A program made the position numbers and the translations under genes. A stretch of 64,000 nt of DNA from Thermincola ferriacetica (lineage in GTDB: Bacteria; Bacillota; Thermincolia; Thermincolales; Thermincolaceae): the NCBI RefSeq assembly GCF_001263415.1, contig NZ_LGTE01000009.1, positions 36,472-100,471 on the forward strand. Reading direction: 5' to 3'. Shown piece after piece: positions 1 to 64,000 of this stretch. Below the pieces are notes generated by a model. That model was given only the letters and a program-made list of their open reading frames with translations. It had not been told where the DNA came from and did not search any database. Position 1 is the first letter of the stretch, and every line of letters starts with the position of its first letter.

Positions 1-111
1 CAATTCCCTTTCGTTGATTATGCCTGTGCGGAAAGTGAACGACCGGGTCTTATGCTGCGTGCCCGGAAAAGTAACCGCAAAATTATCGGAGCTGCTGTTT
101 GGTATTTTTGA
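1..111 (+). CDS. Possible 3' end of an upstream gene (partial)
   Basis: Reading frame 1 is open from the window edge to a TGA at 109-111 and would encode the last 36 residues of a protein ending in IIGAAVWYF. Codon use looks ordinary for this genome. The family cannot be told from so short a tail, and an open frame of this length can occur by chance. The space to the next gene (112-201) holds that gene's promoter. Confidence 0.35.
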   Translation, partial: QFPFVDYACAESERPGLMLRARKSNRKIIGAAVWYF

Positions 112-135
112 TTAGATTAACTTTTAAATTTGCAC

Positions 136-165
136 TTGCTGATTTCATGTAAAGCTGGTTATACT
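136..165 (+). promoter_or_regulatory. Putative sigma-A promoter of cooA
   Basis: TTGCTG (136-141) and TATACT (160-165) are separated by 18 bp, about 37 bp before the cooA start. No TGTC-N8-GACA CooA site is visible here, so cooA itself does not look CO-induced from this promoter. Confidence 0.45.
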
Positions 166-201
166 TTAGTTAAAAAGCCCAACCAATTTTGAGGGGATAA
201 T

Positions 202-867
202 ATGCCGACAAGAATGAAACTGACAAATGTTAATCTTTTGGAATCTCTTAATTCACCGGAATATGAGGAATTGAGAAAAGCGTTTTTGACGAAACAATTT
301 TCCAGGAAAGAAATTATTTCTTTTCCCAAAGAAGAACCAGACAAAGTGTACTTTATCAAGTCCGGGAGAGTCAGGGTTTACCTGGCTTATGAGGATAAAG
401 AATTTACCTTGTCTATTTTGGAATCCGGTGACATTTACAGTACACACACGAGGGCCTTTACCCAGGCTATGGAAGATACTACTTTATTCTTCGTAGATAC
501 CAGAGAGTTTGGAGAAATCGTTGCTAAATTTCCGGCTTTGGCTCTATCGATGGTTAAAGTGTTGGGAGACTTGCTGAAAAACGCCATTACGATAATAAAT
601 GGACTGGTTTTTAAGGACAGCCATGTCAGGTTGGCGGAATTCCTGGTACACGCAGCACAGGATAAGGGAGAACACGGTCCGGAGGGCATTGAGGTCAAGC
701 TTGGTTTGACTACTGAGGAAATTGCCATGGTTTTGGGCATTACCCGGCAAACAGTTTCGACCCTTTTTAATGATCTGATAAAGTCCGGAATAATTAAAAA
801 ACTGGATAGAAAGACTATTTTAATAAAGGACATCAGTTTTTTAAAAGAACTCTCAACTAAATCTTAA
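202..867 (+). CDS. cooA: CO-sensing transcriptional activator CooA (Crp/Fnr family)
   Basis: A 221-residue heme-dependent activator that turns on CO-oxidation genes when CO binds. It has an N-terminal cyclic-nucleotide-like beta-roll, a long dimerisation helix (about 107-135) and a C-terminal helix-turn-helix (about 170-195, TTEEIAMVLGITRQTVS). The features that separate CooA from other Crp/Fnr proteins are present: Pro2 straight after the start Met (the ligand displaced by CO in Rhodospirillum CooA), and His82 in the SGDIYSTHTR segment, aligning with heme ligand His77. The residue matching the redox-switch Cys75 is Ser80. Gly122 in VLGDLL matches the dimer-helix Gly117. Start: ATG behind GAGGGG. 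It lies just upstream of the coo operon, which carries a matching operator. Confidence 0.9.
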   Translation: MPTRMKLTNVNLLESLNSPEYEELRKAFLTKQFSRKEIISFPKEEPDKVYFIKSGRVRVYLAYEDKEFTLSILESGDIYSTHTRAFTQAMEDTTLFFVDTREFGEIVAKFPALALSMVKVLGDLLKNAITIINGLVFKDSHVRLAEFLVHAAQDKGEHGPEGIEVKLGLTTEEIAMVLGITRQTVSTLFNDLIKSGIIKKLDRKTILIKDISFLKELSTKS

Positions 868-899
868 TCGAGCGGCATAACGCAGCTCAATCTTGATTC

Positions 900-927
900 G
901 AGCGACATAACGTGTCGCTCTTTTTTT
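900..927 (+). terminator. Rho-independent terminator of cooA
   Basis: A perfect 8-bp stem, GAGCGACA/TGTCGCTC, with a 5-nt loop is followed by seven T's. A near copy of the left arm (TCGAGCGGCATAACG) lies about 30 bp upstream, as if the terminator region had partly duplicated. Confidence 0.85.
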
Positions 928-934
928 ATGGTTT

Positions 935-950
935 TGTCAAATGCCCGACA
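935..950 (+). promoter_or_regulatory. CooA operator upstream of cooM
   Basis: TGTCA, six bases, CGACA: an exact match to the CooA site TGTCA-N6-CGACA known from Rhodospirillum rubrum. CooA sites there are centred near -43.5. That would put the start of transcription near 986 and the -10 region in TGATAGTTTTTA (969-980). It is the only such site I found in the window and it precedes the first coo structural gene. Confidence 0.8.
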
Positions 951-1023
951 GAATTTAGTTATTAAAAGTGATAGTTTTTAAATCAGAGAAGGATGTACTT
1001 TAATTCACAAAGGAGGAAAGAAT

Positions 1024-4000
1024 GTGGGCGTTGATCTGTTGAGTGGTTTTCACCCATGGATTGCCGCGTTGGGTGTACTTATTTTGTTGACAGGCGAAAT
1101 GTTGACACTCAAGTACATTAAAAACCTGTCAGCTATGCTTATCTTATCCACGGTTGCGGAAACAGGGTATGTGTTATTGGGATTTGGAACAGGTACTTAC
1201 ACTGGTATTACAGGGTCAATCCTTCACCTGGAATACCAGGCTGTAATGCGTGGGTTGGTTTTTGCAGCCGCAGCAGTATTAATAATGAAAAGGCGTTCCG
1301 GCAGCCTTGATCATCTAAGAGGAATTATCAAAAGCTATCCTCTTTGCACTGTACTTTTCAGTTTTGGGTTGTTTTCAGTTATCGGATTGTCTCCTTTTAA
1401 AGGCTCCATAAGCAAATTTTTAATAATTTATTCGGCAATTCAAAGCGGGCACCTGCTGCTTGCTGCTCTTGCAACCTTGGGCAGCATTATTGAAGCTTGG
1501 TATTGCCTGGTGGTGGTCCAAAAGCTGTGTTTTGAACAGCAAGATAGTTTGGCAGTTGTTGAAGAGCAAAATACTAAAGTTTCTCCCTTTGCCAACCTGT
1601 TAATGCTTATTTTAGCCGGAATGACCGTTGTTATGAGCCTTTTTCCGGAACCTTTCATCCATTTTGCCCAAAATACAGCCAGTCTGATAACGGCCAACAA
1701 CGGGGGCCAGCCAATGCCTGCTTTTGAGACACCTTGGCCGGTTTTAGTTTTATTACCCTATGCAGGCGGTTTTGCTGTTTATCTGATTGGTTTGATTTCA
1801 CACAGGCTGAGGAATCTCTCGGCTATTTTCATAACGGCTTTAACGGTATATTTTGTGTGGAATGATACCGGTTTGGACAGTTTATCAAGACTCTTTGCTT
1901 TTATTATGGCGGCAGTAATTTTTCTGGTAACCCTGTATTCGGTGGATTATTTAAAAGGCAAAGAGCATTCCAACCGCTACTTCTTTTTCCTGCTCATGAT
2001 GTTGGGCAGCCTCTTAGGGCTTTCGACAAGCAAGGAACTGGGAAACTTCTATACCTTCTGGGAGCTGATGACTTGGTCTTCGTACTTCCTGGTGGTTCAC
2101 GAGCAAACAGATAAGGCCCTAAAAGCCGGTTTCAAGTATTTCATGATGTGTACAGCCGGGGCATATATTATGCATTTTGGCATATTAACGCTTCATGTTA
2201 AGCTTGGTACCTTTGATATGTCTGCAATTTCCGCAAACCTGCATTTGTTATCCCCTGCTCTCTTAGTAACTATATTAATCCTGTTTATTACCGGGTTTGG
2301 GGTAAAAGCAGGTCTGTTTCCGTTTCATAGCTGGCTGCCTGATGCTCACCCGGTGGCTCCATCATCCATATCCGCCCCGATGTCCGGAATTTTGACAAAG
2401 GCGGGAGTTTACGGACTGATCAAAATATTATTTGTTGTTTTTGGCGCAGGGTTGCTGGCCCAACTGGGTACAACCGGGAAGGTACCGATGACAGGTTACG
2501 CCATTTCCGTCATGGGCGCCATCACAGTTTTGTATGGGGATATCATGGCTTTACGGCAGTCAGACCTGAAAAAATTATTGGCGTTTTCGACGTTGGCCCA
2601 GGTTGGCGAAATAGTGCTTACCCTGGGAACGGGCACTTACCTGGGGATGGTCGGTGGGTTGTATCACGTTCTGAACCATGCAATCATGAAGACTTTGCTG
2701 TTTCTTGCAGCAGGCGCTTTAATCTTCCGGCTGAAAAGCCAGGATGTGGATAAACTGAGAGGCATTGGCAGGGTGATGCCCTGGACTTCCTTGTGCTTTG
2801 CCGTGGGTATCCTGTCTATTATGGGCTTACCTCCCTTTAACGGATTTATCAGCAAATTTTTAATGGTTTACGCTCTGGTGGAAGCCGGCCGGATACCTTT
2901 TGCCGTGGTGCTGCTGGCGGGGGGCGTAATAGGGAGTTTTTATTACCTGAAATTGATAAGAATTATGTTTTATGAAAAATATGTGGGCCCCAAGATTTCC
3001 GAAGCGCCCTGGACCATGTCGGTACCTGTGACTGTTCTCGCATTGCTGGCTTTAGTTAACGGCCTCTATCCGCAAGGCGGACTGGCCCTTGTTAAAAAGG
3101 CCGCTGATTTGATTGCATTGCGGGGCGGTATGCCTCTGCAAATTATTCCCCAAATTAACCCGGTCTGGACATGGCCTGTGATAATCAGCATAATGGGAGC
3201 GTTTATGGCCTTTGCCCTGGGGAAAGTTTCAATCAAATTAGGCGGCTGGGGGGCGGCAACTGCGATGTTGGGGGCATTTGTTGCTGTCATTTACCTGAAC
3301 TCCCATTATGACATTCTTTCAACATCTTTCGCTTTATTGATCGCCTTCATGGGCATCTTAAATCTGGTCTATTCTGTAGGGTATATGGATCACAGCCATG
3401 CCCAAACCAGGTATTACCTGATGTTTTTACTGATGATAGGCGGTCTGCTTGGGGTGGCCCTGAGCAAAGATTTGTTTAGTTTCTTTGTATTTTGGGAAAT
3501 CATGAGCAGTTGGTCCCTGTATCTTGTCATCATTCATGAGGAAACTCAGGATGCCTTGCGCGAAGGTTTTAAGTACTTCTTTTTCAATTATACCGGCGCA
3601 ACCCTGGTATTACTGGGGCTGCTGCTCCTTACGGTGAATGCCGGAACTTTTCAGATGAGTGAACTGGCTGTCCGTTTGAATAGCTTAAGCTCCGGACAGG
3701 TAGCCGCCGGCATAATTTTGGTGTTAGCCGGTTTCGCCATGAAAGCAGCCATGTTACCCTTCAGGATAGATTACCAGATGCATCCCCCGGCGGCGCCTAC
3801 ACCTGTCAGCGGTTATATTTCTTCTGTGCTTCTGAAAAGTGCTCCTTTTGGCATGGTAAAGCTGTTCTATGTTTTTGGCGGGGTTACCCTTCTGAGTAAA
3901 TTTGGCCTGATTGGCGGTCAGCCGGTAATAATGTATGGTATGGCCTGGGTGGGAGGTATCACTCTTGTGATGGCTGCTTTCCTGGCTTTACTGCAAAGTG

Positions 4001-4872
4001 GACTGAAGCGTATACTCATCTATTCTACCGTGAGCCAGATCGGCTATATTGTTCTCGGGATAAGTCTGGGGTCATCGTTAGGAATGGCAGGGGGACTACT
4101 GCACCTGCTCAACCACATGCTGTTCAAAAATCTGCTGTTTCTGGCGGCAGGCGCCATAATGTTCAGAACAGGTATAGACAATCTTGATAAATTGGGTGGA
4201 ATCGGTAAAAAAATGCCGGTTACTTTAACGGCCTTCGCCATAGGGGCATTTTCCGTGGCCGGAATTCCTCCCTTTAACGGTTTCGTTTCCAAACTGGTTA
4301 TTTATCTGGCTGCCATAGAGAAAGGATACGCGGCGCTGACCTTGCTTTCTATGTTAGGCAGTGTACTGACCCTGGCCTACTTTATGAAGTTTTTACACTC
4401 GGCATTTTTCGGGCAATTACCTGAGCATTTGGAATCTGTAAAGGAAGCGCCCTGGACTATGCTGGTTCCAATGGTGATTCTGGCCATATTGTGCCTTGTC
4501 CTTGGGATAGTACCAGGACTCGCTTTAAATGTAATTACATCAATAATAACATGGTTAGGTCTGCCTTCTATTCCTGCCGGTCTCTTTGGAATTGAATCGG
4601 GTTTGGGTAATATGGGGATTTTAACTGTTCTGATAGTAACATCGCTGACTGTAGGACTGGCCGTTTATTTATTGGGGAACAGCAAAGTGAGGGTTACCGA
4701 AATTCATACCTGCGGTGTTGCCGATATACGGGGTGAGGAGATGCACGTAAATTCCCATAACCTGTATGCTGCCCCTAAGCAGTTAACTAATTGGTTAATG
4801 AGAGCAATAGTCAAGTGGCCGGTCATTCTCAGGGGGGTGAATCGTAATGAAAATTATCATGACTGCGCTTAA
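1024..4872 (+). CDS. cooM: CO-induced hydrogenase membrane subunit CooM (fused antiporter-like modules)
   Basis: A 1282-residue polytopic membrane protein, about the size of known CooM (near 1270). It belongs to the NuoL/NuoN/Mrp antiporter-like family and should form the ion-translocating arm of the CO-dependent [NiFe] hydrogenase. Three antiporter-type modules are visible in tandem, each ending in the same signature: GLSPFKGSISKF near residue 120, GLPPFNGFISKF near 605 and GIPPFNGFVSKL near 1085. The first module lacks its N-terminal half. The second and third keep the FWE(L/I)M segment and the Lys-containing helix before the signature. Start: GTG at 1024 behind AAAGGAGG; an out-of-frame ATG overlaps it. 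The 3' end overlaps cooK by 26 bp. Confidence 0.9.
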   Translation: MGVDLLSGFHPWIAALGVLILLTGEMLTLKYIKNLSAMLILSTVAETGYVLLGFGTGTYTGITGSILHLEYQAVMRGLVFAAAAVLIMKRRSGSLDHLRGIIKSYPLCTVLFSFGLFSVIGLSPFKGSISKFLIIYSAIQSGHLLLAALATLGSIIEAWYCLVVVQKLCFEQQDSLAVVEEQNTKVSPFANLLMLILAGMTVVMSLFPEPFIHFAQNTASLITANNGGQPMPAFETPWPVLVLLPYAGGFAVYLIGLISHRLRNLSAIFITALTVYFVWNDTGLDSLSRLFAFIMAAVIFLVTLYSVDYLKGKEHSNRYFFFLLMMLGSLLGLSTSKELGNFYTFWELMTWSSYFLVVHEQTDKALKAGFKYFMMCTAGAYIMHFGILTLHVKLGTFDMSAISANLHLLSPALLVTILILFITGFGVKAGLFPFHSWLPDAHPVAPSSISAPMSGILTKAGVYGLIKILFVVFGAGLLAQLGTTGKVPMTGYAISVMGAITVLYGDIMALRQSDLKKLLAFSTLAQVGEIVLTLGTGTYLGMVGGLYHVLNHAIMKTLLFLAAGALIFRLKSQDVDKLRGIGRVMPWTSLCFAVGILSIMGLPPFNGFISKFLMVYALVEAGRIPFAVVLLAGGVIGSFYYLKLIRIMFYEKYVGPKISEAPWTMSVPVTVLALLALVNGLYPQGGLALVKKAADLIALRGGMPLQIIPQINPVWTWPVIISIMGAFMAFALGKVSIKLGGWGAATAMLGAFVAVIYLNSHYDILSTSFALLIAFMGILNLVYSVGYMDHSHAQTRYYLMFLLMIGGLLGVALSKDLFSFFVFWEIMSSWSLYLVIIHEETQDALREGFKYFFFNYTGATLVLLGLLLLTVNAGTFQMSELAVRLNSLSSGQVAAGIILVLAGFAMKAAMLPFRIDYQMHPPAAPTPVSGYISSVLLKSAPFGMVKLFYVFGGVTLLSKFGLIGGQPVIMYGMAWVGGITLVMAAFLALLQSGLKRILIYSTVSQIGYIVLGISLGSSLGMAGGLLHLLNHMLFKNLLFLAAGAIMFRTGIDNLDKLGGIGKKMPVTLTAFAIGAFSVAGIPPFNGFVSKLVIYLAAIEKGYAALTLLSMLGSVLTLAYFMKFLHSAFFGQLPEHLESVKEAPWTMLVPMVILAILCLVLGIVPGLALNVITSIITWLGLPSIPAGLFGIESGLGNMGILTVLIVTSLTVGLAVYLLGNSKVRVTEIHTCGVADIRGEEMHVNSHNLYAAPKQLTNWLMRAIVKWPVILRGVNRNENYHDCA

Positions 4873-5809
4873 TCTGCTCATATTTCCCGGCTTCCTGTTT
4901 GCCCTGAGTTTTGGCCTGTTTCTGGCCGGAGTTGACCGCAAGTTGGCGGCCCGGATCCAGCGACGTGTGGGACCTCCCCTTTACCAGCCTTTTATAGACC
5001 TGGTGAAGTTAATGCGCAAGGAAACGGTTATACCCCGGGCTGCGCACCCGACAGCCTTTCAATACGCCCCTTTGTTAGGTGTTGCCGGGTTAGCGGCAGC
5101 CATTCCGTTAATGCCTCTCCCCGGCGTATACGCAGGGCTGCGGCAACCCGGAGACTTACTGATTATTTTATACCTGCTTACCCTACCTGCGGTGGCATTA
5201 ATGATCGGAGGATCCTCATCCGGTTCTCCTTTTGGCGCTCGAGGGTTTTCCAGGGAAATGTTGATGATGATGGCTTATGAAATTCCTTTGTTAATCGTTT
5301 TAGTTACAGTTGCCTTAAAAGTTGGCCTGGCTACCGGCGAAACAGCCACCTTTTCATTAAGTAAAATAGCGGAATATCAGCTTAATCATGGTCCGCTACT
5401 ATTTGATTACAGAATGTTACCGGCTGCCCTGGCCTTTCTGGCCTTTATCCCGGGCACTGTTGGTGTTGTCCCCTTTGATATACCGGAAGCCGAAACAGAA
5501 ATATTGGAAGGTCCGCTTCTGGAGTACTCAGGTCCGGGTCTTGCCCTGTATAAAATTGCTTACTCCCTGAAATTAGTCGTAGTTTTGACCCTGGCTGTTT
5601 TGCTCTTTTACCCTACTGTTTTGGGGGTTAGTCCCTTATTAAATTTGTTGTGGTTTATGGCCAAGTGCGTCGTGCTGGTGATATGCTCAATCACATTGGT
5701 AAGGACCACTACCGCCAGGCTGAGGATTGACCAGGCCTTTAAATTCTACCTGACTGTGCCGGCCGCTTTGGCTTTGGTAAGTCTGATTTTGATACTTTTT
5801 AAATGGTAA
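4847..5809 (+). CDS. cooK: CO-induced hydrogenase membrane subunit CooK (NuoH/HycD-like)
   Basis: A 320-residue multi-helix membrane protein of the NuoH/HyfC/EchB family. It anchors the hydrogenase module to the membrane and forms the quinone-site-like interface that couples electron flow to ion movement. Family marks are the N-terminal segment DRKLAARIQRRVGPPLYQP and the acidic loop VPFDIPEAETEILEGPLLEYSG (about residues 207-228). These acidic residues are conserved in NuoH, where they are thought to take part in proton coupling. It starts inside the end of cooM and is followed 16 bp later by cooL, so translation is probably coupled. Confidence 0.9.
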   Translation: MKIIMTALNLLIFPGFLFALSFGLFLAGVDRKLAARIQRRVGPPLYQPFIDLVKLMRKETVIPRAAHPTAFQYAPLLGVAGLAAAIPLMPLPGVYAGLRQPGDLLIILYLLTLPAVALMIGGSSSGSPFGARGFSREMLMMMAYEIPLLIVLVTVALKVGLATGETATFSLSKIAEYQLNHGPLLFDYRMLPAALAFLAFIPGTVGVVPFDIPEAETEILEGPLLEYSGPGLALYKIAYSLKLVVVLTLAVLLFYPTVLGVSPLLNLLWFMAKCVVLVICSITLVRTTTARLRIDQAFKFYLTVPAALALVSLILILFKW

Positions 5810-5825
5810 GGGGAGGTGCTGAAGA

Positions 5826-6257
5826 ATGAAAAGCCTGTTGCCCCAAATATCCACCAGGTCTCCCTGGTTATACCGTATTAATGCCGGTTCCTGCAACGGA
5901 TGTGATGTGGAGCTGGCTACTACGGCCCTGATTCCCAGATATGACGTGGAACGGCTGGGATGTAAATATTGTGGCAGTCCAAAGCATGCAGATATTGTTT
6001 TGGTTACGGGGCCTTTGACCGCCAAGGTGAAAGACAAGGTGCTGCGGGTTTATGATGAGATACCTGATCCCAAAGTAGTTGTGGCTGTCGGTATTTGCCC
6101 GGTCTCGGGAGGAGTGTTCAGAGACAGTTATGCAGTTCACGGCCCTGTTGATTCCTATATACCTGTTGATGTTAATGTTCCAGGATGTCCACCGCGGCCG
6201 CAGGCTATCATAGACGGCATAGTAGAGGCCATCAAAATATGGAAATCCAGGATGTAG
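5826..6257 (+). CDS. cooL: CO-induced [NiFe] hydrogenase small subunit CooL (NuoB-like)
   Basis: A 143-residue soluble subunit homologous to NuoB/HycG/EchC. It carries the single [4Fe-4S] cluster next to the active site. Ligands are visible as Cys23 and Cys26 (SCNGCDVE), then GICPVSGG and GCPPRP. The protein has none of the extra C-terminal clusters of uptake-hydrogenase small subunits and no Tat signal, as expected for a cytoplasm-facing group 4 enzyme. Start: ATG with GGGGAGG upstream. It lies between cooK and cooX in the canonical order. Confidence 0.92.
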   Translation: MKSLLPQISTRSPWLYRINAGSCNGCDVELATTALIPRYDVERLGCKYCGSPKHADIVLVTGPLTAKVKDKVLRVYDEIPDPKVVVAVGICPVSGGVFRDSYAVHGPVDSYIPVDVNVPGCPPRPQAIIDGIVEAIKIWKSRM

Positions 6258-6269
6258 GGGTGGATAAAC

Positions 6270-6794
6270 ATGTTTTCATTTATAAAAATTGTGCTCCGGA
6301 ATTTGATCCGGGGACCGAGTACAGAACCATATCCCTTTGGCAAGGCTTCTGCTCCCAAAGGACTGCGGGGTAAAGTGAAATTTGACGCCCACAATTGTGT
6401 TGCCTGCAGAATGTGCGAACATGTTTGCGCCGGAGGAGCAATTCAGTTCAGTGAAGTTCCTGATAAAAGAGGGCTTAAATTCACTTTATGGCATAATACC
6501 TGTGCCTTTTGCGGGCTTTGTGAATATTACTGTCCGACCAAGGCTATTCACCTGACCGGGGATTATCATACTGCACATTTACAGAAAGACAAATACGGTT
6601 ACGTGGAAACCGGATTAGTAAAATATCAACCGTGTGCAAACTGCGGGACACCCATGGTCCCCGTAAGTCCCCGCCTTCTTTCTCTGGCTTACGGGCAGGT
6701 CAACGGCGATATAGCCAGGCTGACTCATTTGTGTTCCGAGTGCCGCCGGCAGATTTGTGATCCGGTAAGTAGTAACCGTTCAGAGGTGAAATAA
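6270..6794 (+). CDS. cooX: CO-induced hydrogenase ferredoxin-like subunit CooX (NuoI-like)
   Basis: A 174-residue polyferredoxin subunit homologous to NuoI/HycF. Two CxxCxxCxxxC(P) motifs (CVACRMCEHVC and CAFCGLCEYYC) bind two [4Fe-4S] clusters that relay electrons from CooF to CooL. The C-terminal 60 residues add CANC and CSECRRQIC, a further four or five cysteines that look like a zinc ribbon or an extra cluster site and are not part of minimal NuoI. Start: ATG behind GTAGGGG. One base separates its stop from the cooU start. Confidence 0.88.
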   Translation: MFSFIKIVLRNLIRGPSTEPYPFGKASAPKGLRGKVKFDAHNCVACRMCEHVCAGGAIQFSEVPDKRGLKFTLWHNTCAFCGLCEYYCPTKAIHLTGDYHTAHLQKDKYGYVETGLVKYQPCANCGTPMVPVSPRLLSLAYGQVNGDIARLTHLCSECRRQICDPVSSNRSEVK

Positions 6795-6795
6795 A

Positions 6796-7332
6796 GTGGC
6801 ATCAGTACAAGAAATTTTTTCAGAAAAACTCCGCTCATTTTTTGGCGATGCGATAAGTTTGCAATGGAACACAGATAATAAGGGCGCTGTTTGGGGGTGG
6901 TGCAGGCTGGCTGACCACCACAAAATAGACCAGGTAGCGTTGATTGTTGCCGGTCTAAGGGGACGGGTAATTACTATTACGGCCTACTGGACAAAAAAAG
7001 ACACTGCAACTGACGTGCTGGAAATTGCTTACCATTTCGATCTTGATGGCTGTACTTGCACTGTAACAGTATCACTGCCTGCTGATGACCGGAGTATTAA
7101 ATCGATTACGCCCATTTTGAAGAGCGCCGACTGGCATGAAAGAGAAATGCAGGAGTTATACCCTGTAAAAGTGTTGGGACACCCCAACCCCCAACCCCTG
7201 TTCCTGGCCGAGGGAACCGATATTGGAGAAACAGGGATGGTTCCTTTGTCTGAGGCTATGCAGGGAGCCACAACCAGGACATTATGGGAAAAGGTCAACC
7301 TGGCTAATGCAGAAAGGAGGGATAAAAATTGA
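6796..7332 (+). CDS. cooU: CO-induced hydrogenase subunit CooU (NuoC-like)
   Basis: A 178-residue protein resembling NuoC/30-kDa subunits, a structural partner of CooH with no metal ligands. The family's C-terminal hallmark appears as DWHEREMQELYPVKVLGHPN, followed by a short tail. Start: GTG at 6796 behind AGAGGTG, one base after the cooX stop. Its TGA overlaps the TTG start of cooH (TTGA), which argues for translational coupling and equal amounts of both subunits. Confidence 0.88.
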   Translation: MASVQEIFSEKLRSFFGDAISLQWNTDNKGAVWGWCRLADHHKIDQVALIVAGLRGRVITITAYWTKKDTATDVLEIAYHFDLDGCTCTVTVSLPADDRSIKSITPILKSADWHEREMQELYPVKVLGHPNPQPLFLAEGTDIGETGMVPLSEAMQGATTRTLWEKVNLANAERRDKN

Positions 7333-8411
7333 GCACCTATACAATCCCTGTGGGTCCCCTCCATGTTGCCTTAGAGGAACCAATGTATTTCAAAATACAT
7401 GCCGAAGGAGAAACAGTAACGGATATCGATATAACTGCCGGTCATGTGCACAGGGGAATGGAGTATCTGGCTCTGAAACGCAATATTTATCAGAACATCA
7501 CCCTCACAGAACGGGTATGTTCACTCTGTTCCAACAATCACCCCTTCACCTACTGCATGGCTTTAGAAAGACTGGCGGGCATTGAGGTTCCGGAACGGGC
7601 CGAATATCTCCGGGTGATCGCTGATGAGATCAAACGCATCGCCTCACATTTGTTTAATACAGGAATGTTAGCCCATATTATCGGTTTCGATTCATTGTTC
7701 ATGCACGTAATGGAGTTAAGAGAAATAGTCCAGGATACAAAAGAAACAATTTATGGAAATCGGATGGACCTGGCGGCCAACAGTATTGGCGGGGTAAGGT
7801 ACAACCTTACTGAAGAAAAAGGGAAATACCTCCTGAAAAATTTAGAGCAGCTCAAAAAACCGCTGCAGGAGATTTGCAAAATTTACAGTACCAATCCCCT
7901 GGTCAGACTCAGAACAGAAGGGGTAGGCATATTACCCAAAGAAAAAGCCGTCGAGTATGGAGTAGTCGGGCCTGTCGCCAGGGGTTCCGGAATCAATTAT
8001 GATGTACGGGTGAAAAACCCTTACGCAGCATATAACCGGTTGAAGTTTACTGTTCCTGTGGAAACCGCCGGGGATGTCAGGGCAAGGGCTATTGTAAGGT
8101 TAAGAGAAATTGCGGAGTCAATAAGCATCATTGAACAGTGTGTCCGTGATATGCCCGAGGGACCAACCTGCCTGGATTATTTGCCTGATATTCCCGCTGG
8201 GGAGGCAGTTGCCAAGTCGGAGGCGCCGCGGGGGGAACTGCTGTATTATGTGCGTACGGCCAACAGTGATCTGCCTGAACGCATCAAATGGCGCGTACCA
8301 ACTTATATGAACTGGGAAGCTTTGAAAATCATGATTCCAGGGAACAAACTGGCCGATGTTCCGGTTATTATCGGCAGCATTGACCCTTGTATTTCCTGCA
8401 CCGAGAGATAG
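7329..8411 (+). CDS. cooH: CO-induced [NiFe] hydrogenase large subunit CooH (NuoD-like)
   Basis: A 360-residue catalytic subunit that reduces protons to H2. The four NiFe-binding cysteines are Cys64 and Cys67 (ERVCSLCSNNH) and Cys354 and Cys357 (DPCISCTER). The protein ends three residues after the last cysteine, so it lacks the C-terminal extension that an endopeptidase removes in most hydrogenases. To my knowledge the same is reported for CooH of R. rubrum. Start: TTG at 7329, chosen because AGGAGGG precedes it and it overlaps the cooU stop. Upstream subunits and the downstream hypA support the call. Confidence 0.93.
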   Translation: MSTYTIPVGPLHVALEEPMYFKIHAEGETVTDIDITAGHVHRGMEYLALKRNIYQNITLTERVCSLCSNNHPFTYCMALERLAGIEVPERAEYLRVIADEIKRIASHLFNTGMLAHIIGFDSLFMHVMELREIVQDTKETIYGNRMDLAANSIGGVRYNLTEEKGKYLLKNLEQLKKPLQEICKIYSTNPLVRLRTEGVGILPKEKAVEYGVVGPVARGSGINYDVRVKNPYAAYNRLKFTVPVETAGDVRARAIVRLREIAESISIIEQCVRDMPEGPTCLDYLPDIPAGEAVAKSEAPRGELLYYVRTANSDLPERIKWRVPTYMNWEALKIMIPGNKLADVPVIIGSIDPCISCTER

Positions 8412-8467
8412 CCAACCTTAATGCATTAGCTCCGAAGGTTTTCACTATACGGGAGGAAGGGATGCCC

Positions 8468-8845
8468 ATGCATGAGGCGGCAATAGTAGAGAGTATTTTC
8501 AATGTGCTCAATGCCCAAATAAAGGAGCACCGGATAAAAAAAGTATTGAAAGTAAAACTCAGGGTTGGGGAAATGACTGCCATAGAGAATACCACTTTGA
8601 TAGCCTGTTTCGAAGTTTATGCTGAAAATACCGCGGTCCAGGGAGCAGACCTGGTCATCGAGCGGGTTCCGCTCAAGGCAAGGTGTCAGGAGTGCAAGGA
8701 GGAGTTTCCTGTGCTCAATTATAGTTTTCGCTGTTCCCGCTGCGGGGGCATAAATGTACAGGTTATTTCAGGCAGGGAACTGTACATTGAAAGCATTGAA
8801 GCAGAAAAGTTTGAAGAGGAGGTGAATCCCAGTGGCCAAAATTAA
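8468..8845 (+). CDS. hypA: Hydrogenase nickel incorporation protein HypA
   Basis: A 125-residue nickel chaperone. The start is set at the ATG giving MHE, because His2 is the conserved nickel ligand; an ATG six bases earlier would add Met-Pro. The zinc site is Cys73, Cys76, Cys89 and Cys92 (CQEC, CSRC). It may serve CooH and, given its place just before cooFS, perhaps also the nickel enzyme CooS. No hypB, hypE or hypF is in the window. It overlaps cooF by 14 bp. Confidence 0.93.
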   Translation: MHEAAIVESIFNVLNAQIKEHRIKKVLKVKLRVGEMTAIENTTLIACFEVYAENTAVQGADLVIERVPLKARCQECKEEFPVLNYSFRCSRCGGINVQVISGRELYIESIEAEKFEEEVNPSGQN

Positions 8846-9404
8846 GGAGAACTCGTTTATTTATGCAGACCCGCAGAAATGCCTGGGCTGCAAAAATTGT
8901 GGACTGGCCTGTGCGCTGGCTCACGCGGGTTGTGACCTGCAAACGGCTGTAGCGGGAAAACGGCAGTTACAGCCGCGCAACTCAGTGGTCAAGGCAGGCG
9001 ACATGTTTATGCCGATTCAGTGCCGGCAGTGTGAAGACGCGCCATGCGCCCAGGCCTGTCCAACGGGAGCTATCAGGCAGGAGGATGGATTAGTCAAAAT
9101 CAACGAACAAAACTGTGTTGGTTGCAAAGTGTGCTCTATGGTTTGCCCTTTTGGAGCCATTGTTGTGACTCCGGTTCCTAATGCTGAACCAAACCGGAAG
9201 ACTAAAAGGGGCAAGGCCTTAAAATGTGACCTATGCTTCAGCAGCGTCCGGAAAGATGGCCAACTAACCTGCGCCTGTGTGGAAGCCTGTCCCACGCAGG
9301 CTGTAATGCTGGTTGATCCTGAGGGTTACCGGACAAAGATTCTTGAAGCCAGGGCCAAAGAATTGGCCAAGGCTCATTCAGTAGCTAAGCAGAAGCGGGC
9401 ATAA
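8832..9404 (+). CDS. cooF: CODH electron-transfer iron-sulfur protein CooF
   Basis: A 190-residue ferredoxin-like protein of the DmsB/HycB type. It has four cysteine clusters for up to four [4Fe-4S] centres: CLGCKNCGLAC, CRQCEDAPCAQAC, CVGCKVCSMVC, and CDLC with a later CACVEAC. It carries electrons from CooS to the hydrogenase. Start: GTG at 8832 behind GAGGAGG within the end of hypA. Gene order hypA-cooF-cooS is the one known in hydrogenogenic carboxydotrophs. Confidence 0.92.
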   Translation: MAKIKENSFIYADPQKCLGCKNCGLACALAHAGCDLQTAVAGKRQLQPRNSVVKAGDMFMPIQCRQCEDAPCAQACPTGAIRQEDGLVKINEQNCVGCKVCSMVCPFGAIVVTPVPNAEPNRKTKRGKALKCDLCFSSVRKDGQLTCACVEACPTQAVMLVDPEGYRTKILEARAKELAKAHSVAKQKRA

Positions 9405-9420
9405 AATTGGGGGGAGAAGC

Positions 9421-11331
9421 GTGAATAAGGATTATAAATTTGTTGACCAGGCAATTGAAGAGCTGCTGCCGAAAGTCAAGGAGGCAGGATTGGACACGGT
9501 TTGGGACAGGTTCAAAAGCATGCAGCCACAGTGCGGATTTGGTGAGCTGGGAATTTGCTGCCGTATCTGTTGGAAAGGGCCGTGCCGTATTGACCCCTTT
9601 GGTAACGGGTCTCAGCGCGGCATTTGCGGGGCAGATGCTCACACCATTGTGGCGAGAAATCTGATCAGGGGCATCGCGGCAGGAGCGGCCGCTCATTCCG
9701 ACCATGGACGGCATATTGCTCTTACTTTGTTAGAAGTAGCTGAGGGCCATGCCCCGGCGTACTGCATAAAAGATGAAAAAAAATTAATGAGCGTCGCCGC
9801 CAGGCTGGGCCTGTCCACTGAAGGCAAAAATGTCAGGCAGGTGGCCAAAGAGGTAGCCCTGGCTACGCTGGAGGATTTTTCCCGGCAGAATTCCAGTATT
9901 CCTTGCAGTTGGGCCAGGCAAACCATGACCGCTGAGCGTGCTGAAAAACTGACTGCCCTTGGCGTCATGCCGCATAATATTGATGCTGTTGTAGCAGGCA
10001 TTATGAATCGCACTCACGTAGGATGTGATGCTGATCCGGTTAACCTGTTGCTTGGCGGTTTGAAAGGGGCGCTGGCCGACTATACCGGAATGTATTTGTC
10101 TACCGAATTATCTGACGTTATTTTCGGTACTCCTGAACCGGTCATAACCACGGCTAATCTCGGTGTTCTGAAAGAAGATGCGGTGAACATTGCCGTGCAT
10201 GGGCATAACCCGTTATTGAGCGAAATTATTTGTGATGTGGCCGGGTCAATGGATGAAGAGGCAAGGCAGGCCGGCGCAAAGGAAGGGATTAACATTGTCG
10301 GCGTCTGTTGTACGGGCAACGAGGTAATGGCCAGGCGCGGCATCCCGCTGGCCACAAATTACCTTTCCCAGGAAATGGCTGTCCTCACCGGGGCAGTAGA
10401 TGCCATGGTTGTTGACGTTCAGTGTATCATGCCGTCATTAGGCGTTTTGCAGGAGTGCTACCATACCCAGTTGATAACTACTATGGCCACCAATAAGATA
10501 CCGGGGGCAGTTCATGTGGAGTTTACAGAAAAAACTGCGCTGGAAGATGCCCGGCGGGTTGTTGAACTGGCTATAGAGGCTTATAAAAGAAGAGATAAAA
10601 ATAAAATTAATATTCCCCAGTACAAAGAAACAGCAATTGTAGGTTTCAGCGCTGAGGCAGTTTTTGCTGCATTGAGCAAGCTAAATAAGGAAGACCCGTT
10701 AAAACCTTTGTTAGATAATATTGTCAACGGCAATATTCAAGGGGTGGCATTATTTGCCGGCTGCAGCACCACCAGAGTTGCCCAGGATCATAACTTTGTT
10801 ACTATTGCCAGAGAACTGGCCAGGCATAACGTGTTATTGTTAGCTACCGGGTGTGGAGCCGGCGCCTTTGCAAAACTTGGGCTCATGACTCAGGAAGCCA
10901 CTGAGGCTTACGCCGGGGATTCCCTTAAGGCGGTCCTTACCGCTGTCGGGGAGGCCGCCGGGTTAAATGGCCCCCTGCCATTGGTTCTGCATATGGGCTC
11001 ATGTGTTGATAATACCAGGGCTGTTACCGTAGCTACAGCTCTGGCCAATAAGTTAGGAGTCGATTTAGACAAGCTACCTGTGGTGGCGTCCGCACCGGAG
11101 GCTATGTCCGAAAAGGCCGTTGCTATAGGTACCTGGGCGGTGACTTTGGGTATACCGACTCATCTGGGGATAATACCTCAGGTTACCGGGTCTTCTTTGG
11201 TGACTGAGGTGTTAACTGATAAGTTGAAAGACCTGGTAGGTGGCTACTTTATAGTCGAGACTGACCCTCTCCGGGCAGCAGGCAAGCTTTACGAAGTAAT
11301 TCGGGAAAGGCGCAAGGCTTTGGGGATATAA
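9421..11331 (+). CDS. cooS: Anaerobic carbon monoxide dehydrogenase catalytic subunit CooS
   Basis: A 636-residue Ni-Fe enzyme converting CO and water to CO2, two protons and two electrons. All expected ligands are visible: Cys38 and Cys46 for the shared D cluster; Cys47, Cys50, Cys55 and Cys69 for the B cluster; and His260, Cys297, Cys335, Cys448, Cys478 and Cys528 for the Ni-Fe C cluster (segments AVHGHNP, VCCTGNE, VQCIMPS, AGCSTTR, TGCGAG, GSCVDN). Length matches the monofunctional CODH-I/II type, not the CODH of the acetyl-CoA synthase complex. Start: GTG at 9421 behind GGGGGGAGAAG. Confidence 0.96.
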   Translation: MNKDYKFVDQAIEELLPKVKEAGLDTVWDRFKSMQPQCGFGELGICCRICWKGPCRIDPFGNGSQRGICGADAHTIVARNLIRGIAAGAAAHSDHGRHIALTLLEVAEGHAPAYCIKDEKKLMSVAARLGLSTEGKNVRQVAKEVALATLEDFSRQNSSIPCSWARQTMTAERAEKLTALGVMPHNIDAVVAGIMNRTHVGCDADPVNLLLGGLKGALADYTGMYLSTELSDVIFGTPEPVITTANLGVLKEDAVNIAVHGHNPLLSEIICDVAGSMDEEARQAGAKEGINIVGVCCTGNEVMARRGIPLATNYLSQEMAVLTGAVDAMVVDVQCIMPSLGVLQECYHTQLITTMATNKIPGAVHVEFTEKTALEDARRVVELAIEAYKRRDKNKINIPQYKETAIVGFSAEAVFAALSKLNKEDPLKPLLDNIVNGNIQGVALFAGCSTTRVAQDHNFVTIARELARHNVLLLATGCGAGAFAKLGLMTQEATEAYAGDSLKAVLTAVGEAAGLNGPLPLVLHMGSCVDNTRAVTVATALANKLGVDLDKLPVVASAPEAMSEKAVAIGTWAVTLGIPTHLGIIPQVTGSSLVTEVLTDKLKDLVGGYFIVETDPLRAAGKLYEVIRERRKALGI

Positions 11332-11363
11332 TCTTTGATTATGTTTGAAAATATATCTTAAAA

Positions 11364-11395
11364 AGAGATTAGGGCTGGTTTCAGCCCTAATCTCT
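11364..11395 (+). promoter_or_regulatory. Perfect 14-bp hairpin between cooS and cooC
   Basis: AGAGATTAGGGCTG and its exact complement enclose a 4-nt loop, 33 bp after the cooS stop. No T tract follows; the next bases are CAATGCAAACC. It therefore looks less like a terminator and more like an mRNA 3'-end stabiliser or a partial attenuator. Such an element could make CooS far more abundant than its accessory protein CooC. Confidence 0.6.
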
Positions 11396-11424
11396 CAATG
11401 CAAACCCCAAAAGGAGCTGAAATT

Positions 11425-12213
11425 ATGAAAATTGCAGTTACAGGTAAGGGTGGAGTTGGGAAAACAACGGTTTCCGGCACTCTGGCCAGGATTTTTGCTG
11501 CCGATGGATACCGGGTACTGGCTATTGATTGTGATCCTGACGCTAACCTGGCTTCTGCTATTGGGATACCGGAAGAACAATACCGGTCTGTTATCCCTTT
11601 TTCCAAAATGAAAAAGCTGGCCGAAGAACGTACAGGGGCCAGTGGTGGATATGGCACATTTTTTATTTTAAACCCCAAGGTAGATGATTTGCCTGAAAAA
11701 TACTGTATCAACTATAAAGGGGTCAAACTGTTGGTGATGGGCACCGTAGATCAGGGGGGCAGTGGCTGCGTATGCCCGGAACATACCCTTATTAAGCGCT
11801 TGATGCACCACCTTCTTGTTCAAAAAGACGAAGTAGTAATTATGGATATGGAAGCAGGTATTGAACATTTAGGCCGTGGCACTGCCGATGCTGTTGATGC
11901 CATGATTGTGGTGGTAGAACCCGGACAACGGAGCATCCAGACCGCCAGGCAAATTTGCGCCCTGGCAAAAGATTTGGGGGTTAAAAATCTTTATGTAGTC
12001 GGCAGTAAAGTACGCAGTGAAAGTGATATGCACTTTATTAAGGACAGCCTGCCGGGACTTCCCATATTAGGCAAGGTTTCATTAAATGAGCAGATAATTA
12101 AAGCAGATATGCAGGGGATAGCTCCCTACGACCTGGGTGGGCAGGTTGTACAGGAAATCAGGGCCATAAAAGACAGGTTAGTGAATTTGCTTAACAAACC
12201 TGTTCACTTATAG
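11425..12213 (+). CDS. cooC: CODH nickel-insertion ATPase CooC
   Basis: A 262-residue MinD/NifH-type P-loop ATPase that matures the nickel site of CooS. The Walker A is GKGGVGKTT (7-15). The metal-binding Cys-X-Cys of the dimer interface is Cys115 and Cys117 in SGCVCPEH. The ATG at 11425 is preferred over the in-frame ATG at 11398, because AAAGGAGC sits at the right distance and MKIAVTGKGG is the usual N-terminus. It follows cooS and the intercistronic hairpin. Confidence 0.92.
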   Translation: MKIAVTGKGGVGKTTVSGTLARIFAADGYRVLAIDCDPDANLASAIGIPEEQYRSVIPFSKMKKLAEERTGASGGYGTFFILNPKVDDLPEKYCINYKGVKLLVMGTVDQGGSGCVCPEHTLIKRLMHHLLVQKDEVVIMDMEAGIEHLGRGTADAVDAMIVVVEPGQRSIQTARQICALAKDLGVKNLYVVGSKVRSESDMHFIKDSLPGLPILGKVSLNEQIIKADMQGIAPYDLGGQVVQEIRAIKDRLVNLLNKPVHL

Positions 12214-12255
12214 ATACCGGTTTCACATCATTTCAGCCAGGAAGAAGGTGTAATT

Positions 12256-13512
12256 ATGTGTGTTGCAACTGTGGGAAAAGTTGTAGAGATCCGGGGGAAA
12301 AGGGCAGTTTGCAGTTTCAGAGGAGTGCTCAGGGAAGTTTCGATTTCACTGGTTCCGCGAGTTAAATTGGGAGATTCTGTCGTAGTTCACGCGGGCTTTG
12401 TGTCTGAAATTATTAAGGATACAAATAATTATTATCATGATTTGGTTGCCACAGATGCTTTGGCCGGGCAAATCCTAGACGCTATTAAACGGGAAAACAC
12501 AAAAATGCACCATCGTCATGTGAGGCTGATGAACTTTTGCGGTTCCCATGAGAGTACTGTAATCAGATATGGGCTACGGCAACTGCTGCCGGAAAATATT
12601 GAGCTGGTATCGGGACCGGGGTGTCCCGTATGTGTTGTTCCCAATGAAGAAATAGAGATGGGCATAAAACTGGCAAAATCAGATAATATTATTTTAACTG
12701 TTCACGGTGACATGATGAGGGTGCCAACCGGCCTCGGTTCCCTCGAAGAAATCAGGGCCGCGGGAGCTGACGTCCGCATAGTTTATGATATAAACGAAGC
12801 CATACAAATCGCGCGGGAGTGTTCCAGGGAGGTAGTTCATTTTGCCGTGGGTTTTGAAACTACGGCCCCGGCAACAGCGGCGGCAATTCTGGAAGCTGGC
12901 GGGATTTCTAACTTTTCAATAATTTCGTCCCACAGGATGACGAGCCCCATAATTCAGTGCGTTCTGCAAAATTGCGAGGTGGATGGCGTTATTGCCCCAG
13001 GCCACGTGGCCATGATTACGGGACTCAAGCCTTTTGCAGAGCTTAACAAACAATTTAAAATTCCCTTTGCAATCAGTGGTTTTCAACCTATAGATATTCT
13101 GCATTCTGTATTAAATATTTTAATCCGGATAAATGAAGAAAAGCCGGAAGTATTTAATCAATATACACGGGTGGTAAACTCTGGGGGCAACCTGGAAGCC
13201 CAGAAAAAAATTGAACAGGTATTTACTGTGCAGGACGATTATTTGCGCGGTTTTCCCAAGTTGGCGAAGTCACGGTTGGTCCTGAACAGGCGGTGGAGTA
13301 AATTTGACGCTGAAAAGAAATTTAACCTCCGGCTTAATGAAAAGAAAAGGGGCCAACCGGACGACAGTTTTTGTGGCGCTGTTTTGCAAGGTGCTATGCC
13401 TCATCAGTGCCCGCATTTCGGAACTGTTTGTACACCGGTTAATCCTTTAGGCCCCTGTATGGTCTCACAGGAGGGACCTTGTTACGCCAGTTACCATAAT
13501 GGAACAGAATGA
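12256..13512 (+). CDS. HypC-HypD fusion protein, [NiFe] hydrogenase maturation
   Basis: A 418-residue single frame with two maturation factors in series. Residues 1-55 are a HypC domain: it begins MCVATVGKVVEI with the essential Cys2 and ends near VHAGFVSEII, without the usual C-terminal helix. From about residue 58 it is HypD, with Cys95 in NFCGSHE, GPGCPVC (120-126), GFETTAP, APGHV, and a C-terminal Fe-S segment containing CPHFGTVC and GPCMVSQEGPC. HypC and HypD normally form a separate-chain complex that assembles the Fe(CN)2CO group. The HypD motif usually written GFEPLDIL reads GFQPIDIL here. Start: ATG behind GAAGAAGG, 42 bp after cooC, so probably the last gene of the coo operon. Confidence 0.9.
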   Translation: MCVATVGKVVEIRGKRAVCSFRGVLREVSISLVPRVKLGDSVVVHAGFVSEIIKDTNNYYHDLVATDALAGQILDAIKRENTKMHHRHVRLMNFCGSHESTVIRYGLRQLLPENIELVSGPGCPVCVVPNEEIEMGIKLAKSDNIILTVHGDMMRVPTGLGSLEEIRAAGADVRIVYDINEAIQIARECSREVVHFAVGFETTAPATAAAILEAGGISNFSIISSHRMTSPIIQCVLQNCEVDGVIAPGHVAMITGLKPFAELNKQFKIPFAISGFQPIDILHSVLNILIRINEEKPEVFNQYTRVVNSGGNLEAQKKIEQVFTVQDDYLRGFPKLAKSRLVLNRRWSKFDAEKKFNLRLNEKKRGQPDDSFCGAVLQGAMPHQCPHFGTVCTPVNPLGPCMVSQEGPCYASYHNGTE

Positions 13513-13534
13513 GATGATTTGTATATAAAAACTG

Positions 13535-13563
13535 TTGACATAAACCATATCTTATAGTAATAT
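13535..13563 (+). promoter_or_regulatory. Putative sigma-A promoter for the tRNA-Lys/tRNA-Glu pair
   Basis: TTGACA (13535-13540), a 17-bp spacer and TAATAT (13558-13563) lie 23 bp before tRNA-Lys. Confidence 0.7.
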
Positions 13564-13586
13564 ATAAACCTGTGAGACGCTTTTTT

Positions 13587-13662
13587 GAGCCATTAGCTCA
13601 GTTGGTAGAGCACCTGACTTTTAATCAGGGTGTCGCTGGTTCGAGTCCAGCATGGCTCACCA
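13587..13662 (+). tRNA. tRNA-Lys (anticodon TTT)
   Basis: A 76-nt cloverleaf. The acceptor GAGCCAT pairs with ATGGCTC; the anticodon stem CCTGA/TCAGG encloses CTTTTAA; the T arm is GCTGG-TTCGAGT-CCAGC. The CCA end is encoded. Confidence 0.97.
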
Positions 13663-13670
13663 TTTTATGC

Positions 13671-13746
13671 GGCCCCTTGGTCAAGTGGTCTAAGACACCG
13701 CCCTTTCACGGCGGTAACACGGGTTCGAATCCCGTAGGGGTCACCA
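13671..13746 (+). tRNA. tRNA-Glu (anticodon TTC)
   Basis: A 76-nt cloverleaf with encoded CCA. The acceptor GGCCCCT pairs with AGGGGTC (one G-T pair). The anticodon loop CTTTCAC lies in the stem CCGCC/GGCGG and the T loop is TTCGAAT. It lies 8 bp after tRNA-Lys, so the two are probably co-transcribed. Confidence 0.97.
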
Positions 13747-13762
13747 AGTGGAATATTACGGA

Positions 13763-13793
13763 AAGTGCTGAATTGAAATTCAGCGCTTTTTTT
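13763..13793 (+). terminator. Terminator after tRNA-Glu
   Basis: The stem AAGTGCTGAA/TTCAGCGCTT (10 bp, one G-T pair) with a 6-nt loop is followed by a seven-T run. Confidence 0.85.
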
Positions 13794-13825
13794 GTTGTAT
13801 GTGTTTTTGAAGAATTAATACACCG

Positions 13826-14182
13826 TTGCGTTTTTTTACAGCGAGGAATATAATTAAGTCATGGGAAAAATATGAAAGGAAGTATTGTTTCGGAAGAGAA
13901 TCCCTCAATAAAAGGGTGGATAGCGTAGACAAGAAGGTTGACGGCCTTGATAAGAAGGTTGATAGCCTGGAAAAAAGGTTTGACGGCCTCGACAAAAGAG
14001 TTGACAACCTGGAAAAAAAGTTGATGACGGTTTTGAAGGTATCTATAAGAAATTTAGATTTAATTTATGCGCAGGTAGCTTATAACACAGAGCAGGAAGT
14101 AAAAATCAATGAGATTGCTGCAAGAGTAGACCAACTTGAAACGGACGTCAAACTAATTAAAAAACTTGTATCAAATCAATAA
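13826..14182 (+). CDS. Small heptad-repeat coiled-coil protein
   Basis: About 118 residues if read from the TTG at 13826. Residues 28-66 are a run of near-identical seven-residue units of the form (V/L)D-x-(V/L)(D/E)KK, a clear coiled coil rich in Lys and Asp. A second, less regular helix follows, ending QLETDVKLIKKLVSN. No enzyme motif is present and I do not recognise a named family. The start is doubtful: the TTG has no good ribosome site, the in-frame GTG at 13916 would drop the first 30 residues, and the nearest well-placed ATG (13861) is in another frame and stops after four codons. The N-terminus may be frameshifted or decayed. Confidence 0.45.
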   Translation: MRFFTARNIIKSWEKYERKYCFGRESLNKRVDSVDKKVDGLDKKVDSLEKRFDGLDKRVDNLEKKLMTVLKVSIRNLDLIYAQVAYNTEQEVKINEIAARVDQLETDVKLIKKLVSNQ

Positions 14183-14197
14183 TCCTAATTCCTCCAC

Positions 14198-14226
14198 TTG
14201 CATAAAAAGCCCAACTTGCATATAAT
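14198..14226 (+). promoter_or_regulatory. Sigma-A promoter of tRNA-Gly
   Basis: TTGCAT (14198-14203), a 17-bp spacer and TATAAT (14221-14226) end 18 bp before the tRNA. Transcription may continue into the SCIFF gene, as no terminator separates them. Confidence 0.75.
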
Positions 14227-14244
14227 ATATAATAGACTAGACGA

Positions 14245-14319
14245 GCGGATGTAGTTCAGTGGTAGAATAACGGCTTCCCAAGCCGCAGGTCGCGGGTTCG
14301 AATCCCGTCATCCGCTCCA
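14245..14319 (+). tRNA. tRNA-Gly (anticodon CCC)
   Basis: A 75-nt cloverleaf with encoded CCA and discriminator T. The acceptor GCGGATG pairs with CATCCGC. The anticodon loop TTCCCAA gives CCC. The T arm is GCGGG-TTCGAAT-CCCGT. The top pair of the anticodon stem is an A-C mismatch, so the stem is four good pairs. Confidence 0.94.
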
Positions 14320-14393
14320 TTATTATGCGCATAATCAGTAATTGATTTAGAAAAATAACATAAATAAAAAAGATGAACGGGGAGGATAGGTTA

Positions 14394-14534
14394 ATGGCTA
14401 AACATATTAAAACCGTAAACAAAAAGAGCTTACAAGTTACCTTGAAAACCGGCGGCTGCGGAGAGTGCCAGACTTCCTGTCAGTCAGCTTGCAAGACTTC
14501 CTGTACAGTAGGTAATCAGGTTTGCTCTAAGTAA
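14394..14534 (+). CDS. scfA: SCIFF ribosomal peptide precursor (six cysteines in forty-five residues)
   Basis: A 46-residue peptide beginning MAKHIKTVNKKSLQ. Its C-terminal half holds exactly six cysteines, at positions 22, 25, 29, 33, 37 and 44, in the pattern CxxCxxxCxxxCxxxC then CSK. This is the SCIFF family, whose cysteines are joined to neighbouring residues as thioethers by a radical SAM maturase (a ranthipeptide). That maturase is the next gene. Start: ATG behind GGGGAGGATAGG. SCIFF is nearly universal in Clostridia, and its biological role is not settled. Confidence 0.93.
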   Translation: MAKHIKTVNKKSLQVTLKTGGCGECQTSCQSACKTSCTVGNQVCSK

Positions 14535-14560
14535 GCAGTACATAAAGTAAAAAAGCAAAC

Positions 14561-14590
14561 AACCTGATCCCCGGAGGGATTGGGTTTTTA
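14561..14590 (+). terminator. Hairpin terminator between SCIFF precursor and maturase
   Basis: AACCTGATCCC and GGGATTGGGTT form an 11-bp stem with two G-T pairs around the loop CGGA, followed by TTTTATTTT. Partial read-through would give excess precursor over maturase. Confidence 0.7.
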
Positions 14591-14643
14591 TTTTGTAGGC
14601 CTTTTTTTGTGGATAGCGAAAAAGCTAATCAGGGGAGATAGAA

Positions 14644-16029
14644 GTGATACATAAATTTAAATTTGATGATAAAAAAATAGTTTTGGATGTAAACAGCGGA
14701 GCGGTCCATGTTGTGGACGACGTTACCTGGGACGTTTTGGATTATTACGAAAAATATGCTGAAAAAGACAGAGAGACAGTCCGGGACCTTGTTTTAAGGA
14801 ACCTGAGCCGGCATTACAAAAATGAAGAACTGCTGGAAGTTATTAACGAGATAGAAGATTTAATTGAGCAGGGGCTTTTGTTCTCAGCGGACAGTATTCC
14901 CCGGGAATACAGTCTGCCGGAAAACCCGGTGGTTAAATCCCTGTGCTTACATGTTGCCCATGATTGCAACCTCAGGTGTAAATATTGTTTTGCCGGAACG
15001 GGCCATTTCGGTGGGGAAAAAGGTCTTATGCCCTTTGAGGTGGGCAAAGCGGCTATAGATTTTCTGGTGCAAAGCAGCCAGCGCCGGAAGCATTGTGAAA
15101 TCGACTTTTTTGGCGGCGAACCATTGCTGAATATGGATGTAGTAAAGCAGATTGTCCATTATGGACGGGAACAGGGAGCAAAACACGACAAGGAATTTAA
15201 ATTTACTTTAACAACCAATGCCGTCCGCCTGGATGCAGAAATAATCAATTACCTGAATGATAATGACATAGCTGTGGTATTAAGCCTGGACGGCAGACCG
15301 GAAGTAAACGACCGCATGCGCTTGACTCCCGCCGGTAAGGGCAGCTACCATACCATCACGCATAAAATAAAAGAAATGGTGCAGTCCCGCCATAATGAAA
15401 ATTATTATGTACGGGGCACATTTACCAGGTTTAACTTGGACTTTGCTGCTGATGTACTGCACCTGGTAGATGATCTGGGTTTTAAACATGTGTCTGTTGA
15501 ACCGGTTGTGGCAGGGGCTGAGAACGATTATGCTTTCCGCGAAGAAGACCTACCTGTATTGTTTGCGGAATACGAAAAGCTGACCAGAAGCTATCTGGAG
15601 CATTATAGTAATAGGAATGAATTCAACTTTTTCCATTTCAACCTGGAATTAGAGCATGGTCCCTGCCTGCCCAAGAGATTATCAGGCTGTGGCGCCGGCC
15701 ACGAATATTTGGCTGTTACGCCTGAAGGCGACCTTTATCCGTGCCATCAATTTGTCGGCAGACGGGAATACAGGTTAGGTACTGTCTTCGACGGCATCTT
15801 TGAGGACAGAAGGCACATCATGAAACAATTTCAGCAGGCCCATATTTATAACAAGCAAAAGTGCCGGGAATGCTGGGCTAAGTTTTTCTGTTCCGGTGGC
15901 TGCCACGCTAATGCCCATGCTTTTAACGGGACCCTGCTTGAACCTTATGATATAGGGTGCCAACTGGAGAAAAAGCGTGTTGAGTGTGCTATATATATTC
16001 AGGTGAAAAAGATGAAAGGCGAAATTTAG
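14644..16029 (+). CDS. scfB: SCIFF maturase, radical SAM/SPASM protein
   Basis: A 461-residue enzyme that installs thioether cross-links in the SCIFF peptide. An N-terminal peptide-binding (RRE/PqqD-like) region of about 85 residues is followed by the radical SAM triad Cys108, Cys112 and Cys115 (CNLRCKYC) and GGEPLLN. The C-terminal SPASM domain has cysteines in CGAGHEYLA, LYPCHQF, CRECWAKFFCSGGC and IGCQLEK, enough for two auxiliary [4Fe-4S] clusters. Start: GTG at 14644 behind AGGGGAGA. Immediate linkage to the six-cysteine peptide fixes the identity. Confidence 0.93.
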   Translation: MIHKFKFDDKKIVLDVNSGAVHVVDDVTWDVLDYYEKYAEKDRETVRDLVLRNLSRHYKNEELLEVINEIEDLIEQGLLFSADSIPREYSLPENPVVKSLCLHVAHDCNLRCKYCFAGTGHFGGEKGLMPFEVGKAAIDFLVQSSQRRKHCEIDFFGGEPLLNMDVVKQIVHYGREQGAKHDKEFKFTLTTNAVRLDAEIINYLNDNDIAVVLSLDGRPEVNDRMRLTPAGKGSYHTITHKIKEMVQSRHNENYYVRGTFTRFNLDFAADVLHLVDDLGFKHVSVEPVVAGAENDYAFREEDLPVLFAEYEKLTRSYLEHYSNRNEFNFFHFNLELEHGPCLPKRLSGCGAGHEYLAVTPEGDLYPCHQFVGRREYRLGTVFDGIFEDRRHIMKQFQQAHIYNKQKCRECWAKFFCSGGCHANAHAFNGTLLEPYDIGCQLEKKRVECAIYIQVKKMKGEI

Positions 16030-16054
16030 CGAAACTTGAGAGGTAGGGGATCAA

Positions 16055-16801
16055 ATGAGCTTTACCGGCAAAGTGGTTATTGTTACCGGCGCAGGCAGTG
16101 GCATAGGCCGGGCGGTGGCGCGGATGTATGCGGAACATAATGCCCGGGTCATAATCGCAGAAAGAAATCCTGAAACAGGTAAAGAAACGGAGCAGGTTAT
16201 AAAAAAAGCAGGCGGTCAGGCTATTTTTTACCAGACTGATGTCAGCCGTCCCGATGACATATTAGCCTTGATGAAGTTTGCTGAAGAAACTTATGGACGC
16301 ATTGAAATATTAATTAACAATGCCGGTGTTTCCAGGTGGAAATCGCCCTACGAAATTACCGTTGCGGAATGGGATGAGATAATTAATATTAACTTGCGCG
16401 GGGTGTTTTTGTGTGCGCGGGAAGCGGCCAAAGTAATGCGAAAGCACGGGGGAGGGGCCATTGTAAATATTGCGTCTACCAGGGCAATAATGTCCGAACC
16501 CGATTCAGAAGCTTATGCCGCCTCCAAAGGAGGAATTGTTGCCCTTACGCATGCTTTGGCTGTGTCATTGGGTCGAGATAAGATTCGGGTAAATGCTGTA
16601 AGTCCAGGGTGGATCGAATTGGGCGATTATGCCCTATTGCGGGAAATAGACCATTTACAACATCCTGCCGGGCGGGTGGGTAAACCTGAAGATATTGCCC
16701 GTGCCTGCCTTTTTTTAACCGCTGAAGGAAACGATTTTATCACAGGCGCTAATCTGGTTATTGACGGGGGCATGACCAGAAAAATGATTTATGAACCATG
16801 A
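16055..16801 (+). CDS. SDR family NAD(P)-dependent oxidoreductase
   Basis: A 248-residue classical short-chain dehydrogenase. The Rossmann motif is TGAGSGIG near the N-terminus, NNAGVS follows, the catalytic Ser is in VNIAST and the Tyr/Lys pair is YAASK. The C-terminus GANLVIDGGMTRKM is typical of the glucose/3-oxoacyl reductase branch. The substrate cannot be told. It starts 25 bp after the maturase, behind AGGTAGGGG, and could be transcribed with it. There is no obvious functional tie to SCIFF. Confidence 0.85.
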   Translation: MSFTGKVVIVTGAGSGIGRAVARMYAEHNARVIIAERNPETGKETEQVIKKAGGQAIFYQTDVSRPDDILALMKFAEETYGRIEILINNAGVSRWKSPYEITVAEWDEIININLRGVFLCAREAAKVMRKHGGGAIVNIASTRAIMSEPDSEAYAASKGGIVALTHALAVSLGRDKIRVNAVSPGWIELGDYALLREIDHLQHPAGRVGKPEDIARACLFLTAEGNDFITGANLVIDGGMTRKMIYEP

Positions 16802-16905
16802 ACCTGCTATTTTGTTGTAACACTGGCAATATTTACCCAAAGGGTTTGATAATAATGTGGAGAAACAAATATTAAGAAAATTGCCGCTTTTCAATATAAA
16901 GCAGG

Positions 16906-16919
16906 ATTGTACCGGAAAG
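16906..16919 (+). promoter_or_regulatory. Candidate regulator site, copy 1 (upstream of the PocR-AraC gene)
   Basis: ATTGTACCGGAAAG, followed at once by GACAAATAT. The same 14-bp motif, allowing two changes, occurs twice upstream of the BCCT transporter at 21311. A shared site in front of a regulator and its likely target suggests binding by that AraC-type regulator. This is inference from sequence alone. Confidence 0.45.
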
Positions 16920-16977
16920 GACAAATATTTACCTGTAATTATTTGTGAGTGGGTGTTATAAATAAAATAAGGAGATT

Positions 16978-17028
16978 ATGTACACTGGTCTTAAGGATGG
17001 AAAGGCGGTGGCGAGATGGCTCAATTGA
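16978..17028 (+). CDS. Possible 16-residue leader peptide overlapping the regulator start
   Basis: ATG at 16978 behind ATAAGGAGATT opens a 16-codon frame (MYTGLKDGKAVARWLN) whose TGA lies 10 bp inside the following regulator gene, in another frame. The good ribosome site suggests translation and possible coupling. Without comparison to relatives it remains a candidate. Confidence 0.3.
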   Translation: MYTGLKDGKAVARWLN

Positions 17029-18350
17029 AAACCAAACAAAGTCAACTCAAAAAAGCCTCGAAAAGAAGCCGTCTTTTGGAAATAGTAGATAAAGAAGTGC
17101 TGAAAAAAATTCTTGATTCTTTTACAAATGCTACCGGCCTGACTGCCAATATAGTTGATACGGAAGGGCGGTCCATATTCAGTAAAGAGGATGCCCAGAA
17201 AAACTGTAAGTTCTGCCAGTTGATATGGCAATACCAACGGGAAAAAGGGCTTCATCGTTGTGCCGGGGCTTACGCCAGGGCCGGCAAACAGGCTGCTTTA
17301 TTCGGTGAGCCTTATATCTTTCGCTGCCCGGCCGGTTTAATAGAATGGGCAGCGCCTATCATAATCGACGGCGAACATTTGGGTTCCATTATTTGTGGAC
17401 AGGTTCTCATGTGGGAACCGGAAGATTTCTTCTGGATAGAACTAAAGCAATTTAATAAAAACCTCACTGATGACTTTGGCCCGTTAATAGAGGCCGCCAA
17501 GGAATTAAAGGTGGTATCCGGTAAAAAAGTAAAGGCTGCCGCTGACCTGCTGTTCGTAACAGCTAACTATATTATGAAAGCCGGTTGGGAAAACCTGCAG
17601 CACCGGCATGAACTGGCCGTGCAGCAATCTATACTGAATGAGGAGATTCAAAACCGCAAGGTGCTGGAAGAAAAACTTAGTGCCCGCAATTTGCAGTTGA
17701 GTTATTCCCTTGATAAGGAACGGGAATTGGTCAGTAAAATTAAACTTGGTGATATCGAAACAGCCAAGAAAATTTTCCAGGCCCTGTTGGCTGACATCTT
17801 TATTATAGGAGCGGCCAAACTGCCCGTTATCAAGGCCAGGGTACTGGAACTGGTAGTGCTTATGTCGCGTGCCGCCGTGGAAGGCGGAGCCGATTCAGAA
17901 CAGGTCCTGGGCATCAATACGGAATTTGTCCAGGATATTAACAGATGCAACACTATTGAAGAGATTGACCTCTATGCCATTCAGGCATTGGAAAAATACA
18001 TTAAAGCCGTTCAACGGCATGACAGGGTAAAAAATCACCATATCATTAATCAAGTTAAAGCCTTTATTAGGAAGAACTATTACAAAAACCTGACGTTGGA
18101 AGAAATAGCCGAGTCTGTATATCTCAGTCCTTATTACATCAGCCGCATATTTAAGGAAGAACAGGGTTTGACTGTTATGGATTATCTGACCAAGGTGAGG
18201 TTAGAAGAGGCAAAAAAGCTGCTGCGTAACCCTGCTTACCAGATTGAAGAAATAGCTGAAAAGATTGGTTACAATGACCCGAGCTATTTTTCCAAGGTAT
18301 TCCGCCGCAAAGAAGGGATGACGCCAAGCCAGTTCAGACAAATGGCGTGA
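17016..18350 (+). CDS. PocR-type sensor, AraC-family transcriptional regulator
   Basis: A 444-residue one-component regulator. Residues about 25-185 are a PocR sensory domain (LLEIVDKEVLKKILDSFTN...), with cysteines in CKFCQLIW, LHRCAGAY and FRCPAG that may hold a ligand or metal. A helical linker follows. The last 100 residues are an AraC DNA-binding domain with two helix-turn-helices (LEEIAESVYLSPYYISRIFK and IEEIAEKIGYNDPSYFSKVF). PocR-domain proteins often sit beside B12-dependent metabolism genes, and here the next gene is a corrinoid protein. It probably activates this methyltransferase cluster. Start: ATG behind AAGGCGGTGG. Confidence 0.85.
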   Translation: MAQLKTKQSQLKKASKRSRLLEIVDKEVLKKILDSFTNATGLTANIVDTEGRSIFSKEDAQKNCKFCQLIWQYQREKGLHRCAGAYARAGKQAALFGEPYIFRCPAGLIEWAAPIIIDGEHLGSIICGQVLMWEPEDFFWIELKQFNKNLTDDFGPLIEAAKELKVVSGKKVKAAADLLFVTANYIMKAGWENLQHRHELAVQQSILNEEIQNRKVLEEKLSARNLQLSYSLDKERELVSKIKLGDIETAKKIFQALLADIFIIGAAKLPVIKARVLELVVLMSRAAVEGGADSEQVLGINTEFVQDINRCNTIEEIDLYAIQALEKYIKAVQRHDRVKNHHIINQVKAFIRKNYYKNLTLEEIAESVYLSPYYISRIFKEEQGLTVMDYLTKVRLEEAKKLLRNPAYQIEEIAEKIGYNDPSYFSKVFRRKEGMTPSQFRQMA

Positions 18351-18373
18351 CAGGCTGAAGGAAGGTAGACAAT

Positions 18374-19036
18374 ATGGAACAGATCATCAAACAAATACAG
18401 GAAGGTCTGCTGGAAGGCGATGCCCAGGTTGTTAAAAATTTAACGGAAAAGGCACTGGCCGTGGGTATCAATGCCAAAATAATAATTAAAGAAGGGTTAA
18501 TGCCGGGTATGAAAATTGTCGGGCAAAAATTTCGTGATAACGAAATTTTTATTCCCGATGTGTTGATGTCCTCCAGGGCTATGCATGCCAGTCTTTATGT
18601 TTTGCGACCGCTTCTCACATCTTGCAGGCTTGCATTTAAAGGAAGCGTAGTTGTGGGAACCGTTGCCGGTGACCTGCATGATATCGGCAAGAACATGGTG
18701 GCCATGATGTTGGAAGGAGCGGGATATTCGGTTATTGATGCCGGTATTGATGTGCCGGCCGGCGATTTTGTGAAGGCTGTGAAAAAATACAAGCCGGACA
18801 TTTTGGCCATGTCAGCCCTGTTAACAACTACTATGGGCGAACTGGGTGATGTCATTGCCCGGTTGAAAGAAGAAGGTTTACGGCATCATACCAAAGTCCT
18901 GGTAGGCGGCGGACCTGTAACGCCGGAATTTGCCCTAGCGATAGAAGCCGATGCTTATGCGGCAGATTCATATCATGCCATTGAGGCGGCTAACCGCCTG
19001 ATAACGGGTGAAGTAGGTTTTATTTCGGTTTCTTAA
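18374..19036 (+). CDS. Corrinoid protein (MtbC/MttC-like methyl carrier)
   Basis: A 220-residue cobalamin carrier. The N-terminal B12-binding-2 cap domain (about 1-88) is followed by a Rossmann-like B12 domain with the signature DLHDIGKN (100-107), where His102 is the lower cobalt ligand. Later segments are SALLTTTM and VGGGPV. It accepts methyl groups from a substrate methyltransferase. A second carrier of the same family lies at 26819. This copy lies next to the activator and regulator, not the MttB-like gene, so the two carriers may serve different methyltransferases. It follows the regulator by 23 bp. Confidence 0.9.
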   Translation: MEQIIKQIQEGLLEGDAQVVKNLTEKALAVGINAKIIIKEGLMPGMKIVGQKFRDNEIFIPDVLMSSRAMHASLYVLRPLLTSCRLAFKGSVVVGTVAGDLHDIGKNMVAMMLEGAGYSVIDAGIDVPAGDFVKAVKKYKPDILAMSALLTTTMGELGDVIARLKEEGLRHHTKVLVGGGPVTPEFALAIEADAYAADSYHAIEAANRLITGEVGFISVS

Positions 19037-19107
19037 ATAACGTGTCAAACCAGACCTTATATTAAAATTACAGCCCCGCCAGGGGCTTGATTCACTTGGA
19101 GGGAATT

Positions 19108-20889
19108 ATGGACAAAGTAAGAATTGTTTTCAATAACGGGCAAGAATGGCAGGTTGAAAAAGGCGCCAGGTTATCGGAGGTTATTAAGACCGCCGGGTTT
19201 CAAATGGATTTCCCCTGCGGGGGACAGGGCAAGTGTGGCCAGTGTAAAATAACAATAGGCTTACTGAACGGCATTGACAGAAAACAGGTTTTAGCTTGTA
19301 CCTATAAAGTTGAGAAAGATACATGGGTGGAACTGCCTGAAGGCCTGGATAACCTTGGCACCCGTATTTTATCTTCGGGCAGTAAACCTGCTTTCGCCTT
19401 AAACCCTGGGTTCAGCAAGCATTATATTGAAGGAAATGTACAGGGGAACAGGTCTTTTTGGGACGGACTGGAGGAACAGGTCAGAGGGCTTGGTTACCGG
19501 ATTCCACGGGATTTGACAATTTTACAGCATTTTGCTGAAACGGGTAGCAAGGCAAAAGGTCTCACTTTAGTGTGCGCGGGCGACGAGGTAATAGATGTTG
19601 AACCCGGCGATACCACCGGGGCCTTATATGGCCTGGCTGTAGATATCGGGACCACGACGGTGGTCGGGTATTTAATGGACCTGAATACCGGTGAGGAGTT
19701 GGCTGTAAGCGCCGATTTAAATGCTCAGCGGGTTTTTGGCGCCGACGTAATATCCCGCATCAATGCTGTTTACCAGGATAAAGATAATTTAACCCAATTG
19801 CAAATGAAGGTTATAGGGACTATTAATGGACTGCTGGAAAAAGTGATACAACAATCCGAGGTACCGGCGGAAAATATCTATGCGGTAACTCTGGCCGGGA
19901 ATACCTGCATGCATCACCTTGCCCTTAGTCTTAACCCCAAGAACCTGGGTCGGTCTCCTTTCTTACCGGTGATTCAACATCCTGTGGAGGTTTACGCCCA
20001 TAAACTTGGCCTAAATGTCAACCCACGGGCCCGGGTCTGGGTATTTCCTGTTATCGCAGGCTTTGTGGGAGGGGATACAGTAGCCGCTGTTCTGGCCAGC
20101 GGCCTGCACCGAAAAAAAGGAGTTAACCTTTTGATTGACATAGGTACTAATGGCGAATTGGTTGTTAATGCACACGGTCGAATGGCCGCTTGTTCAGCAG
20201 CAGCCGGGCCTGCCCTGGAAGGCGCTCAGATCACCTTCGGGATGAGGGCTGAGACGGGGGCCATAAGTAAAGTACAGCTTTTGCCGGAAATCAGGCTGGA
20301 GATAATCGGGCAGGAGCATGCCAAAGGCATCTGTGGTTCAGGGCTGGTGGACCTTTTGGGTGAACTGATTAAGGCCAAATTAATTAATCGACGGGGCAGG
20401 TTTGTTGCGCCAGAGGATTACAATGGGCCCCAATTTCTGAAAGAACGTCTGGTAAAAGGCGATAAAGGATATTACTTTGTACTGCGCAAGGCTGAGGAAA
20501 ACGGAGGCCGGGAGATATATTTCTCACAGGAAGATGTTTCCCAGCTTCAGTTGGCCAAAGGGGCATTAAGAGCAGCCGTGGAGTTACTGGTTGAAAAGGT
20601 CGGTGTTGACGGGTTGGAAGTGGAGGAAGTACTGTTAGCGGGAGCCTTTGGCAACTTTTTGAACATTGAGCAGGCGTTGGTCATAGGTCTTTTGCCGGAC
20701 TGGGCAAAGGGAAAAGTGCGTTCTATAGGTAACGCGGCCGGAGAAGGAGCCAAAATGGCCCTGTTGTCTGCCGATAAGCGCAGTGAGGCCACGGAGATCA
20801 ACAGAATGGTAGAATTTCTGGAATTAGCGGGTACCGCCGATTTTCAGGGAGCTTTTGCCCAGGGCATGCTCTTTACCCATGCGGGTTGA
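19108..20889 (+). CDS. Corrinoid activation protein, [2Fe-2S]/ASKHA type (RACo/DUF4445 family)
   Basis: 593 residues. The N-terminal plant-type ferredoxin domain has Cys37, Cys43, Cys46 and Cys64 (CGGQGKCGQC...LAC). A linker leads to an ASKHA ATPase domain with AVDIGTTTVVGYLMD, AGNTCMHHL, IDIGTNGELV and AGAFGNFLN. Family members use ATP to reduce inactive Co(II) corrinoid back to Co(I). Archaeal RamA does the same job with [4Fe-4S] clusters, whereas this is the bacterial [2Fe-2S] form. The ATG at 19108 is preferred over upstream TTG codons because GGAGGG precedes it. It serves the corrinoid proteins on either side. Confidence 0.88.
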   Translation: MDKVRIVFNNGQEWQVEKGARLSEVIKTAGFQMDFPCGGQGKCGQCKITIGLLNGIDRKQVLACTYKVEKDTWVELPEGLDNLGTRILSSGSKPAFALNPGFSKHYIEGNVQGNRSFWDGLEEQVRGLGYRIPRDLTILQHFAETGSKAKGLTLVCAGDEVIDVEPGDTTGALYGLAVDIGTTTVVGYLMDLNTGEELAVSADLNAQRVFGADVISRINAVYQDKDNLTQLQMKVIGTINGLLEKVIQQSEVPAENIYAVTLAGNTCMHHLALSLNPKNLGRSPFLPVIQHPVEVYAHKLGLNVNPRARVWVFPVIAGFVGGDTVAAVLASGLHRKKGVNLLIDIGTNGELVVNAHGRMAACSAAAGPALEGAQITFGMRAETGAISKVQLLPEIRLEIIGQEHAKGICGSGLVDLLGELIKAKLINRRGRFVAPEDYNGPQFLKERLVKGDKGYYFVLRKAEENGGREIYFSQEDVSQLQLAKGALRAAVELLVEKVGVDGLEVEEVLLAGAFGNFLNIEQALVIGLLPDWAKGKVRSIGNAAGEGAKMALLSADKRSEATEINRMVEFLELAGTADFQGAFAQGMLFTHAG

Positions 20890-20967
20890 CAACACAAGAA
20901 TCCGCCAATCGAAGAGCTACCCCCCTAAAGAGAGTTTCAGATTGAAGAAAAAGTTTCAAGTTGGCAC

Positions 20968-21027
20968 GATAAGGGGAGCTTAAATGATTCATCCGCTCCG
21001 GATAACATTTAAGCTCCCCCATTTATC
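20968..21027. repeat. Large inverted repeat in a 420-bp intergenic region
   Basis: GGGGAGCTTAAATG (20973-20986) and its exact complement (21006-21019) bracket an inner 5-bp hairpin (ATCCG/CGGAT). GATAA and TTATC extend the base. There is no T tract directly after. It may be a terminator variant or a regulatory cruciform. Confidence 0.7.
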
Positions 21028-21054
21028 TAGGAGACCTTTGTCCATAACCTGCAT

Positions 21055-21071
21055 CCCCCTTAGGGGGTTTT
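21055..21071 (+). terminator. Short GC hairpin with T tract
   Basis: CCCCC-TTA-GGGGG followed by TTTTATCTTTAATT. It probably ends transcription from the activator gene. The rest of 20890-21310 holds the inverted repeat upstream and the two regulator motifs downstream. Confidence 0.6.
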
Positions 21072-21125
21072 ATCTTTAATTGGGGCATTCTAATAAAAAT
21101 AGAGCTAAGTCGGTGAAAAGGCAAG

Positions 21126-21139
21126 ATCATACCGGAAAG
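21126..21139 (+). promoter_or_regulatory. Candidate regulator site, copy 2
   Basis: ATCATACCGGAAAG matches the motif at 16906 at 12 of 14 positions. Its start is 44 bp, about four helical turns, before copy 3. Confidence 0.45.
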
Positions 21140-21169
21140 TGCTAAAAAGTACTACTGCAAAAAGTCAAT

Positions 21170-21183
21170 ATTGTACCTGAAAG
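21170..21183 (+). promoter_or_regulatory. Candidate regulator site, copy 3
   Basis: ATTGTACCTGAAAG matches the motif at 16906 at 13 of 14 positions. GACAAATAT follows at 21201, as it follows copy 1, though 17 bp further on. Both sites lie 120-190 bp before the BCCT gene. Confidence 0.45.
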
Positions 21184-21310
21184 TACAGCATTAATCCAGG
21201 GACAAATATGCCCTGATTTTGTATCATCTAATTAAGATAAGAATTGCGACAATATTCGAGTAAATTCGAAAAACTTAAACAAAATTTGCGCATTGATTGG
21301 AGGGGGTGCC

Positions 21311-22810
21311 ATGTCGGATGGGCTGGTCAGGAAGGATAAAACACTAAGCCGGGTAATGGGGATACTGGCGGTTGTGTTTGTTTTGGCTGGTTCAATTTTT
21401 CCTCAACGCATGAATCAGGCTTTGCAGAATGCCCTGCAGTTCATTACCGGTAACTTTGGCTGGTCCTTTTTGCTTATTGTTTTGGGATTTGTTGCTTTTT
21501 GCCTGATTTTGGCCTTCAGCAAATATGGTAACGTTAAACTTGGTCGGCCGGAAGATGAGCCCGAGTACAGCACCTTTTCCTGGTTTGCCATGCTGTTTAG
21601 CGCGGGTATGGGAATTGGGCTGGTTTTCTGGAGTGTGGCCGAGCCCCTGTCCCATTACAGCAATCCTCCCTTTGGCAAACCTTATTCCGATGAGGCCATA
21701 GAAATTGCGATGCGTTATACCTTTTTTCACTGGGGAATTCATCCCTGGGCAGTCTACGGAATCGTGGGTTTGGCCCTGGCTTATTTCGGGTTCAGAAAAG
21801 ACCTGCCCATGCTGATCAGTTCAACTTTTCAGCCCATTCTCGGTGAGCGGATTAAGGGACCGGTAGGCAAAGCGCTTGATGGGCTGGCCGTTTTTGCCAC
21901 GATTTTTGGCGTGGCCACTTCCTTGGGCTTAGGTACCATGCAGATTAATAGCGGTCTGAAATACCTTTTTAATATACCTAATTCAATTTGGACTAATATT
22001 GGGATTGTAGCAATAATCACAATTTTGTTTACTCTTTCGGCCTTATCGGGAATCGGCCGGGGCATTAAAATACTGAGCAATACTAACGTGGCCTTGGCTG
22101 TTCTGCTGCTGATTTTTATGGCCATAATAGGGCCGACGCGTTTTCTGGTTAACCTTATGACGGCTACTGTCGGTCAATATATGCAAAGTTTTTTATCGAT
22201 GAGTCTGAATACTGATCCCGTAAAGCAAACCGGATGGGTGAACAGTTGGACCGTCTTTTATTGGGCCTGGTGGATTGCCTGGGCGCCCTTTGTTGGGGGA
22301 TTTATTGCCAGAATATCAAAAGGGAGAACCATCAGGGAGTTTGTTTTGGGTGTTTTGATTGCGCCGGTAGTATTCTGTTTCCTTTGGATGGGCGTGTTCG
22401 GCGGGACAGCCCTGCATTTAGCCGGAATCCAGCGGCAGAATATTGTCCCTGCAGTTCTGAAGGATATTGCTTCCGGACTGTTTATGGTGTTCCATTATTA
22501 CCCCTTAACGGGCTTACTGTCAGGGTTAGCCCTGATATTAATAATAACATTCTTTGTTACATCGGCAGATTCGGCGACATTTGTTGTCGGAATGCTGTTG
22601 TCCCATGGGAGTCTGGAGCCTGCAGCTTCAACAAAAGTATTTTGGGGGGTGATACAGGGAGCCATAGCTGTTGTACTCCTGATAACGGGAGGCCTGACGG
22701 CTTTACAGACGGCTTCAATTGTTGCCGCTTTTCCTTTCATGTTTGTGATGGTTTTAATGGCCTATTCCATGATCATGGATTTGCGAAGAGAAAAAACGGA
22801 GGTGTATTGA
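21311..22810 (+). CDS. BCCT family betaine/carnitine/choline transporter 1
   Basis: A 499-residue, 12-helix secondary transporter for quaternary ammonium compounds. Family marks are GMGIGLVFWSVAEP and the Trp-rich segment WTVFYWAWWIAWAPFVGGFI, whose aromatic residues cage the trimethylammonium group. RISKGRTIREF follows. The short C-terminus lacks the long osmosensing tail of BetP. The ATG at 21311 is preferred because GGAGGGGGTG precedes it. It heads a run of genes (transporter, MtrH-like, transporter, MttB-like, corrinoid protein), which points to uptake for catabolism, not osmoprotection. Confidence 0.93.
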   Translation: MSDGLVRKDKTLSRVMGILAVVFVLAGSIFPQRMNQALQNALQFITGNFGWSFLLIVLGFVAFCLILAFSKYGNVKLGRPEDEPEYSTFSWFAMLFSAGMGIGLVFWSVAEPLSHYSNPPFGKPYSDEAIEIAMRYTFFHWGIHPWAVYGIVGLALAYFGFRKDLPMLISSTFQPILGERIKGPVGKALDGLAVFATIFGVATSLGLGTMQINSGLKYLFNIPNSIWTNIGIVAIITILFTLSALSGIGRGIKILSNTNVALAVLLLIFMAIIGPTRFLVNLMTATVGQYMQSFLSMSLNTDPVKQTGWVNSWTVFYWAWWIAWAPFVGGFIARISKGRTIREFVLGVLIAPVVFCFLWMGVFGGTALHLAGIQRQNIVPAVLKDIASGLFMVFHYYPLTGLLSGLALILIITFFVTSADSATFVVGMLLSHGSLEPAASTKVFWGVIQGAIAVVLLITGGLTALQTASIVAAFPFMFVMVLMAYSMIMDLRREKTEVY

Positions 22811-23734
<924 letters not shown>

Positions 23735-23759
23735 AAGTGAAGGGGGGGTATTCTAATTT

Positions 23760-25256
23760 ATGTCAATAGGAAACGGCTCGAAAAATAATACAGTTTTATA
23801 TGTTTCTGCAGCCATAGTCCTGTTGTTCGTAGCCTTCGGTATGTTCCTGCCCAACCAGATGGGTGAAGTAGTTAATAGTGTATTTGCATTTCTGACAACT
23901 AATTTTGGCTGGTTGTATTTGCTGGCGGTTGTTATTTTCATTGTTGTTGCTTTCGGCATTGCCTTCAGCCGCTACGGGAACATAAAGCTGGGGAAAGAAG
24001 ACGACAAGCCGGAGTTCACCAACTTCCAGTGGTTTGCTATGCTTTTTGGCGGGGGCATGGGTATCGGTCTTGTCTTTTGGTCAATTGCCGAACCAATAAT
24101 GCACTACCTATCCCCTCCCTTTGGCAAAGGCGGTACTCCCGAGGCTATGCATACAGCTATGCGGATTGTGTTCTTCCACTGGGGTATCCATGCCTGGGTT
24201 ATCTTCGCCATAGGTGGGTTGGCCCTGGCATACTTCCAGTTCCGTAAAGGACTACCCTTCCTGATCAGTTCGGCTTTTTATCCGCTCATTGGCGACCGGA
24301 TTTACGGACCAATCGGCAAAGCCATTGATATCCTGTCCGTATTTGCTACCGTATTCGGCGTAGCTACCAGTCTGGGTCTTGGTTCCAGTCAAATTGCCAC
24401 CGGTTTGGAGTATATCTGGGGTATCAAGGCGACACCTGTTACCATTTCTATTATTATCGCGGTAATTACTGTCATTTTTACCCTGGCCACCGTTTCCGGG
24501 CTGCATAAAGCCATGCAGGCCGCTGCCAATATCAAGGTCTGGCTCTCCGTTGCCTTTATGGTATTCATCTTTCTCTTCGGCGGTACGGTCTTTATTCTGA
24601 ATAACTTCACCGATACCCTTGGCGCCTATTTCCAGAACTTTATCGGGCAGAGTTTATGGATGGGCAACATGGATTGGATAAAGGGCTGGACAGTATTTTA
24701 CTGGGCATGGTGGATTGCCTGGGCTCCTTTTGTCGGACAGTTTGTAGCCCGTGTTTCCAAGGGCCGGACCATTCGTGAGTTTATCCTGGCCGTAACTTTG
24801 CTGCCCGTTGGGTTCTCCTTCATCTGGTTGTCCATATACGGCGGGGCGGCCTTCAACCTGGACAAATTGTCCAATGGAGCCATTCAGGCTGCTGTTAATG
24901 CGGACTACACTACAGCACTGTTTGCGACCCTGAAACAGTTGCCGGTATATTCACTTACTGCTCCCCTGGCAATTGTCTTGATTGTTGCTTCCTTTATCGG
25001 GGCTGCAAACTCTGCAACTTACGTGCTGGCCATGCTCACTTCGGGCGGAGATATGAACCCCAGTGAAAAACTGCGTGGTTTCTGGGGGATCGCGCAAGGT
25101 GTTTTCACCATTATGCTGATCCTGGTTGGTGGTACCGCTGCGTTAAAGGCCCTGCAGACAGCTTCCATAGCCGCTGCGTTTCCATTTATGCTCATCATGT
25201 TAGTAATGTGTTACAGCATTTACAAAGCCTTGCGGGAAGACAGTGCAGCAATCTAG
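23760..25256 (+). CDS. BCCT family betaine/carnitine/choline transporter 2
   Basis: A 498-residue paralogue of the transporter at 21311, with the same GMGIGLVFWSIAEP and WTVFYWAWWIAWAPFVGQFV segments. The loops diverge, for example in the insertion around FNLDKLSNGAIQAAVNADY. Two copies in one operon suggest either different substrates or exchange of substrate and demethylated product. Start: ATG behind AGGGGGGG, 25 bp after the MtrH-like gene. Confidence 0.93.
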   Translation: MSIGNGSKNNTVLYVSAAIVLLFVAFGMFLPNQMGEVVNSVFAFLTTNFGWLYLLAVVIFIVVAFGIAFSRYGNIKLGKEDDKPEFTNFQWFAMLFGGGMGIGLVFWSIAEPIMHYLSPPFGKGGTPEAMHTAMRIVFFHWGIHAWVIFAIGGLALAYFQFRKGLPFLISSAFYPLIGDRIYGPIGKAIDILSVFATVFGVATSLGLGSSQIATGLEYIWGIKATPVTISIIIAVITVIFTLATVSGLHKAMQAAANIKVWLSVAFMVFIFLFGGTVFILNNFTDTLGAYFQNFIGQSLWMGNMDWIKGWTVFYWAWWIAWAPFVGQFVARVSKGRTIREFILAVTLLPVGFSFIWLSIYGGAAFNLDKLSNGAIQAAVNADYTTALFATLKQLPVYSLTAPLAIVLIVASFIGAANSATYVLAMLTSGGDMNPSEKLRGFWGIAQGVFTIMLILVGGTAALKALQTASIAAAFPFMLIMLVMCYSIYKALREDSAAI

Positions 25257-25350
25257 CCTGGGTATATGCAAGTTTCTAATTTATAATTGAGCAGCCGGGG
25301 TAAAAGTATCGGCGGATAGAAGGAAAATTAATAAAAGAGAGGTGTTCATT

Positions 25351-26778
25351 ATGCTACCAAAATTTAATATTTTAACCCCTGAACAAGTGCAGGCCGTACA
25401 CGATCACACCATGAAAATATTGGAGGAAATTGGTGTCGAGTTTTTGTACGAACCTGCCCTGGAGGTGTTCAGAAAACACGGCCAAAAAGTAGACGGCCAC
25501 AGGGTGTACTTCAAACGGGAATTTGTTGAAGAACAGGTGAAGAAGGCCCCTGCCCAGTTTACCCTGCATGCCCGCAATCCGGAAAACAATCTGATTTGCG
25601 GCGGAGAGCACATTATTTATATGCCCGGTTACGGCGCTCCCTTTATCCATGAGGCTGACGGGACGCGGCGGAATGCTACCATGGCTGACTATGATAATTT
25701 TGTTAAGTTGGCGGGCGCCAGCAAAAACATGCACATGACCGGCGGCACTGTGGTTGAACCAACTGATGTAGATGACCGTATCCGTCACCTGAAAATGATA
25801 TACAGCCATATTAAAAACTCTGATAAGTGCTTTATGGGTAGCGCCTCGGGACGGGAAAGAGCCGAGGATTCCATTGAAATGGCTGCCATGCTCTTCGGGG
25901 GAAGGGATGTAATAAAAGAAAAACCCGCTTTGATTTGCCTGATCAACTCAGTGACTCCTCTGAAATATGATGACCGCATGCTGGGAGCATTAATGGCTTA
26001 TGCCGAGGCCGGACAGGCCATGGTCATTGCTTCCCTGGTTATGGCAGGTTCAACAGGACCGGCTACCCTGGCCGGAGCCTTAGCTTTGCAAAATGCCGAA
26101 GTACTGGCGGGCATTACCCTCGCTCAATGTATAAACCCTGGAACTCCGGTGGTTTACGGCTCAACTTCCGCCATCACTGATATGGCCACAGGTTCACTGG
26201 CCATCGGCAACCCTGAATGTGCCCTCTTCACTTCGGCCAGCGCCCAGCTAGCCAGGTTTTATGGAGTACCGAGCCGTGGGGGTGGCGGTTTATCGGATGC
26301 CAAGATTGCCGATGCCCAGGCCGGCTATGAATCAATGATGACTTTACTGGCGACCAGTGCAACAGGCATTAACTTTGTACTGCATACAGCGGGCATACTC
26401 CAGTACTTTATGGCTATGTCCTACGAAAAATTCATGATTGACGACGAGATAGCCGGTATGGTTTTGCGGTACCTTAACGGTATTGACTTTGCTGAAGAAA
26501 AGTTTGCCTTTGACGTAATTGCTGATGTAGGCCCCGGCGGTCACTTCCTGACCCAGAAGCATACCAAGAAAAACCATAAGTTCGAAATGCGGCGGGCCCT
26601 GTTAAGCGACAGGCAGTCTTATGACGGCTGGGCCAAAGAAAAACTTGATACCAATGCGCGCGCAAACAGGAAATGGCAGGAAGTTTTGGCCAACTACGAA
26701 CCACCGGCTCTTGATGCGGGGCTTGACGAAGCATTAAAGAATTTTATCGAAAAACGTACAGCAGAACTTCTTAAGTAG
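25351..26778 (+). CDS. MttB-like corrinoid methyltransferase without pyrrolysine (MtgB-like)
   Basis: A 475-residue member of the trimethylamine methyltransferase superfamily. The frame is complete with no internal TAG, so it is a non-pyrrolysine member. Characterised members act on quaternary amines: glycine betaine (MtgB), proline betaine, carnitine or gamma-butyrobetaine. Conserved segments include PGYGAPFIHEADGTRR, NSVTPLKYD and PSRGGGGLSDAKIADAQAG. The BCCT transporters favour a betaine, with glycine betaine the first guess. The ATG at 25351 is chosen because AGAGAGGTG precedes it; the in-frame GTG at 25342 would overlap that site. Confidence 0.9.
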   Translation: MLPKFNILTPEQVQAVHDHTMKILEEIGVEFLYEPALEVFRKHGQKVDGHRVYFKREFVEEQVKKAPAQFTLHARNPENNLICGGEHIIYMPGYGAPFIHEADGTRRNATMADYDNFVKLAGASKNMHMTGGTVVEPTDVDDRIRHLKMIYSHIKNSDKCFMGSASGRERAEDSIEMAAMLFGGRDVIKEKPALICLINSVTPLKYDDRMLGALMAYAEAGQAMVIASLVMAGSTGPATLAGALALQNAEVLAGITLAQCINPGTPVVYGSTSAITDMATGSLAIGNPECALFTSASAQLARFYGVPSRGGGGLSDAKIADAQAGYESMMTLLATSATGINFVLHTAGILQYFMAMSYEKFMIDDEIAGMVLRYLNGIDFAEEKFAFDVIADVGPGGHFLTQKHTKKNHKFEMRRALLSDRQSYDGWAKEKLDTNARANRKWQEVLANYEPPALDAGLDEALKNFIEKRTAELLK

Positions 26779-26818
26779 TTTTAAACTATAAACAATTTAA
26801 ACAACGGAGGGATAGGTT

Positions 26819-27463
26819 ATGAGCCAATTATTTGAAGAAATCAAAGAAGCGGTTATTGATGGTGATGAAGATTTGGCGGCTGAACTGGCACAAAGGGTGT
26901 TGGATGAAAACATCAACCCTGTTGAAGCCGTAAAAAACGGTTACATTAAAGGAATTGAAGAGATCGGTAACAGTTGGAAAGCCGGTGAGGCATTCCTGCC
27001 CGACGTTATGATGGCTGCCGACGCCATGAAAGCAGGAATGGCTGTTCTGGAACCTGCTATTGCCGAGATGGGTAGTGCTGAAGATGAAGCAGCCGGAAAA
27101 ATTGTTATAGGAACCGTTGCGGGAGATATCCATGATATCGGGAAAAATATAGTCGCAGCTCTTCTTACGGCTGCCGGTTTTAAGGTATATGACCTGGGTA
27201 TCGATCAGAAACCCGAGAATTTCCTGGCCAAAGCCGAAGAGGTTGGCGCTCACATTATTGCTGCCACTGCTTTATTAACCACTACCATGAATGCCCAAAG
27301 AGAATTAATCGAATATCTGGAAGCCCAAAACGTGAGAGACAAATATAAGGTAATTGTCGGCGGTGGGCCCACCAGCCAGGCTTGGGCCGATGAAATAAAG
27401 GCCGATGGTTGGGCAGAGACCGGCGATGAAGCAGTTGAATTATGCAAAAAACTGCTTGCCTAA
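26819..27463 (+). CDS. Corrinoid protein (MtgC-like methyl carrier)
   Basis: A 214-residue corrinoid carrier with an N-terminal helical cap and a B12 domain. The signature DIHDIGKN near residue 102 supplies the histidine cobalt ligand. It lies 40 bp after the MttB-like gene behind CGGAGGG, the usual place for the cognate methyl acceptor. It resembles the carrier at 18374 in length and motifs but differs widely in sequence. The methyl route would be substrate to this protein through the MttB-like enzyme, then to tetrahydrofolate through the MtrH-like enzyme. Confidence 0.92.
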   Translation: MSQLFEEIKEAVIDGDEDLAAELAQRVLDENINPVEAVKNGYIKGIEEIGNSWKAGEAFLPDVMMAADAMKAGMAVLEPAIAEMGSAEDEAAGKIVIGTVAGDIHDIGKNIVAALLTAAGFKVYDLGIDQKPENFLAKAEEVGAHIIAATALLTTTMNAQRELIEYLEAQNVRDKYKVIVGGGPTSQAWADEIKADGWAETGDEAVELCKKLLA

Positions 27464-27619
27464 TAGGCTCTATGGATAATGTAAGAATATAAAGAAAATA
27501 TAATAAAATTATTCATATTCTGAATATCAGCAAGATAGTACAAGAATGGGGCAATATTAGTTCTGTTTTTAGCCGGTGGTTAGTGGTATAAATAAACTAG
27601 ACAATTTGTTCACAATTTT

Positions 27620-27646
27620 GTTAATGTCAAATATCTTGACATTAAC
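27620..27646. repeat. 11-bp perfect inverted repeat
   Basis: GTTAATGTCAA and TTGACATTAAC around the 5-bp spacer ATATC, in the 302-bp gap before the DUF1638 pair. Its A/T-rich symmetry suits a dimeric repressor or activator. The rest of the gap holds the terminator at 27684 and otherwise nothing I can name. Confidence 0.55.
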
Positions 27647-27683
27647 TTTACCCTCCCTCATATCTCCTTAAAGGCTAAGGCAA

Positions 27684-27719
27684 AGCAAAAAACCCAGAGT
27701 AAATTCTGGGTTTTTTGCT
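27684..27719. terminator. Strong terminator, possibly bidirectional
   Basis: A 15-bp perfect stem AGCAAAAAACCCAGA/TCTGGGTTTTTTGCT with a 6-nt loop carries its own T and A runs, so it could work on both strands. It ends the methyltransferase operon. TATAAT at 27719-27724 overlaps its end and may be the -10 of the following gene. Confidence 0.88.
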
Positions 27720-27765
27720 ATAATAAAATTAATTTTATCATTGAATTTAGCGAAGGAGTAGAAAA

Positions 27766-28437
27766 ATGAAAATTAAGCTTATCGGCTGCGCTTCTTCAAA
27801 AAATGAAGTGGAGTGGCTTGGCGCCACTGACAATATCGACTGCGAATTTCTTGATTACTCATATCATGCCAACCCCAAAAAATTGCATAACAAACTGCAG
27901 GAGATTATAGACAGGAGCCAGGATTACGACCTCATAATTTTGACTTACAGCCGGTGTTCAAATGCGGTAGTAGGCCTGGTTTCTCCCAGGGTGCCAGTGC
28001 TTTTACCGGCGACCCATGACTGTATAGGCCTTTTAATTGGCTCCAACGAGAAACATGAAAGAATAGCGAAAGAAAACGTGGACGCTTACTATTTTAGTCA
28101 AGGGTGGCTTGATTATGGCCGTACGCCTTATGCGGAATACCTGGAGTACGAAAAAAAATACGGTGAAAAGCAAGCCCGGCATTTGATAGAAAGCTTATAC
28201 GGGCGTTATTCAAAGGCGATACTGATAAAGACTCCTGGTATGAAGAATGTCGACTATTACCGCCGTAAAGTAAAAGAAATTGCAGATTTTTTTGGGTGGC
28301 AGGTCGATGAGATAGATGGAGATACAAGGTTGTTGGAGTCTGTTGTAAAAGGGTGCAGGGTTCCCGGTGTTATTTACGTTCAGCCCGGTGAGAAAGTGAC
28401 CGAGAGCCATTTCCGGTCTGCTGCCGGAAACTGTTAG
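27766..28437 (+). CDS. DUF1638 family protein, first of a tandem pair
   Basis: A 223-residue protein of DUF1638, whose function is not known to me from sequence. Cysteines in KLIGCASSKNE, SRCSNAV and HDCIG could bind a metal, and the pattern SRCSNAVVGL...PATHDCIGLLIGS is characteristic. Members often occur beside corrinoid methyltransferase genes, as here, which suggests a part in methyl or corrinoid handling. Start: ATG behind GAAGGAG. A terminator separates it from the operon upstream, so it has its own promoter. Confidence 0.85.
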   Translation: MKIKLIGCASSKNEVEWLGATDNIDCEFLDYSYHANPKKLHNKLQEIIDRSQDYDLIILTYSRCSNAVVGLVSPRVPVLLPATHDCIGLLIGSNEKHERIAKENVDAYYFSQGWLDYGRTPYAEYLEYEKKYGEKQARHLIESLYGRYSKAILIKTPGMKNVDYYRRKVKEIADFFGWQVDEIDGDTRLLESVVKGCRVPGVIYVQPGEKVTESHFRSAAGNC

Positions 28438-28471
28438 CAAGCCATATTCCAATAAAGCGGAGTGTGAAAAT

Positions 28472-29140
28472 ATGGACAAAAACATAGCTCTAGTAATTGC
28501 CTGTGAAGCATTCAGGGGCGAGCTGGATTATTTTAAGGATTCCATAGATGTGGAAGTTTTATGGGTTCGGCATTCGTTGCATAATACGCCTGACCAACTT
28601 AAACTGGAGCTGATGAAAAAAATTGAAGAAGCTGAAAAAAAGCTAAAACCGGGAAGTACCGTATTACTAATGTTTGGGAACTGTGGAGGAGCCTTAAACG
28701 GTCTGAAATCGCGGACCCTTACCTTGATATATCCTGACGTAGCAGATTGCATTCCGGTTATCCTGGGTTCTATGGACAGATACAAGCAACTGCAAAGGGA
28801 AAAACCAGGCACTTTCTACCTCAACAAAGCCTGGATAGATTCCGGTGAGGATCCTTTGGGCTCCAGTAAAAAATATATCAATATCTACGGTGAGGAAAAA
28901 GGGTGGAAAGTCACCAAAAGAATGTACAAAAACTATACCCACTTCACACTTATTGATAATGGCTGTTACGACCTGGAAAAATACAGGCAATATACTATGG
29001 CTGCCTGCGAGAAGTTTGGTAAGGCTTACTCCGAGGAAAAGGGCGATCTGAGTTTTGTGGAGGCCATTTTGAACAGGCAATGCCCGATGGTCAGCATACC
29101 GCCCTGTAACAGTGAAACAACCGTTGCTCCAACTTATTGA
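28472..29140 (+). CDS. DUF1638 family protein, second of a tandem pair
   Basis: A 222-residue paralogue of the preceding gene, 34 bp downstream behind GCGGAG. It keeps the layout: IACEAFRGEL at the start, FGNCGGAL matching SRCSNAV, VADCIPVILGS matching HDCIGLLIGS, and the ILxxxQCP-like end. Overall identity to its partner looks low, so the two may form a heteromer. The last ten codons run into a repeat-derived hairpin (29119-29187), so the original C-terminus may have been altered. Confidence 0.83.
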   Translation: MDKNIALVIACEAFRGELDYFKDSIDVEVLWVRHSLHNTPDQLKLELMKKIEEAEKKLKPGSTVLLMFGNCGGALNGLKSRTLTLIYPDVADCIPVILGSMDRYKQLQREKPGTFYLNKAWIDSGEDPLGSSKKYINIYGEEKGWKVTKRMYKNYTHFTLIDNGCYDLEKYRQYTMAACEKFGKAYSEEKGDLSFVEAILNRQCPMVSIPPCNSETTVAPTY

Positions 29141-29187
29141 TTCACCGCACAGCGGCTACACCTGCAATTTCGGAGCAACGGTTTTTT
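29119..29187 (+). terminator. Terminator-like hairpin built from a repeat sequence
   Basis: AACCGTTGCTCC and GGAGCAACGGTT form a 12-bp stem around a 41-nt loop (with an inner CCGC/GCGG), followed by TTTTTT. The arm sequence AACAACCGTTGCTCC recurs in the repeats near 62.5 kb. Confidence 0.7.
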
Positions 29188-29206
29188 GCTACATAAAACT
29201 TTGTTT

Positions 29207-29254
29207 GAAGATGGCGAAGGCCGCCGGGAAGTCCGGCACTCAACTCAAGTTGAG
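29207..29254 (+). repeat. Dispersed repeat fragment, copy near hcp
   Basis: 48 bp starting GAAGATGGCGAAGG and ending in the near-palindrome CAACTCAAGTTGAG. The reverse complement of 63953-64000 matches it at 47 of 48 positions. The first 14 bp recur, inverted, at 62603-62616. Nothing coding is visible in it. Confidence 0.85.
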
Positions 29255-29277
29255 TGTTTTGGACGCCAATCCTTTTT

Positions 29278-30624
29278 TTATTTTCCCAGCATTTTTGGTA
29301 AATCTTTTTCTACGGTATCAATGAGCTGTACGTTAAAGGTATCCTGCAGAACTTTTACCACGCCGGGGGTAAGGAATCTCGGCAATTTTGGTCCGATGTA
29401 CATATTTTTCACTCCCAGGCTAAATAGGCCAAGTAGAATAGCCACAGCCTTTTGCTCGAACCAGGACAGTACGATGGTTAACGGTAGGTCGTTTACGGTA
29501 CAGTTAAAGGCATCGGCCAGGGCCAGAGCTACTTTTACTGCTGAGATGGAGTTGTTGCATTGACCGAAGTCGATAAAACGTGGAATTTCTGTTCCCTCAA
29601 TGGTACCAAAGTCTATGTCGTTAAAGCGGAATTTACCGCAGGAAGTGGTAATCAGAATGCAGTCTTTTGGCAGCGCCAAAGCTAATTCCCTGAAATAATC
29701 CCTTCCCGGAGTAGGAGAATCGCATCCGGCGATAACAAAAAACCTTCTGATTTTGCCTGCTTTCACAGCCGCGATAATTTGTGGCGCCAGCGCCAGTACT
29801 GTTTCATGGTGGAACCCGGTAATCATGAATTTGTCAGAGTTGACATTTGCTGCCGGTAATGATAAAGCTTTTTCGATAAGCGGAGTAAAGTCGTTGTTTT
29901 CAATTCTTTGCACGCCTTCCAAACCGGCAACACCGTAACTGAAGAAACGGTCTGCATAGGAGCCCCGGATAGGCATTACACAGTTGGTAGTGCCGAGAAT
30001 GGCGCCAGGGAATTCTTCAAAGAGCTTTCTCTGGTCGTACCATGCTTTGCCGATATTACCTTTGAGGTGCGGATATTTTTTCAGTTCAGGATAACCGTGA
30101 GCCGGCAGCATTTCGGAGTGGGTGTATACATTTACTCCCTTGCCTTCACTTTGTTTCAGCAATTCTTCCAGCGCGAAGAGGTCGTGGCCGGTAACTAAGA
30201 TGGCTTTGCCTTCAATTTTATCGGAAGTCACTTTCACGGGCTGTGGAATGCCAAATTTTTCGGTATGGGCTTTGTCCAGCAATTCCATGGCCTTTACCGT
30301 TGCTTTACCTACTTTCAGCGCTGTATTAATAGTTTCATTAACATTGAAGTTTACGTTGGTAAGAGTAGTAAATAAAGCTTCGTGGGTGATAGCATCGATT
30401 TCCGGGTCAGTATAGCCCAACTCCCTGGCATGGTGCGCGTAAGCAGCAAGGCCTTTCAGGCCGAAGATAATGGTATCCTGCAGGCTGGCCAGGTCTTCGT
30501 TTTTACCACATACACCCACTTTGGTGCAGCCGGTCGGGGGAGTCTGTTCACACTGGTAGCAGAACATCTTTCTTTCCTCGTTGGGGGCCTCATTTTCAGG
30601 TTTTTTAAAAAGCTTACTAATCAT
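29278..30624 (-). CDS. hcp: Hybrid cluster protein (short form)
   Basis: A 448-residue hybrid cluster protein (prismane protein, hydroxylamine/NO reductase family). N-terminal cysteines Cys22, Cys25, Cys33 and Cys39 (CYQC...GCTKVGVC) hold the cubane cluster in the spacing found in strict anaerobes. Later segments GTTNCVMP, AGCDSP, TTSCGK and FGQCNNS hold the hybrid Fe-S-O cluster. It is about 100 residues shorter than the common 530-550-residue form, with the gap just after the cysteine motif, like the class III proteins of thermophiles. Start: ATG behind AAGGAGG. It faces the ferritin-like gene, with a shared upstream region. Confidence 0.93.
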   Translation of the reverse strand: MISKLFKKPENEAPNEERKMFCYQCEQTPPTGCTKVGVCGKNEDLASLQDTIIFGLKGLAAYAHHARELGYTDPEIDAITHEALFTTLTNVNFNVNETINTALKVGKATVKAMELLDKAHTEKFGIPQPVKVTSDKIEGKAILVTGHDLFALEELLKQSEGKGVNVYTHSEMLPAHGYPELKKYPHLKGNIGKAWYDQRKLFEEFPGAILGTTNCVMPIRGSYADRFFSYGVAGLEGVQRIENNDFTPLIEKALSLPAANVNSDKFMITGFHHETVLALAPQIIAAVKAGKIRRFFVIAGCDSPTPGRDYFRELALALPKDCILITTSCGKFRFNDIDFGTIEGTEIPRFIDFGQCNNSISAVKVALALADAFNCTVNDLPLTIVLSWFEQKAVAILLGLFSLGVKNMYIGPKLPRFLTPGVVKVLQDTFNVQLIDTVEKDLPKMLGK

Positions 30625-30775
30625 TCCTATCGTCCTCCTTAATGTGTTTTTTTCAAAATTTGTACCCGGGCACGAATTTCGTTTCGTTATGATTTCATTT
30701 TACAGTTATCCGTTCGTAGCAGATATGATATAAATCACTTTTGGGTGTGTAATAACCCACATTTAGGTGTGAGAA

Positions 30776-30816
30776 GTTTCCTGATTCATACATAACTGGA
30801 CGTTATTTCAGGAAAC
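30776..30816. promoter_or_regulatory. Nested inverted repeat upstream of the ferritin-like gene
   Basis: GTTTCCTGA and TCAGGAAAC (9 bp, exact) enclose ATAAC-TGGAC-GTTAT. The whole lies in the 223-bp gap between hcp and the ferritin-like gene, 32 bp before the latter's start. It could be a double operator or an RNA hairpin in the leader. No T tract follows. Confidence 0.6.
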
Positions 30817-30847
30817 AATAAGCACAAAAAGAGAGGTTAAAGTTACT

Positions 30848-31306
30848 TTGAATAATCAAGAAGTGATAGCAAAGTTAAACTGGTTTTATTCCTTGGAAGT
30901 ACACCAGGTAGACATTTATAAGACACAAAGTAATTTGGTGAATGACGAATATCTGTCAAGGGCATTGCGGAAGTTTTCAGATATTGAGCAAACCCATGTT
31001 GAAAATATAGCACGCCTCATAGAACGTTTGGGGGGAACGCCCACGGTAATAGGTGAAGTTGTTGGAGAAATTTTTGGCAAAATATCAGGGAGAATTGTCA
31101 CCATAACAGGCCTGGAGAACCAGCTAAAGTTCAATATAGCTCTGGAGAAAAAGGCCATGGAGGATTATAAAGATTTAATCCTTAAGGCGGGCCGGGAAGA
31201 TATTTTCGAGACCCTTTGGAACAACCTGCTTGATGAAGACCTTCATACAGCTTGGATGGTTAACAAAATAGAAGAATTGGCCAAAAATCAATCGTTGAAA
31301 GTATAA
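30848..31306 (+). CDS. Ferritin-like di-iron domain protein
   Basis: A 152-residue four-helix bundle. Iron ligands fit the ferritin-like pattern: Glu17 in the first helix, Glu47 and His50 (EQTH), Glu100 or Glu105 in the third, and Glu130 and His133 (EDLH). It may be a peroxidase, an oxygen scavenger or an iron store. Sharing an upstream region with hcp fits a redox or nitrosative stress role, which is inferred. Start: TTG at 30848, the only in-frame start near AGAGAGG. Confidence 0.75.
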   Translation: MNNQEVIAKLNWFYSLEVHQVDIYKTQSNLVNDEYLSRALRKFSDIEQTHVENIARLIERLGGTPTVIGEVVGEIFGKISGRIVTITGLENQLKFNIALEKKAMEDYKDLILKAGREDIFETLWNNLLDEDLHTAWMVNKIEELAKNQSLKV

Positions 31307-31387
31307 AACCTGTCTTCGGTAACAAAATAAAAACACGGTAAAAAACAGTAAAATCGTTGAAATCCAGGTAATGAAGGGACGGTCGCG

Positions 31388-32077
31388 ATGAAAAACAAAA
31401 AGGTGTTGATATTGTCAATAGTGCTTGCAACCCTTTTCAGTGGCACGCTTTTTTGTGTCCATTTATTTGCCCAGCCGGCAACTTTGTACTGGGGGAGCAA
31501 AGGCTCAGATGTAATTAAGCTGCAGACTCGTTTGAAGGATTGGGGTTATTTTAAAGGCCCGGTAGATGGCGTTTTTGGTGCAGCGACGTCCAGGGCCGTA
31601 AAGAATTTCCAGAGAAAACACGGTCTTACTCCTGATGGGGTAGTAGGGCCGGCCACCTGGCGGGCGTTGGGTATTTCTGCTTTTTCCAGAGGCAGCAACT
31701 ATACTCCGTCGCGTGGGGTATCCAACCGTGACGAAATAACCTTGTTGGCCAGAGTTATCAACGCCGAAGCCGGAGCGGAGCCTTATGAAGGTAAAGTGGC
31801 TGTGGGCGCTGTAATATTAAATCGGGTGGAAAGCCCTTCGTTTCCCAATACGCTGGCTGGCGTAATATATCAACCAGGGGCCTTTGAATCGGTTTCTAAC
31901 GGAACTATCAACAAGCCGCCCAGCAAAGAATCTTTAAGGGCAGCGCAAGATGCCATGAATGGATGGGACCCCGTTTATGGCGCCCTTTACTTCTGGAATC
32001 CTGGCAAACCGGTGAATAAATGGATTTGGTCCAGAAAAATTATTCAAAGAATCGGCGACCACGTCTTTGCCCGGTAA
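31388..32077 (+). CDS. sleB: Spore cortex-lytic enzyme SleB
   Basis: A 229-residue germination enzyme, probably a lytic transglycosylase on cortex peptidoglycan. It has a signal peptide (about 1-28), a peptidoglycan-binding-1 domain (about 36-95, ending GVVGPATWRALG) and a Hydrolase_2 catalytic domain (about 115-229). The likely catalytic Glu is in INAEAG, and the end PVNKWIWSRKIIQRIGDHVF is typical. ypeB follows by 19 bp, the pair being co-expressed in the forespore of Bacillus. Confidence 0.95.
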   Translation: MKNKKVLILSIVLATLFSGTLFCVHLFAQPATLYWGSKGSDVIKLQTRLKDWGYFKGPVDGVFGAATSRAVKNFQRKHGLTPDGVVGPATWRALGISAFSRGSNYTPSRGVSNRDEITLLARVINAEAGAEPYEGKVAVGAVILNRVESPSFPNTLAGVIYQPGAFESVSNGTINKPPSKESLRAAQDAMNGWDPVYGALYFWNPGKPVNKWIWSRKIIQRIGDHVFAR

Positions 32078-32095
32078 GGGGAAGGAGGATATAAA

Positions 32096-33463
32096 TTGAG
32101 GGAAATTTCACGTCGGACATGGTTATTAACGGTTTTGACAGCAGGCCTTTTGGTGGTTGGAACGGGTTATTGGGGATATACACAACACCAATATAAACAA
32201 AGGCTGCTGACCTATCTTAACAACCGTAATCAAAAAGCCTTTTTTGAAATGGTCAGTCAGGTGGAAAACATGGAAGTCCTCCTGGCCAAAAGCATAGCCA
32301 GCGGATCGCCGCACCAAAGAAGCCTATTGTTTTCCAACCTCTGGATGCAAGCCAACGGAGCCCAAAACAACCTGGGCACCTTGCCCCTAGCGCATTTCCA
32401 GGTTGCTAGGACAGCGAAATTTTTGAACCAGGTTGGCGATTTTGCCTATGCTCTGGCTAAAAAAGACCCGGATAAACAGCAAATTACCGCCAGTGAAGAA
32501 AGAAAGCTGGCTCAACTGCACAGGGAAGCGGGTTACCTGGCCGTTGAACTCCAGCGAATAAGAGCTAAGGCGGTAGAAGGGCTGCTGACCTGGGGTGAAG
32601 TTGAAAACCAGGCGCCCAAGTTGAAGAAAGCCGGTCTGACCGGCATTAGTGCCGGTTTTGAGAAAATAGATGGGCAGATGCAAAAATTCCCCACTTTAAT
32701 TTATGATGGTCCCTTTTCAGACCACATAGAACAAAAAGCGCCAAAGGGACTGACGGGAGCGGTTGTTTCAGCGACGGAAGCCAAGAACATCGCTGCACAG
32801 TACCTGGCCAAAGGGAATAAACCGCTATTTAGGCCTGTCCGTGTCAGAAGCGTAACAGGAAAAATTCCTGCCTACCGGGTTTATTTTGACCCGGCTGCCG
32901 GGACAGGCCCAAATGCCGTAGTAGATGTCAGCAAAAAAGGCGGCCATGTGGTTATGTTGATGGTTAATCGGGACACCGGAGGTAAGACTTTTTCACTCCG
33001 ACAGGCGGAAAATAAAGCGGATGGTTATTTGAAAAGCAGAGGTTTAATCGACATGGTGCCTACTTATTCATTAGTGCAAGGAAACAATGCAGTAATTTCT
33101 TACGCGTACCGGCAGAAAGGCGTGTTAATTTACCCGGACCTGATAAAAGTTAAAGTGGCTCTGGATAATGGCGATATACTTGGGTTGGATACGCTGGGAT
33201 TTCTAATGTCTCATCATAAGCGCAACCTGCCGCAACCTAAAATTAGTCAGGCGGAAGCTCGAAGGGCGGTAAACCCCAATTTAAAAATCCGGGAAGCGAG
33301 GCTGGCGGTTATACCGACAGATACTCTTGGCGAGAAGCTGGTTTACGAATTCAAAGGAAAACTTAACGGCGACACTTTTATAGTTTATATAAATGCCATG
33401 GACGGTACGGAAGAAAAAGTATTGAAAGTAATAGAAACCAAAGACGGTCCTATGACCATGTAA
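32096..33463 (+). CDS. ypeB: Germination protein YpeB
   Basis: A 455-residue forespore protein needed to place and protect SleB. One N-terminal membrane anchor (about 11-28) is followed by a long alpha-helical region and PepSY-like C-terminal repeats (VSATEAKNIAAQYL, LRQAENKADGYLKSRG, SQAEARRAVNP). Start: TTG at 32096 behind GGAAGGAGG. The sleB-ypeB pair marks the host as a spore former. Its stop is 10 bp from the convergent PBP gene, with no clear terminator between. Confidence 0.93.
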   Translation: MREISRRTWLLTVLTAGLLVVGTGYWGYTQHQYKQRLLTYLNNRNQKAFFEMVSQVENMEVLLAKSIASGSPHQRSLLFSNLWMQANGAQNNLGTLPLAHFQVARTAKFLNQVGDFAYALAKKDPDKQQITASEERKLAQLHREAGYLAVELQRIRAKAVEGLLTWGEVENQAPKLKKAGLTGISAGFEKIDGQMQKFPTLIYDGPFSDHIEQKAPKGLTGAVVSATEAKNIAAQYLAKGNKPLFRPVRVRSVTGKIPAYRVYFDPAAGTGPNAVVDVSKKGGHVVMLMVNRDTGGKTFSLRQAENKADGYLKSRGLIDMVPTYSLVQGNNAVISYAYRQKGVLIYPDLIKVKVALDNGDILGLDTLGFLMSHHKRNLPQPKISQAEARRAVNPNLKIREARLAVIPTDTLGEKLVYEFKGKLNGDTFIVYINAMDGTEEKVLKVIETKDGPMTM

Positions 33464-33473
33464 TGGAGGTTGA

Positions 33474-35528
33474 TCAAAAAGCCTGATTAAAGAACCATTC
33501 CAGGAACTTTCTGCCTCTGGGGAAGCGTCTGGGCATTTGGAAAAAGTCTTCTACATTTTTTTCTTCCTGTTGTTTGCCGCCAAAAGGCAGGTTTTCTGTC
33601 AACCCTCCGTGAATTGGGCAATATTGAGTGGGTTCCGTGCCCTGGATAAAAAATGCTTTAATTGTTTTTTCCGAGTAAGGGGTGGCCAGGAGCCCTGTAT
33701 CTGCGCAAATTGTTTTTTCCACAACACCGGGAGGTTTTGGAAAGTCTTGGACCGGTCTGTCCTTCAGGGCCCTTGCGGCAAACTCGGCCCATATGGGAGC
33801 AGCGAGGCGGCCCCCTGTACTGCCGACGGATTTACGGTTGTTATCGTAACCAATATAGACAGCCGCTACTAATTCCGGCGTGTATCCGACAAACCAGGCA
33901 TCGGCGTAGTTTTGGGTGGTACCTGTTTTTCCGGCTGCCGGCCGGGGCAGGATGGAACTGACGATACTGGCTGTTCCGCCGGGCTGGACAACACTTTTTA
34001 GCATATCGGTCATTATATAAGCAATCTTTTCATCGAGAACACGGGTCCTGGAAGGCAGGTTCTTTTCCAATACCCGGCCCTGGCTATCAGTAATTTTTTT
34101 AATGAAAACCGGTTTGATTCTAAAGCCGCCGTTGGCAAAGGCCGCATAAGCCGCAGCCATTTCCAGCGGGTTTACTTCGGAAGTGCCCAGGGCGATGGAG
34201 ATATAAGGCCGTAAAGAACTGTTAATGCCCATTTTTTTGGCCACATTTACCGCATTTTGAGGGCCTACCTGGCCGGCCAGTTTGACTGCGATTACATTAT
34301 CGGAGACGGTAACAGCCTCTTTTAAAGTAAAGGGTCTGTAGTGGTACTGCTGAGAACCAAAATCTGTCGGTTTATATATCCCGCTGTTTGTACGGAATTC
34401 CACCGGTTCGCAGGTAAGGGTGGTTGCGGCCGTGTAACCCTGTTCCAAAGCGGCTGTGTAAACAAAAGGCTTGAAGGCCGAGCCCGGCTGCCGCAAAGCC
34501 TGCAGAGCCCGGTTGAATTTAGAAGTTGCATAGTCTTTGCCGCCTACCATAGCCAGGACATACCCGGTTTTAGGGTCTAAAGCAACCAGACCTCCTTCAA
34601 GGTCCGGATCCCGACCTTGCAAGCGCTTTAAAAAAGCAGTTTCTGCAGCTTTTTGCGCTTCAAGGTCCAGCGTGGTTTCAATCTTCAGTCCCCCGGTATA
34701 CAACAGTTTGGCGCCGTCTTCGTATTTGTCAGTAACATATTTAACAATTTCATTGATAAAGTAAGGCGCCCGGCTGGCTGGTTTCCGGTTGCTGTTTAAG
34801 TGCAGTTCTTCTCTGTAGGCTTCGTCAGCCTGTGTTTGATTGATAACCTTCGTTTCAACCATCCTGCCTAAAACGATTTTCTGCCTGTTTTTGGCTGCTT
34901 GCCAGTTAACAAAGGGAGAATATTTGCTGGGAGCTTTCGGCAATCCCGCCAGCATGGCGCTTTCGGCAAGGTCCAGTTGACTGGCCGGTTTGCCGAAATA
35001 GGTTTGCGCCGCTTCTTCGATTCCGTAAGCGCCTTCACCGAAATAGATCTGGTTGAGATACATTTCCAGAATTTCATCTTTCGAATACTTTCTTTCCAAC
35101 TGAATTGCATACCAAAACTCCAGGAATTTGCGACTAAATGTGCGTTCATTACCCAGAAAGAGATTTTTAGCTGTTTGCTGGGTTATTGTGCTGCCGCCTT
35201 CTATAACTTCGCCGGCCCGGAGGTTTTTCCAGGCAGCCCTGGCAATACCGGTAAAGCTAATGCCGTGATGTTGATAAAACCGGCTGTCCTCAACGGCTAT
35301 AATAGCTTGGCGGGTAATCGGAGAGACTTCCTTCAGTTTGACGGTAGTTCTTTTTTCCTTAAAAAGAGTGGTAATCAGCTTACCGTTGGTATCATAGACC
35401 TTGGAACCCTGGTTAAACCTGGGTTCCGGCAACCGTGGTCCGACGGTGCAGCCAGAGAGAAATAAGAAGAGTAAAGTCATTAAGGATAAAGTTAGGAATA
35501 GTAGTTTCTTAATTTTCAAAATCAGCAC
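33474..35528 (-). CDS. Penicillin-binding protein 1A (class A, bifunctional)
   Basis: A 684-residue cell-wall synthase. The N-terminal hydrophobic segment ends LFLSGC, with Cys27 placed like a lipobox cysteine, which is unusual for this family. The glycosyltransferase domain follows with IAVEDSRFYQHHGI, GGSTITQQTAKNLFL and ERKYSKDEILEMYLNQIYFG. The transpeptidase domain has SAFK in RQPGSAFKPF, SDN and KTGTTQNYADAWFVGYTP. The C-terminal tail has CADTG and a basic end (RRFPRGRKFLEW). Start: GTG at 35528 with only weak AAAGG upstream; no better in-frame start is seen. Confidence 0.9.
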   Translation of the reverse strand: MLILKIKKLLFLTLSLMTLLFLFLSGCTVGPRLPEPRFNQGSKVYDTNGKLITTLFKEKRTTVKLKEVSPITRQAIIAVEDSRFYQHHGISFTGIARAAWKNLRAGEVIEGGSTITQQTAKNLFLGNERTFSRKFLEFWYAIQLERKYSKDEILEMYLNQIYFGEGAYGIEEAAQTYFGKPASQLDLAESAMLAGLPKAPSKYSPFVNWQAAKNRQKIVLGRMVETKVINQTQADEAYREELHLNSNRKPASRAPYFINEIVKYVTDKYEDGAKLLYTGGLKIETTLDLEAQKAAETAFLKRLQGRDPDLEGGLVALDPKTGYVLAMVGGKDYATSKFNRALQALRQPGSAFKPFVYTAALEQGYTAATTLTCEPVEFRTNSGIYKPTDFGSQQYHYRPFTLKEAVTVSDNVIAVKLAGQVGPQNAVNVAKKMGINSSLRPYISIALGTSEVNPLEMAAAYAAFANGGFRIKPVFIKKITDSQGRVLEKNLPSRTRVLDEKIAYIMTDMLKSVVQPGGTASIVSSILPRPAAGKTGTTQNYADAWFVGYTPELVAAVYIGYDNNRKSVGSTGGRLAAPIWAEFAARALKDRPVQDFPKPPGVVEKTICADTGLLATPYSEKTIKAFFIQGTEPTQYCPIHGGLTENLPFGGKQQEEKNVEDFFQMPRRFPRGRKFLEWFFNQAF

Positions 35529-35800
35529 CGGCCTTTTTCGGATTTTCTTTTATTATACCAGACCGCGTCAAGCATAGTGAATCGAATAATGGCGGTTGTT
35601 GGGGAAAATAATTTTAGAAAATTTCGTATATTTATGCAGGAAAAGTTTCCAGCATGACGAATACTCCATTGTATATTTTTTCACAATGCAATTTGCCTTA
35701 ATTCCAACATATGGTATTTATGATGCCTTGGGAGGGGATGTTTCTGTTTCAGTCTCCGGAATCGCACTGCTTATATGGAGTTATGAAGGGTGTGCCTGCT

Positions 35801-37285
35801 TTGAAGCGTGTAGTTATCATCGATGTTTTCGGGAAATTAAAACTTGCCAAATGGCGGTTGATGGGTGACAAAATCGATGTAATGTATTTAACCCAATTAC
35901 CGGATCCCGAACAAATTATATCAGAAGCACCCGGTTTAATATTAATGCACCTCAATGGTTCCCCAAAAATAACTTTTCTGTTTAGCCAAATCAGAGAAAT
36001 TGCTCCCTATATACCTGTTATTACAGTAGTGAAAAATGAAGATGAACAGTTAATTAAATATGTCTTCTCGAAAGGGGCCAAGGCCGTTTTATTCCTGCCG
36101 CTGGATCTGCCTAAGTTAAGTTACATTTGTACAAAAGAGCTTGCGGCTTTTTATGAAAGGCGCCATGGACAGGAATCAGGAAAAGAAGTTTCTCCGCCCG
36201 CTGAAAAAGGGACCCTGGCAAATCTTAAGGGCAGATATGGACCCTCCAGTGGAGAACTTGTTTTCAACCAACTGGATATAGGTGTTGTATACATAGGGTT
36301 AAATGGTAAAATTATTACTGCCAATAAAGCTTTTAAGAAAATGATGGATTTGGAAAATACAGAGATAGAGGGCTATACCTTAGCAGAATTGGCAACTATT
36401 AAGGCCAGTCCATTCTGGCATACCCTAAGGGATATGGCAGAGGACTGTTTACAAAAGGAAAGCGGAATTAAAAATATGGAAATTAGCTTACGGTCGGCCC
36501 AAGGAGGGACCATTTACGGAAAAGTGGCAGTAAATAGTGTTCCAGGTGAAAATGGCCTACAGGCAGGGGTTTTGGCAACCATTATTCCGTGTGACTTTCT
36601 TAAAGCATCCGATGCCGATATGGCGCGTTCGGAAAAACTGGCCGTAGCCGGTCAATTGGCTGCCGGGGCTGTACATGAGATTAAAAATCCTCTTACTTCT
36701 GTCAGGGGTTTTATACAATTACTGCAGCAGGAATTGTCCGGTAATCCGAAAGCAGAATATATTGATATTATAATTGCCGAAATAGACCGGGTGAACAATA
36801 TTGTTAACGAGTTCTTGAAGCTGGCTAAACCGGCTGTACCAAAGAGAAGCTCCTGTTCGATAACGGCCTTGTTTGAAGAAATTAGGGTACTTATGGAGAG
36901 CGAGGCCTTTTTGAAGAACGTAATTATAGAAGAAAACTTTTGCCACCTTCCTTCCGTTAACATTGATAAGGAGCAGATAAAACAGGTTCTCATTAATATT
37001 ATTCAAAACTCCTTTGATGCCATGCCGCAAGGCGGGCGCTTGACAATTCACGCCGAGCCTTTGGAAACAGAAAAGAAGATAAAAATTCAGTTTAATGATA
37101 CCGGCTGTGGTATGGACAAAGAAACTCAGAGCAGAATATTTGAACCCTTTTTTACAACCAAAGAGCAGGGAACCGGTCTGGGCCTTGCCGTTTCACAACA
37201 AATTATAGAAAGCCACGGTGGGCAAATAGAAATAGACAGCGAACCCGGTGTTGGGACAACCACCGTTATCTTCCTGCCATATTGA
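35801..37285 (+). CDS. PAS-domain sensor histidine kinase, possibly sporulation-type
   Basis: About 494 residues. The first 115 resemble a degenerate receiver domain, with strand RVVIIDVF, a central PGLILMHLNG in place of the phospho-acceptor Asp, and KGAKAVLFLP. A PAS domain (LDIGVVYIGLNGKIITANKAF) follows, then HisKA with phospho-acceptor His in VHEIKNPLTSVRG and HATPase with NIIQNSFDAM, DTGCGM and GTGLGLAV. There is no membrane segment and no adjacent response regulator. Such cytosolic orphan kinases often feed Spo0F/Spo0A, and spo0F is in this window. The start is uncertain: TTG at 35801 has GAAGGG upstream, while the frame stays open back to ATG 35711. Confidence 0.82.
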   Translation: MKRVVIIDVFGKLKLAKWRLMGDKIDVMYLTQLPDPEQIISEAPGLILMHLNGSPKITFLFSQIREIAPYIPVITVVKNEDEQLIKYVFSKGAKAVLFLPLDLPKLSYICTKELAAFYERRHGQESGKEVSPPAEKGTLANLKGRYGPSSGELVFNQLDIGVVYIGLNGKIITANKAFKKMMDLENTEIEGYTLAELATIKASPFWHTLRDMAEDCLQKESGIKNMEISLRSAQGGTIYGKVAVNSVPGENGLQAGVLATIIPCDFLKASDADMARSEKLAVAGQLAAGAVHEIKNPLTSVRGFIQLLQQELSGNPKAEYIDIIIAEIDRVNNIVNEFLKLAKPAVPKRSSCSITALFEEIRVLMESEAFLKNVIIEENFCHLPSVNIDKEQIKQVLINIIQNSFDAMPQGGRLTIHAEPLETEKKIKIQFNDTGCGMDKETQSRIFEPFFTTKEQGTGLGLAVSQQIIESHGGQIEIDSEPGVGTTTVIFLPY

Positions 37286-37319
37286 AAATCCTCGGTAAAA
37301 ACGGGATAAGTAGTAATGT

Positions 37320-37344
37320 AAGCGGTAAAAAGCCGCTTTTTTTT
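37320..37344 (+). terminator. Terminator after the histidine kinase
   Basis: The stem AAGCGG/CCGCTT with a 7-nt loop runs into eight T's. Confidence 0.75.
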
Positions 37345-37473
37345 ATTAATGTGGTAAAAGGTTTCCGGCCACAGTTACGGAGTAATGGCTGTTTCATCTT
37401 AAGTATAGTTCAATTCCTCCCCTGAATGTTTGCCGTGAATAAGGTTAAACTAACTTCGAAAGGGGGTGTGGTA

Positions 37474-37680
37474 ATGACTTCAACGATATTTACCGTTGAG
37501 GGTGTGGCCTGTCAGCATTGCAAAAAAGCAGTGGAAATGGCATTACAAACGTTGGAGGGGGTAAAAAACGCCAGCTTGAATCTGGAAGCAAAAACTGTAG
37601 ATATAGAGTTTGACCCCCGGATAACCAATGAGCAGCGCCTGAAGGATGCGATAAAGGATGCCGGGTATGCAGTGAAATAA
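37474..37680 (+). CDS. Heavy-metal-associated (HMA) domain protein, copper-chaperone-like
   Basis: A 68-residue single HMA fold (beta-alpha-beta-beta-alpha-beta). The metal site reads GVACQHC, with the two cysteines of the usual GMxCxxC but Val-Ala in place of Met-x. It resembles CopZ, a cytosolic copper carrier. No copper ATPase lies nearby. The ATG at 37474 is chosen because AAAGGGGGTG precedes it and the HMA fold begins there. Confidence 0.85.
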   Translation: MTSTIFTVEGVACQHCKKAVEMALQTLEGVKNASLNLEAKTVDIEFDPRITNEQRLKDAIKDAGYAVK

Positions 37681-37731
37681 TAAACCCCGCAAACATTGAA
37701 ACGATATGACAGATGGTTGGGGGTTCATTTG

Positions 37732-39369
37732 GTGCGTAAAATCAAGAGTTTTGCAAGGTATCAGGAAATAGCAGGCATATTGATAAGACATGGATTTGGA
37801 TATCTGATTGACAATTTTGAAACAAAAGCGAAGCAAGACGGTATCCCCAAAAACATAAAAAATCCCCTGCCCAAAAGGGTGAGGCTGCTTTTTGAGGACT
37901 TGGGACCTACCTTTGTCAAACTGGGACAACTGCTAAGCATGAGACCGGACCTGATACCGGAAGAATACGTGAAGGAATTTGAAAATCTGCAGGATAAAGT
38001 TGAAGAGGTTGACTATACGGAAATAGAACAGCAAATAAAAGCTGAATTAGGAGATTCTCCGCACCGATTGTTTAGGGAGTTTTCTTGCACGCCTTTGGCT
38101 ACAGCTTCTATTGGCCAGGTGCATAAGGCGGTTTTGCATTCGGGCGAAACCGTTGCTGTGAAGGTACAGCGCCCTCAATTACCGCAGTTGATCTCCGGAG
38201 ATATTGCCATTATGAAAAACATTGCTCCGGTGCTCCAGGAGAAGACAATTGTCGGAAAGGTATGTGATGTTGAAGAAATAATCGATGTTTTTGAAAGGCA
38301 GATAACTAAAGAGATTGATTATAACATTGAAGGACTTAACACCGATTGCTTTTTCAGGCAGTTTGCCGATGATGAAGAAGTGTCTGTACCGAAAGTTTTC
38401 TGGGAATATACCAGCGAACGGGTCATTACCATGGAATTTCTTCAGGGAATGCGTGTTGAAGAATTCCTGAAGGTAACAAAGAACATCGGGACCAGGGAAC
38501 GGGCGGCGAGGAACCTGATCGGGGCCGTATTTGAACCGCTATTGACCAAAGGGATATTTCACGGAGACCCGCACCCGGGAAATGCCATGTTTGATGCTAG
38601 CGGTAAGGTTATTATGCTTGACTTTGGTATAACGGGCCGCCTTGATGCCAAGCTCAGAAACCAGATATCCCAGCTTATTCTGGCATTGGATGACCGGGAC
38701 ATATATGCCGTCATGGAAATCATCAAAGATACGGGAAATGTAACCAGGCGCATTAATGACCAGCATTTTTATGAAGACGTGGCTGAACTTGTTGAACGGG
38801 CCAACGGTGTTACTACCGGTGGCATGGAACTTGGTCAATTGATTTACGGCATGTTAAAAATATCCCTGCAACATGGTATAAAAATGCCTGACAACATGTT
38901 TATTTTGGGTAAAGTTGTTATGATTACGGAAAGTATGGCCCGGAAACTGGCTCCGCACCTGGACCTAACAGAAATCCTGCAGCCTCTGGCTCTTTCCCAT
39001 TTAAGAGATGCTCTGCAGCCTGATTTTAATACAGGGCAATTTTACCGTCAGTTATCGGAGGCCATCCGTGGGTTATTTGCCCTGCCCAGGAACCTGGCCC
39101 AGGCAGTGCAGTCGCTGGCCAGGGGTGATACAAGAATAACTTTTTACCATCGCAACCTGAACTGGTTATATGAAATGTTGGATGAATCCTCTTCCCGGAT
39201 ATCCTACAGCTTGATCATTGCTTCCCTTATTGTGGGATCGGCTCTGATTATGCATACGGGCAAAGGGCCCCTTTTTTTGGGTTATCCGGCATTGGGGACA
39301 ATCGGATTTATATTTTCTACCGTGCTGGGGATTTGGATTGTTTTTGAGCTTTTACGCACCAGAAAATAA
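37732..39369 (+). CDS. ABC1/UbiB-family atypical kinase-like protein (AarF)
   Basis: About 545 residues. Family marks: KxGQ motif in FVKLGQLLSMRPDLIP, the Ala-rich loop ATASIGQVHKA, the ATP-binding Lys in VAVKVQRP, GIFHGDPHPGN and LDFGITG. Two transmembrane helices close the C-terminus (about the last 50 residues). UbiB proteins support quinone synthesis or lipid handling. In Firmicutes without ubiquinone the role is unclear. The start at GTG 37732 has GGGGGTTC upstream; an in-frame TTG at 37696 lacks a ribosome site. Confidence 0.85.
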   Translation: MRKIKSFARYQEIAGILIRHGFGYLIDNFETKAKQDGIPKNIKNPLPKRVRLLFEDLGPTFVKLGQLLSMRPDLIPEEYVKEFENLQDKVEEVDYTEIEQQIKAELGDSPHRLFREFSCTPLATASIGQVHKAVLHSGETVAVKVQRPQLPQLISGDIAIMKNIAPVLQEKTIVGKVCDVEEIIDVFERQITKEIDYNIEGLNTDCFFRQFADDEEVSVPKVFWEYTSERVITMEFLQGMRVEEFLKVTKNIGTRERAARNLIGAVFEPLLTKGIFHGDPHPGNAMFDASGKVIMLDFGITGRLDAKLRNQISQLILALDDRDIYAVMEIIKDTGNVTRRINDQHFYEDVAELVERANGVTTGGMELGQLIYGMLKISLQHGIKMPDNMFILGKVVMITESMARKLAPHLDLTEILQPLALSHLRDALQPDFNTGQFYRQLSEAIRGLFALPRNLAQAVQSLARGDTRITFYHRNLNWLYEMLDESSSRISYSLIIASLIVGSALIMHTGKGPLFLGYPALGTIGFIFSTVLGIWIVFELLRTRK

Positions 39370-39432
39370 ATGTAAATAAAATTTGTATTATTTTGCTGGC
39401 ACCACAAAGTTTTTTCTGGCATAATGTTATTA

Positions 39433-39462
39433 TTGACACAAAAAAATACGGCATGATATAAT
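39433..39462 (+). promoter_or_regulatory. Sigma-A promoter of the T-box operon
   Basis: Consensus TTGACA (39433-39438), 18 bp, and consensus TATAAT (39457-39462). Transcription should begin near 39469, just before the T-box stem I. Confidence 0.85.
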
Positions 39463-39479
39463 ACAAAGAAATTTATAAA

Positions 39480-39716
39480 TGACAAAACAATGATGGGGAT
39501 AGTAGATATTGCGGGCTTTTCCAGAGAGCCGGGGTAGCTGGAAGCCGGTAAAGCTGCAATATGGAATGCCACCCTGGAGTTGCTGTTTTGAAAAACGGAG
39601 TAAAGACAGTCGGATTCCCAACCGTTATCTGGGACAAAGAGTGGGCTGGGCAAGCCAACTAGGGTGGTACCGCGTGAGTGAAACTCTCGTCCCTTGGGGA
39701 TGAGGGTTTTTGCTTT
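39480..39716 (+). ncRNA. T-box leader, probably tRNA-Ala responsive
   Basis: Stem I includes the AGTA motif (TAGTAGATATTGC), paired by ATATTGC to GCAATAT. The likely specifier is GCC (39568-39570), followed by the expected purine A. The antiterminator carries the T-box AGGGTGGTACCGCG (39661-39674). Its TGGT pairs with a tRNA ending ACCA, that is with discriminator A, as in tRNA-Ala. This argues against reading the specifier as TGC, because tRNA-Cys has discriminator U. The terminator CTCGTCCC/GGGATGAG with a T run is at 39686-39716. Confidence 0.9.
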
Positions 39717-39765
39717 TGATAAAATAATTATTTTAGATTTTATTTGCTACTGGGGGGTTAGGTTT

Positions 39766-40257
39766 ATGGAAGAAACAAAAAAGCAAATACTGGAAATATT
39801 GCAAGGAAACAGCCGGCTTCAACCGGCCCAGATAGCGGCCATGTTAAATATTGAAACGGCACAGGTTGAAAAACTTATTAAGGAACTGGAAGACGAAAAA
39901 ATAATTGTCAAATATCATACCATCATTAACTGGGAGAAGGTAACAGATGATAAGGTTACTGCCTTTATCGAGGTGCGCGTTACCCCGGAAAGGGGCGTAG
40001 GCTTTGATACAGTGGCCGAACGTATCTACCGGTTTCCGGAAGTAAAAACCGTCTACTTGATGTCCGGCGGCTTTGACCTGGCAGTCTTAATTGAGGGAAA
40101 AACCATGAAAGAGGTGGCCCTCTTTGTTGCTACAAAGCTGGCCACTTTGGACCACGTCCAAAGTACTGCTACTCATTTTGTGCTGAAAACTTACAAGCAA
40201 CAGGGTGTCATTTTTGAGGACAAGGAAGCAGACAGAAGGTTGGTGGTTTCACCTTGA
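39766..40257 (+). CDS. Lrp/AsnC family transcriptional regulator
   Basis: A 163-residue feast/famine regulator. An N-terminal helix-turn-helix (about 8-50, QPAQIAAMLNIETAQVEKLI) is followed by a RAM ligand-binding domain (about 66-150, with VYLMSGGFDLAVLIEG). It likely binds an amino acid and controls its own operon. The ATG at 39766 is chosen because GGGGGGTTAGG precedes it. It is the first gene behind the T-box and overlaps the aminotransferase by four bases (TTGA), so both are under tRNA control. Confidence 0.9.
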   Translation: MEETKKQILEILQGNSRLQPAQIAAMLNIETAQVEKLIKELEDEKIIVKYHTIINWEKVTDDKVTAFIEVRVTPERGVGFDTVAERIYRFPEVKTVYLMSGGFDLAVLIEGKTMKEVALFVATKLATLDHVQSTATHFVLKTYKQQGVIFEDKEADRRLVVSP

Positions 40258-41420
40258 ACTGGAACCAAAAGTTATCACCCAGGGTTAAAAGCATTCCACC
40301 GTCTGGTATAAGACGGTTTTTCGATTTAGTTTCCGAAATGAGCGGGGTTATATCACTGGGAGTTGGTGAACCCGATTTTGTTACTCCCTGGCATATCAGG
40401 GAAGCCTGTATTTATTCATTGGAAAAGGGCTATACCATGTATACATCCAATTATGGCTTGCCGCAATTGCGGGAGGCTATTGCCCAGGATATTTACAAAA
40501 ACTATAAAGTAAAATATGAACCAAAGAACGAAGTGCTGGTCACGGTAGGGGTCAGTGAAGCTATGGACCTGGCGCTTAGAGCCGTATTGGACTCCGGCGA
40601 CGAAGCACTCATACCCGAGCCTTGTTTTGTATCCTATTCACCATCGACCGTTCTGGCGGGCGGCGTTCCCGTAGCCATTCCCACTACCCTGGAAAATGAA
40701 TTTCGGGTTACCGCCGCACAAATAGAAAATGCGATTACACCCAAAACAAAAGTTTTAATCCTCAGTTACCCCAACAATCCAACTGGAGCTACTATCACCA
40801 GGGAAGAACTGGTCGAAATCGCCAAGGTTGTAGAAAAACACGACTTAATAGTTATATCGGATGAGATCTACGACAAGCTTACCTATGAAGGTTGCCATAC
40901 CTGTTTTTCTTCCCTGTCCGGCATGCGGGACCGGACAATTCTGTTAAACGGTTTCTCCAAGGCTTATGCCATGACCGGGTGGCGGATTGGTTATGCGGCT
41001 GGGCATCATGAAATAATTGCGGCCATGACCAAAATACACCAGTATGCCATGCTTTGTGCGCCTGTCATGGCCCAAATGGCGGCTCTCGAAGCGCTGACTA
41101 ACGGTGAAGAAGAGATGCGCAGGATGGTTGAGCATTACGACCGGCGGCGCCGACTGGTTTTGAAAGGTTTTGCGGAAATCGGCCTGGATTGTTTTGAACC
41201 GAAAGGGGCTTTTTATGCTTTTCCTTCTATCAAGAAAACGGGCCTGACTTCTGCGGAATTTGCCGAGCGGCTGTTGAAGGAAGCAAAAGTTGCGGTGGTT
41301 CCGGGGGATGTGTTCGGCGCCAACGGCGAAGGGCATATCCGGTGTTCTTATGCTGCTTCCGTGGAAAACCTATCGGAAGCTATCGAAAGAATAGGCAAGT
41401 TTTTAAAGAACATTACATAA
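40254..41420 (+). CDS. Class I/II pyridoxal-phosphate aminotransferase
   Basis: A 388-residue fold-type I aminotransferase of the AspC/AlaT branch. The PLP-binding Lys lies in NGFSKAYAMTGWRIGY. Other marks are YPNNPTGATI and ISDEIYDKLTY, with a substrate-binding Arg in GHIRCSYA. The T-box upstream suggests a biosynthetic role, perhaps alanine formation. A catabolic role feeding the downstream indolepyruvate oxidoreductase is also possible. Start: TTG at 40254, overlapping the regulator's stop codon; no ATG competes. Confidence 0.9.
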   Translation: MNWNQKLSPRVKSIPPSGIRRFFDLVSEMSGVISLGVGEPDFVTPWHIREACIYSLEKGYTMYTSNYGLPQLREAIAQDIYKNYKVKYEPKNEVLVTVGVSEAMDLALRAVLDSGDEALIPEPCFVSYSPSTVLAGGVPVAIPTTLENEFRVTAAQIENAITPKTKVLILSYPNNPTGATITREELVEIAKVVEKHDLIVISDEIYDKLTYEGCHTCFSSLSGMRDRTILLNGFSKAYAMTGWRIGYAAGHHEIIAAMTKIHQYAMLCAPVMAQMAALEALTNGEEEMRRMVEHYDRRRRLVLKGFAEIGLDCFEPKGAFYAFPSIKKTGLTSAEFAERLLKEAKVAVVPGDVFGANGEGHIRCSYAASVENLSEAIERIGKFLKNIT

Positions 41421-41551
41421 ACATGGCAAAAACTTCTAAAACAAATTTGCCAAATTTGCAGGAATATTCACATAAATGTTGAATAAATAATGTCTAAACT
41501 TCTGACACCGATAGAGGTATGAAAAAAAGAAGAATGGGAGGATGGTAGAAT

Positions 41552-43096
41552 ATGAAGTTGGCGTTAGTTCTTGCCTACGTATTGGTGTTACTCGGCTGCG
41601 GTTTTATCAGTATGAAAAAGACCCGAACTGTCAATGACTTTTTTTTGGGAGGTCGGGGGGTAGGACCGTGGCTTTCTGCTTTTGCGTACGGAACAACCTA
41701 TTTTTCTGCTGTACTGTTCATCGGTTATGCTGGTAAAGTAGGGTGGGGCTTTGGGCTTTCGGCATTATGGGTGACTGTTGGCAACAGCATTATAGGCTGC
41801 TATCTGGCATGGCGTTTATTGGCCAAAAGAACCAGAGACATGACGCTGCGCCTTAATACTATGACGATGCCCGAATTTCTGGAAAAACGCTATGACAGTC
41901 CTAATTTTAAAATATTTGCCGCTTTGCTGATTTTTATTTTTCTCGTACCGTATACAGCTTCTGTTTACATGGGGTTAAGCTACCTTTTTGAAACGGTTTT
42001 CCATATTCCTTATAATTATGCTTTGATTGCCATAGCCTTGCTCACAGCCGTTTATCTTACCATGGGCGGATACTTTGCCGTAGCCCTTACTGATTTGGTA
42101 CAGGGCATTATAATGATTTTCGGTGTTGGGATGCTGCTTTATTATATAACGGGAGCGCCGGAAGTAGGCGGTTTTGCGGAGGCTGTTTCCCGGCTGGCCG
42201 CAATAGACCCGAAACTGGCCGGACCCGTTGGGCCTCCTGGTATAATACCCCTCGCTTCACTGGTGATTTTGACCAGCCTTGGCACTTGGGGACTTCCTCA
42301 GATGGTACAGAAATTTTACGCCATTAAGGATGAAAAATCAATTAATGCAGCTACCTGGGTCTCTACTTTCTTTGCCATCATTATTGCTTTCGGAGCGTAC
42401 TTTACCGGCGCTGTTTCCCGGTTATTCAATTCTGTTTTAATGGAAAAAGGTGTTAACCCGGCGTTGGACCCCAAATACTTTGATATGGTTATACCCACAA
42501 TTTTAACATATGCCTTGCCGGAAATAGCTGTCACAATCATTCTGCTTCTGGTATTGTCAGCGTCTATGTCTACACTTGCGTCCCTTGTTCTGGTTTCCAG
42601 TTCGGCTATCTCCATCGATCTGGTACAGGGCAGGCTCGCTCCCAATATCTCAAAAAGAACTGCCGTCTTATTAATGAGAGTGTTGTGTGTGGTCTTTGTA
42701 GCCGTTTCACTCGGTATAGCCATTATGAAGCCCCAGATAATCCTAACTCTGATGGCTTTGTCATGGGGGACAGTAGCAGGGGCTTTCCTGGCGCCTTATC
42801 TGTACGGCCTGTTTTGGAAAGGCGTTACCAAGGCCGGAGCCTGGGCCGGCGCCTTGACGGGGTTCGCTGTTTCCTTGGGTGTTTCCGCTTATTTTAAATT
42901 CGACCCGCAAATGCTGAATAAATTTAGCCCTATGATTGGGTCGGCGGCTATGTTGATACCGCTTGTTGTGGTACCTGCTATCAGCCTGGTAAGCGAAAAA
43001 TTTCCGGAACCCCATCTCCTTAAAGTATTTGGTACCAAAGCCGTTGAAGAATATGATTTAACTTTTGCGAAAGGGACTGAGGAGTTGGTTAACTAA
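41552..43096 (+). CDS. Sodium:solute symporter (SSS family)
   Basis: A 514-residue, roughly 13-helix symporter of the SSS family (PutP/PanF relatives). Conserved segments include [21 protein letters not shown] near the N-terminus and [20 protein letters not shown], part of the sodium site. The substrate cannot be read from sequence. Because its stop overlaps the start of the phenylacetate-CoA ligase gene (TAATG), a carboxylic or aryl acid is a reasonable guess. Start: ATG behind GGGAGGATGG. Confidence 0.88.
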
Positions 43097-44397
43097 TGAT
43101 TTGGGACCCGCATTACGAATGCATGAGCAGGGAAGATTTGCAGGCTATCCAGTTGGATCGCCTGCAGGCAACAGTTAATTATGCTTATGAAAAAGTGCCT
43201 TATTACAAGGCGCTTTTCGATGAACACGGGGTTCATCCGCAAGATATCAAACGTTTGGAAGATGTTCATAAATTGCCTTTTACCGGCAAAGAGGCCCTGG
43301 CCGAAAACTACCCTTTTGGGATGTTTGCCGTTCCCATGAAGGATGTTGTGCGGCTCCATGCGTCATCCGGAACCACCGGCAAGCAGAAAGTAGTGGGATA
43401 TACAAAACGTGATATCCGTACCTGGGCTAACCTGGTGGCGCGGATTGCGACCATGGCCGGCGTAACTGACGAAGATATTGCCCAGATTTGTTTCGGTTAC
43501 GGTTTGTTTACCGGCGGTTTTGGATTACACTATGGTCTGGAAAAAATCGGAGCAACTATAATTCCTGCCTCTACGGGGAACACAGAACGGCAAATTACCA
43601 TGATGCAGGATTTCGGGACTACCGCTTTGGTGGCCACCCCTTCTTATGCGCTTTATATGGCGGAAGTTGCTGAAGATATGGGTGTGGATACATCGAGGTT
43701 AAAGCTGCGGGTAGGGTTATTTGGGTCGGAACCTTGTACGGAAAGCATGCGCAAGGAACTGGAACGCCGCTGGCATATACGGGTTACTGACAACTATGGG
43801 CTGACGGAAATTGGTGGGCCCGGGGTAGCCGGCGAGTGTGAGTGCGGTGAAGGAATGCATATCAACGAAGACCATTTTTACCCCGAAATAATTAACCCTG
43901 AAACAGGTGAAGTATTGGGATATGGTGAAGAGGGGGAACTGGTCTTTACTTCACTGACAAGAGAGGCTTTTCCCATAATCAGGTACCGGACCAGGGACAT
44001 TTCCATGCTTATTAACGAACCGTGCAAATGCGGCCGGACAACTATCCGCATGAAAAAGTTGACGGGCCGGACCGATGACATGCTGATTATCCGGGGCGTA
44101 AATGTGTACCCGTCACAAATCGAGACGGTATTATTGGAGACGGAAGGGGTAGCCCCTCACTATCAGTTAATCGTAACCAGGAAAGGTTATATGGACGATT
44201 TGGAAGTACTGGTGGAAGTATCGGAAAATTACTTTACCGGCAAATTTAAGGAACTGGAAGAATTGGAGAGTTCTTTACGGAGCAAGCTGAACAGAACTTT
44301 GGGCATCAGCGCCAGGGTAAAACTGGTGGAATCCCGGTCAATTGAAAGGACTATGGGTAAGGCCAAACGGATTATTGACCTGCGCTCGAAAGATTAA
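43096..44397 (+). CDS. Phenylacetate-CoA ligase (PaaK-like)
   Basis: A 433-residue adenylate-forming ligase. Family marks: the P-loop-like [14 protein letters not shown], the [17 protein letters not shown] segment, YRTRDIS, and the C-terminal [19 protein letters not shown] with the hinge. Zinc-like cysteines CECGE and CKCGR are present. It links aryl acetates and CoA using ATP, or runs in reverse in amino acid fermenters. Next to iorAB it would handle arylacetyl-CoA made from aromatic amino acids. It overlaps the transporter stop by one base. Confidence 0.92.
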
Positions 44398-44429
44398 GAA
44401 TAGGCAAAAATTTCTCATGAGGTGAAAAG

Positions 44430-46205
44430 ATGAGGGCATTACTGACAGGGAACGAAGCAATTGCCCGAGGGGCATACGAATACGGAGTCAAAGTCGCTGT
44501 GGGATACCCCGGCACACCCAGCACGGAGATATTGGAAAATATAGCAAAATATGAAGGTATCAAAGCCCAGTGGTCGCCAAATGAAAAAGTAGCCATGGAA
44601 GTCGGCGCCGGAGCTTCTATTGGCGGGGCCAGGGTTATTGTTACAATGAAGCATGTGGGCGTAAACGTGGCGGCCGACCCGCTTTTTACTTTTTCTTATA
44701 CCGGTGTAAACGGGGGATTGGTATTAATTTCCGCCGATGACCCCGGGATGCACAGTTCACAAAATGAACAGGACAACCGTAATTATGCCAGGTTTGCCAA
44801 AATTCCCATGTTTGAGCCCAGTGACAGCGGGGAATGCAAGGAAATGATGGGGGAAGCCTTAAAGGTTAGCGAAGTATACGATACACCCGTCATGCTGAGA
44901 ACGACTACCCGCATAGCGCATTCCCAAAGCCTGGTGGAACTTAAAGAACCCGGTGAAATTACCGTTAAAGAATATGTAAAAGACAGCGGAAAATTTGTCA
45001 TGATTCCCGCCCATGCCCGGCAAAGGCGCGTTATAGTGGAGGAACGCCTGGCCCGGCTTAAAGAATATGCGGAAAGTTGTCCCTTCAATGAAATTCAGAT
45101 GAGAGATGCCAGAGTGGGCATTATTGCCAGCGGGGCAGCTTACCAGTACGTTAGAGAAGTTATGCCCAATGTATCCGTATTAAAATTGGGCATGACCTAT
45201 CCCCTGCCCGAAAAGCTGATTAAGGACTTTGCCGCCAGGGTTAAACACCTCTTCGTTGTAGAGGAGTTGGACCCATTTCTGCAGGACCAGGTTGCTCTTA
45301 TGGGATTAAAGGTCAGGGGCAAAGACCTGTTTTCCAATATTGGCGAGTTAAGTCCGAAATTAATTGCCGAGAAATTTTATTCCCTGGAAGAAACCCGTGA
45401 CTTTGTGGAAAAAGCCTTCCTGGCTCAGCCGCAGGCCTGGGCGCTGCAGGATAATATTCCTGTCAGGCCTCCTGTTATGTGCCCCGGCTGTCCGCACCGA
45501 GGAGTATTTTATGTTTTGAATAAAATGAAGCTGACTGTTATGGGCGATATTGGCTGCTACACCCTTGGCACACTGCCTCCTTTGGAAGCCATGGATGCCT
45601 GCATATGTATGGGCGCCAGCATCGGCAGCGCCTTGGGTATGGAAAAGGCCCATCCGGAAATGCGCAGTAAAATAGTATCTGTTATCGGCGATTCTACCTT
45701 TATGCATTCCGGCATCACGGGATTACTGGATATTGCTTACAATAAAGGGACCACTGCTACTATAATTTTGGATAACCGGACCACTGCCATGACCGGACAC
45801 CAGGAACATCCCGGAACAGGAAAGACCCTGCAGCAGGAGGAGACCTTTGCAGTAGATATTCCCAAACTGGTGCAGGCCTTGGGGATACGCCGCATCAAGG
45901 TAGTGGATCCCTTTGATTTGGATAACCTGCAAAAAATTTTGGCTGAGGAAACAGAAGCTGCGGAACCTTCTGTAATAATTGCGCAAAGGCCGTGCGCTTT
46001 GCTGGATAAGTCCGGTGGCAAACCCTTAACGGTCGATGCCGGTGCGTGTATCGGCTGCAAAAGGTGTATGAAATTAGGATGCCCAGCCCTGGTGGCCGGC
46101 CCTGAAAAGGTTTCCGTTAATGCCGCTCTTTGCACGGGGTGCGGATTATGTGCCCAGACCTGTAATGTAGGGGCTATCAGGAAAGAGGGTGAAGGCATTG
46201 CTTAA
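44430..46205 (+). CDS. iorA: Indolepyruvate ferredoxin oxidoreductase, alpha subunit
   Basis: A 591-residue thiamine-diphosphate enzyme subunit that, with IorB, oxidatively decarboxylates aryl pyruvates to arylacetyl-CoA and reduces ferredoxin. N-terminal pyruvate-oxidoreductase domain (GYPGTPSTEI), TPP-binding domain (GDIGCYTLG, VIGDSTFMHSG, ILDNRTTAMTGHQEHPG), and a C-terminal pair of [4Fe-4S] motifs (CIGCKRCMKLGC and CTGCGLCAQTC). The preceding CPGCPHRG is also typical. Start: ATG behind GAGGTG. Overlaps iorB. Confidence 0.95.
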   Translation: MRALLTGNEAIARGAYEYGVKVAVGYPGTPSTEILENIAKYEGIKAQWSPNEKVAMEVGAGASIGGARVIVTMKHVGVNVAADPLFTFSYTGVNGGLVLISADDPGMHSSQNEQDNRNYARFAKIPMFEPSDSGECKEMMGEALKVSEVYDTPVMLRTTTRIAHSQSLVELKEPGEITVKEYVKDSGKFVMIPAHARQRRVIVEERLARLKEYAESCPFNEIQMRDARVGIIASGAAYQYVREVMPNVSVLKLGMTYPLPEKLIKDFAARVKHLFVVEELDPFLQDQVALMGLKVRGKDLFSNIGELSPKLIAEKFYSLEETRDFVEKAFLAQPQAWALQDNIPVRPPVMCPGCPHRGVFYVLNKMKLTVMGDIGCYTLGTLPPLEAMDACICMGASIGSALGMEKAHPEMRSKIVSVIGDSTFMHSGITGLLDIAYNKGTTATIILDNRTTAMTGHQEHPGTGKTLQQEETFAVDIPKLVQALGIRRIKVVDPFDLDNLQKILAEETEAAEPSVIIAQRPCALLDKSGGKPLTVDAGACIGCKRCMKLGCPALVAGPEKVSVNAALCTGCGLCAQTCNVGAIRKEGEGIA

Positions 46206-46776
46206 AGAAATGAACATTTTAATAGTAGGCGTAGGGGGGCAGGGAACTATCCTGGCCAGCAAAATTTTAGCCGATGTTGCCCAGCAGCAGGGATATGACG
46301 TAAAGGTTTCCGAGATACATGGGATGGCCCAGCGGGGGGGTAGTGTTGTTACCCAGGTACGCATGGGTGAAAAGATTTATGCGCCGATAATTTCCGAAGG
46401 GCAGGCTGATATAATTTTGGCTTTTGAGCAGCTTGAAGCCTTGAGATGGGTGCATTTCCTGAAAGAAGAAGGTACTCTAATTGTTAACAGGCAGGTTATC
46501 GAACCGGTACCTGTATTACTCGGCCTGCAGCCTTATCCGGCAGGTATTATAGAAAAATTAAAGGCCCACGTAAAAGACGTAATTGACCTGGATGCTTTGG
46601 ACATTGCCGGTAAGTGCGGCAACAAAAAGGCGGTTAATGTGGTCCTGATGGGAGTTTTGGCCAAAAAAATGAACATACCCAGGGAAGTATGGGACAGGGC
46701 TTTAGATAACAAGGTTCCGGCCAGGTTCCTTGAATTAAATAAGCAGGCCTTTGAGGCCGGCTGGATGGCAGGCTAA
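46198..46776 (+). CDS. iorB: Indolepyruvate ferredoxin oxidoreductase, beta subunit
   Basis: About 192 residues, a gamma-type pyruvate oxidoreductase domain with the N-terminal NILIVGVGGQGTILASKIL nucleotide-binding loop and MAQRGGSVVTQVR. The start is uncertain: TTG at 46198 has GAGGG at good spacing, ATG at 46210 has a weak site, and GTG at 46189 sits too close to its ribosome site. All choices keep the whole domain. It overlaps the iorA 3' end by 8 bp, so the two are translationally coupled. Confidence 0.93.
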   Translation: MLKEMNILIVGVGGQGTILASKILADVAQQQGYDVKVSEIHGMAQRGGSVVTQVRMGEKIYAPIISEGQADIILAFEQLEALRWVHFLKEEGTLIVNRQVIEPVPVLLGLQPYPAGIIEKLKAHVKDVIDLDALDIAGKCGNKKAVNVVLMGVLAKKMNIPREVWDRALDNKVPARFLELNKQAFEAGWMAG

Positions 46777-46786
46777 AGGTATTGGG

Positions 46787-46816
46787 GGGCTGTCTCAAAA
46801 TGAATTGAGACAGCCC
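46787..46816 (+). terminator. Hairpin after iorB
   Basis: A 12-bp exact stem GGGCTGTCTCAA/TTGAGACAGCCC with a 6-nt loop, followed by a weak T tract (GAATTTAT). Confidence 0.75.
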
Positions 46817-46832
46817 TGAATTTATCTAACTT

Positions 46833-46862
46833 TTGTGAAAAAATACATCTTTCTGGTATAAT
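46833..46862 (+). promoter_or_regulatory. Sigma-A promoter for the DUF1934-argS pair
   Basis: TTGTGA (46833-46838), 18 bp and TATAAT (46857-46862), 34 bp before the first start codon. Confidence 0.65.
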
Positions 46863-46895
46863 ATAATATTGAAAAAAAAAGAAAGGCCGAGGATA

Positions 46896-47351
46896 ATGCG
46901 AAAGGATATTTTGGTCACGGTAAAAGCCAAGCAAATCAATGAATATGGGGAAGAAGACAGTCAGGATTTTTTTACGACGGGCACTCTCTTTCAAAAGAAA
47001 GGCGCTTTTTTTATTGTTTATAACGAATCGGAAGTAACCGGGATGGCGGGAACCACCACTTCCCTGAAAGTGGAGCCAAACAGGGTCACTCTTAACCGCA
47101 TGGGCTCATCGGAACAAAAACAGGTTTTTGAAGAGGGTTTGAAACATCGGGGAAATTACATCACCCCTTACGGGGGTCTGTCTGTGGCTGTGCTGCCTTC
47201 CAGGGTAGAGGTTAACTTGACAGACACAGGGGGAAGTATTAAGCTAGAATATGAATTGGAAGTGGAAAACCAAAAAATAAGTGATAATGCTTTGATTATT
47301 ACTGTCAGGGAGGCCGGAAATGAAAAGTGTTCTGGAAAGACTGAAAGATAA
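46896..47351 (+). CDS. DUF1934 family beta-barrel protein (YwiB-like)
   Basis: About 151 residues of small beta-barrel fold, related to Bacillus YwiB, whose gene also precedes argS. It starts KDILVTVKAKQ and contains the family's GTLFQKKGAFFIVYNESE. Function unknown; a lipocalin-like fold has been proposed for the family. The ATG at 46896 is preferred over 46869 because CCGAGGAT lies just before it. The 3' end overlaps argS by 32 bp. Confidence 0.85.
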   Translation: MRKDILVTVKAKQINEYGEEDSQDFFTTGTLFQKKGAFFIVYNESEVTGMAGTTTSLKVEPNRVTLNRMGSSEQKQVFEEGLKHRGNYITPYGGLSVAVLPSRVEVNLTDTGGSIKLEYELEVENQKISDNALIITVREAGNEKCSGKTER

Positions 47352-49005
47352 TCTTATTGAAGTAATCAAAATTGCGGTTATAAAAGCAAAAGAGGCGGGA
47401 GATATCTCCTTTGAAGAAATTCCTGATTTTGTTTTAGAGGTGCCAAGGGAGAGGGGGCATGGCGATTTTGCCACCAATATTGCCATGTTGTTGACCAGGC
47501 AGGCCAGAATGGCGCCGCGGCAAATTGCGGAAGCGATTGTCAAACAACTTGATAAGTCTGATTTGCCCATTGTTAACATAGAAGTAGCTGGGCCGGGGTT
47601 TATTAATTTTTACCTAAGTGCAGAATGGTTATATGATGTTTTGCCGGAGATAGAGGACCAGGGAGCTAAATACGGTTACAGTTCCGTAGGAAATGGCCTT
47701 AAAGTCCAGGTTGAATTTGTCAGCGCCAACCCTACCGGGCTTTTACATATGGGCAATGCCAGGGGGGCCGCTTTGGGCGACAGTATGGCCAGCCTGCTGG
47801 CGGCTGCCGGTTTCGACGTACAAAGAGAGTTTTATATAAATGATGCCGGTAACCAGATCGAAAACTTCGGCAAATCGCTGGAGGCGAGGTATTTCCAACT
47901 TCTTGGCCGGGACGTGGCTTTTCCGGAAGACGGATACCACGGGCAGGATATTATAGATACGGTGCAGGGAATCATTGACCGGGAAGGGAATAAATACCTT
48001 TCTTTGGATTCCCGGTTAAGAAGGGAATTACTGGTCAAGGAGGCCCTAAATGAAAAACTGGACGGTATCAGGAAGTCTCTGGCAGATTTTGGCGTGAAAT
48101 ACGATGTTTGGTTCAGTGAACAAACCCTACATGATTCCGGCGCGGTGGAACAGGTTTTAAATGAACTGCGGGAAAAAGGTTACATATACGAGCATGAGGG
48201 CGCATTGTGGTTTAAAGCTACAGAGTTTGGGGACGAAAAGGATGAAGTAGTGGTTCGCAGTAATGGGACACCGACTTATTTTGCAGCGGACATAGCTTAT
48301 CATAAAAACAAGTTTGACCGCGGGTTTCAGTGGGTCATCAATATCTGGGGAGCGGACCATCATGGACATGTCAACCGCTTAAAAGGAGCCATGCAGGCTT
48401 TGGGATATGACCCTGACAAACTTCAGGTTGTTATAATGCAGTTAGTCCGGTTGTTCCGAGGCGGGGAAATCGTCAGGATGTCCAAACGCAGCGGCGAGTT
48501 TGTGACCCTGGATGACCTGGTGGAGGAAGTGGGTAAAGATGCGGCCAGATATTTCTTTGTTATGAGAAGTCCTGACAGCCATTTGGATTTTGATATGGAC
48601 CTGGCCAAGTCTAAATCTAATGATAACCCTGTTTATTATATCCAGTATGCGCATGCCAGAATTTGTAGCATTTTCAGGCAAGTACAGGAAAGCGGTATTT
48701 CTGTTCCTTCGGCCCGAAACATAAATCCTGCCGTCCTGAAGCAAGCTGCGGAACTGGAACTATTGCGCAAGCTGGCCGATTTTCCGACAGAAGTGGCGGA
48801 AGCGGCTGTTAACCTGGAGCCGCATAGAATGGCTCGCTACCTGCATGAATTAGCAGGCATTTTCCACAGTTTTTATAACAGTAACCGGGTTATAATCGAA
48901 GACAAAGACATCCGGGATGCCAGGTTAGTTTTAGTCAAGTCTGTTCAGCAGGTATTAAAGACAGGTCTTGCTTTGTTAGGCTTGACGGCGCCGGAAAGCA
49001 TGTAA
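47320..49005 (+). CDS. argS: Arginyl-tRNA synthetase
   Basis: A 561-residue class I aminoacyl-tRNA synthetase charging tRNA-Arg. An N-terminal additional domain (about 1-110) is followed by the HIGH-equivalent HMGN in NPTGLLHMGNARG, the KMSKS-equivalent MSKRSG in IVRMSKRSGEFVTLDDL, and a C-terminal DALR anticodon-binding domain. Length is normal for the short bacterial form. It starts inside the DUF1934 gene behind GGAGGCCGG. No T-box is seen upstream. Confidence 0.97.
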   Translation: MKSVLERLKDNLIEVIKIAVIKAKEAGDISFEEIPDFVLEVPRERGHGDFATNIAMLLTRQARMAPRQIAEAIVKQLDKSDLPIVNIEVAGPGFINFYLSAEWLYDVLPEIEDQGAKYGYSSVGNGLKVQVEFVSANPTGLLHMGNARGAALGDSMASLLAAAGFDVQREFYINDAGNQIENFGKSLEARYFQLLGRDVAFPEDGYHGQDIIDTVQGIIDREGNKYLSLDSRLRRELLVKEALNEKLDGIRKSLADFGVKYDVWFSEQTLHDSGAVEQVLNELREKGYIYEHEGALWFKATEFGDEKDEVVVRSNGTPTYFAADIAYHKNKFDRGFQWVINIWGADHHGHVNRLKGAMQALGYDPDKLQVVIMQLVRLFRGGEIVRMSKRSGEFVTLDDLVEEVGKDAARYFFVMRSPDSHLDFDMDLAKSKSNDNPVYYIQYAHARICSIFRQVQESGISVPSARNINPAVLKQAAELELLRKLADFPTEVAEAAVNLEPHRMARYLHELAGIFHSFYNSNRVIIEDKDIRDARLVLVKSVQQVLKTGLALLGLTAPESM

Positions 49006-49120
49006 GATATTACTACAATTTTCGCCAATTTTTTTCAATTTCAGAAGGAAATTGTTCCCACCGGGTAGAATATCATCACCATATCTTTAATCCGGCTGCG
49101 GCCGTTTGGAAGGTGATGAT

Positions 49121-49408
49121 ATGGGCAATACGGTTGGTTTACATGCTCAGATGTCTGAAGTGGATTTAGCCCACGCTATTTTAAAAGCAAAGGGTCAACC
49201 ACTTTATTACAGGGAATTGATAGAGCAGGTGTTGGAAGTAAAACCGGTGACAGGAAAAGACCTGGGACATATTATAGCCGGAATTCACACAGAACTGAAT
49301 CTCGATGGGCGATTTGTCCATATTGGCCATGGTGTATGGGGCCTGCGGGAATGGGCGCCGGACAAAGGTACACATATCGAATCGTTAGATGACGATTATG
49401 ACAATTAA
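49121..49408 (+). CDS. rpoE: RNA polymerase delta subunit (RpoE), short form
   Basis: A 95-residue protein consisting of the HARE-HTH domain (MSEVDLAHAILKAKGQPLYY...GVWGLREW) and only a stub of the acidic tail (SLDDDYDN). Bacillus RpoE has some 170 residues, with a long Asp/Glu-rich tail that displaces RNA from polymerase. Loss of that tail should change its effect. Identity is supported by position directly before pyrG, as in Bacillus. The ATG at 49121 is chosen with GGAAGGTGAT upstream. Confidence 0.85.
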   Translation: MGNTVGLHAQMSEVDLAHAILKAKGQPLYYRELIEQVLEVKPVTGKDLGHIIAGIHTELNLDGRFVHIGHGVWGLREWAPDKGTHIESLDDDYDN

Positions 49409-49435
49409 AATTGCGTGGAAACACCACGCAATTTT
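49407..49435 (+). terminator. Terminator overlapping the rpoE stop codon
   Basis: A 12-bp exact stem AAAATTGCGTGG/CCACGCAATTTT with a 5-nt loop. The right arm ends in TTTT. The A-rich base lets it act on either strand. Confidence 0.8.
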
Positions 49436-49437
49436 GC

Positions 49438-49467
49438 TTGACAGGCATTTATTGAACAAGATAGAAT
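49438..49467 (+). promoter_or_regulatory. Sigma-A promoter of pyrG
   Basis: TTGACA (49438-49443), 18 bp and TAGAAT (49462-49467), 59 bp before the start codon. The Bacillus-type run of G's and attenuator hairpin of pyrG leaders are not seen. Confidence 0.8.
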
Positions 49468-49478
49468 GTTATAGATAG

Positions 49479-51162
<1,684 letters not shown>

Positions 51163-51278
51163 CTTTGCGTAAATTCGGACCAAATACATATTTATACAAG
51201 ATATTTAGTTCAGTTGCGGGGAATTTTAATATTATGGGTTTGATAAATTGTTTAATGATCCATAAGGAGGGTTTTATA

Positions 51279-52226
51279 GTGCAGAAAAAGCTGGTCGTTG
51301 GTATTATTCTGGGCATATGCATTTTATCTCTGGTTATTGCCCTGGCTGTGGAACCGGGAGAAAAACCGCTGATTTCCGGCCCAAAGTACGATAACGCTAT
51401 CGGGCTGATTTCCATAGAAGGGCCCATCACGGGTGGTGATGCGGGAGGACTTTTTGAAGTTAGCGCCGGCGCAGAATCAATAATGGAACAACTGCGGGAG
51501 GCCGCCAGGGATAAATCATTGAAGGCGGTGATTATCAGAATTAACAGTCCCGGGGGAACTGTTGCCGCTTCCCAGGAAATTGGGGAAGAAGTTGAAAAAG
51601 TCCGCAAAGCCGGGAAAAAAGTTGTAATCTCTATGGGAGATGTAGCCGCTTCGGGAGGATACTGGATTGCTGCCAAGGGTGATAAAATTGTGGCCAATCC
51701 GGGTACTGTTACCGGGAGTATCGGGGTTATTATGGAATCCCTGAATATGTCTGACTTATATAACAAAGTAGGGATAGCCGACCAATCAATAAAAAGCGGC
51801 GCCCACAAGGATATGGGCAGTCCAAGCAGGCCGTTAACCCAGGAAGAAAAGGTTATATTGCAGTCGATGGTTGACGACATGTTTAACCAATTTGTTGATG
51901 TAGTGGCCAAGGGACGCCGGATGAAAAGAGAAGATGTGTTAAAAATTGCTGACGGACGGGTTTTTACCGGGCGACAGGCAAAATCACTGGGCTTGGTTGA
52001 CGAACTGGGGAATTATTATGACGCCGTCAGATTAACTGCCAAACTGGCCGGTATAAAAGGCGAACCGGAAGTGGTTGAATTGAAGCCGAAAGATCCATGG
52101 GCAAGCTTTTTTGGTAAAGCAATGCTAAGCTTTGGTATTAGAGATTATGAAGGGATTCTGAAAGCGGCAGAGACCAGGGATTTGCCCAGATACATGTTGC
52201 TATGGCCTGATCTGTTAAGACGGTAA
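51279..52226 (+). CDS. sppA: Signal peptide peptidase SppA
   Basis: A 315-residue membrane-anchored serine protease degrading leftover signal peptides. One N-terminal membrane helix (about 4-24). The catalytic dyad is the Ser in DVAASGGYWIAAKGD and the Lys in IKSGAHKDMGSP, preceded by RINSPGGTVAASQE. It is the single-domain form typical of Gram-positives. Start: GTG at 51279 behind AAGGAGGG; an open frame runs 38 codons further upstream but lacks a ribosome site. It interrupts the Bacillus-like pyrG-spo0F order. Confidence 0.93.
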   Translation: MQKKLVVGIILGICILSLVIALAVEPGEKPLISGPKYDNAIGLISIEGPITGGDAGGLFEVSAGAESIMEQLREAARDKSLKAVIIRINSPGGTVAASQEIGEEVEKVRKAGKKVVISMGDVAASGGYWIAAKGDKIVANPGTVTGSIGVIMESLNMSDLYNKVGIADQSIKSGAHKDMGSPSRPLTQEEKVILQSMVDDMFNQFVDVVAKGRRMKREDVLKIADGRVFTGRQAKSLGLVDELGNYYDAVRLTAKLAGIKGEPEVVELKPKDPWASFFGKAMLSFGIRDYEGILKAAETRDLPRYMLLWPDLLRR

Positions 52227-52240
52227 GAGGGTGAATATAA

Positions 52241-52924
52241 ATGGAAGATATGAATGAGACTGTGGAAACAGTACCTGCCTCTGTAAATATTACCTTTACC
52301 GAACTTATTTATGGAACGTTATTTAAGCCTGGTGAAACATTCCGTAAAGTAGCCAAGGCAAAGCCGGTTTTTAAATGTTTCCTGGTATTTAGTGGGGTAA
52401 TATTACTAAATATGCTCACCGGCATTATTTTAGCGCCACATTCGCTGGCGAAAGGTGGATTACCTGCGAACCTTGCTGAAGTTATTGGGGGCATACTGCC
52501 TTTTTTGGCGATTATCGGAGCCGTTTTTGCATATTTGAACTGGGTTGTGCTGGCAGGGTTGTTTAGTTTATTCGCGGAGTTTTTTACTGGTCAGGGTTCG
52601 GCTCTTGGGATTTTCAGCGTGATGGGATTGGTAGAACTGCCAAGGCTGGCGACTTTACCGTTGCAAGTAATCGGAGTGGTAAGTGGCAAACCTTTTCTGA
52701 CGACCTTTTTTTCAATCTTGGCTGGGTTTATTTACTTTATCTGGTGGGCTGTGCTTATGGTGATTGGCATTAGAGAGGCCCATTCCTTAACAACAGGTAG
52801 GGCAGTTGCTGTTGTTGCGGCGCCCGTATTTTTGATAGCTTTAGCATTAATAGTTATTTCCATAGCCGGGCTTGGGCTGATGATGCCGCTGTTGAATGTA
52901 TTAAATGCAGGTGGAATAATGTAG
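52241..52924 (+). CDS. YIP1-family integral membrane protein
   Basis: 227 residues with about five hydrophobic segments, after a 20-residue acidic N-terminus. The segment LIYGTLFKPGETFRKVAKAKP and the following helices match the Yip1/DUF1282 membrane family. Function unknown. It lies 15 bp after sppA behind AAGAGGG, so the two are probably one operon. No catalytic residues are apparent. Confidence 0.75.
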   Translation: MEDMNETVETVPASVNITFTELIYGTLFKPGETFRKVAKAKPVFKCFLVFSGVILLNMLTGIILAPHSLAKGGLPANLAEVIGGILPFLAIIGAVFAYLNWVVLAGLFSLFAEFFTGQGSALGIFSVMGLVELPRLATLPLQVIGVVSGKPFLTTFFSILAGFIYFIWWAVLMVIGIREAHSLTTGRAVAVVAAPVFLIALALIVISIAGLGLMMPLLNVLNAGGIM

Positions 52925-52954
52925 GGGTAAAAAGGTATTAAATGGAGGTCAAAA

Positions 52955-52963
52955 TTTGTCGAA
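52955..52963 (+). promoter_or_regulatory. Spo0A box upstream of spo0F
   Basis: TTTGTCGAA fits the Spo0A-binding consensus TTTGTCRAA exactly. It lies about 150 bp before spo0F, whose Bacillus counterpart is controlled by Spo0A and sigma-H. Confidence 0.55.
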
Positions 52964-52964
52964 A

Positions 52965-52995
52965 AACAGCGCAATATTTTGCGTTGTTTTTTTTT
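52965..52995 (+). terminator. Terminator after the YIP1-like gene
   Basis: AACAGCGCAA/TTGCGTTGTT (10 bp, one G-T pair) with loop TATT, running into nine T's. Confidence 0.8.
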
Positions 52996-53002
52996 GCAAT
53001 TA

Positions 53003-53031
53003 GCAGGATAATACAATGCTCTTACCGAAAT
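53003..53031 (+). promoter_or_regulatory. Possible sigma-H promoter of spo0F
   Basis: GCAGGATAA (-35, fitting RNAGGAWWW) and CGAAAT (-10, near HGAAT) are about 14 bp apart. A small inverted repeat AAATAGC/GCTATTT lies just downstream (53040-53061). Suggestive only. Confidence 0.35.
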
Positions 53032-53106
53032 AAATGCATAAATAGCAATATCTAGCTATTTCATACAAATGAAAACCCTACCCGACCTTGAAAGAAGGTG
53101 GAACCG

Positions 53107-53490
53107 GTGACAAAAAAAGTGGAGCTTTTGGTTGTGGACGACCAGATAGGTGTAAGGCGGCTTCTGTTTGAGGCTTTTCGACAGGATGATTATAATGTGG
53201 AACTGGCCGGCAGCGGCCTTGAGGCTATAGATAAAATAAAGCAAAAAAAGCCGGATGTAATTTTGATGGACATGAAGATGCCGGGTATGAACGGCCTGGA
53301 AACATTAAAAGAAATAAAGAAATTAGATTTCAATCCTAATATAATAATGATGACGGCATATGGCGAAGTGGATATAGTTTCCGAAGCGATGAATCTGGGA
53401 GTAAAAGAATATGTCACCAAACCTTTTGATATTAACGAATTACGGGAAATGGTAAAAAAAGTGGTGGAAAACAGCGAAAAGGCCAGTTAG
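53107..53490 (+). CDS. spo0F: Sporulation response regulator Spo0F
   Basis: A 127-residue single receiver domain with no output domain, the phosphotransfer link of the sporulation phosphorelay. The acidic pair is in LLVVDDQIGVRRLL, the phospho-acceptor Asp in DVILMDMKMPGMNGLE, then the Thr in IIMMTAYGE and the Lys in VKEYVTKPFDINEL. Length and position (pyrG upstream, fba downstream) match Bacillus spo0F (124 residues). The GTG at 53107 has AAGGTGG at good spacing; GTG 53098 would overlap it. Confidence 0.9.
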   Translation: MTKKVELLVVDDQIGVRRLLFEAFRQDDYNVELAGSGLEAIDKIKQKKPDVILMDMKMPGMNGLETLKEIKKLDFNPNIIMMTAYGEVDIVSEAMNLGVKEYVTKPFDINELREMVKKVVENSEKAS

Positions 53491-53491
53491 G

Positions 53492-53526
53492 AAGTTTGTC
53501 CGGTTTAAAGGACAAACTTTTTTTTT
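53492..53526 (+). terminator. Terminator of spo0F
   Basis: AAGTTTGTCC/GGACAAACTT (10 bp exact), an 8-nt loop and nine T's. Confidence 0.88.
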
Positions 53527-53670
53527 AGCGTGCTGTCCTATCTTAGATTAAGGAGTTACAATAAAACTGCCATTAAGCTTGCCAAAGCTAATAAGAGGAT
53601 ATCAATAGTGCGCAAAAAAGAGGAATTTTTTGTTTAGTGGCGAAGTAAGAATACTTGAGGAGGTCATTCT

Positions 53671-54369
53671 ATGATTATCGCTACTGAAACTGTGATTGCA
53701 ATGCGCTGCCCGTCTTGCGGGAAGCTTGAATTTCATAAACTGTCACGGTTCGATTTTGCCGGAACCAATACTGTAAAGGTTTCTTGCACTTGCGGAGCGC
53801 CCAAACTGATTATCGGGACGAAAAACCGGCAACAATTCTGGCTGCAAATTCCCTGTGTTTTGTGTGAAACAAACCACCTGGTTTACTATAGAGCCAGACA
53901 ACTGTGGAATGAGCAAGTTAATTTCTTTTATTGTTCCGACACCAACGTGGAGTTGGGTTTCTTTGGCCCTGATGAAAAAGTACGCGCTGTGGCGGAGAAC
54001 TATGAACATAACCTGGAAACCCTGGTGGACGAATTGGGATACGATGACTATTTCTTCAATCCGGAAGTTATGTTTGAAGTGTTAAATTACCTGCATGATT
54101 TTGCTGAAGAGGGGTATCTTTACTGCGAATGCGGCAGTTTTCAGATTGAAATTGATATCTTTCCTGACCGTATCGAGCTGCAGTGCAAGGATTGTGGAGC
54201 CGAATCGGTAGTCTATGCGGAAACCGACGACGATTTAATCAATATCCAAAATATCAAGAAAATTGAATTGGTTAAAAACGGCTTTAAATTTCTTAATTCC
54301 ATAAAGAATAACAATTCCAATTCCGGTAAAAACAGCGGTCCTAAACCGAAAAAAAGAAATAAACGGTAA
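53671..54369 (+). CDS. CpXC-type zinc-ribbon protein of unknown function
   Basis: A 232-residue cytosolic protein. N-terminal cysteine pairs MRCPSCGK and SCTCGAP, then IPCVLCETNH. A central acidic helical part (VDELGYDDYFFNPEVMFEVLNYL) leads to a second ribbon, YCECGSF and QCKDCGAE. The C-terminus is a flexible Asn/Ser/Lys tail ending KPKKRNKR, which could touch nucleic acid. I do not recognise a characterised homologue. Start: ATG behind TTGAGGAGG. It stands alone between spo0F and fba. Confidence 0.8.
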   Translation: MIIATETVIAMRCPSCGKLEFHKLSRFDFAGTNTVKVSCTCGAPKLIIGTKNRQQFWLQIPCVLCETNHLVYYRARQLWNEQVNFFYCSDTNVELGFFGPDEKVRAVAENYEHNLETLVDELGYDDYFFNPEVMFEVLNYLHDFAEEGYLYCECGSFQIEIDIFPDRIELQCKDCGAESVVYAETDDDLINIQNIKKIELVKNGFKFLNSIKNNNSNSGKNSGPKPKKRNKR

Positions 54370-54460
54370 TTGCCGTTGACGGGTTTTGGATATGAGCTTT
54401 TGGAGATAATAGAAAAGACAAATACATAAGTTTAAATATTTTAAGGGGGTTGTTCAATTA

Positions 54461-55315
54461 ATGTCACTGGTTCCTGTTAGTGATTTATTGCGGAAAGCAG
54501 AGGAAGGGAAATATGCTGTCGGCGCATTTAACTGCAACAACATGGAAATAGTTCAGGCCATAATTGCCGCGGCAGAGGCTGAAAAGGCGCCGGTTATCAT
54601 GCAAGCAAGTCAGGGGGCTATTAAATATGCCGGCATAGATTACATAACCGCCATGGCCAGGGTTGCCGCCGAGAAGGCTTCCATACCCGTGGCTTTGCAC
54701 CTGGATCATGGGACCAGTTTTGAACAGGTAATGCAATGTATCAGGCATGGTTTCAGTTCTGTTATGATAGATGGTTCCAAGCTACCTTTGGAAGAGAACA
54801 TTGACCTGACCAACCGGGTGCTTGCCGTGGCAAGAGCCGTCGGCGTTTCTGTCGAGGCGGAGTTAGGAAAAATCGGCGGAACAGAAGACGATATATCTGT
54901 GACAGACCGGGAAGCCCTTATGACTGATCCCGAGGAAGCTAAATATTTTGTGGAAAAAACCGGTGTTGATTCTTTGGCGGTCGCCATCGGGACGGCCCAT
55001 GGCAGGTACAAGGGCGAACCCAAGCTGGACTTTGAACGGCTGCAAAAAATCAGGTCTCTGGTGAATATCCCCATTGTGCTGCATGGTTCATCGGGCGTAC
55101 CCGATGATGCTATCAAAACAGCTATCGAACTAGGGGTTAGAAAGGTAAACATAGATACAAATATCAGGGAAGCATTTGTTGATAAATGTCGCGAAGTATT
55201 GGCCAAGTATCCGGATGAAATTGACCCACGCAAGGTTTTGGGGCCTGCTAAAGAGGCGGCAATTGAAATTATCAGGGAAAAGATAAGAGTCTTCGGCAGT
55301 AATGGCAAGGCATAA
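54461..55315 (+). CDS. fba: Fructose-1,6-bisphosphate aldolase, class II
   Basis: A 284-residue zinc-dependent aldolase joining or splitting fructose-1,6-bisphosphate. Zinc ligands lie in ALHLDHGTSFEQV, in the segment with GTAHGRYKGEPKLDF, and in VLHGSSGVPD. Acidic residues in EAELGKIGGTEDD follow the family pattern. With tal and glpX nearby it forms a sugar-phosphate group in the order spo0F-fba-tal-glpX known from Bacillus. Start: ATG behind AAGGGGGT. Confidence 0.95.
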   Translation: MSLVPVSDLLRKAEEGKYAVGAFNCNNMEIVQAIIAAAEAEKAPVIMQASQGAIKYAGIDYITAMARVAAEKASIPVALHLDHGTSFEQVMQCIRHGFSSVMIDGSKLPLEENIDLTNRVLAVARAVGVSVEAELGKIGGTEDDISVTDREALMTDPEEAKYFVEKTGVDSLAVAIGTAHGRYKGEPKLDFERLQKIRSLVNIPIVLHGSSGVPDDAIKTAIELGVRKVNIDTNIREAFVDKCREVLAKYPDEIDPRKVLGPAKEAAIEIIREKIRVFGSNGKA

Positions 55316-55338
55316 TAGAGCAGGACAACCTGCTCTAT
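55315..55338 (+). terminator. Terminator of fba
   Basis: ATAGAGCAGG/CCTGCTCTAT (10 bp exact) around ACAA, followed by TTTTAC. It overlaps the stop codon. The remaining gap to 55539 shows only a small hairpin ACTTAC/GTAAGT near 55504. Confidence 0.75.
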
Positions 55339-55539
55339 TTTACTAACTTATTGAAAATATGCCGCAGTCTATTTTTTTCGACATTTTTCTTAACTGACCA
55401 GTTGTATAATTGGTAACAAGGAAAAAGGAATGGCTTTTTATGGGACTTATCAACTGGCCGGAAGGGGTGGTTATGTAAAAAACTCACAGTGTTTATGAAA
55501 AACTTACTATGTAAGTAATAAAAAATGGGGGGAAAAACT

Positions 55540-56742
55540 GTGTTTAATAAAAAATTGTTATTAGTGTTTGCTTTATGTTTTGTTGTCTTTTTAGGGGCTT
55601 CGCCGGCTTTTGCCGGAGAAGTGGGGCTGCAGTTCAATAACAAACCTCTGCAGGGGGATGTGGAACCGGTCATAGAATCGGGACGGACACTGGTTCCGTT
55701 AAGAGCAATCTGCGATGCTTTGGGAGCCAACATTGTTTGGGAAAATGATTCCGGCACCGTTAAGATTCAAAAAAGCGGTAAGGAAATAAAATTGAAGCTG
55801 GACAGTAAAGAAGTATATGTCAATGGTCAGCGGAGCGGAAATTTAGAAGTGCCTGCCAGGTCGATAGACGGTCGGGCCATGGTTCCTGTCCGTTTCGTAT
55901 CCGAAACCCTGGGAGCCCAGGTAAATTGGGATGCTCAGACCCGGACCGTCAGCATTATCCACGAAGAGAAAAAAGACAATATGCTGCCCAAAGAACTTTA
56001 CGCAAAATCGAATCAGGCCATGCTGAATGTAAAAAGTTACAGGTTTAACGGCAAAGGAACAACAAAGACTACCACATTAGGGCAGACCATGGAGGGCGAG
56101 GTCACGTTAGAAGGCGCTTTCAAGGCGCCGGCAGAAATGTATTTAAAAGAAGTAGTCAAGTCGGCCAATGAGTTTATAAAAATGGATATTCCCATAGAAA
56201 TGTATGTCCGTAATAATAAGGAAGTATATACCAGGGTCATGGACCAGGATTGGCAAAAGATCGATATAGAACTACCAGATAATTTAAACAACGAACCCGG
56301 TGCACAAAAACAGGACCCCACTCAGGTGCTTAAGGAATTGGAGGAATTTGGCCTTATCTTCAGTTACGGCGATGAAGCCGTGATAGAAGGGAAAAGTTAT
56401 TATGTCCTCCATACCAGGATAGATCAGGAAAAATACAAAAATAAACTTATAGAAACGGTTGACCAGATGAAATTACCTGCCGGGGATAAAGGAATAGTAA
56501 TAGACGAAGCCAAAATGAAAGAAGAATTAAAAAATACCTACCGTAATATGAAGTTTGATGTTTCATACAAGATATTTATAGATAAGCAAACCTTTTACAT
56601 AACGAGGATGGAAGTCGGCAGCTATACGAAAATGAAAATGGCTGGATTCTCCGGTACCAAAGGGGAAATTGTCACGTATTTAGACTTGGTCATGAACCTG
56701 ACAGACTTTGGCCAAGAAGTTACCATGCCACAGGTAAACTAG
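55540..56742 (+). CDS. Secreted stalk-domain protein (copper amine oxidase N-terminal-like)
   Basis: About 400 residues. A signal peptide ends at ASPAFA. Two copper-amine-oxidase-N/stalk units follow (about 27-135): VPLRAICDALGANIVWEND and VPVRFVSETLGAQVNWDAQ. The remaining 260 residues resemble the LppX/LolA-like beta-rich domains of DUF6612-type proteins (KSYRFNGKGTT...). It probably acts at the cell surface. Ligand unknown. The GTG at 55540 is chosen with GGGGGGAAAAA upstream; ATG 55525 would overlap it. Confidence 0.8.
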   Translation: MFNKKLLLVFALCFVVFLGASPAFAGEVGLQFNNKPLQGDVEPVIESGRTLVPLRAICDALGANIVWENDSGTVKIQKSGKEIKLKLDSKEVYVNGQRSGNLEVPARSIDGRAMVPVRFVSETLGAQVNWDAQTRTVSIIHEEKKDNMLPKELYAKSNQAMLNVKSYRFNGKGTTKTTTLGQTMEGEVTLEGAFKAPAEMYLKEVVKSANEFIKMDIPIEMYVRNNKEVYTRVMDQDWQKIDIELPDNLNNEPGAQKQDPTQVLKELEEFGLIFSYGDEAVIEGKSYYVLHTRIDQEKYKNKLIETVDQMKLPAGDKGIVIDEAKMKEELKNTYRNMKFDVSYKIFIDKQTFYITRMEVGSYTKMKMAGFSGTKGEIVTYLDLVMNLTDFGQEVTMPQVN

Positions 56743-56771
56743 CACAGACAGTTTTTCTAGCCGGACCAATG

Positions 56772-56803
56772 AACGGGTTTTCGTAATAAAAACCCGTTTC
56801 TTT
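56772..56803 (+). terminator. Terminator of the stalk-domain gene
   Basis: AACGGGTTTT/AAAACCCGTT (10 bp) with a 7-nt loop, followed by TCTTTTT. Confidence 0.8.
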
Positions 56804-56849
56804 TTAAAAAATAAACATTGATGAAACAAGTCAAGGAGGGAGCAAGGCT

Positions 56850-57497
56850 TTGAAAATATTCATTGACACAGCTAACGTGGAAGAAATCCGAAAAGCCAAC
56901 CGTTTAGGGGTTATAAGCGGTGTCACCACAAACCCTTCGCTGATAGCAAAAGAAGGGCGGAATTTTCAGGAAGTGGTGGAGGAAATATGCTCAGTTGTGG
57001 ACGGGCCAATCAGCGCAGAAGTCATCAGCCTGGAAGCTGAAGGTATGGTCAAAGAAGCAGAAGAACTGGCCAAAATTCATCCTAATATAGTTGTAAAAAT
57101 CCCTATGACTTCCGAAGGGTTAACCGCCACCAAAATTCTCAAAGGTAAAGGAATAAAAACGAACGTGACTTTGGTTTTCTCGGCCAACCAGGCATTGTTG
57201 GCGGCCATTGCCGGGGCGACATATGTCAGCCCCTTCGTTGGCAGGCTGGATGATGTGGGTCAGAACGGCATGGATTTGATCAGGGATATCGTGGATATTT
57301 TTGATATTTATGGATTTAATACGGAAATTATTGCTGCCAGCATCCGACACCCCATGCATGTTACCGAAGCAGCCAAAGCCGGGGCCCATATAGCGACGGT
57401 TCCTTTTAAGGTAATTATGCAGATGACAAAGCATCCCCTGACGGACATAGGGATTGAAAAATTCCTTGCTGACTGGGAGACGGTGAAAAATAAATAA
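56850..57497 (+). CDS. tal: Transaldolase/fructose-6-phosphate aldolase family protein
   Basis: A 215-residue short transaldolase of the TalC/YwjH type. It begins [16 protein letters not shown] and contains [14 protein letters not shown], the Schiff-base Lys in [19 protein letters not shown], and [11 protein letters not shown]. It exchanges three-carbon units between sugar phosphates. Start: TTG at 56850 behind AAGGAGGGAG. It stands between fba and glpX, as in Bacillus apart from the absence of a murA copy. Confidence 0.93.
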
Positions 57498-57586
57498 GTT
57501 GATGCAGGAACATAAACTTATTAGTAGAATGAATATAGTATAACACATCAACAAATTAATGCTATACTTTTTTGGGGGGGAGTACC

Positions 57587-58552
57587 TTGGAAAGAGAATT
57601 GGCGCTGGAATTTGCTAGAATTACAGAAGCAGCGGCTCTTGCTGCGGCCAGATGGATGGGCAGAGGGGATAAGGAAGCCGCTGATGAGGCTGCGGTAACC
57701 GCTATGCGGGCAGTTTTTGATACCGTTTGCATTGATGGGACAGTGGTGATCGGAGAGGGAGAGATGGATGAGGCTCCTATGTTATATATAGGGGAAAAAG
57801 TGGGCAATGGAACCGCCCCCTCTGTTGATATTGCCGTTGACCCTGTAGAAGGGACTAATAACGTAGCCAAGGGACTACCCAACAGCATTGCCGTTGTGGC
57901 GGCCGCAGAAAAGGGCGGTCTCCTGCATGCGCCTGATATGTATATGGATAAAATAGCCGTTGGCCCCAAGGCAAAAGGTAAAATTAACCTCGACGCACCC
58001 GTTAAGGAAAACCTTAAAGCTGTGGCTGATGCATTAGGAAAGTCCATTGAGGATTTAACGGTGGTAATTCTAAACAGGCCGCGCCACGATAAGCTTATTC
58101 GAGAAGTGCGTGAAGCCGGTGCCCGTATTCAGTTAATTCAGGATGGCGATGTGGCTCCTGCTGTTGCGGCAGGTATGGCCGGTACCGGGGTTGATATTTT
58201 GATGGGTATTGGGGGGGCTCCGGAAGGTGTAGTAGCAGCTGCGGCCCTGAAATGCCTGGGCGGGGAAATGCAGGGGCGACTTTGGCCCGAAGATGATGAA
58301 GATGTTGAAAGGGCCAAGAAATTGGGAATTAATGATATCAATAAATTGCTGACCATGGATGATTTAGTTAAATCTGATGATGTGATATTTGCCGCTACCG
58401 GAATTACTGACGGAGATCTGTTAAAAGGTGTAAGGTTTTTTGCTCACGGCGGACGAACCCATACAGTAGTTATGCGTTCTGTAACGGGTACCGTAAGATT
58501 TATTGATGCTATCCACAGACTCGATTTGAAACCTTTTGTTTTCCGCAGGTAA
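57587..58552 (+). CDS. glpX: Fructose-1,6-bisphosphatase, class II (GlpX)
   Basis: A 321-residue metal-dependent phosphatase producing fructose-6-phosphate in gluconeogenesis. Family marks: [32 protein letters not shown], the [14 protein letters not shown] segment [17 protein letters not shown], and [11 protein letters not shown]. Start: TTG at 57587 with GGGGGGGAG just upstream, preferred over TTG 57572, which lies inside that ribosome site. It follows tal by about 90 bp. Confidence 0.94.
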
Positions 58553-58600
58553 TATGCAGGTAATATACAGATGATATACAAACCGGCAATGGTTTTCGGC

Positions 58601-58642
58601 CCTGCAGCCATCATTTGAAAGGATGGCTGCAGGTTTTTTTTT
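58601..58642 (+). terminator. Terminator of glpX
   Basis: A 12-bp exact stem CCTGCAGCCATC/GATGGCTGCAGG with a 9-nt loop and nine T's. Confidence 0.92.
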
Positions 58643-58660
58643 TCAAAAATCCGTTCTTTC

Positions 58661-58690
58661 TTGACTGACTATTTTTAAAAGTGTTATAAT
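58661..58690 (+). promoter_or_regulatory. Sigma-A promoter in the glpX-DUF2062 gap
   Basis: TTGACT (58661-58666), 18 bp and TATAAT (58685-58690). The transcript would run through a short hydrophobic frame before the DUF2062 gene. Confidence 0.6.
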
Positions 58691-58749
58691 CATTGAGTAA
58701 CAGCCTTCTCTTAACTGTTAAAGCAGAATAGAAGGAGTTAGGGGGAGGT

Positions 58750-58887
58750 CTGCTTGGTTCGCTAATAGGTATTTTGTATTTTGTTCCTACCTTCCGTTTG
58801 GCAATTCTTTTCGCCGCTTTTACAGCAGGTCTCATTTCTTCCGGTATTTCCGAAGATATTTTTGGCGAGGCAATTTTCTCCCTGTAG
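58750..58887 (+). CDS. Possible 45-residue membrane peptide with non-standard start
   Basis: The frame CTG-CTT-GGT runs to TAG at 58885 and encodes a hydrophobic peptide (LLGSLIGILYFVPTF, then LAILFAAFTAGLISSG, ending acidic). AGAAGGAG and GGGGGAGG precede it and a promoter lies upstream, yet the frame has no ATG or GTG. It needs CTG at 58750 or TTG at 58774. It may be a real small protein or a decayed gene. The rest of 58553-59004 shows nothing further. Confidence 0.25.
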   Translation: MLGSLIGILYFVPTFRLAILFAAFTAGLISSGISEDIFGEAIFSL

Positions 58888-59004
58888 CATTTGTATTTTG
58901 AATGGACAACCAAGTTGTTTTTTGCTTAATTGTTGATAAAAAGATACAGACTAACTTTGTGAAAACCCTTGACCTTATGATTATGGACCGGGAGGAAATA
59001 TCCG

Positions 59005-59475
59005 TTGAATATAAAGAGGTACTTGAGATATCATTACCTGAAAATGATTAGGTTAAAAGATGCTCCGGCCAGGGTTGCTCAGGGTTTCGCCCTTGGGTTG
59101 GCAATGGATTTTGTGGTTCCCATACCACTGGTGAGTATATTTATAGCCTTTGTGGCAGCCAAATTCCTTAGAATGAACAGCCTGGCAGCCGTTATGTCGG
59201 CTACAGCATTTAAACCGCTGTTTGCCGGAATTGTCACGTTGAACATATTGATGTCTAAGAAACTGATTGCTCTTCTCCCCAGTCTTAAAGCTGTTTCGAT
59301 TACTGCGCCACAAGGAAATTCTTTGTTGCACAGGATTTTTGGGGAGATAATCAGTTATGGTTTCCCGTACTTACTGGCCGGTTCTGTCAACGGCATGATT
59401 ATTGGTCTAATTTCTTACCTTTCCGTATATTATTTTTTACAAGGAAGACAAAGGCGTAAGGCTAAAATTCATTAA
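59005..59475 (+). CDS. DUF2062 family membrane protein
   Basis: A 156-residue membrane protein. It opens with a basic amphipathic stretch (NIKRYLRYHYLKMIRLKDAP), followed by ARVAQGFALGLAMDFVVPIPLVS, the DUF2062 signature, and about three further hydrophobic segments, ending in a basic tail. Function unknown; relatives are found with polysaccharide and lipid genes. Start: TTG at 59005 behind GGGAGG with a 9-bp spacer; no ATG competes upstream. It sits directly before rho. Confidence 0.82.
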   Translation: MNIKRYLRYHYLKMIRLKDAPARVAQGFALGLAMDFVVPIPLVSIFIAFVAAKFLRMNSLAAVMSATAFKPLFAGIVTLNILMSKKLIALLPSLKAVSITAPQGNSLLHRIFGEIISYGFPYLLAGSVNGMIIGLISYLSVYYFLQGRQRRKAKIH

Positions 59476-59540
59476 ATATTGTATAATTTTTACCTCTTGG
59501 GGCAATGATACAGGTATTACCAACTATTGGGAGGTATTCT

Positions 59541-60782
59541 ATGAACGAAGCTATGTTGGAAGCTATGACAATGGTCGAACTTTATAAAATCGCAAAAGAA
59601 CTGGAAATCACCGGATATTACAAACTTAGGAAAAAAGAACTCATTTTCGAAATAATGAAACACAAGACAAAAAACGATGAAGTTCTAACTGCGCAAGGAG
59701 TTCTGGAAATTTTGCCGGACGGCTACGGTTTTCTTCGTCCCTTTGGTTATTTGCCCAGCCAGGATGATATCTATGTATCCCCATCACAGATCAGGCGATT
59801 TGATTTAATGACAGGTGATTTAATCAGCGGACAGGTGCGGCCGCCGAAGGATAATGAAAGGTATTTTGCCCTCCTCAGGGTGGAAACGGTAAACGGTTTT
59901 GATGCGGAGGCAGCAGGCGACAGAGTGCATTTTGATGCTTTAACCCCAATTTATCCTACGGAAAGAATTACTCTGGAAACCAGTCCCGATTTGTTATCTA
60001 CCCGCCTTATAGACCTTATTGCTCCCCTGGGCAAGGGGCAGCGGGGGCTGATCGTATCACCGCCGAAAGCCGGTAAAACCGTTTTGTTAAAGCAAATTGC
60101 CAATAGCATTACTAAAAACTATCCGGATATTCATTTAATGGTACTGCTTATTGACGAGCGGCCGGAAGAAGTTACAGATATGCAGAGATCGGTGCGGGGT
60201 GAAGTTGTCAGCTCAACTTTTGATGAACCTGCCGAAAACCATGTCAAAGTATCGGAGATGGTACTGGAGCGGGCTAAACGGTTGGTGGAACATAAAAAGG
60301 ATGTGGTGATTCTGCTCGACAGTATTACCCGTCTGGCCAGGGCATATAACCTGGTAGAGCCGCCCAGCGGTCGTACTTTATCGGGCGGTGTGGATCCCAG
60401 CGCTTTACATAAGCCCAAAAGGTTTTTTGGCGCTGCGCGAAATATAGAGGAAGGCGGCAGCCTGACCATACTGGCCACGGCCCTGGTTGATACCGGCAGC
60501 AGAATGGATGACGTGATTTTTGAGGAATTTAAAGGTACGGGCAATATGGAATTGATTCTGGACAGGAAATTGGCCGAGCGGAGGATTTTCCCGGCTATAG
60601 ACATAAAACGTTCCGGCACCCGTAAAGAAGACCTGCTGCTGAGCAAAGAGGAACTGGAATTAATGTGGGGTTTCAGAAAGAGCTTTGCCAATGTTACAAA
60701 TGGCGAAGCTATCGAGATACTGGCCGAAAGCCTGAAGAAAACGAAAACCAACAAGGAACTGCTTGTACGCGCAGTCAGTTAG
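59541..60782 (+). CDS. rho: Transcription termination factor Rho
   Basis: A 413-residue hexameric RNA helicase. The N-terminal Rho-N domain (about 1-45) is short. The cold-shock RNA-binding domain ([21 protein letters not shown]) and the ATPase domain with Walker [16 protein letters not shown], Walker [17 protein letters not shown] and the Q-loop/R-loop near [21 protein letters not shown] follow. Bicyclomycin-site residues look intact. The ATG at 59541 is chosen with GGGAGGT upstream. rpmE, which usually follows, is absent from the window. Confidence 0.97.
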
Positions 60783-60810
60783 GCTAAAGCCGTATAGAAC
60801 TACACGAAGA

Positions 60811-60853
60811 GTAACTGCAATTTGCTATGTCTAATTGCAGTTACTTTTTTTTT
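60811..60853 (+). terminator. Terminator of rho
   Basis: A 12-bp exact stem GTAACTGCAATT/AATTGCAGTTAC with a 10-nt loop and nine T's. Confidence 0.92.
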
Positions 60854-61030
60854 ATTTCTAACTAAGTTAGAGCAGTTCACTGGGCCTGACGGTAACCTTA
60901 AAATGTTTCAAAACCAAATGTTGGCATAAAAAGGGAAAACATTAACAAAGATATGGAAAAACAGACAATTTAATGGTAGACTTAAGACAGACTAAGGTAA
61001 AACCGGGTGTCAAAGAAAGGAAGTTTTTAA

Positions 61031-62188
61031 ATGCAGCAGAAAGTCGAAGAGATTGCGCTCATGCGCGGCCTGGCTATTATGGGCATTGTTTTGCTACATG
61101 TTACTGCCTATTTCTTGGTTGCTGAACGAGCGGATTTTTTATCCTTTAAGTTGGCCTTGGTCCTTAACCAATCCGTCCGTTTTTGTTTGCCGCTTTTCCT
61201 GATAATATCCGGTTTCGGCTTGGCTTATAACTACAGAAAAACGGGTGATATCAAGCTTTCCCGGTTTTTCACAAAAAGATTTAATAAAGTGTTCATACCC
61301 TATATAATATGGTCTGTGGTTTACTTCGGTTTTTATCTGACCGTCCTTGGGAAGATTCCCAATGATGCGAAAATAATGGACTTTAACTCATTTTCTGCAA
61401 ACTGGGCGGAAATAGGTCTCATATTTACCAAAAATCTGCTCTTTGGCCGGAATTATGTACACTTGTATTTTGTAATTTTAATTGTACAATTTTACCTGCT
61501 TTACCCGTTTTTAATTAAAAGGCTGAGCAAGTTCAGGGATCACACAGTTATTTTATTGATGGCCTTTTTTGCTTACCTGTTGTTAATGGTCTACTTTTTC
61601 CATTTTAGAAAACTGACCGGAATTTACCTGGTTGACTGGTTTGTAAAATATTATTGGAAAACTTTTGTGGCATGGTATTTTTATTTCTTACTTGGTTTAA
61701 GCATGGGACTCCGTTTGGATACATTCCAACGGTTTGCAGAAAAGTACTTTGTGGCCAGTGGCATTTTCTATCTGGTCACCCTTGCCCTCGTAGTTGCAGA
61801 GGCCTTCTTGCATCCGCCTTATGACATAGGACGGCTGACGTCATTAAGAGTATCGGTGCTTTTAAACACTTTAGCGGCTGTTCCTTTTTTCTTTAAATCG
61901 TTAAACATGTTAAAAGATAAGCTTCGCCTTCCGGTAGGCATTCTTGAGCAAATGGGGAATAATTCCTTTGGCATATATTTTATTCACCTGGTGGTAATTT
62001 ACTTTTTCTCAACAATCATGTGCTACTATGCCCCAGGTCTTTTTAGCTTTTACAGGACTTCGTTTATAATTTCACTCTTTTTGGTTTCAATACTTTTTTC
62101 GTTACTAGCGGTAAAATTATTTAACCGGTTACCCTTTGGGCATCTGTTAACAGGGGTGAAAATAAATCGCTCGAAAGCCTACGAATAA
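61031..62188 (+). CDS. Acyltransferase family 3 membrane protein
   Basis: A 385-residue protein with about ten membrane helices. It is related to OatA/NodX-type O-acyltransferases, which acylate cell-surface sugars or other small targets. The N-terminal helix carries the conserved Arg and His (ALMRGLAIMGIVLLHVTAYF), followed by LFLIISGFGLAYNYRK and later NSFGIYFIHLVVIYF. There is no extra SGNH domain. Substrate unknown. Start: ATG behind AAAGGAAG. It appears to be a single-gene unit, placed before the repeat region. Confidence 0.85.
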   Translation: MQQKVEEIALMRGLAIMGIVLLHVTAYFLVAERADFLSFKLALVLNQSVRFCLPLFLIISGFGLAYNYRKTGDIKLSRFFTKRFNKVFIPYIIWSVVYFGFYLTVLGKIPNDAKIMDFNSFSANWAEIGLIFTKNLLFGRNYVHLYFVILIVQFYLLYPFLIKRLSKFRDHTVILLMAFFAYLLLMVYFFHFRKLTGIYLVDWFVKYYWKTFVAWYFYFLLGLSMGLRLDTFQRFAEKYFVASGIFYLVTLALVVAEAFLHPPYDIGRLTSLRVSVLLNTLAAVPFFFKSLNMLKDKLRLPVGILEQMGNNSFGIYFIHLVVIYFFSTIMCYYAPGLFSFYRTSFIISLFLVSILFSLLAVKLFNRLPFGHLLTGVKINRSKAYE

Positions 62189-62231
62189 ACATGCTCATGT
62201 GAAATTTGAAGGCCGGGCGGAACAATAATTT

Positions 62232-62343
62232 GCCGCTGTACGGTAAAACAAGCGTTGCTCGGAGGCTACGCCTTCCTTCAACCACGGAAGGGGTGGGTGG
62301 GGTTCTCCGCTACCAAGGAGCTTTGTGCTGCAAAACCTGGCCA
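62232..62343 (+). repeat. 112-bp direct repeat, left copy
   Basis: Identical to 63769-63880 at 109 of 112 positions; the three differences are all A to G. It begins GCCGCTGTACGGTAAAACAA, contains GGAAGGGGTGGGTGGGG and ends AAAACCTGGCCA. Together the copies flank the LysM-M23 gene. No transposase frame is present. Confidence 0.95.
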
Positions 62344-62355
62344 AGAAAACAAATA

Positions 62356-62579
62356 GCCGCTGTAGAGGTAAAACAATAAGTTGCGACTTGGTGGAGGGCG
62401 GGTAGACAGTGTTAACGACAGTGAGGGCTTGAAATCGCTGTTTCCGGCATGGACGCCGGAAACCCGGCCACGAGCCATGGACGGCGATTTGGCCGGGTTC
62501 AGCGATTTCAACCGAACGGAGTTTTACACTGTCTCCGCCCGTAACCTCGGAGCAACGGTTGTTTTACTTCCACAGCGGC
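62356..62579. repeat. 224-bp palindromic element with terminal inverted repeats
   Basis: The 21-bp ends (GCCGCTGTAGAGGTAAAACAA and the complement of the right end) match at 19 of 21 positions. Inside are paired arms GAAATCGCTG (62431-62440) and CAGCGATTTC (62500-62509), and two hairpins: TTTCCGGC/GCCGGAAA (62441-62462) and AACCCGGCCA/TGGCCGGGTT (62461-62499). The layout resembles a MITE or a structured RNA or DNA element. Confidence 0.85.
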
Positions 62580-62599
62580 AGTTTTTTCCTTAGCACAGC

Positions 62600-62775
62600 G
62601 CCCTTCGCCATCTTCAAACATGCGGGAACCCCCTGCCTGCCTGGCTGCGGTTTTGCGGGCGCAGTCGCTCCTTAACGGTAGCCTGCGAACCCCACCCACC
62701 CTTCACCAACTCTTCACCCACCCTTCCAATAGGCCGGTCCCACCGTTACAGCGGCTCAAGTTACTACAGCGGCCT
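62600..62775 (-). repeat. Degenerate inverted copy of the same repeat family
   Basis: On the minus strand this reads GCCGCTGTA heads (near 62771 and 62754), AAGGGTGGGTGGGGTTCGC, and GCCAGGCAGGCAGG, then GAAGATGGCGAAGG. This parallels the 112-bp repeat and the 29.2-kb fragment, but with many changes. The whole 62189-62859 gap is repeat-derived except for the promoter-proximal end before the LysM gene. Confidence 0.65.
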
Positions 62776-62859
62776 CTCTTATCAGCCGTAAAATTTTTGT
62801 ATACATACCGATTTTCATGGCTAGAATAGAAAAAGGTTCCTCAAAAGGAGGTAGCTTAC

Positions 62860-63690
62860 ATGAATAAAACAGCTAAGAAAAGTATACGAATTTTAATATG
62901 CATAGGTATTATATTGTCGTCAACTTGTCCGGCCTTTGGCGTGCCGCGGGCGGGATCGTCAATTGCTGATCAAACCATGTTATACGTGGTGCAGCCCGGG
63001 GACACTTTATGGGATTTAGCAGCGCAAAGAGATATAGACAGAGAATTACTGGCCGGCATAAACGGCCTGGACCCGGAAGCCAGGCTAATAGAAGGGCAGG
63101 TTTTAAAAATACCGCTCGGCCAACTCATAACCCACGAAGTGCAGGAAGGCGAAACCATATGGCGTATTGCTCGGAATTACCACATAGATTACCAGATAAT
63201 CATGCGGGAAAATGAAATGACCGACCCGCGCCAATTGATGGCTGGGCAGAAAATAGCCATACCCATACCTCCGGAAAGGGTGGCGATCAGTATTTCGCCC
63301 ATGCGGAAAGTATGGAGTTTTGATTTATGGCCTGTCAACGGCGAGGTTAGCAGCATGTATGGAATGCGGGACGGACGTATGCATGAAGGATTGGACATTG
63401 CCGCCCCGGAGGGGACCCCTATTTACTGTGTGCAGGAAGGGGTAGTTGTATTTGCCGGGGAAAGAGGAACTTACGGCAATGCCGTTATTGTTGACCATGG
63501 CGATGGCCTGAGAACCCTATACGCCCACGCTTCTAAAGTCCTTGTCAGTGAAGGCGAAGTAGTGGAAAAGGGACAGGTTATTGCTCTGGTAGGCAACACA
63601 GGTCGGTCAACGGGTCCGCATACGCATTTTGAAGTGCTGGCCGGCGGGCGGCCCCTTAACCCGGCTTATTACTTACCGGTTAACCGGTAA
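62860..63690 (+). CDS. LysM-containing M23 family metallopeptidase
   Basis: A 276-residue secreted cell-wall enzyme. A signal peptide (about 1-27, ending PAFG) is followed by two LysM repeats (about 41-87, YVVQPGDTLWDLA, and 90-137, HEVQEGETIWRIA) and an LytM/M23 domain. The zinc ligands are His and Asp in MHEGLDIA and the HxH in GPHTHFEVLA. It cleaves peptide cross-bridges and could work in growth or sporulation. Start: ATG behind AAAGGAGG. It is flanked by near-identical 112-bp repeats. Confidence 0.93.
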   Translation: MNKTAKKSIRILICIGIILSSTCPAFGVPRAGSSIADQTMLYVVQPGDTLWDLAAQRDIDRELLAGINGLDPEARLIEGQVLKIPLGQLITHEVQEGETIWRIARNYHIDYQIIMRENEMTDPRQLMAGQKIAIPIPPERVAISISPMRKVWSFDLWPVNGEVSSMYGMRDGRMHEGLDIAAPEGTPIYCVQEGVVVFAGERGTYGNAVIVDHGDGLRTLYAHASKVLVSEGEVVEKGQVIALVGNTGRSTGPHTHFEVLAGGRPLNPAYYLPVNR

Positions 63691-63768
63691 CGCCGGTTAG
63701 CGGTGGCTGGTAAGAATACCTATGTAATGGTGAAACAACGGTGCCCCGTGCACGCCTGCACTGTGCGC

Positions 63769-63880
63769 GCCGCTGTACGGTAAAACAAGCGTTGCTCGGA
63801 GGCTGCGCCTTCCTTCGACCACGGAAGGGGTGGGTGGGGTTCTCCGCTGCCAAGGAGCTTTGTGCTGCAAAACCTGGCCA
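63769..63880 (+). repeat. 112-bp direct repeat, right copy
   Basis: The partner of 62232-62343 with three transitions. It is followed by GGCAGGCAG, which is also seen on the minus strand near 62635. The 63691-63768 stretch before it has GGTGAAACAACGGTGCC, a variant of the family's head motif. Confidence 0.95.
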
Positions 63881-63952
63881 GGCAGGCAGCGTTCCCGAAC
63901 TCGATGGCTCATGTTGCATTTCTCAAAAGCCAGGCCGCCTCCCGTCCGGTCA

Positions 63953-64000
63953 CTCAACTTGACTTGAGTGCCGGACTTCCCGGCGGCCTTCGCCATCTTC
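63953..64000 (-). repeat. Dispersed repeat fragment, copy at the window edge
   Basis: The reverse complement of this 48-bp stretch equals 29207-29254 at 47 of 48 positions. It contains the near-palindrome CTCAACTTGACTTGAG and probably continues beyond the window. Confidence 0.9.

Follow-up and report, generated by a model that had tools for sequence, protein, structure and literature searches.

It is still an open question in the field how the hydrogenase receives the Fe(CN)2CO group from the HypC–HypD complex (HypCD). In a model published in 2024, the iron group is held between Cys2 of HypC and Cys41 of HypD, with the C-terminal part of HypC closing over the group and ATP opening that part (PMC11565642). 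The authors propose that HypC separates from HypD and docks on the hydrogenase large subunit; their models showed no significant contact between the whole HypCD and that subunit, and they describe the origin of the CO ligand under anoxic conditions as elusive (PMC11565642). The solved HypCD structures of Thermococcus kodakarensis (3vyr, 3vys, 3vyu) contain two chains, in which HypC has 75 residues and a tail of 27 residues after its HTGF motif. In contrast, both partners form one chain, with a shortened HypC tail, in the gene described here from a 64,000-nucleotide stretch of Thermincola ferriacetica DNA (the window).

A HypC–HypD fusion gene at the end of a coo cluster

The gene is one uninterrupted ATG-started frame of 418 amino acids with no internal stop, preceded by a purine-rich sequence resembling a ribosome site (ggaagaagg, from 12240; Table 1). 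It encodes a natural HypC–HypD fusion, as proposed in an earlier note made from the sequence. Residues 1–55 match Pfam HupF_HypC (PF01455) with 63.5 bits against a cut-off of 28.5, covering profile positions 1–55 of 65; the note's caveat that these residues might not score as HypC thus does not apply. Residues 70–414 match Pfam HypD (PF01924) with 426.9 bits against a cut-off of 25 (profile positions 3–349 of 351), and NCBIfam HypD (TIGR00075) scores 411.4 bits against 192.8 (profile positions 18–366 of 372). The NCBIfam HypC profile (TIGR00074) gives 47.4 bits, 0.6 bit below its cut-off of 48, as expected for a HypC that lacks its tail, so that HypC membership is supported by Pfam and narrowly missed by NCBIfam. 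Solved relatives are T. kodakarensis HypD (283 bits, query 72–416) and HypC (42 bits, query 1–54).

The note's further statement that the HypC C-terminal helix is missing holds in part. The tail is cut back to about 13 residues and lacks the full helical extent of HypC, but the AlphaFold2 model of the fusion places a 10-residue helix at residues 56–65, ahead of the first HypD helix (68–83), and the helix is therefore predicted to be shortened, not wholly absent. The structural comparison that the note had recommended matched this model to the HypD chain of solved HypCD (3vyr_B) with a TM score of 0.88 by target and to the HypC chain (3vyr_A) with 0.60, model confidence being modest in the HypC domain (block means 58–87; residues 1–3 below 50).

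Table 1. Features of the coo cluster and of the fusion gene, in window coordinates.
Feature	Position	Strand	Basis or remark
cooA, CO-sensing regulator	202..867	+	top solved-structure match 2fmy (CooA-1), 278 bits
terminator-like hairpin after cooA	900..920	+	hairpin scan
CooA-site-like TGTCAAATGCCCGACA, between cooA and cooM, upstream of cooM	935..950	+	fits TGTCRNNNNNNYGACR
cooM (presumed name)	1024..4872	+	matched in 6/6 other clusters read, 63.7–64.9% identity
cooK (NuoH-like)	4847..5809	+	PF00146
cooL (small subunit)	5826..6257	+	PF01058
cooX (ferredoxin-like)	6270..6794	+	4Fe-4S dicluster domain
cooU (NuoC-like)	6796..7332	+	PF00329
cooH, [NiFe] large subunit	7329..8411	+	PF00346 and PF00374; ends DPCISCTER, without C-terminal extension
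hypA (nickel chaperone)	8462..8845	+	PF01155, TIGR00100
cooF (presumed name)	8832..9404	+	4Fe-4S domains
cooS, Ni-CO dehydrogenase	9421..11331	+	TIGR01702; 1jqk 892 bits
cooC (presumed name; P-loop accessory protein)	11398..12213	+	PF01656; matched in 5/6 other clusters read
hypCD, HypC–HypD fusion gene	12256..13512	+	frame; Pfam and NCBIfam profiles; 80 full-length fusions including the window protein
HypC domain, residues 1–55, beta-barrel	12256..12420	+	PF01455; model strands within 3–53
Cys2 codon of the fusion, HypC domain	12259-12261	+	
junction, residues 56–67; predicted short helix 56–65 replacing the HypC C-terminal helix	12421..12456	+	model; 46-residue spacing in 80/80
HypD domain, residues 70–414	12463..13497	+	PF01924; TIGR00075 above cut-off
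Cys95 codon, equivalent to E. coli HypD Cys41 (iron ligand)	12538..12540	+	alignment; role from PMC11565642
promoter-like site downstream of the fusion	13535-13563		

The fusion gene begins 42 bases past cooC as the 3'-most gene of the coo cluster, in agreement with the note. The cluster has the order cooA / cooMKLXUH-hypA-cooFSC, all on the forward strand, and its members, including the CooA-like site, follow in the sequence listed in Table 1; the names of cooM, cooF and cooC are presumed. CooC is 71–72% identical to its counterparts in three other clusters (L136, L138, L140) and 51–53% identical to those in L137, L139 and a second copy in L140. A scan for terminator-like sites gave 18 in positions 850–13700 against 15.4 expected, and the short intergenic gaps that separate the genes from cooM through hypCD contain none on the forward strand. 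The spacing suggests that the fusion gene shares one operon with the coo genes. Induction by CO is suggested, as the cluster opens with cooA followed by a CooA-like site, which fits the consensus TGTCRNNNNNNYGACR quoted in PMC6085454. The pattern TGTYRN6YRACA has two matches in the window against 0.83 expected, and at least two occurred in 16 of 100 shuffles.

A single fusion family with a distinct HypD subtype

The fusion is rare in the genomes sampled (1 of 61 relatives and 1 of 398 in the phylum) and recurs across sequence databases. Among proteins of a length that fits the fusion, residues 1–95 of the window protein found two matches at E ≤0.001, and P0003 as query found 80 at E ≤10, all with both Pfam domains precomputed and one of them a 245-residue fragment. 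The known full-length fusions number 80, the window protein included. One of these, P0002, is 99% identical to the window protein (five member sequences, three contigs); besides it, 79 further proteins contain both domains, and identity of the fusions to the window protein is otherwise 49–56%. Where a host is given, it is Neobacillus sp. LXY-4, Bacillus tuaregi, an Oscillospiraceae or one of two Clostridia bacteria, none of which is known to carry coo genes, and this weighs against a general tie of the family to CooH. The family occurs in none of the 391 genomes sampled in the class of G398, where open frames of 449–458 amino acids at three places are misleading, with in-frame stops separating hypC and hypD. 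The two domains are individually known and such fusions already stand in databases, two under a joint HypC/HypD name given by JGI; no publication describing the HypC–HypD fusions was found in the literature searched.

Spacing is uniform across the family. From the HxGF motif of HypC to the iron-ligand Cys of HypD there are exactly 46 residues in all 80 full-length fusions, whereas in separate proteins the HypC tail has a median of 27 residues (range 22–36; 55 pairs), to which HypD adds about 33 (in 49 of these pairs); about half of the HypC tail has thus been lost.

The note had also advised looking for N-terminal PF01455 domains on HypD proteins and mapping the fusions on a tree. The resulting HypD tree contained 33 of the 80 fusions, 57 rows of separate HypD (53 different), one Thermococcus (Tk) HypD and one other fusion. 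All 33 fusions fall in one clade (99/98), with which Tk HypD groups on a long branch (99/99); the window pair is placed, with weak support (82/25) and on a long branch (0.74), as sister to the remaining fusions. Substitutions common to all 33 fusions include Glu for Thr45 in the iron-ligand motif (Thr in 57/57 separate rows), Thr for Gly104 (Gly in 56/57), His for Phe142 (Phe in 56/57) and Arg at position 176 (Lys in 49/57). As these four also occur in Tk HypD, a second HypD subtype is the likely background in which the fusion originated; the window's genome encodes one HypD of each subtype. Beyond the claims of the earlier note, alignment and tree thus place the fusion in a single family, spread over several bacterial groups, whose HypD is of a distinct subtype.

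Residues tied to carriage of the Fe(CN)2CO group and the [4Fe-4S] cluster, and to interaction with HypE, are kept. Cys41, CPVC, GFETT, Asp98 and Glu357 of E. coli HypD align with Cys95, Cys123/Cys126, GFETT 199–203, Asp152 and Glu406 of the window protein, and fusions and separate HypDs agree at all of these as well as at the C-terminal cysteines. In the window protein, the latter (Cys373, 385, 392 and 409) align with E. coli Cys323, 336, 343 and 360, and we take them to be the [4Fe-4S] cluster ligands. Asp152 corresponds to E. coli D98, which according to the literature is required for HypE contact. The N-terminal Met-Cys, with Cys2 as putative iron ligand, is present in the window protein, as the note had stated; among the 54 of the 80 fusions that were aligned, Cys2, His45, Cys95, Cys123, Cys126, Asp152 and GFETT are invariant. 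The window protein has Leu330 where a Trp is near-universal (57/57 separate HypD rows, 53 of them different, and 31/33 fusions), and some loss of function is therefore possible.

Other joined genes were recovered with a canonical HypC as query (E ≤10), which found eight further fusions (P0082–P0089), each with one member sequence, in which the partner of HypC is HypD (four), parts of HypF (three) or a PF02492 domain (one). P0085 (428 amino acids), known from one sequence on a contig of 2.5 kb, resembles the window fusion in joining HypC and HypD in one chain, but its HypD is of the common subtype and 53 rather than 46 residues separate the two motifs; it lies outside the fusion clade, so that it represents an independent event or an artefact. 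In four genomes of one genus (G092, G364, G126 and G231; loci L034, L035, L036 and L038), hypC and hypD are in the same frame and split by a single TAA, which leaves a fusion one stop codon away; their HypDs fall outside the fusion clade.

Hydrogenases and maturation genes of the host genome

The fusion is a second, coo-linked scaffold in its genome (G000; 3.18 Mb, 78 contigs), as separate hyp genes and other hydrogenases are present alongside it. The note's recommended search for the former located adjacent hypF, hypC, hypD and hypE on contig C1, all above NCBIfam cut-offs, and searches for HypC and for HypD hit two places each, the C1 set and the fusion. Although the C1 proteins belong to the same families, hypC and hypD are adjacent genes there, with a 14-base overlap, and C1 HypC (L001) has a full-length tail of 26 residues after HAGF. 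C1 HypD is 41% identical to that of the fusion, with CGTHT in place of CGSHE. HypB exceeds its cut-off once, on contig C9, beside a second hypA.

Large subunits encoded on C30, C18 and C12 have both cysteine pairs, and their DPCxxC motif is followed by 16–18 residues (13–15 past the His); CooH ends three residues beyond the motif. We take CooH to be a group 4c hydrogenase. Groups 4c and 4e are described as having no cleaved C-terminal peptide in a review (PMC12134894). On C9 (L079:3424–4788), the gene for an uptake-type large subunit has a TAA before the C-terminal DPCxxC metal-ligand motif, and its product would thus hold no standard NiFe site; hypA and hypB follow this gene at a distance of 2 to 3 kb.

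The earlier note had suggested that the fusion is a maturation factor dedicated to CooH. Its place in the coo cluster and the separate hypFCDE set, which would leave the fusion free for one client, are in keeping with this, but comparison across genomes is not. A close CooH (at least 77% identity) occurs in 9 of the 398 phylum genomes, and the fusion family is absent from eight of these nine, its one occurrence in the phylum sample being the window's own genome; CooH in general therefore does not need the fusion. Of the other eight close-CooH clusters, six were read. That of G046 (L138) has the same order as the window, cooMKLXUH-hypA-cooFSC followed by maturation genes, but separate hypB, hypF, hypC, hypD and hypE directly follow cooC where the window has the fused pair alone. 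G127 has hypE and hypD upstream of cooA, and neither hypC nor hypD was found in the stretch read of the other four. The link between fusion and CooH is one of gene position only.

Proposed assembly and delivery of the iron group

The note's question of how an iron group could leave a tethered HypC is well founded, as the 2024 model includes both a mobile HypC C-terminal part and departure of HypC from HypD (PMC11565642). Our preferred reading, to which we give somewhat better than even credence, is that the fusion serves as a single-chain scaffold for Fe(CN)2CO whose tethered HypC would make the delivery, CooH being the likely recipient. The fusion gene would be induced together with CooH by CO and CooA, and the Fe(CN)2CO group would be assembled between Cys2 and Cys95, with cyanide supplied by the single HypF/HypE pair encoded on C1. 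Docking or swinging of the tethered HypC would hand the group to apo-CooH without release of free HypC, after which HypA from the coo cluster and HypB from C9 would add nickel. With only a remnant of the tail that shields the iron site in the E. coli HypCD model, the fusion would depend on rapid transfer. The covalent link would preclude HypC release unless the chain is cleaved, so that transfer would occur with HypD still present; the lack of significant contact between HypCD and the large subunit in the published models argues against delivery by such an undissociated complex (PMC11565642).

A broader proposition, which we advance tentatively and consider doubtful as it stands, is that fused, short-tailed HypCD constitutes a separate assembly route for the [NiFe] site, in which one undissociated chain both builds and delivers the iron group. 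The HypC lid and release steps would then not be universal, and the route would be matched to hydrogenases such as CooH that have no C-terminal peptide to await.

Alternatively, the fusion may act as a general-purpose or backup scaffold for the maturation of any hydrogenase of the cell, its place after cooC reflecting the convenience of CO induction rather than dedication to CooH. In favour of this, the genome encodes large subunits besides CooH, three with both cysteine pairs and one truncated, and eight of the nine close-CooH genomes lack the fusion family. However, a complete separate hypFCDE set is already present, and the fusion's HypD differs in subtype from the genome's own, suggesting a distinct client or mode; we consider this account unlikely. 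It is less probable still that the fusion only builds the iron group, which the separate HypC of C1 would collect from the fused HypD and take to CooH. A separate HypC is indeed encoded in the genome, and the published model proposes that HypC is released once loaded (PMC11565642), but the fused HypC keeps Cys2 in 54/54 aligned fusions, and a second HypC would presumably have to displace the tethered one from the HypC place. Tuning of the fusion to free CO as ligand source, made when CO is abundant, would accord with the CO induction suggested by CooA and its site and with the elusive anoxic source of this ligand (PMC11565642); it is very improbable, as no sequence feature pointing to CO binding was seen and the family is absent from eight of nine close-CooH genomes. 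The chance of a sequencing or assembly artefact joining two genes, a risk raised in the note and for which only the oddity itself speaks, is negligible, being ruled out by P0002, the single spacing of the 80 full-length fusions and their single clade.

Under the preferred reading of a one-chain scaffold serving CooH, the iron group of CooH would be built without the free HypC release proposed by the current model. With its tail cut back and HypC tied to HypD, the family offers a ready-made natural test of the lid and release steps of the 2024 model. One-chain expression at a fixed 1:1 ratio could also help to produce [NiFe]-hydrogenases in other hosts.

Downstream of the fusion lie genes for tRNA-Lys, tRNA-Glu and tRNA-Gly, adjoined by a gene for a radical SAM protein with a SPASM domain (14644–16029). 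Positions 17016–25256 encode a PocR/AraC regulator, a corrinoid protein, a RACo-type activator, two BCCT transporters and an MtrH-family methyltransferase, an assemblage that looks like a betaine demethylation cluster.
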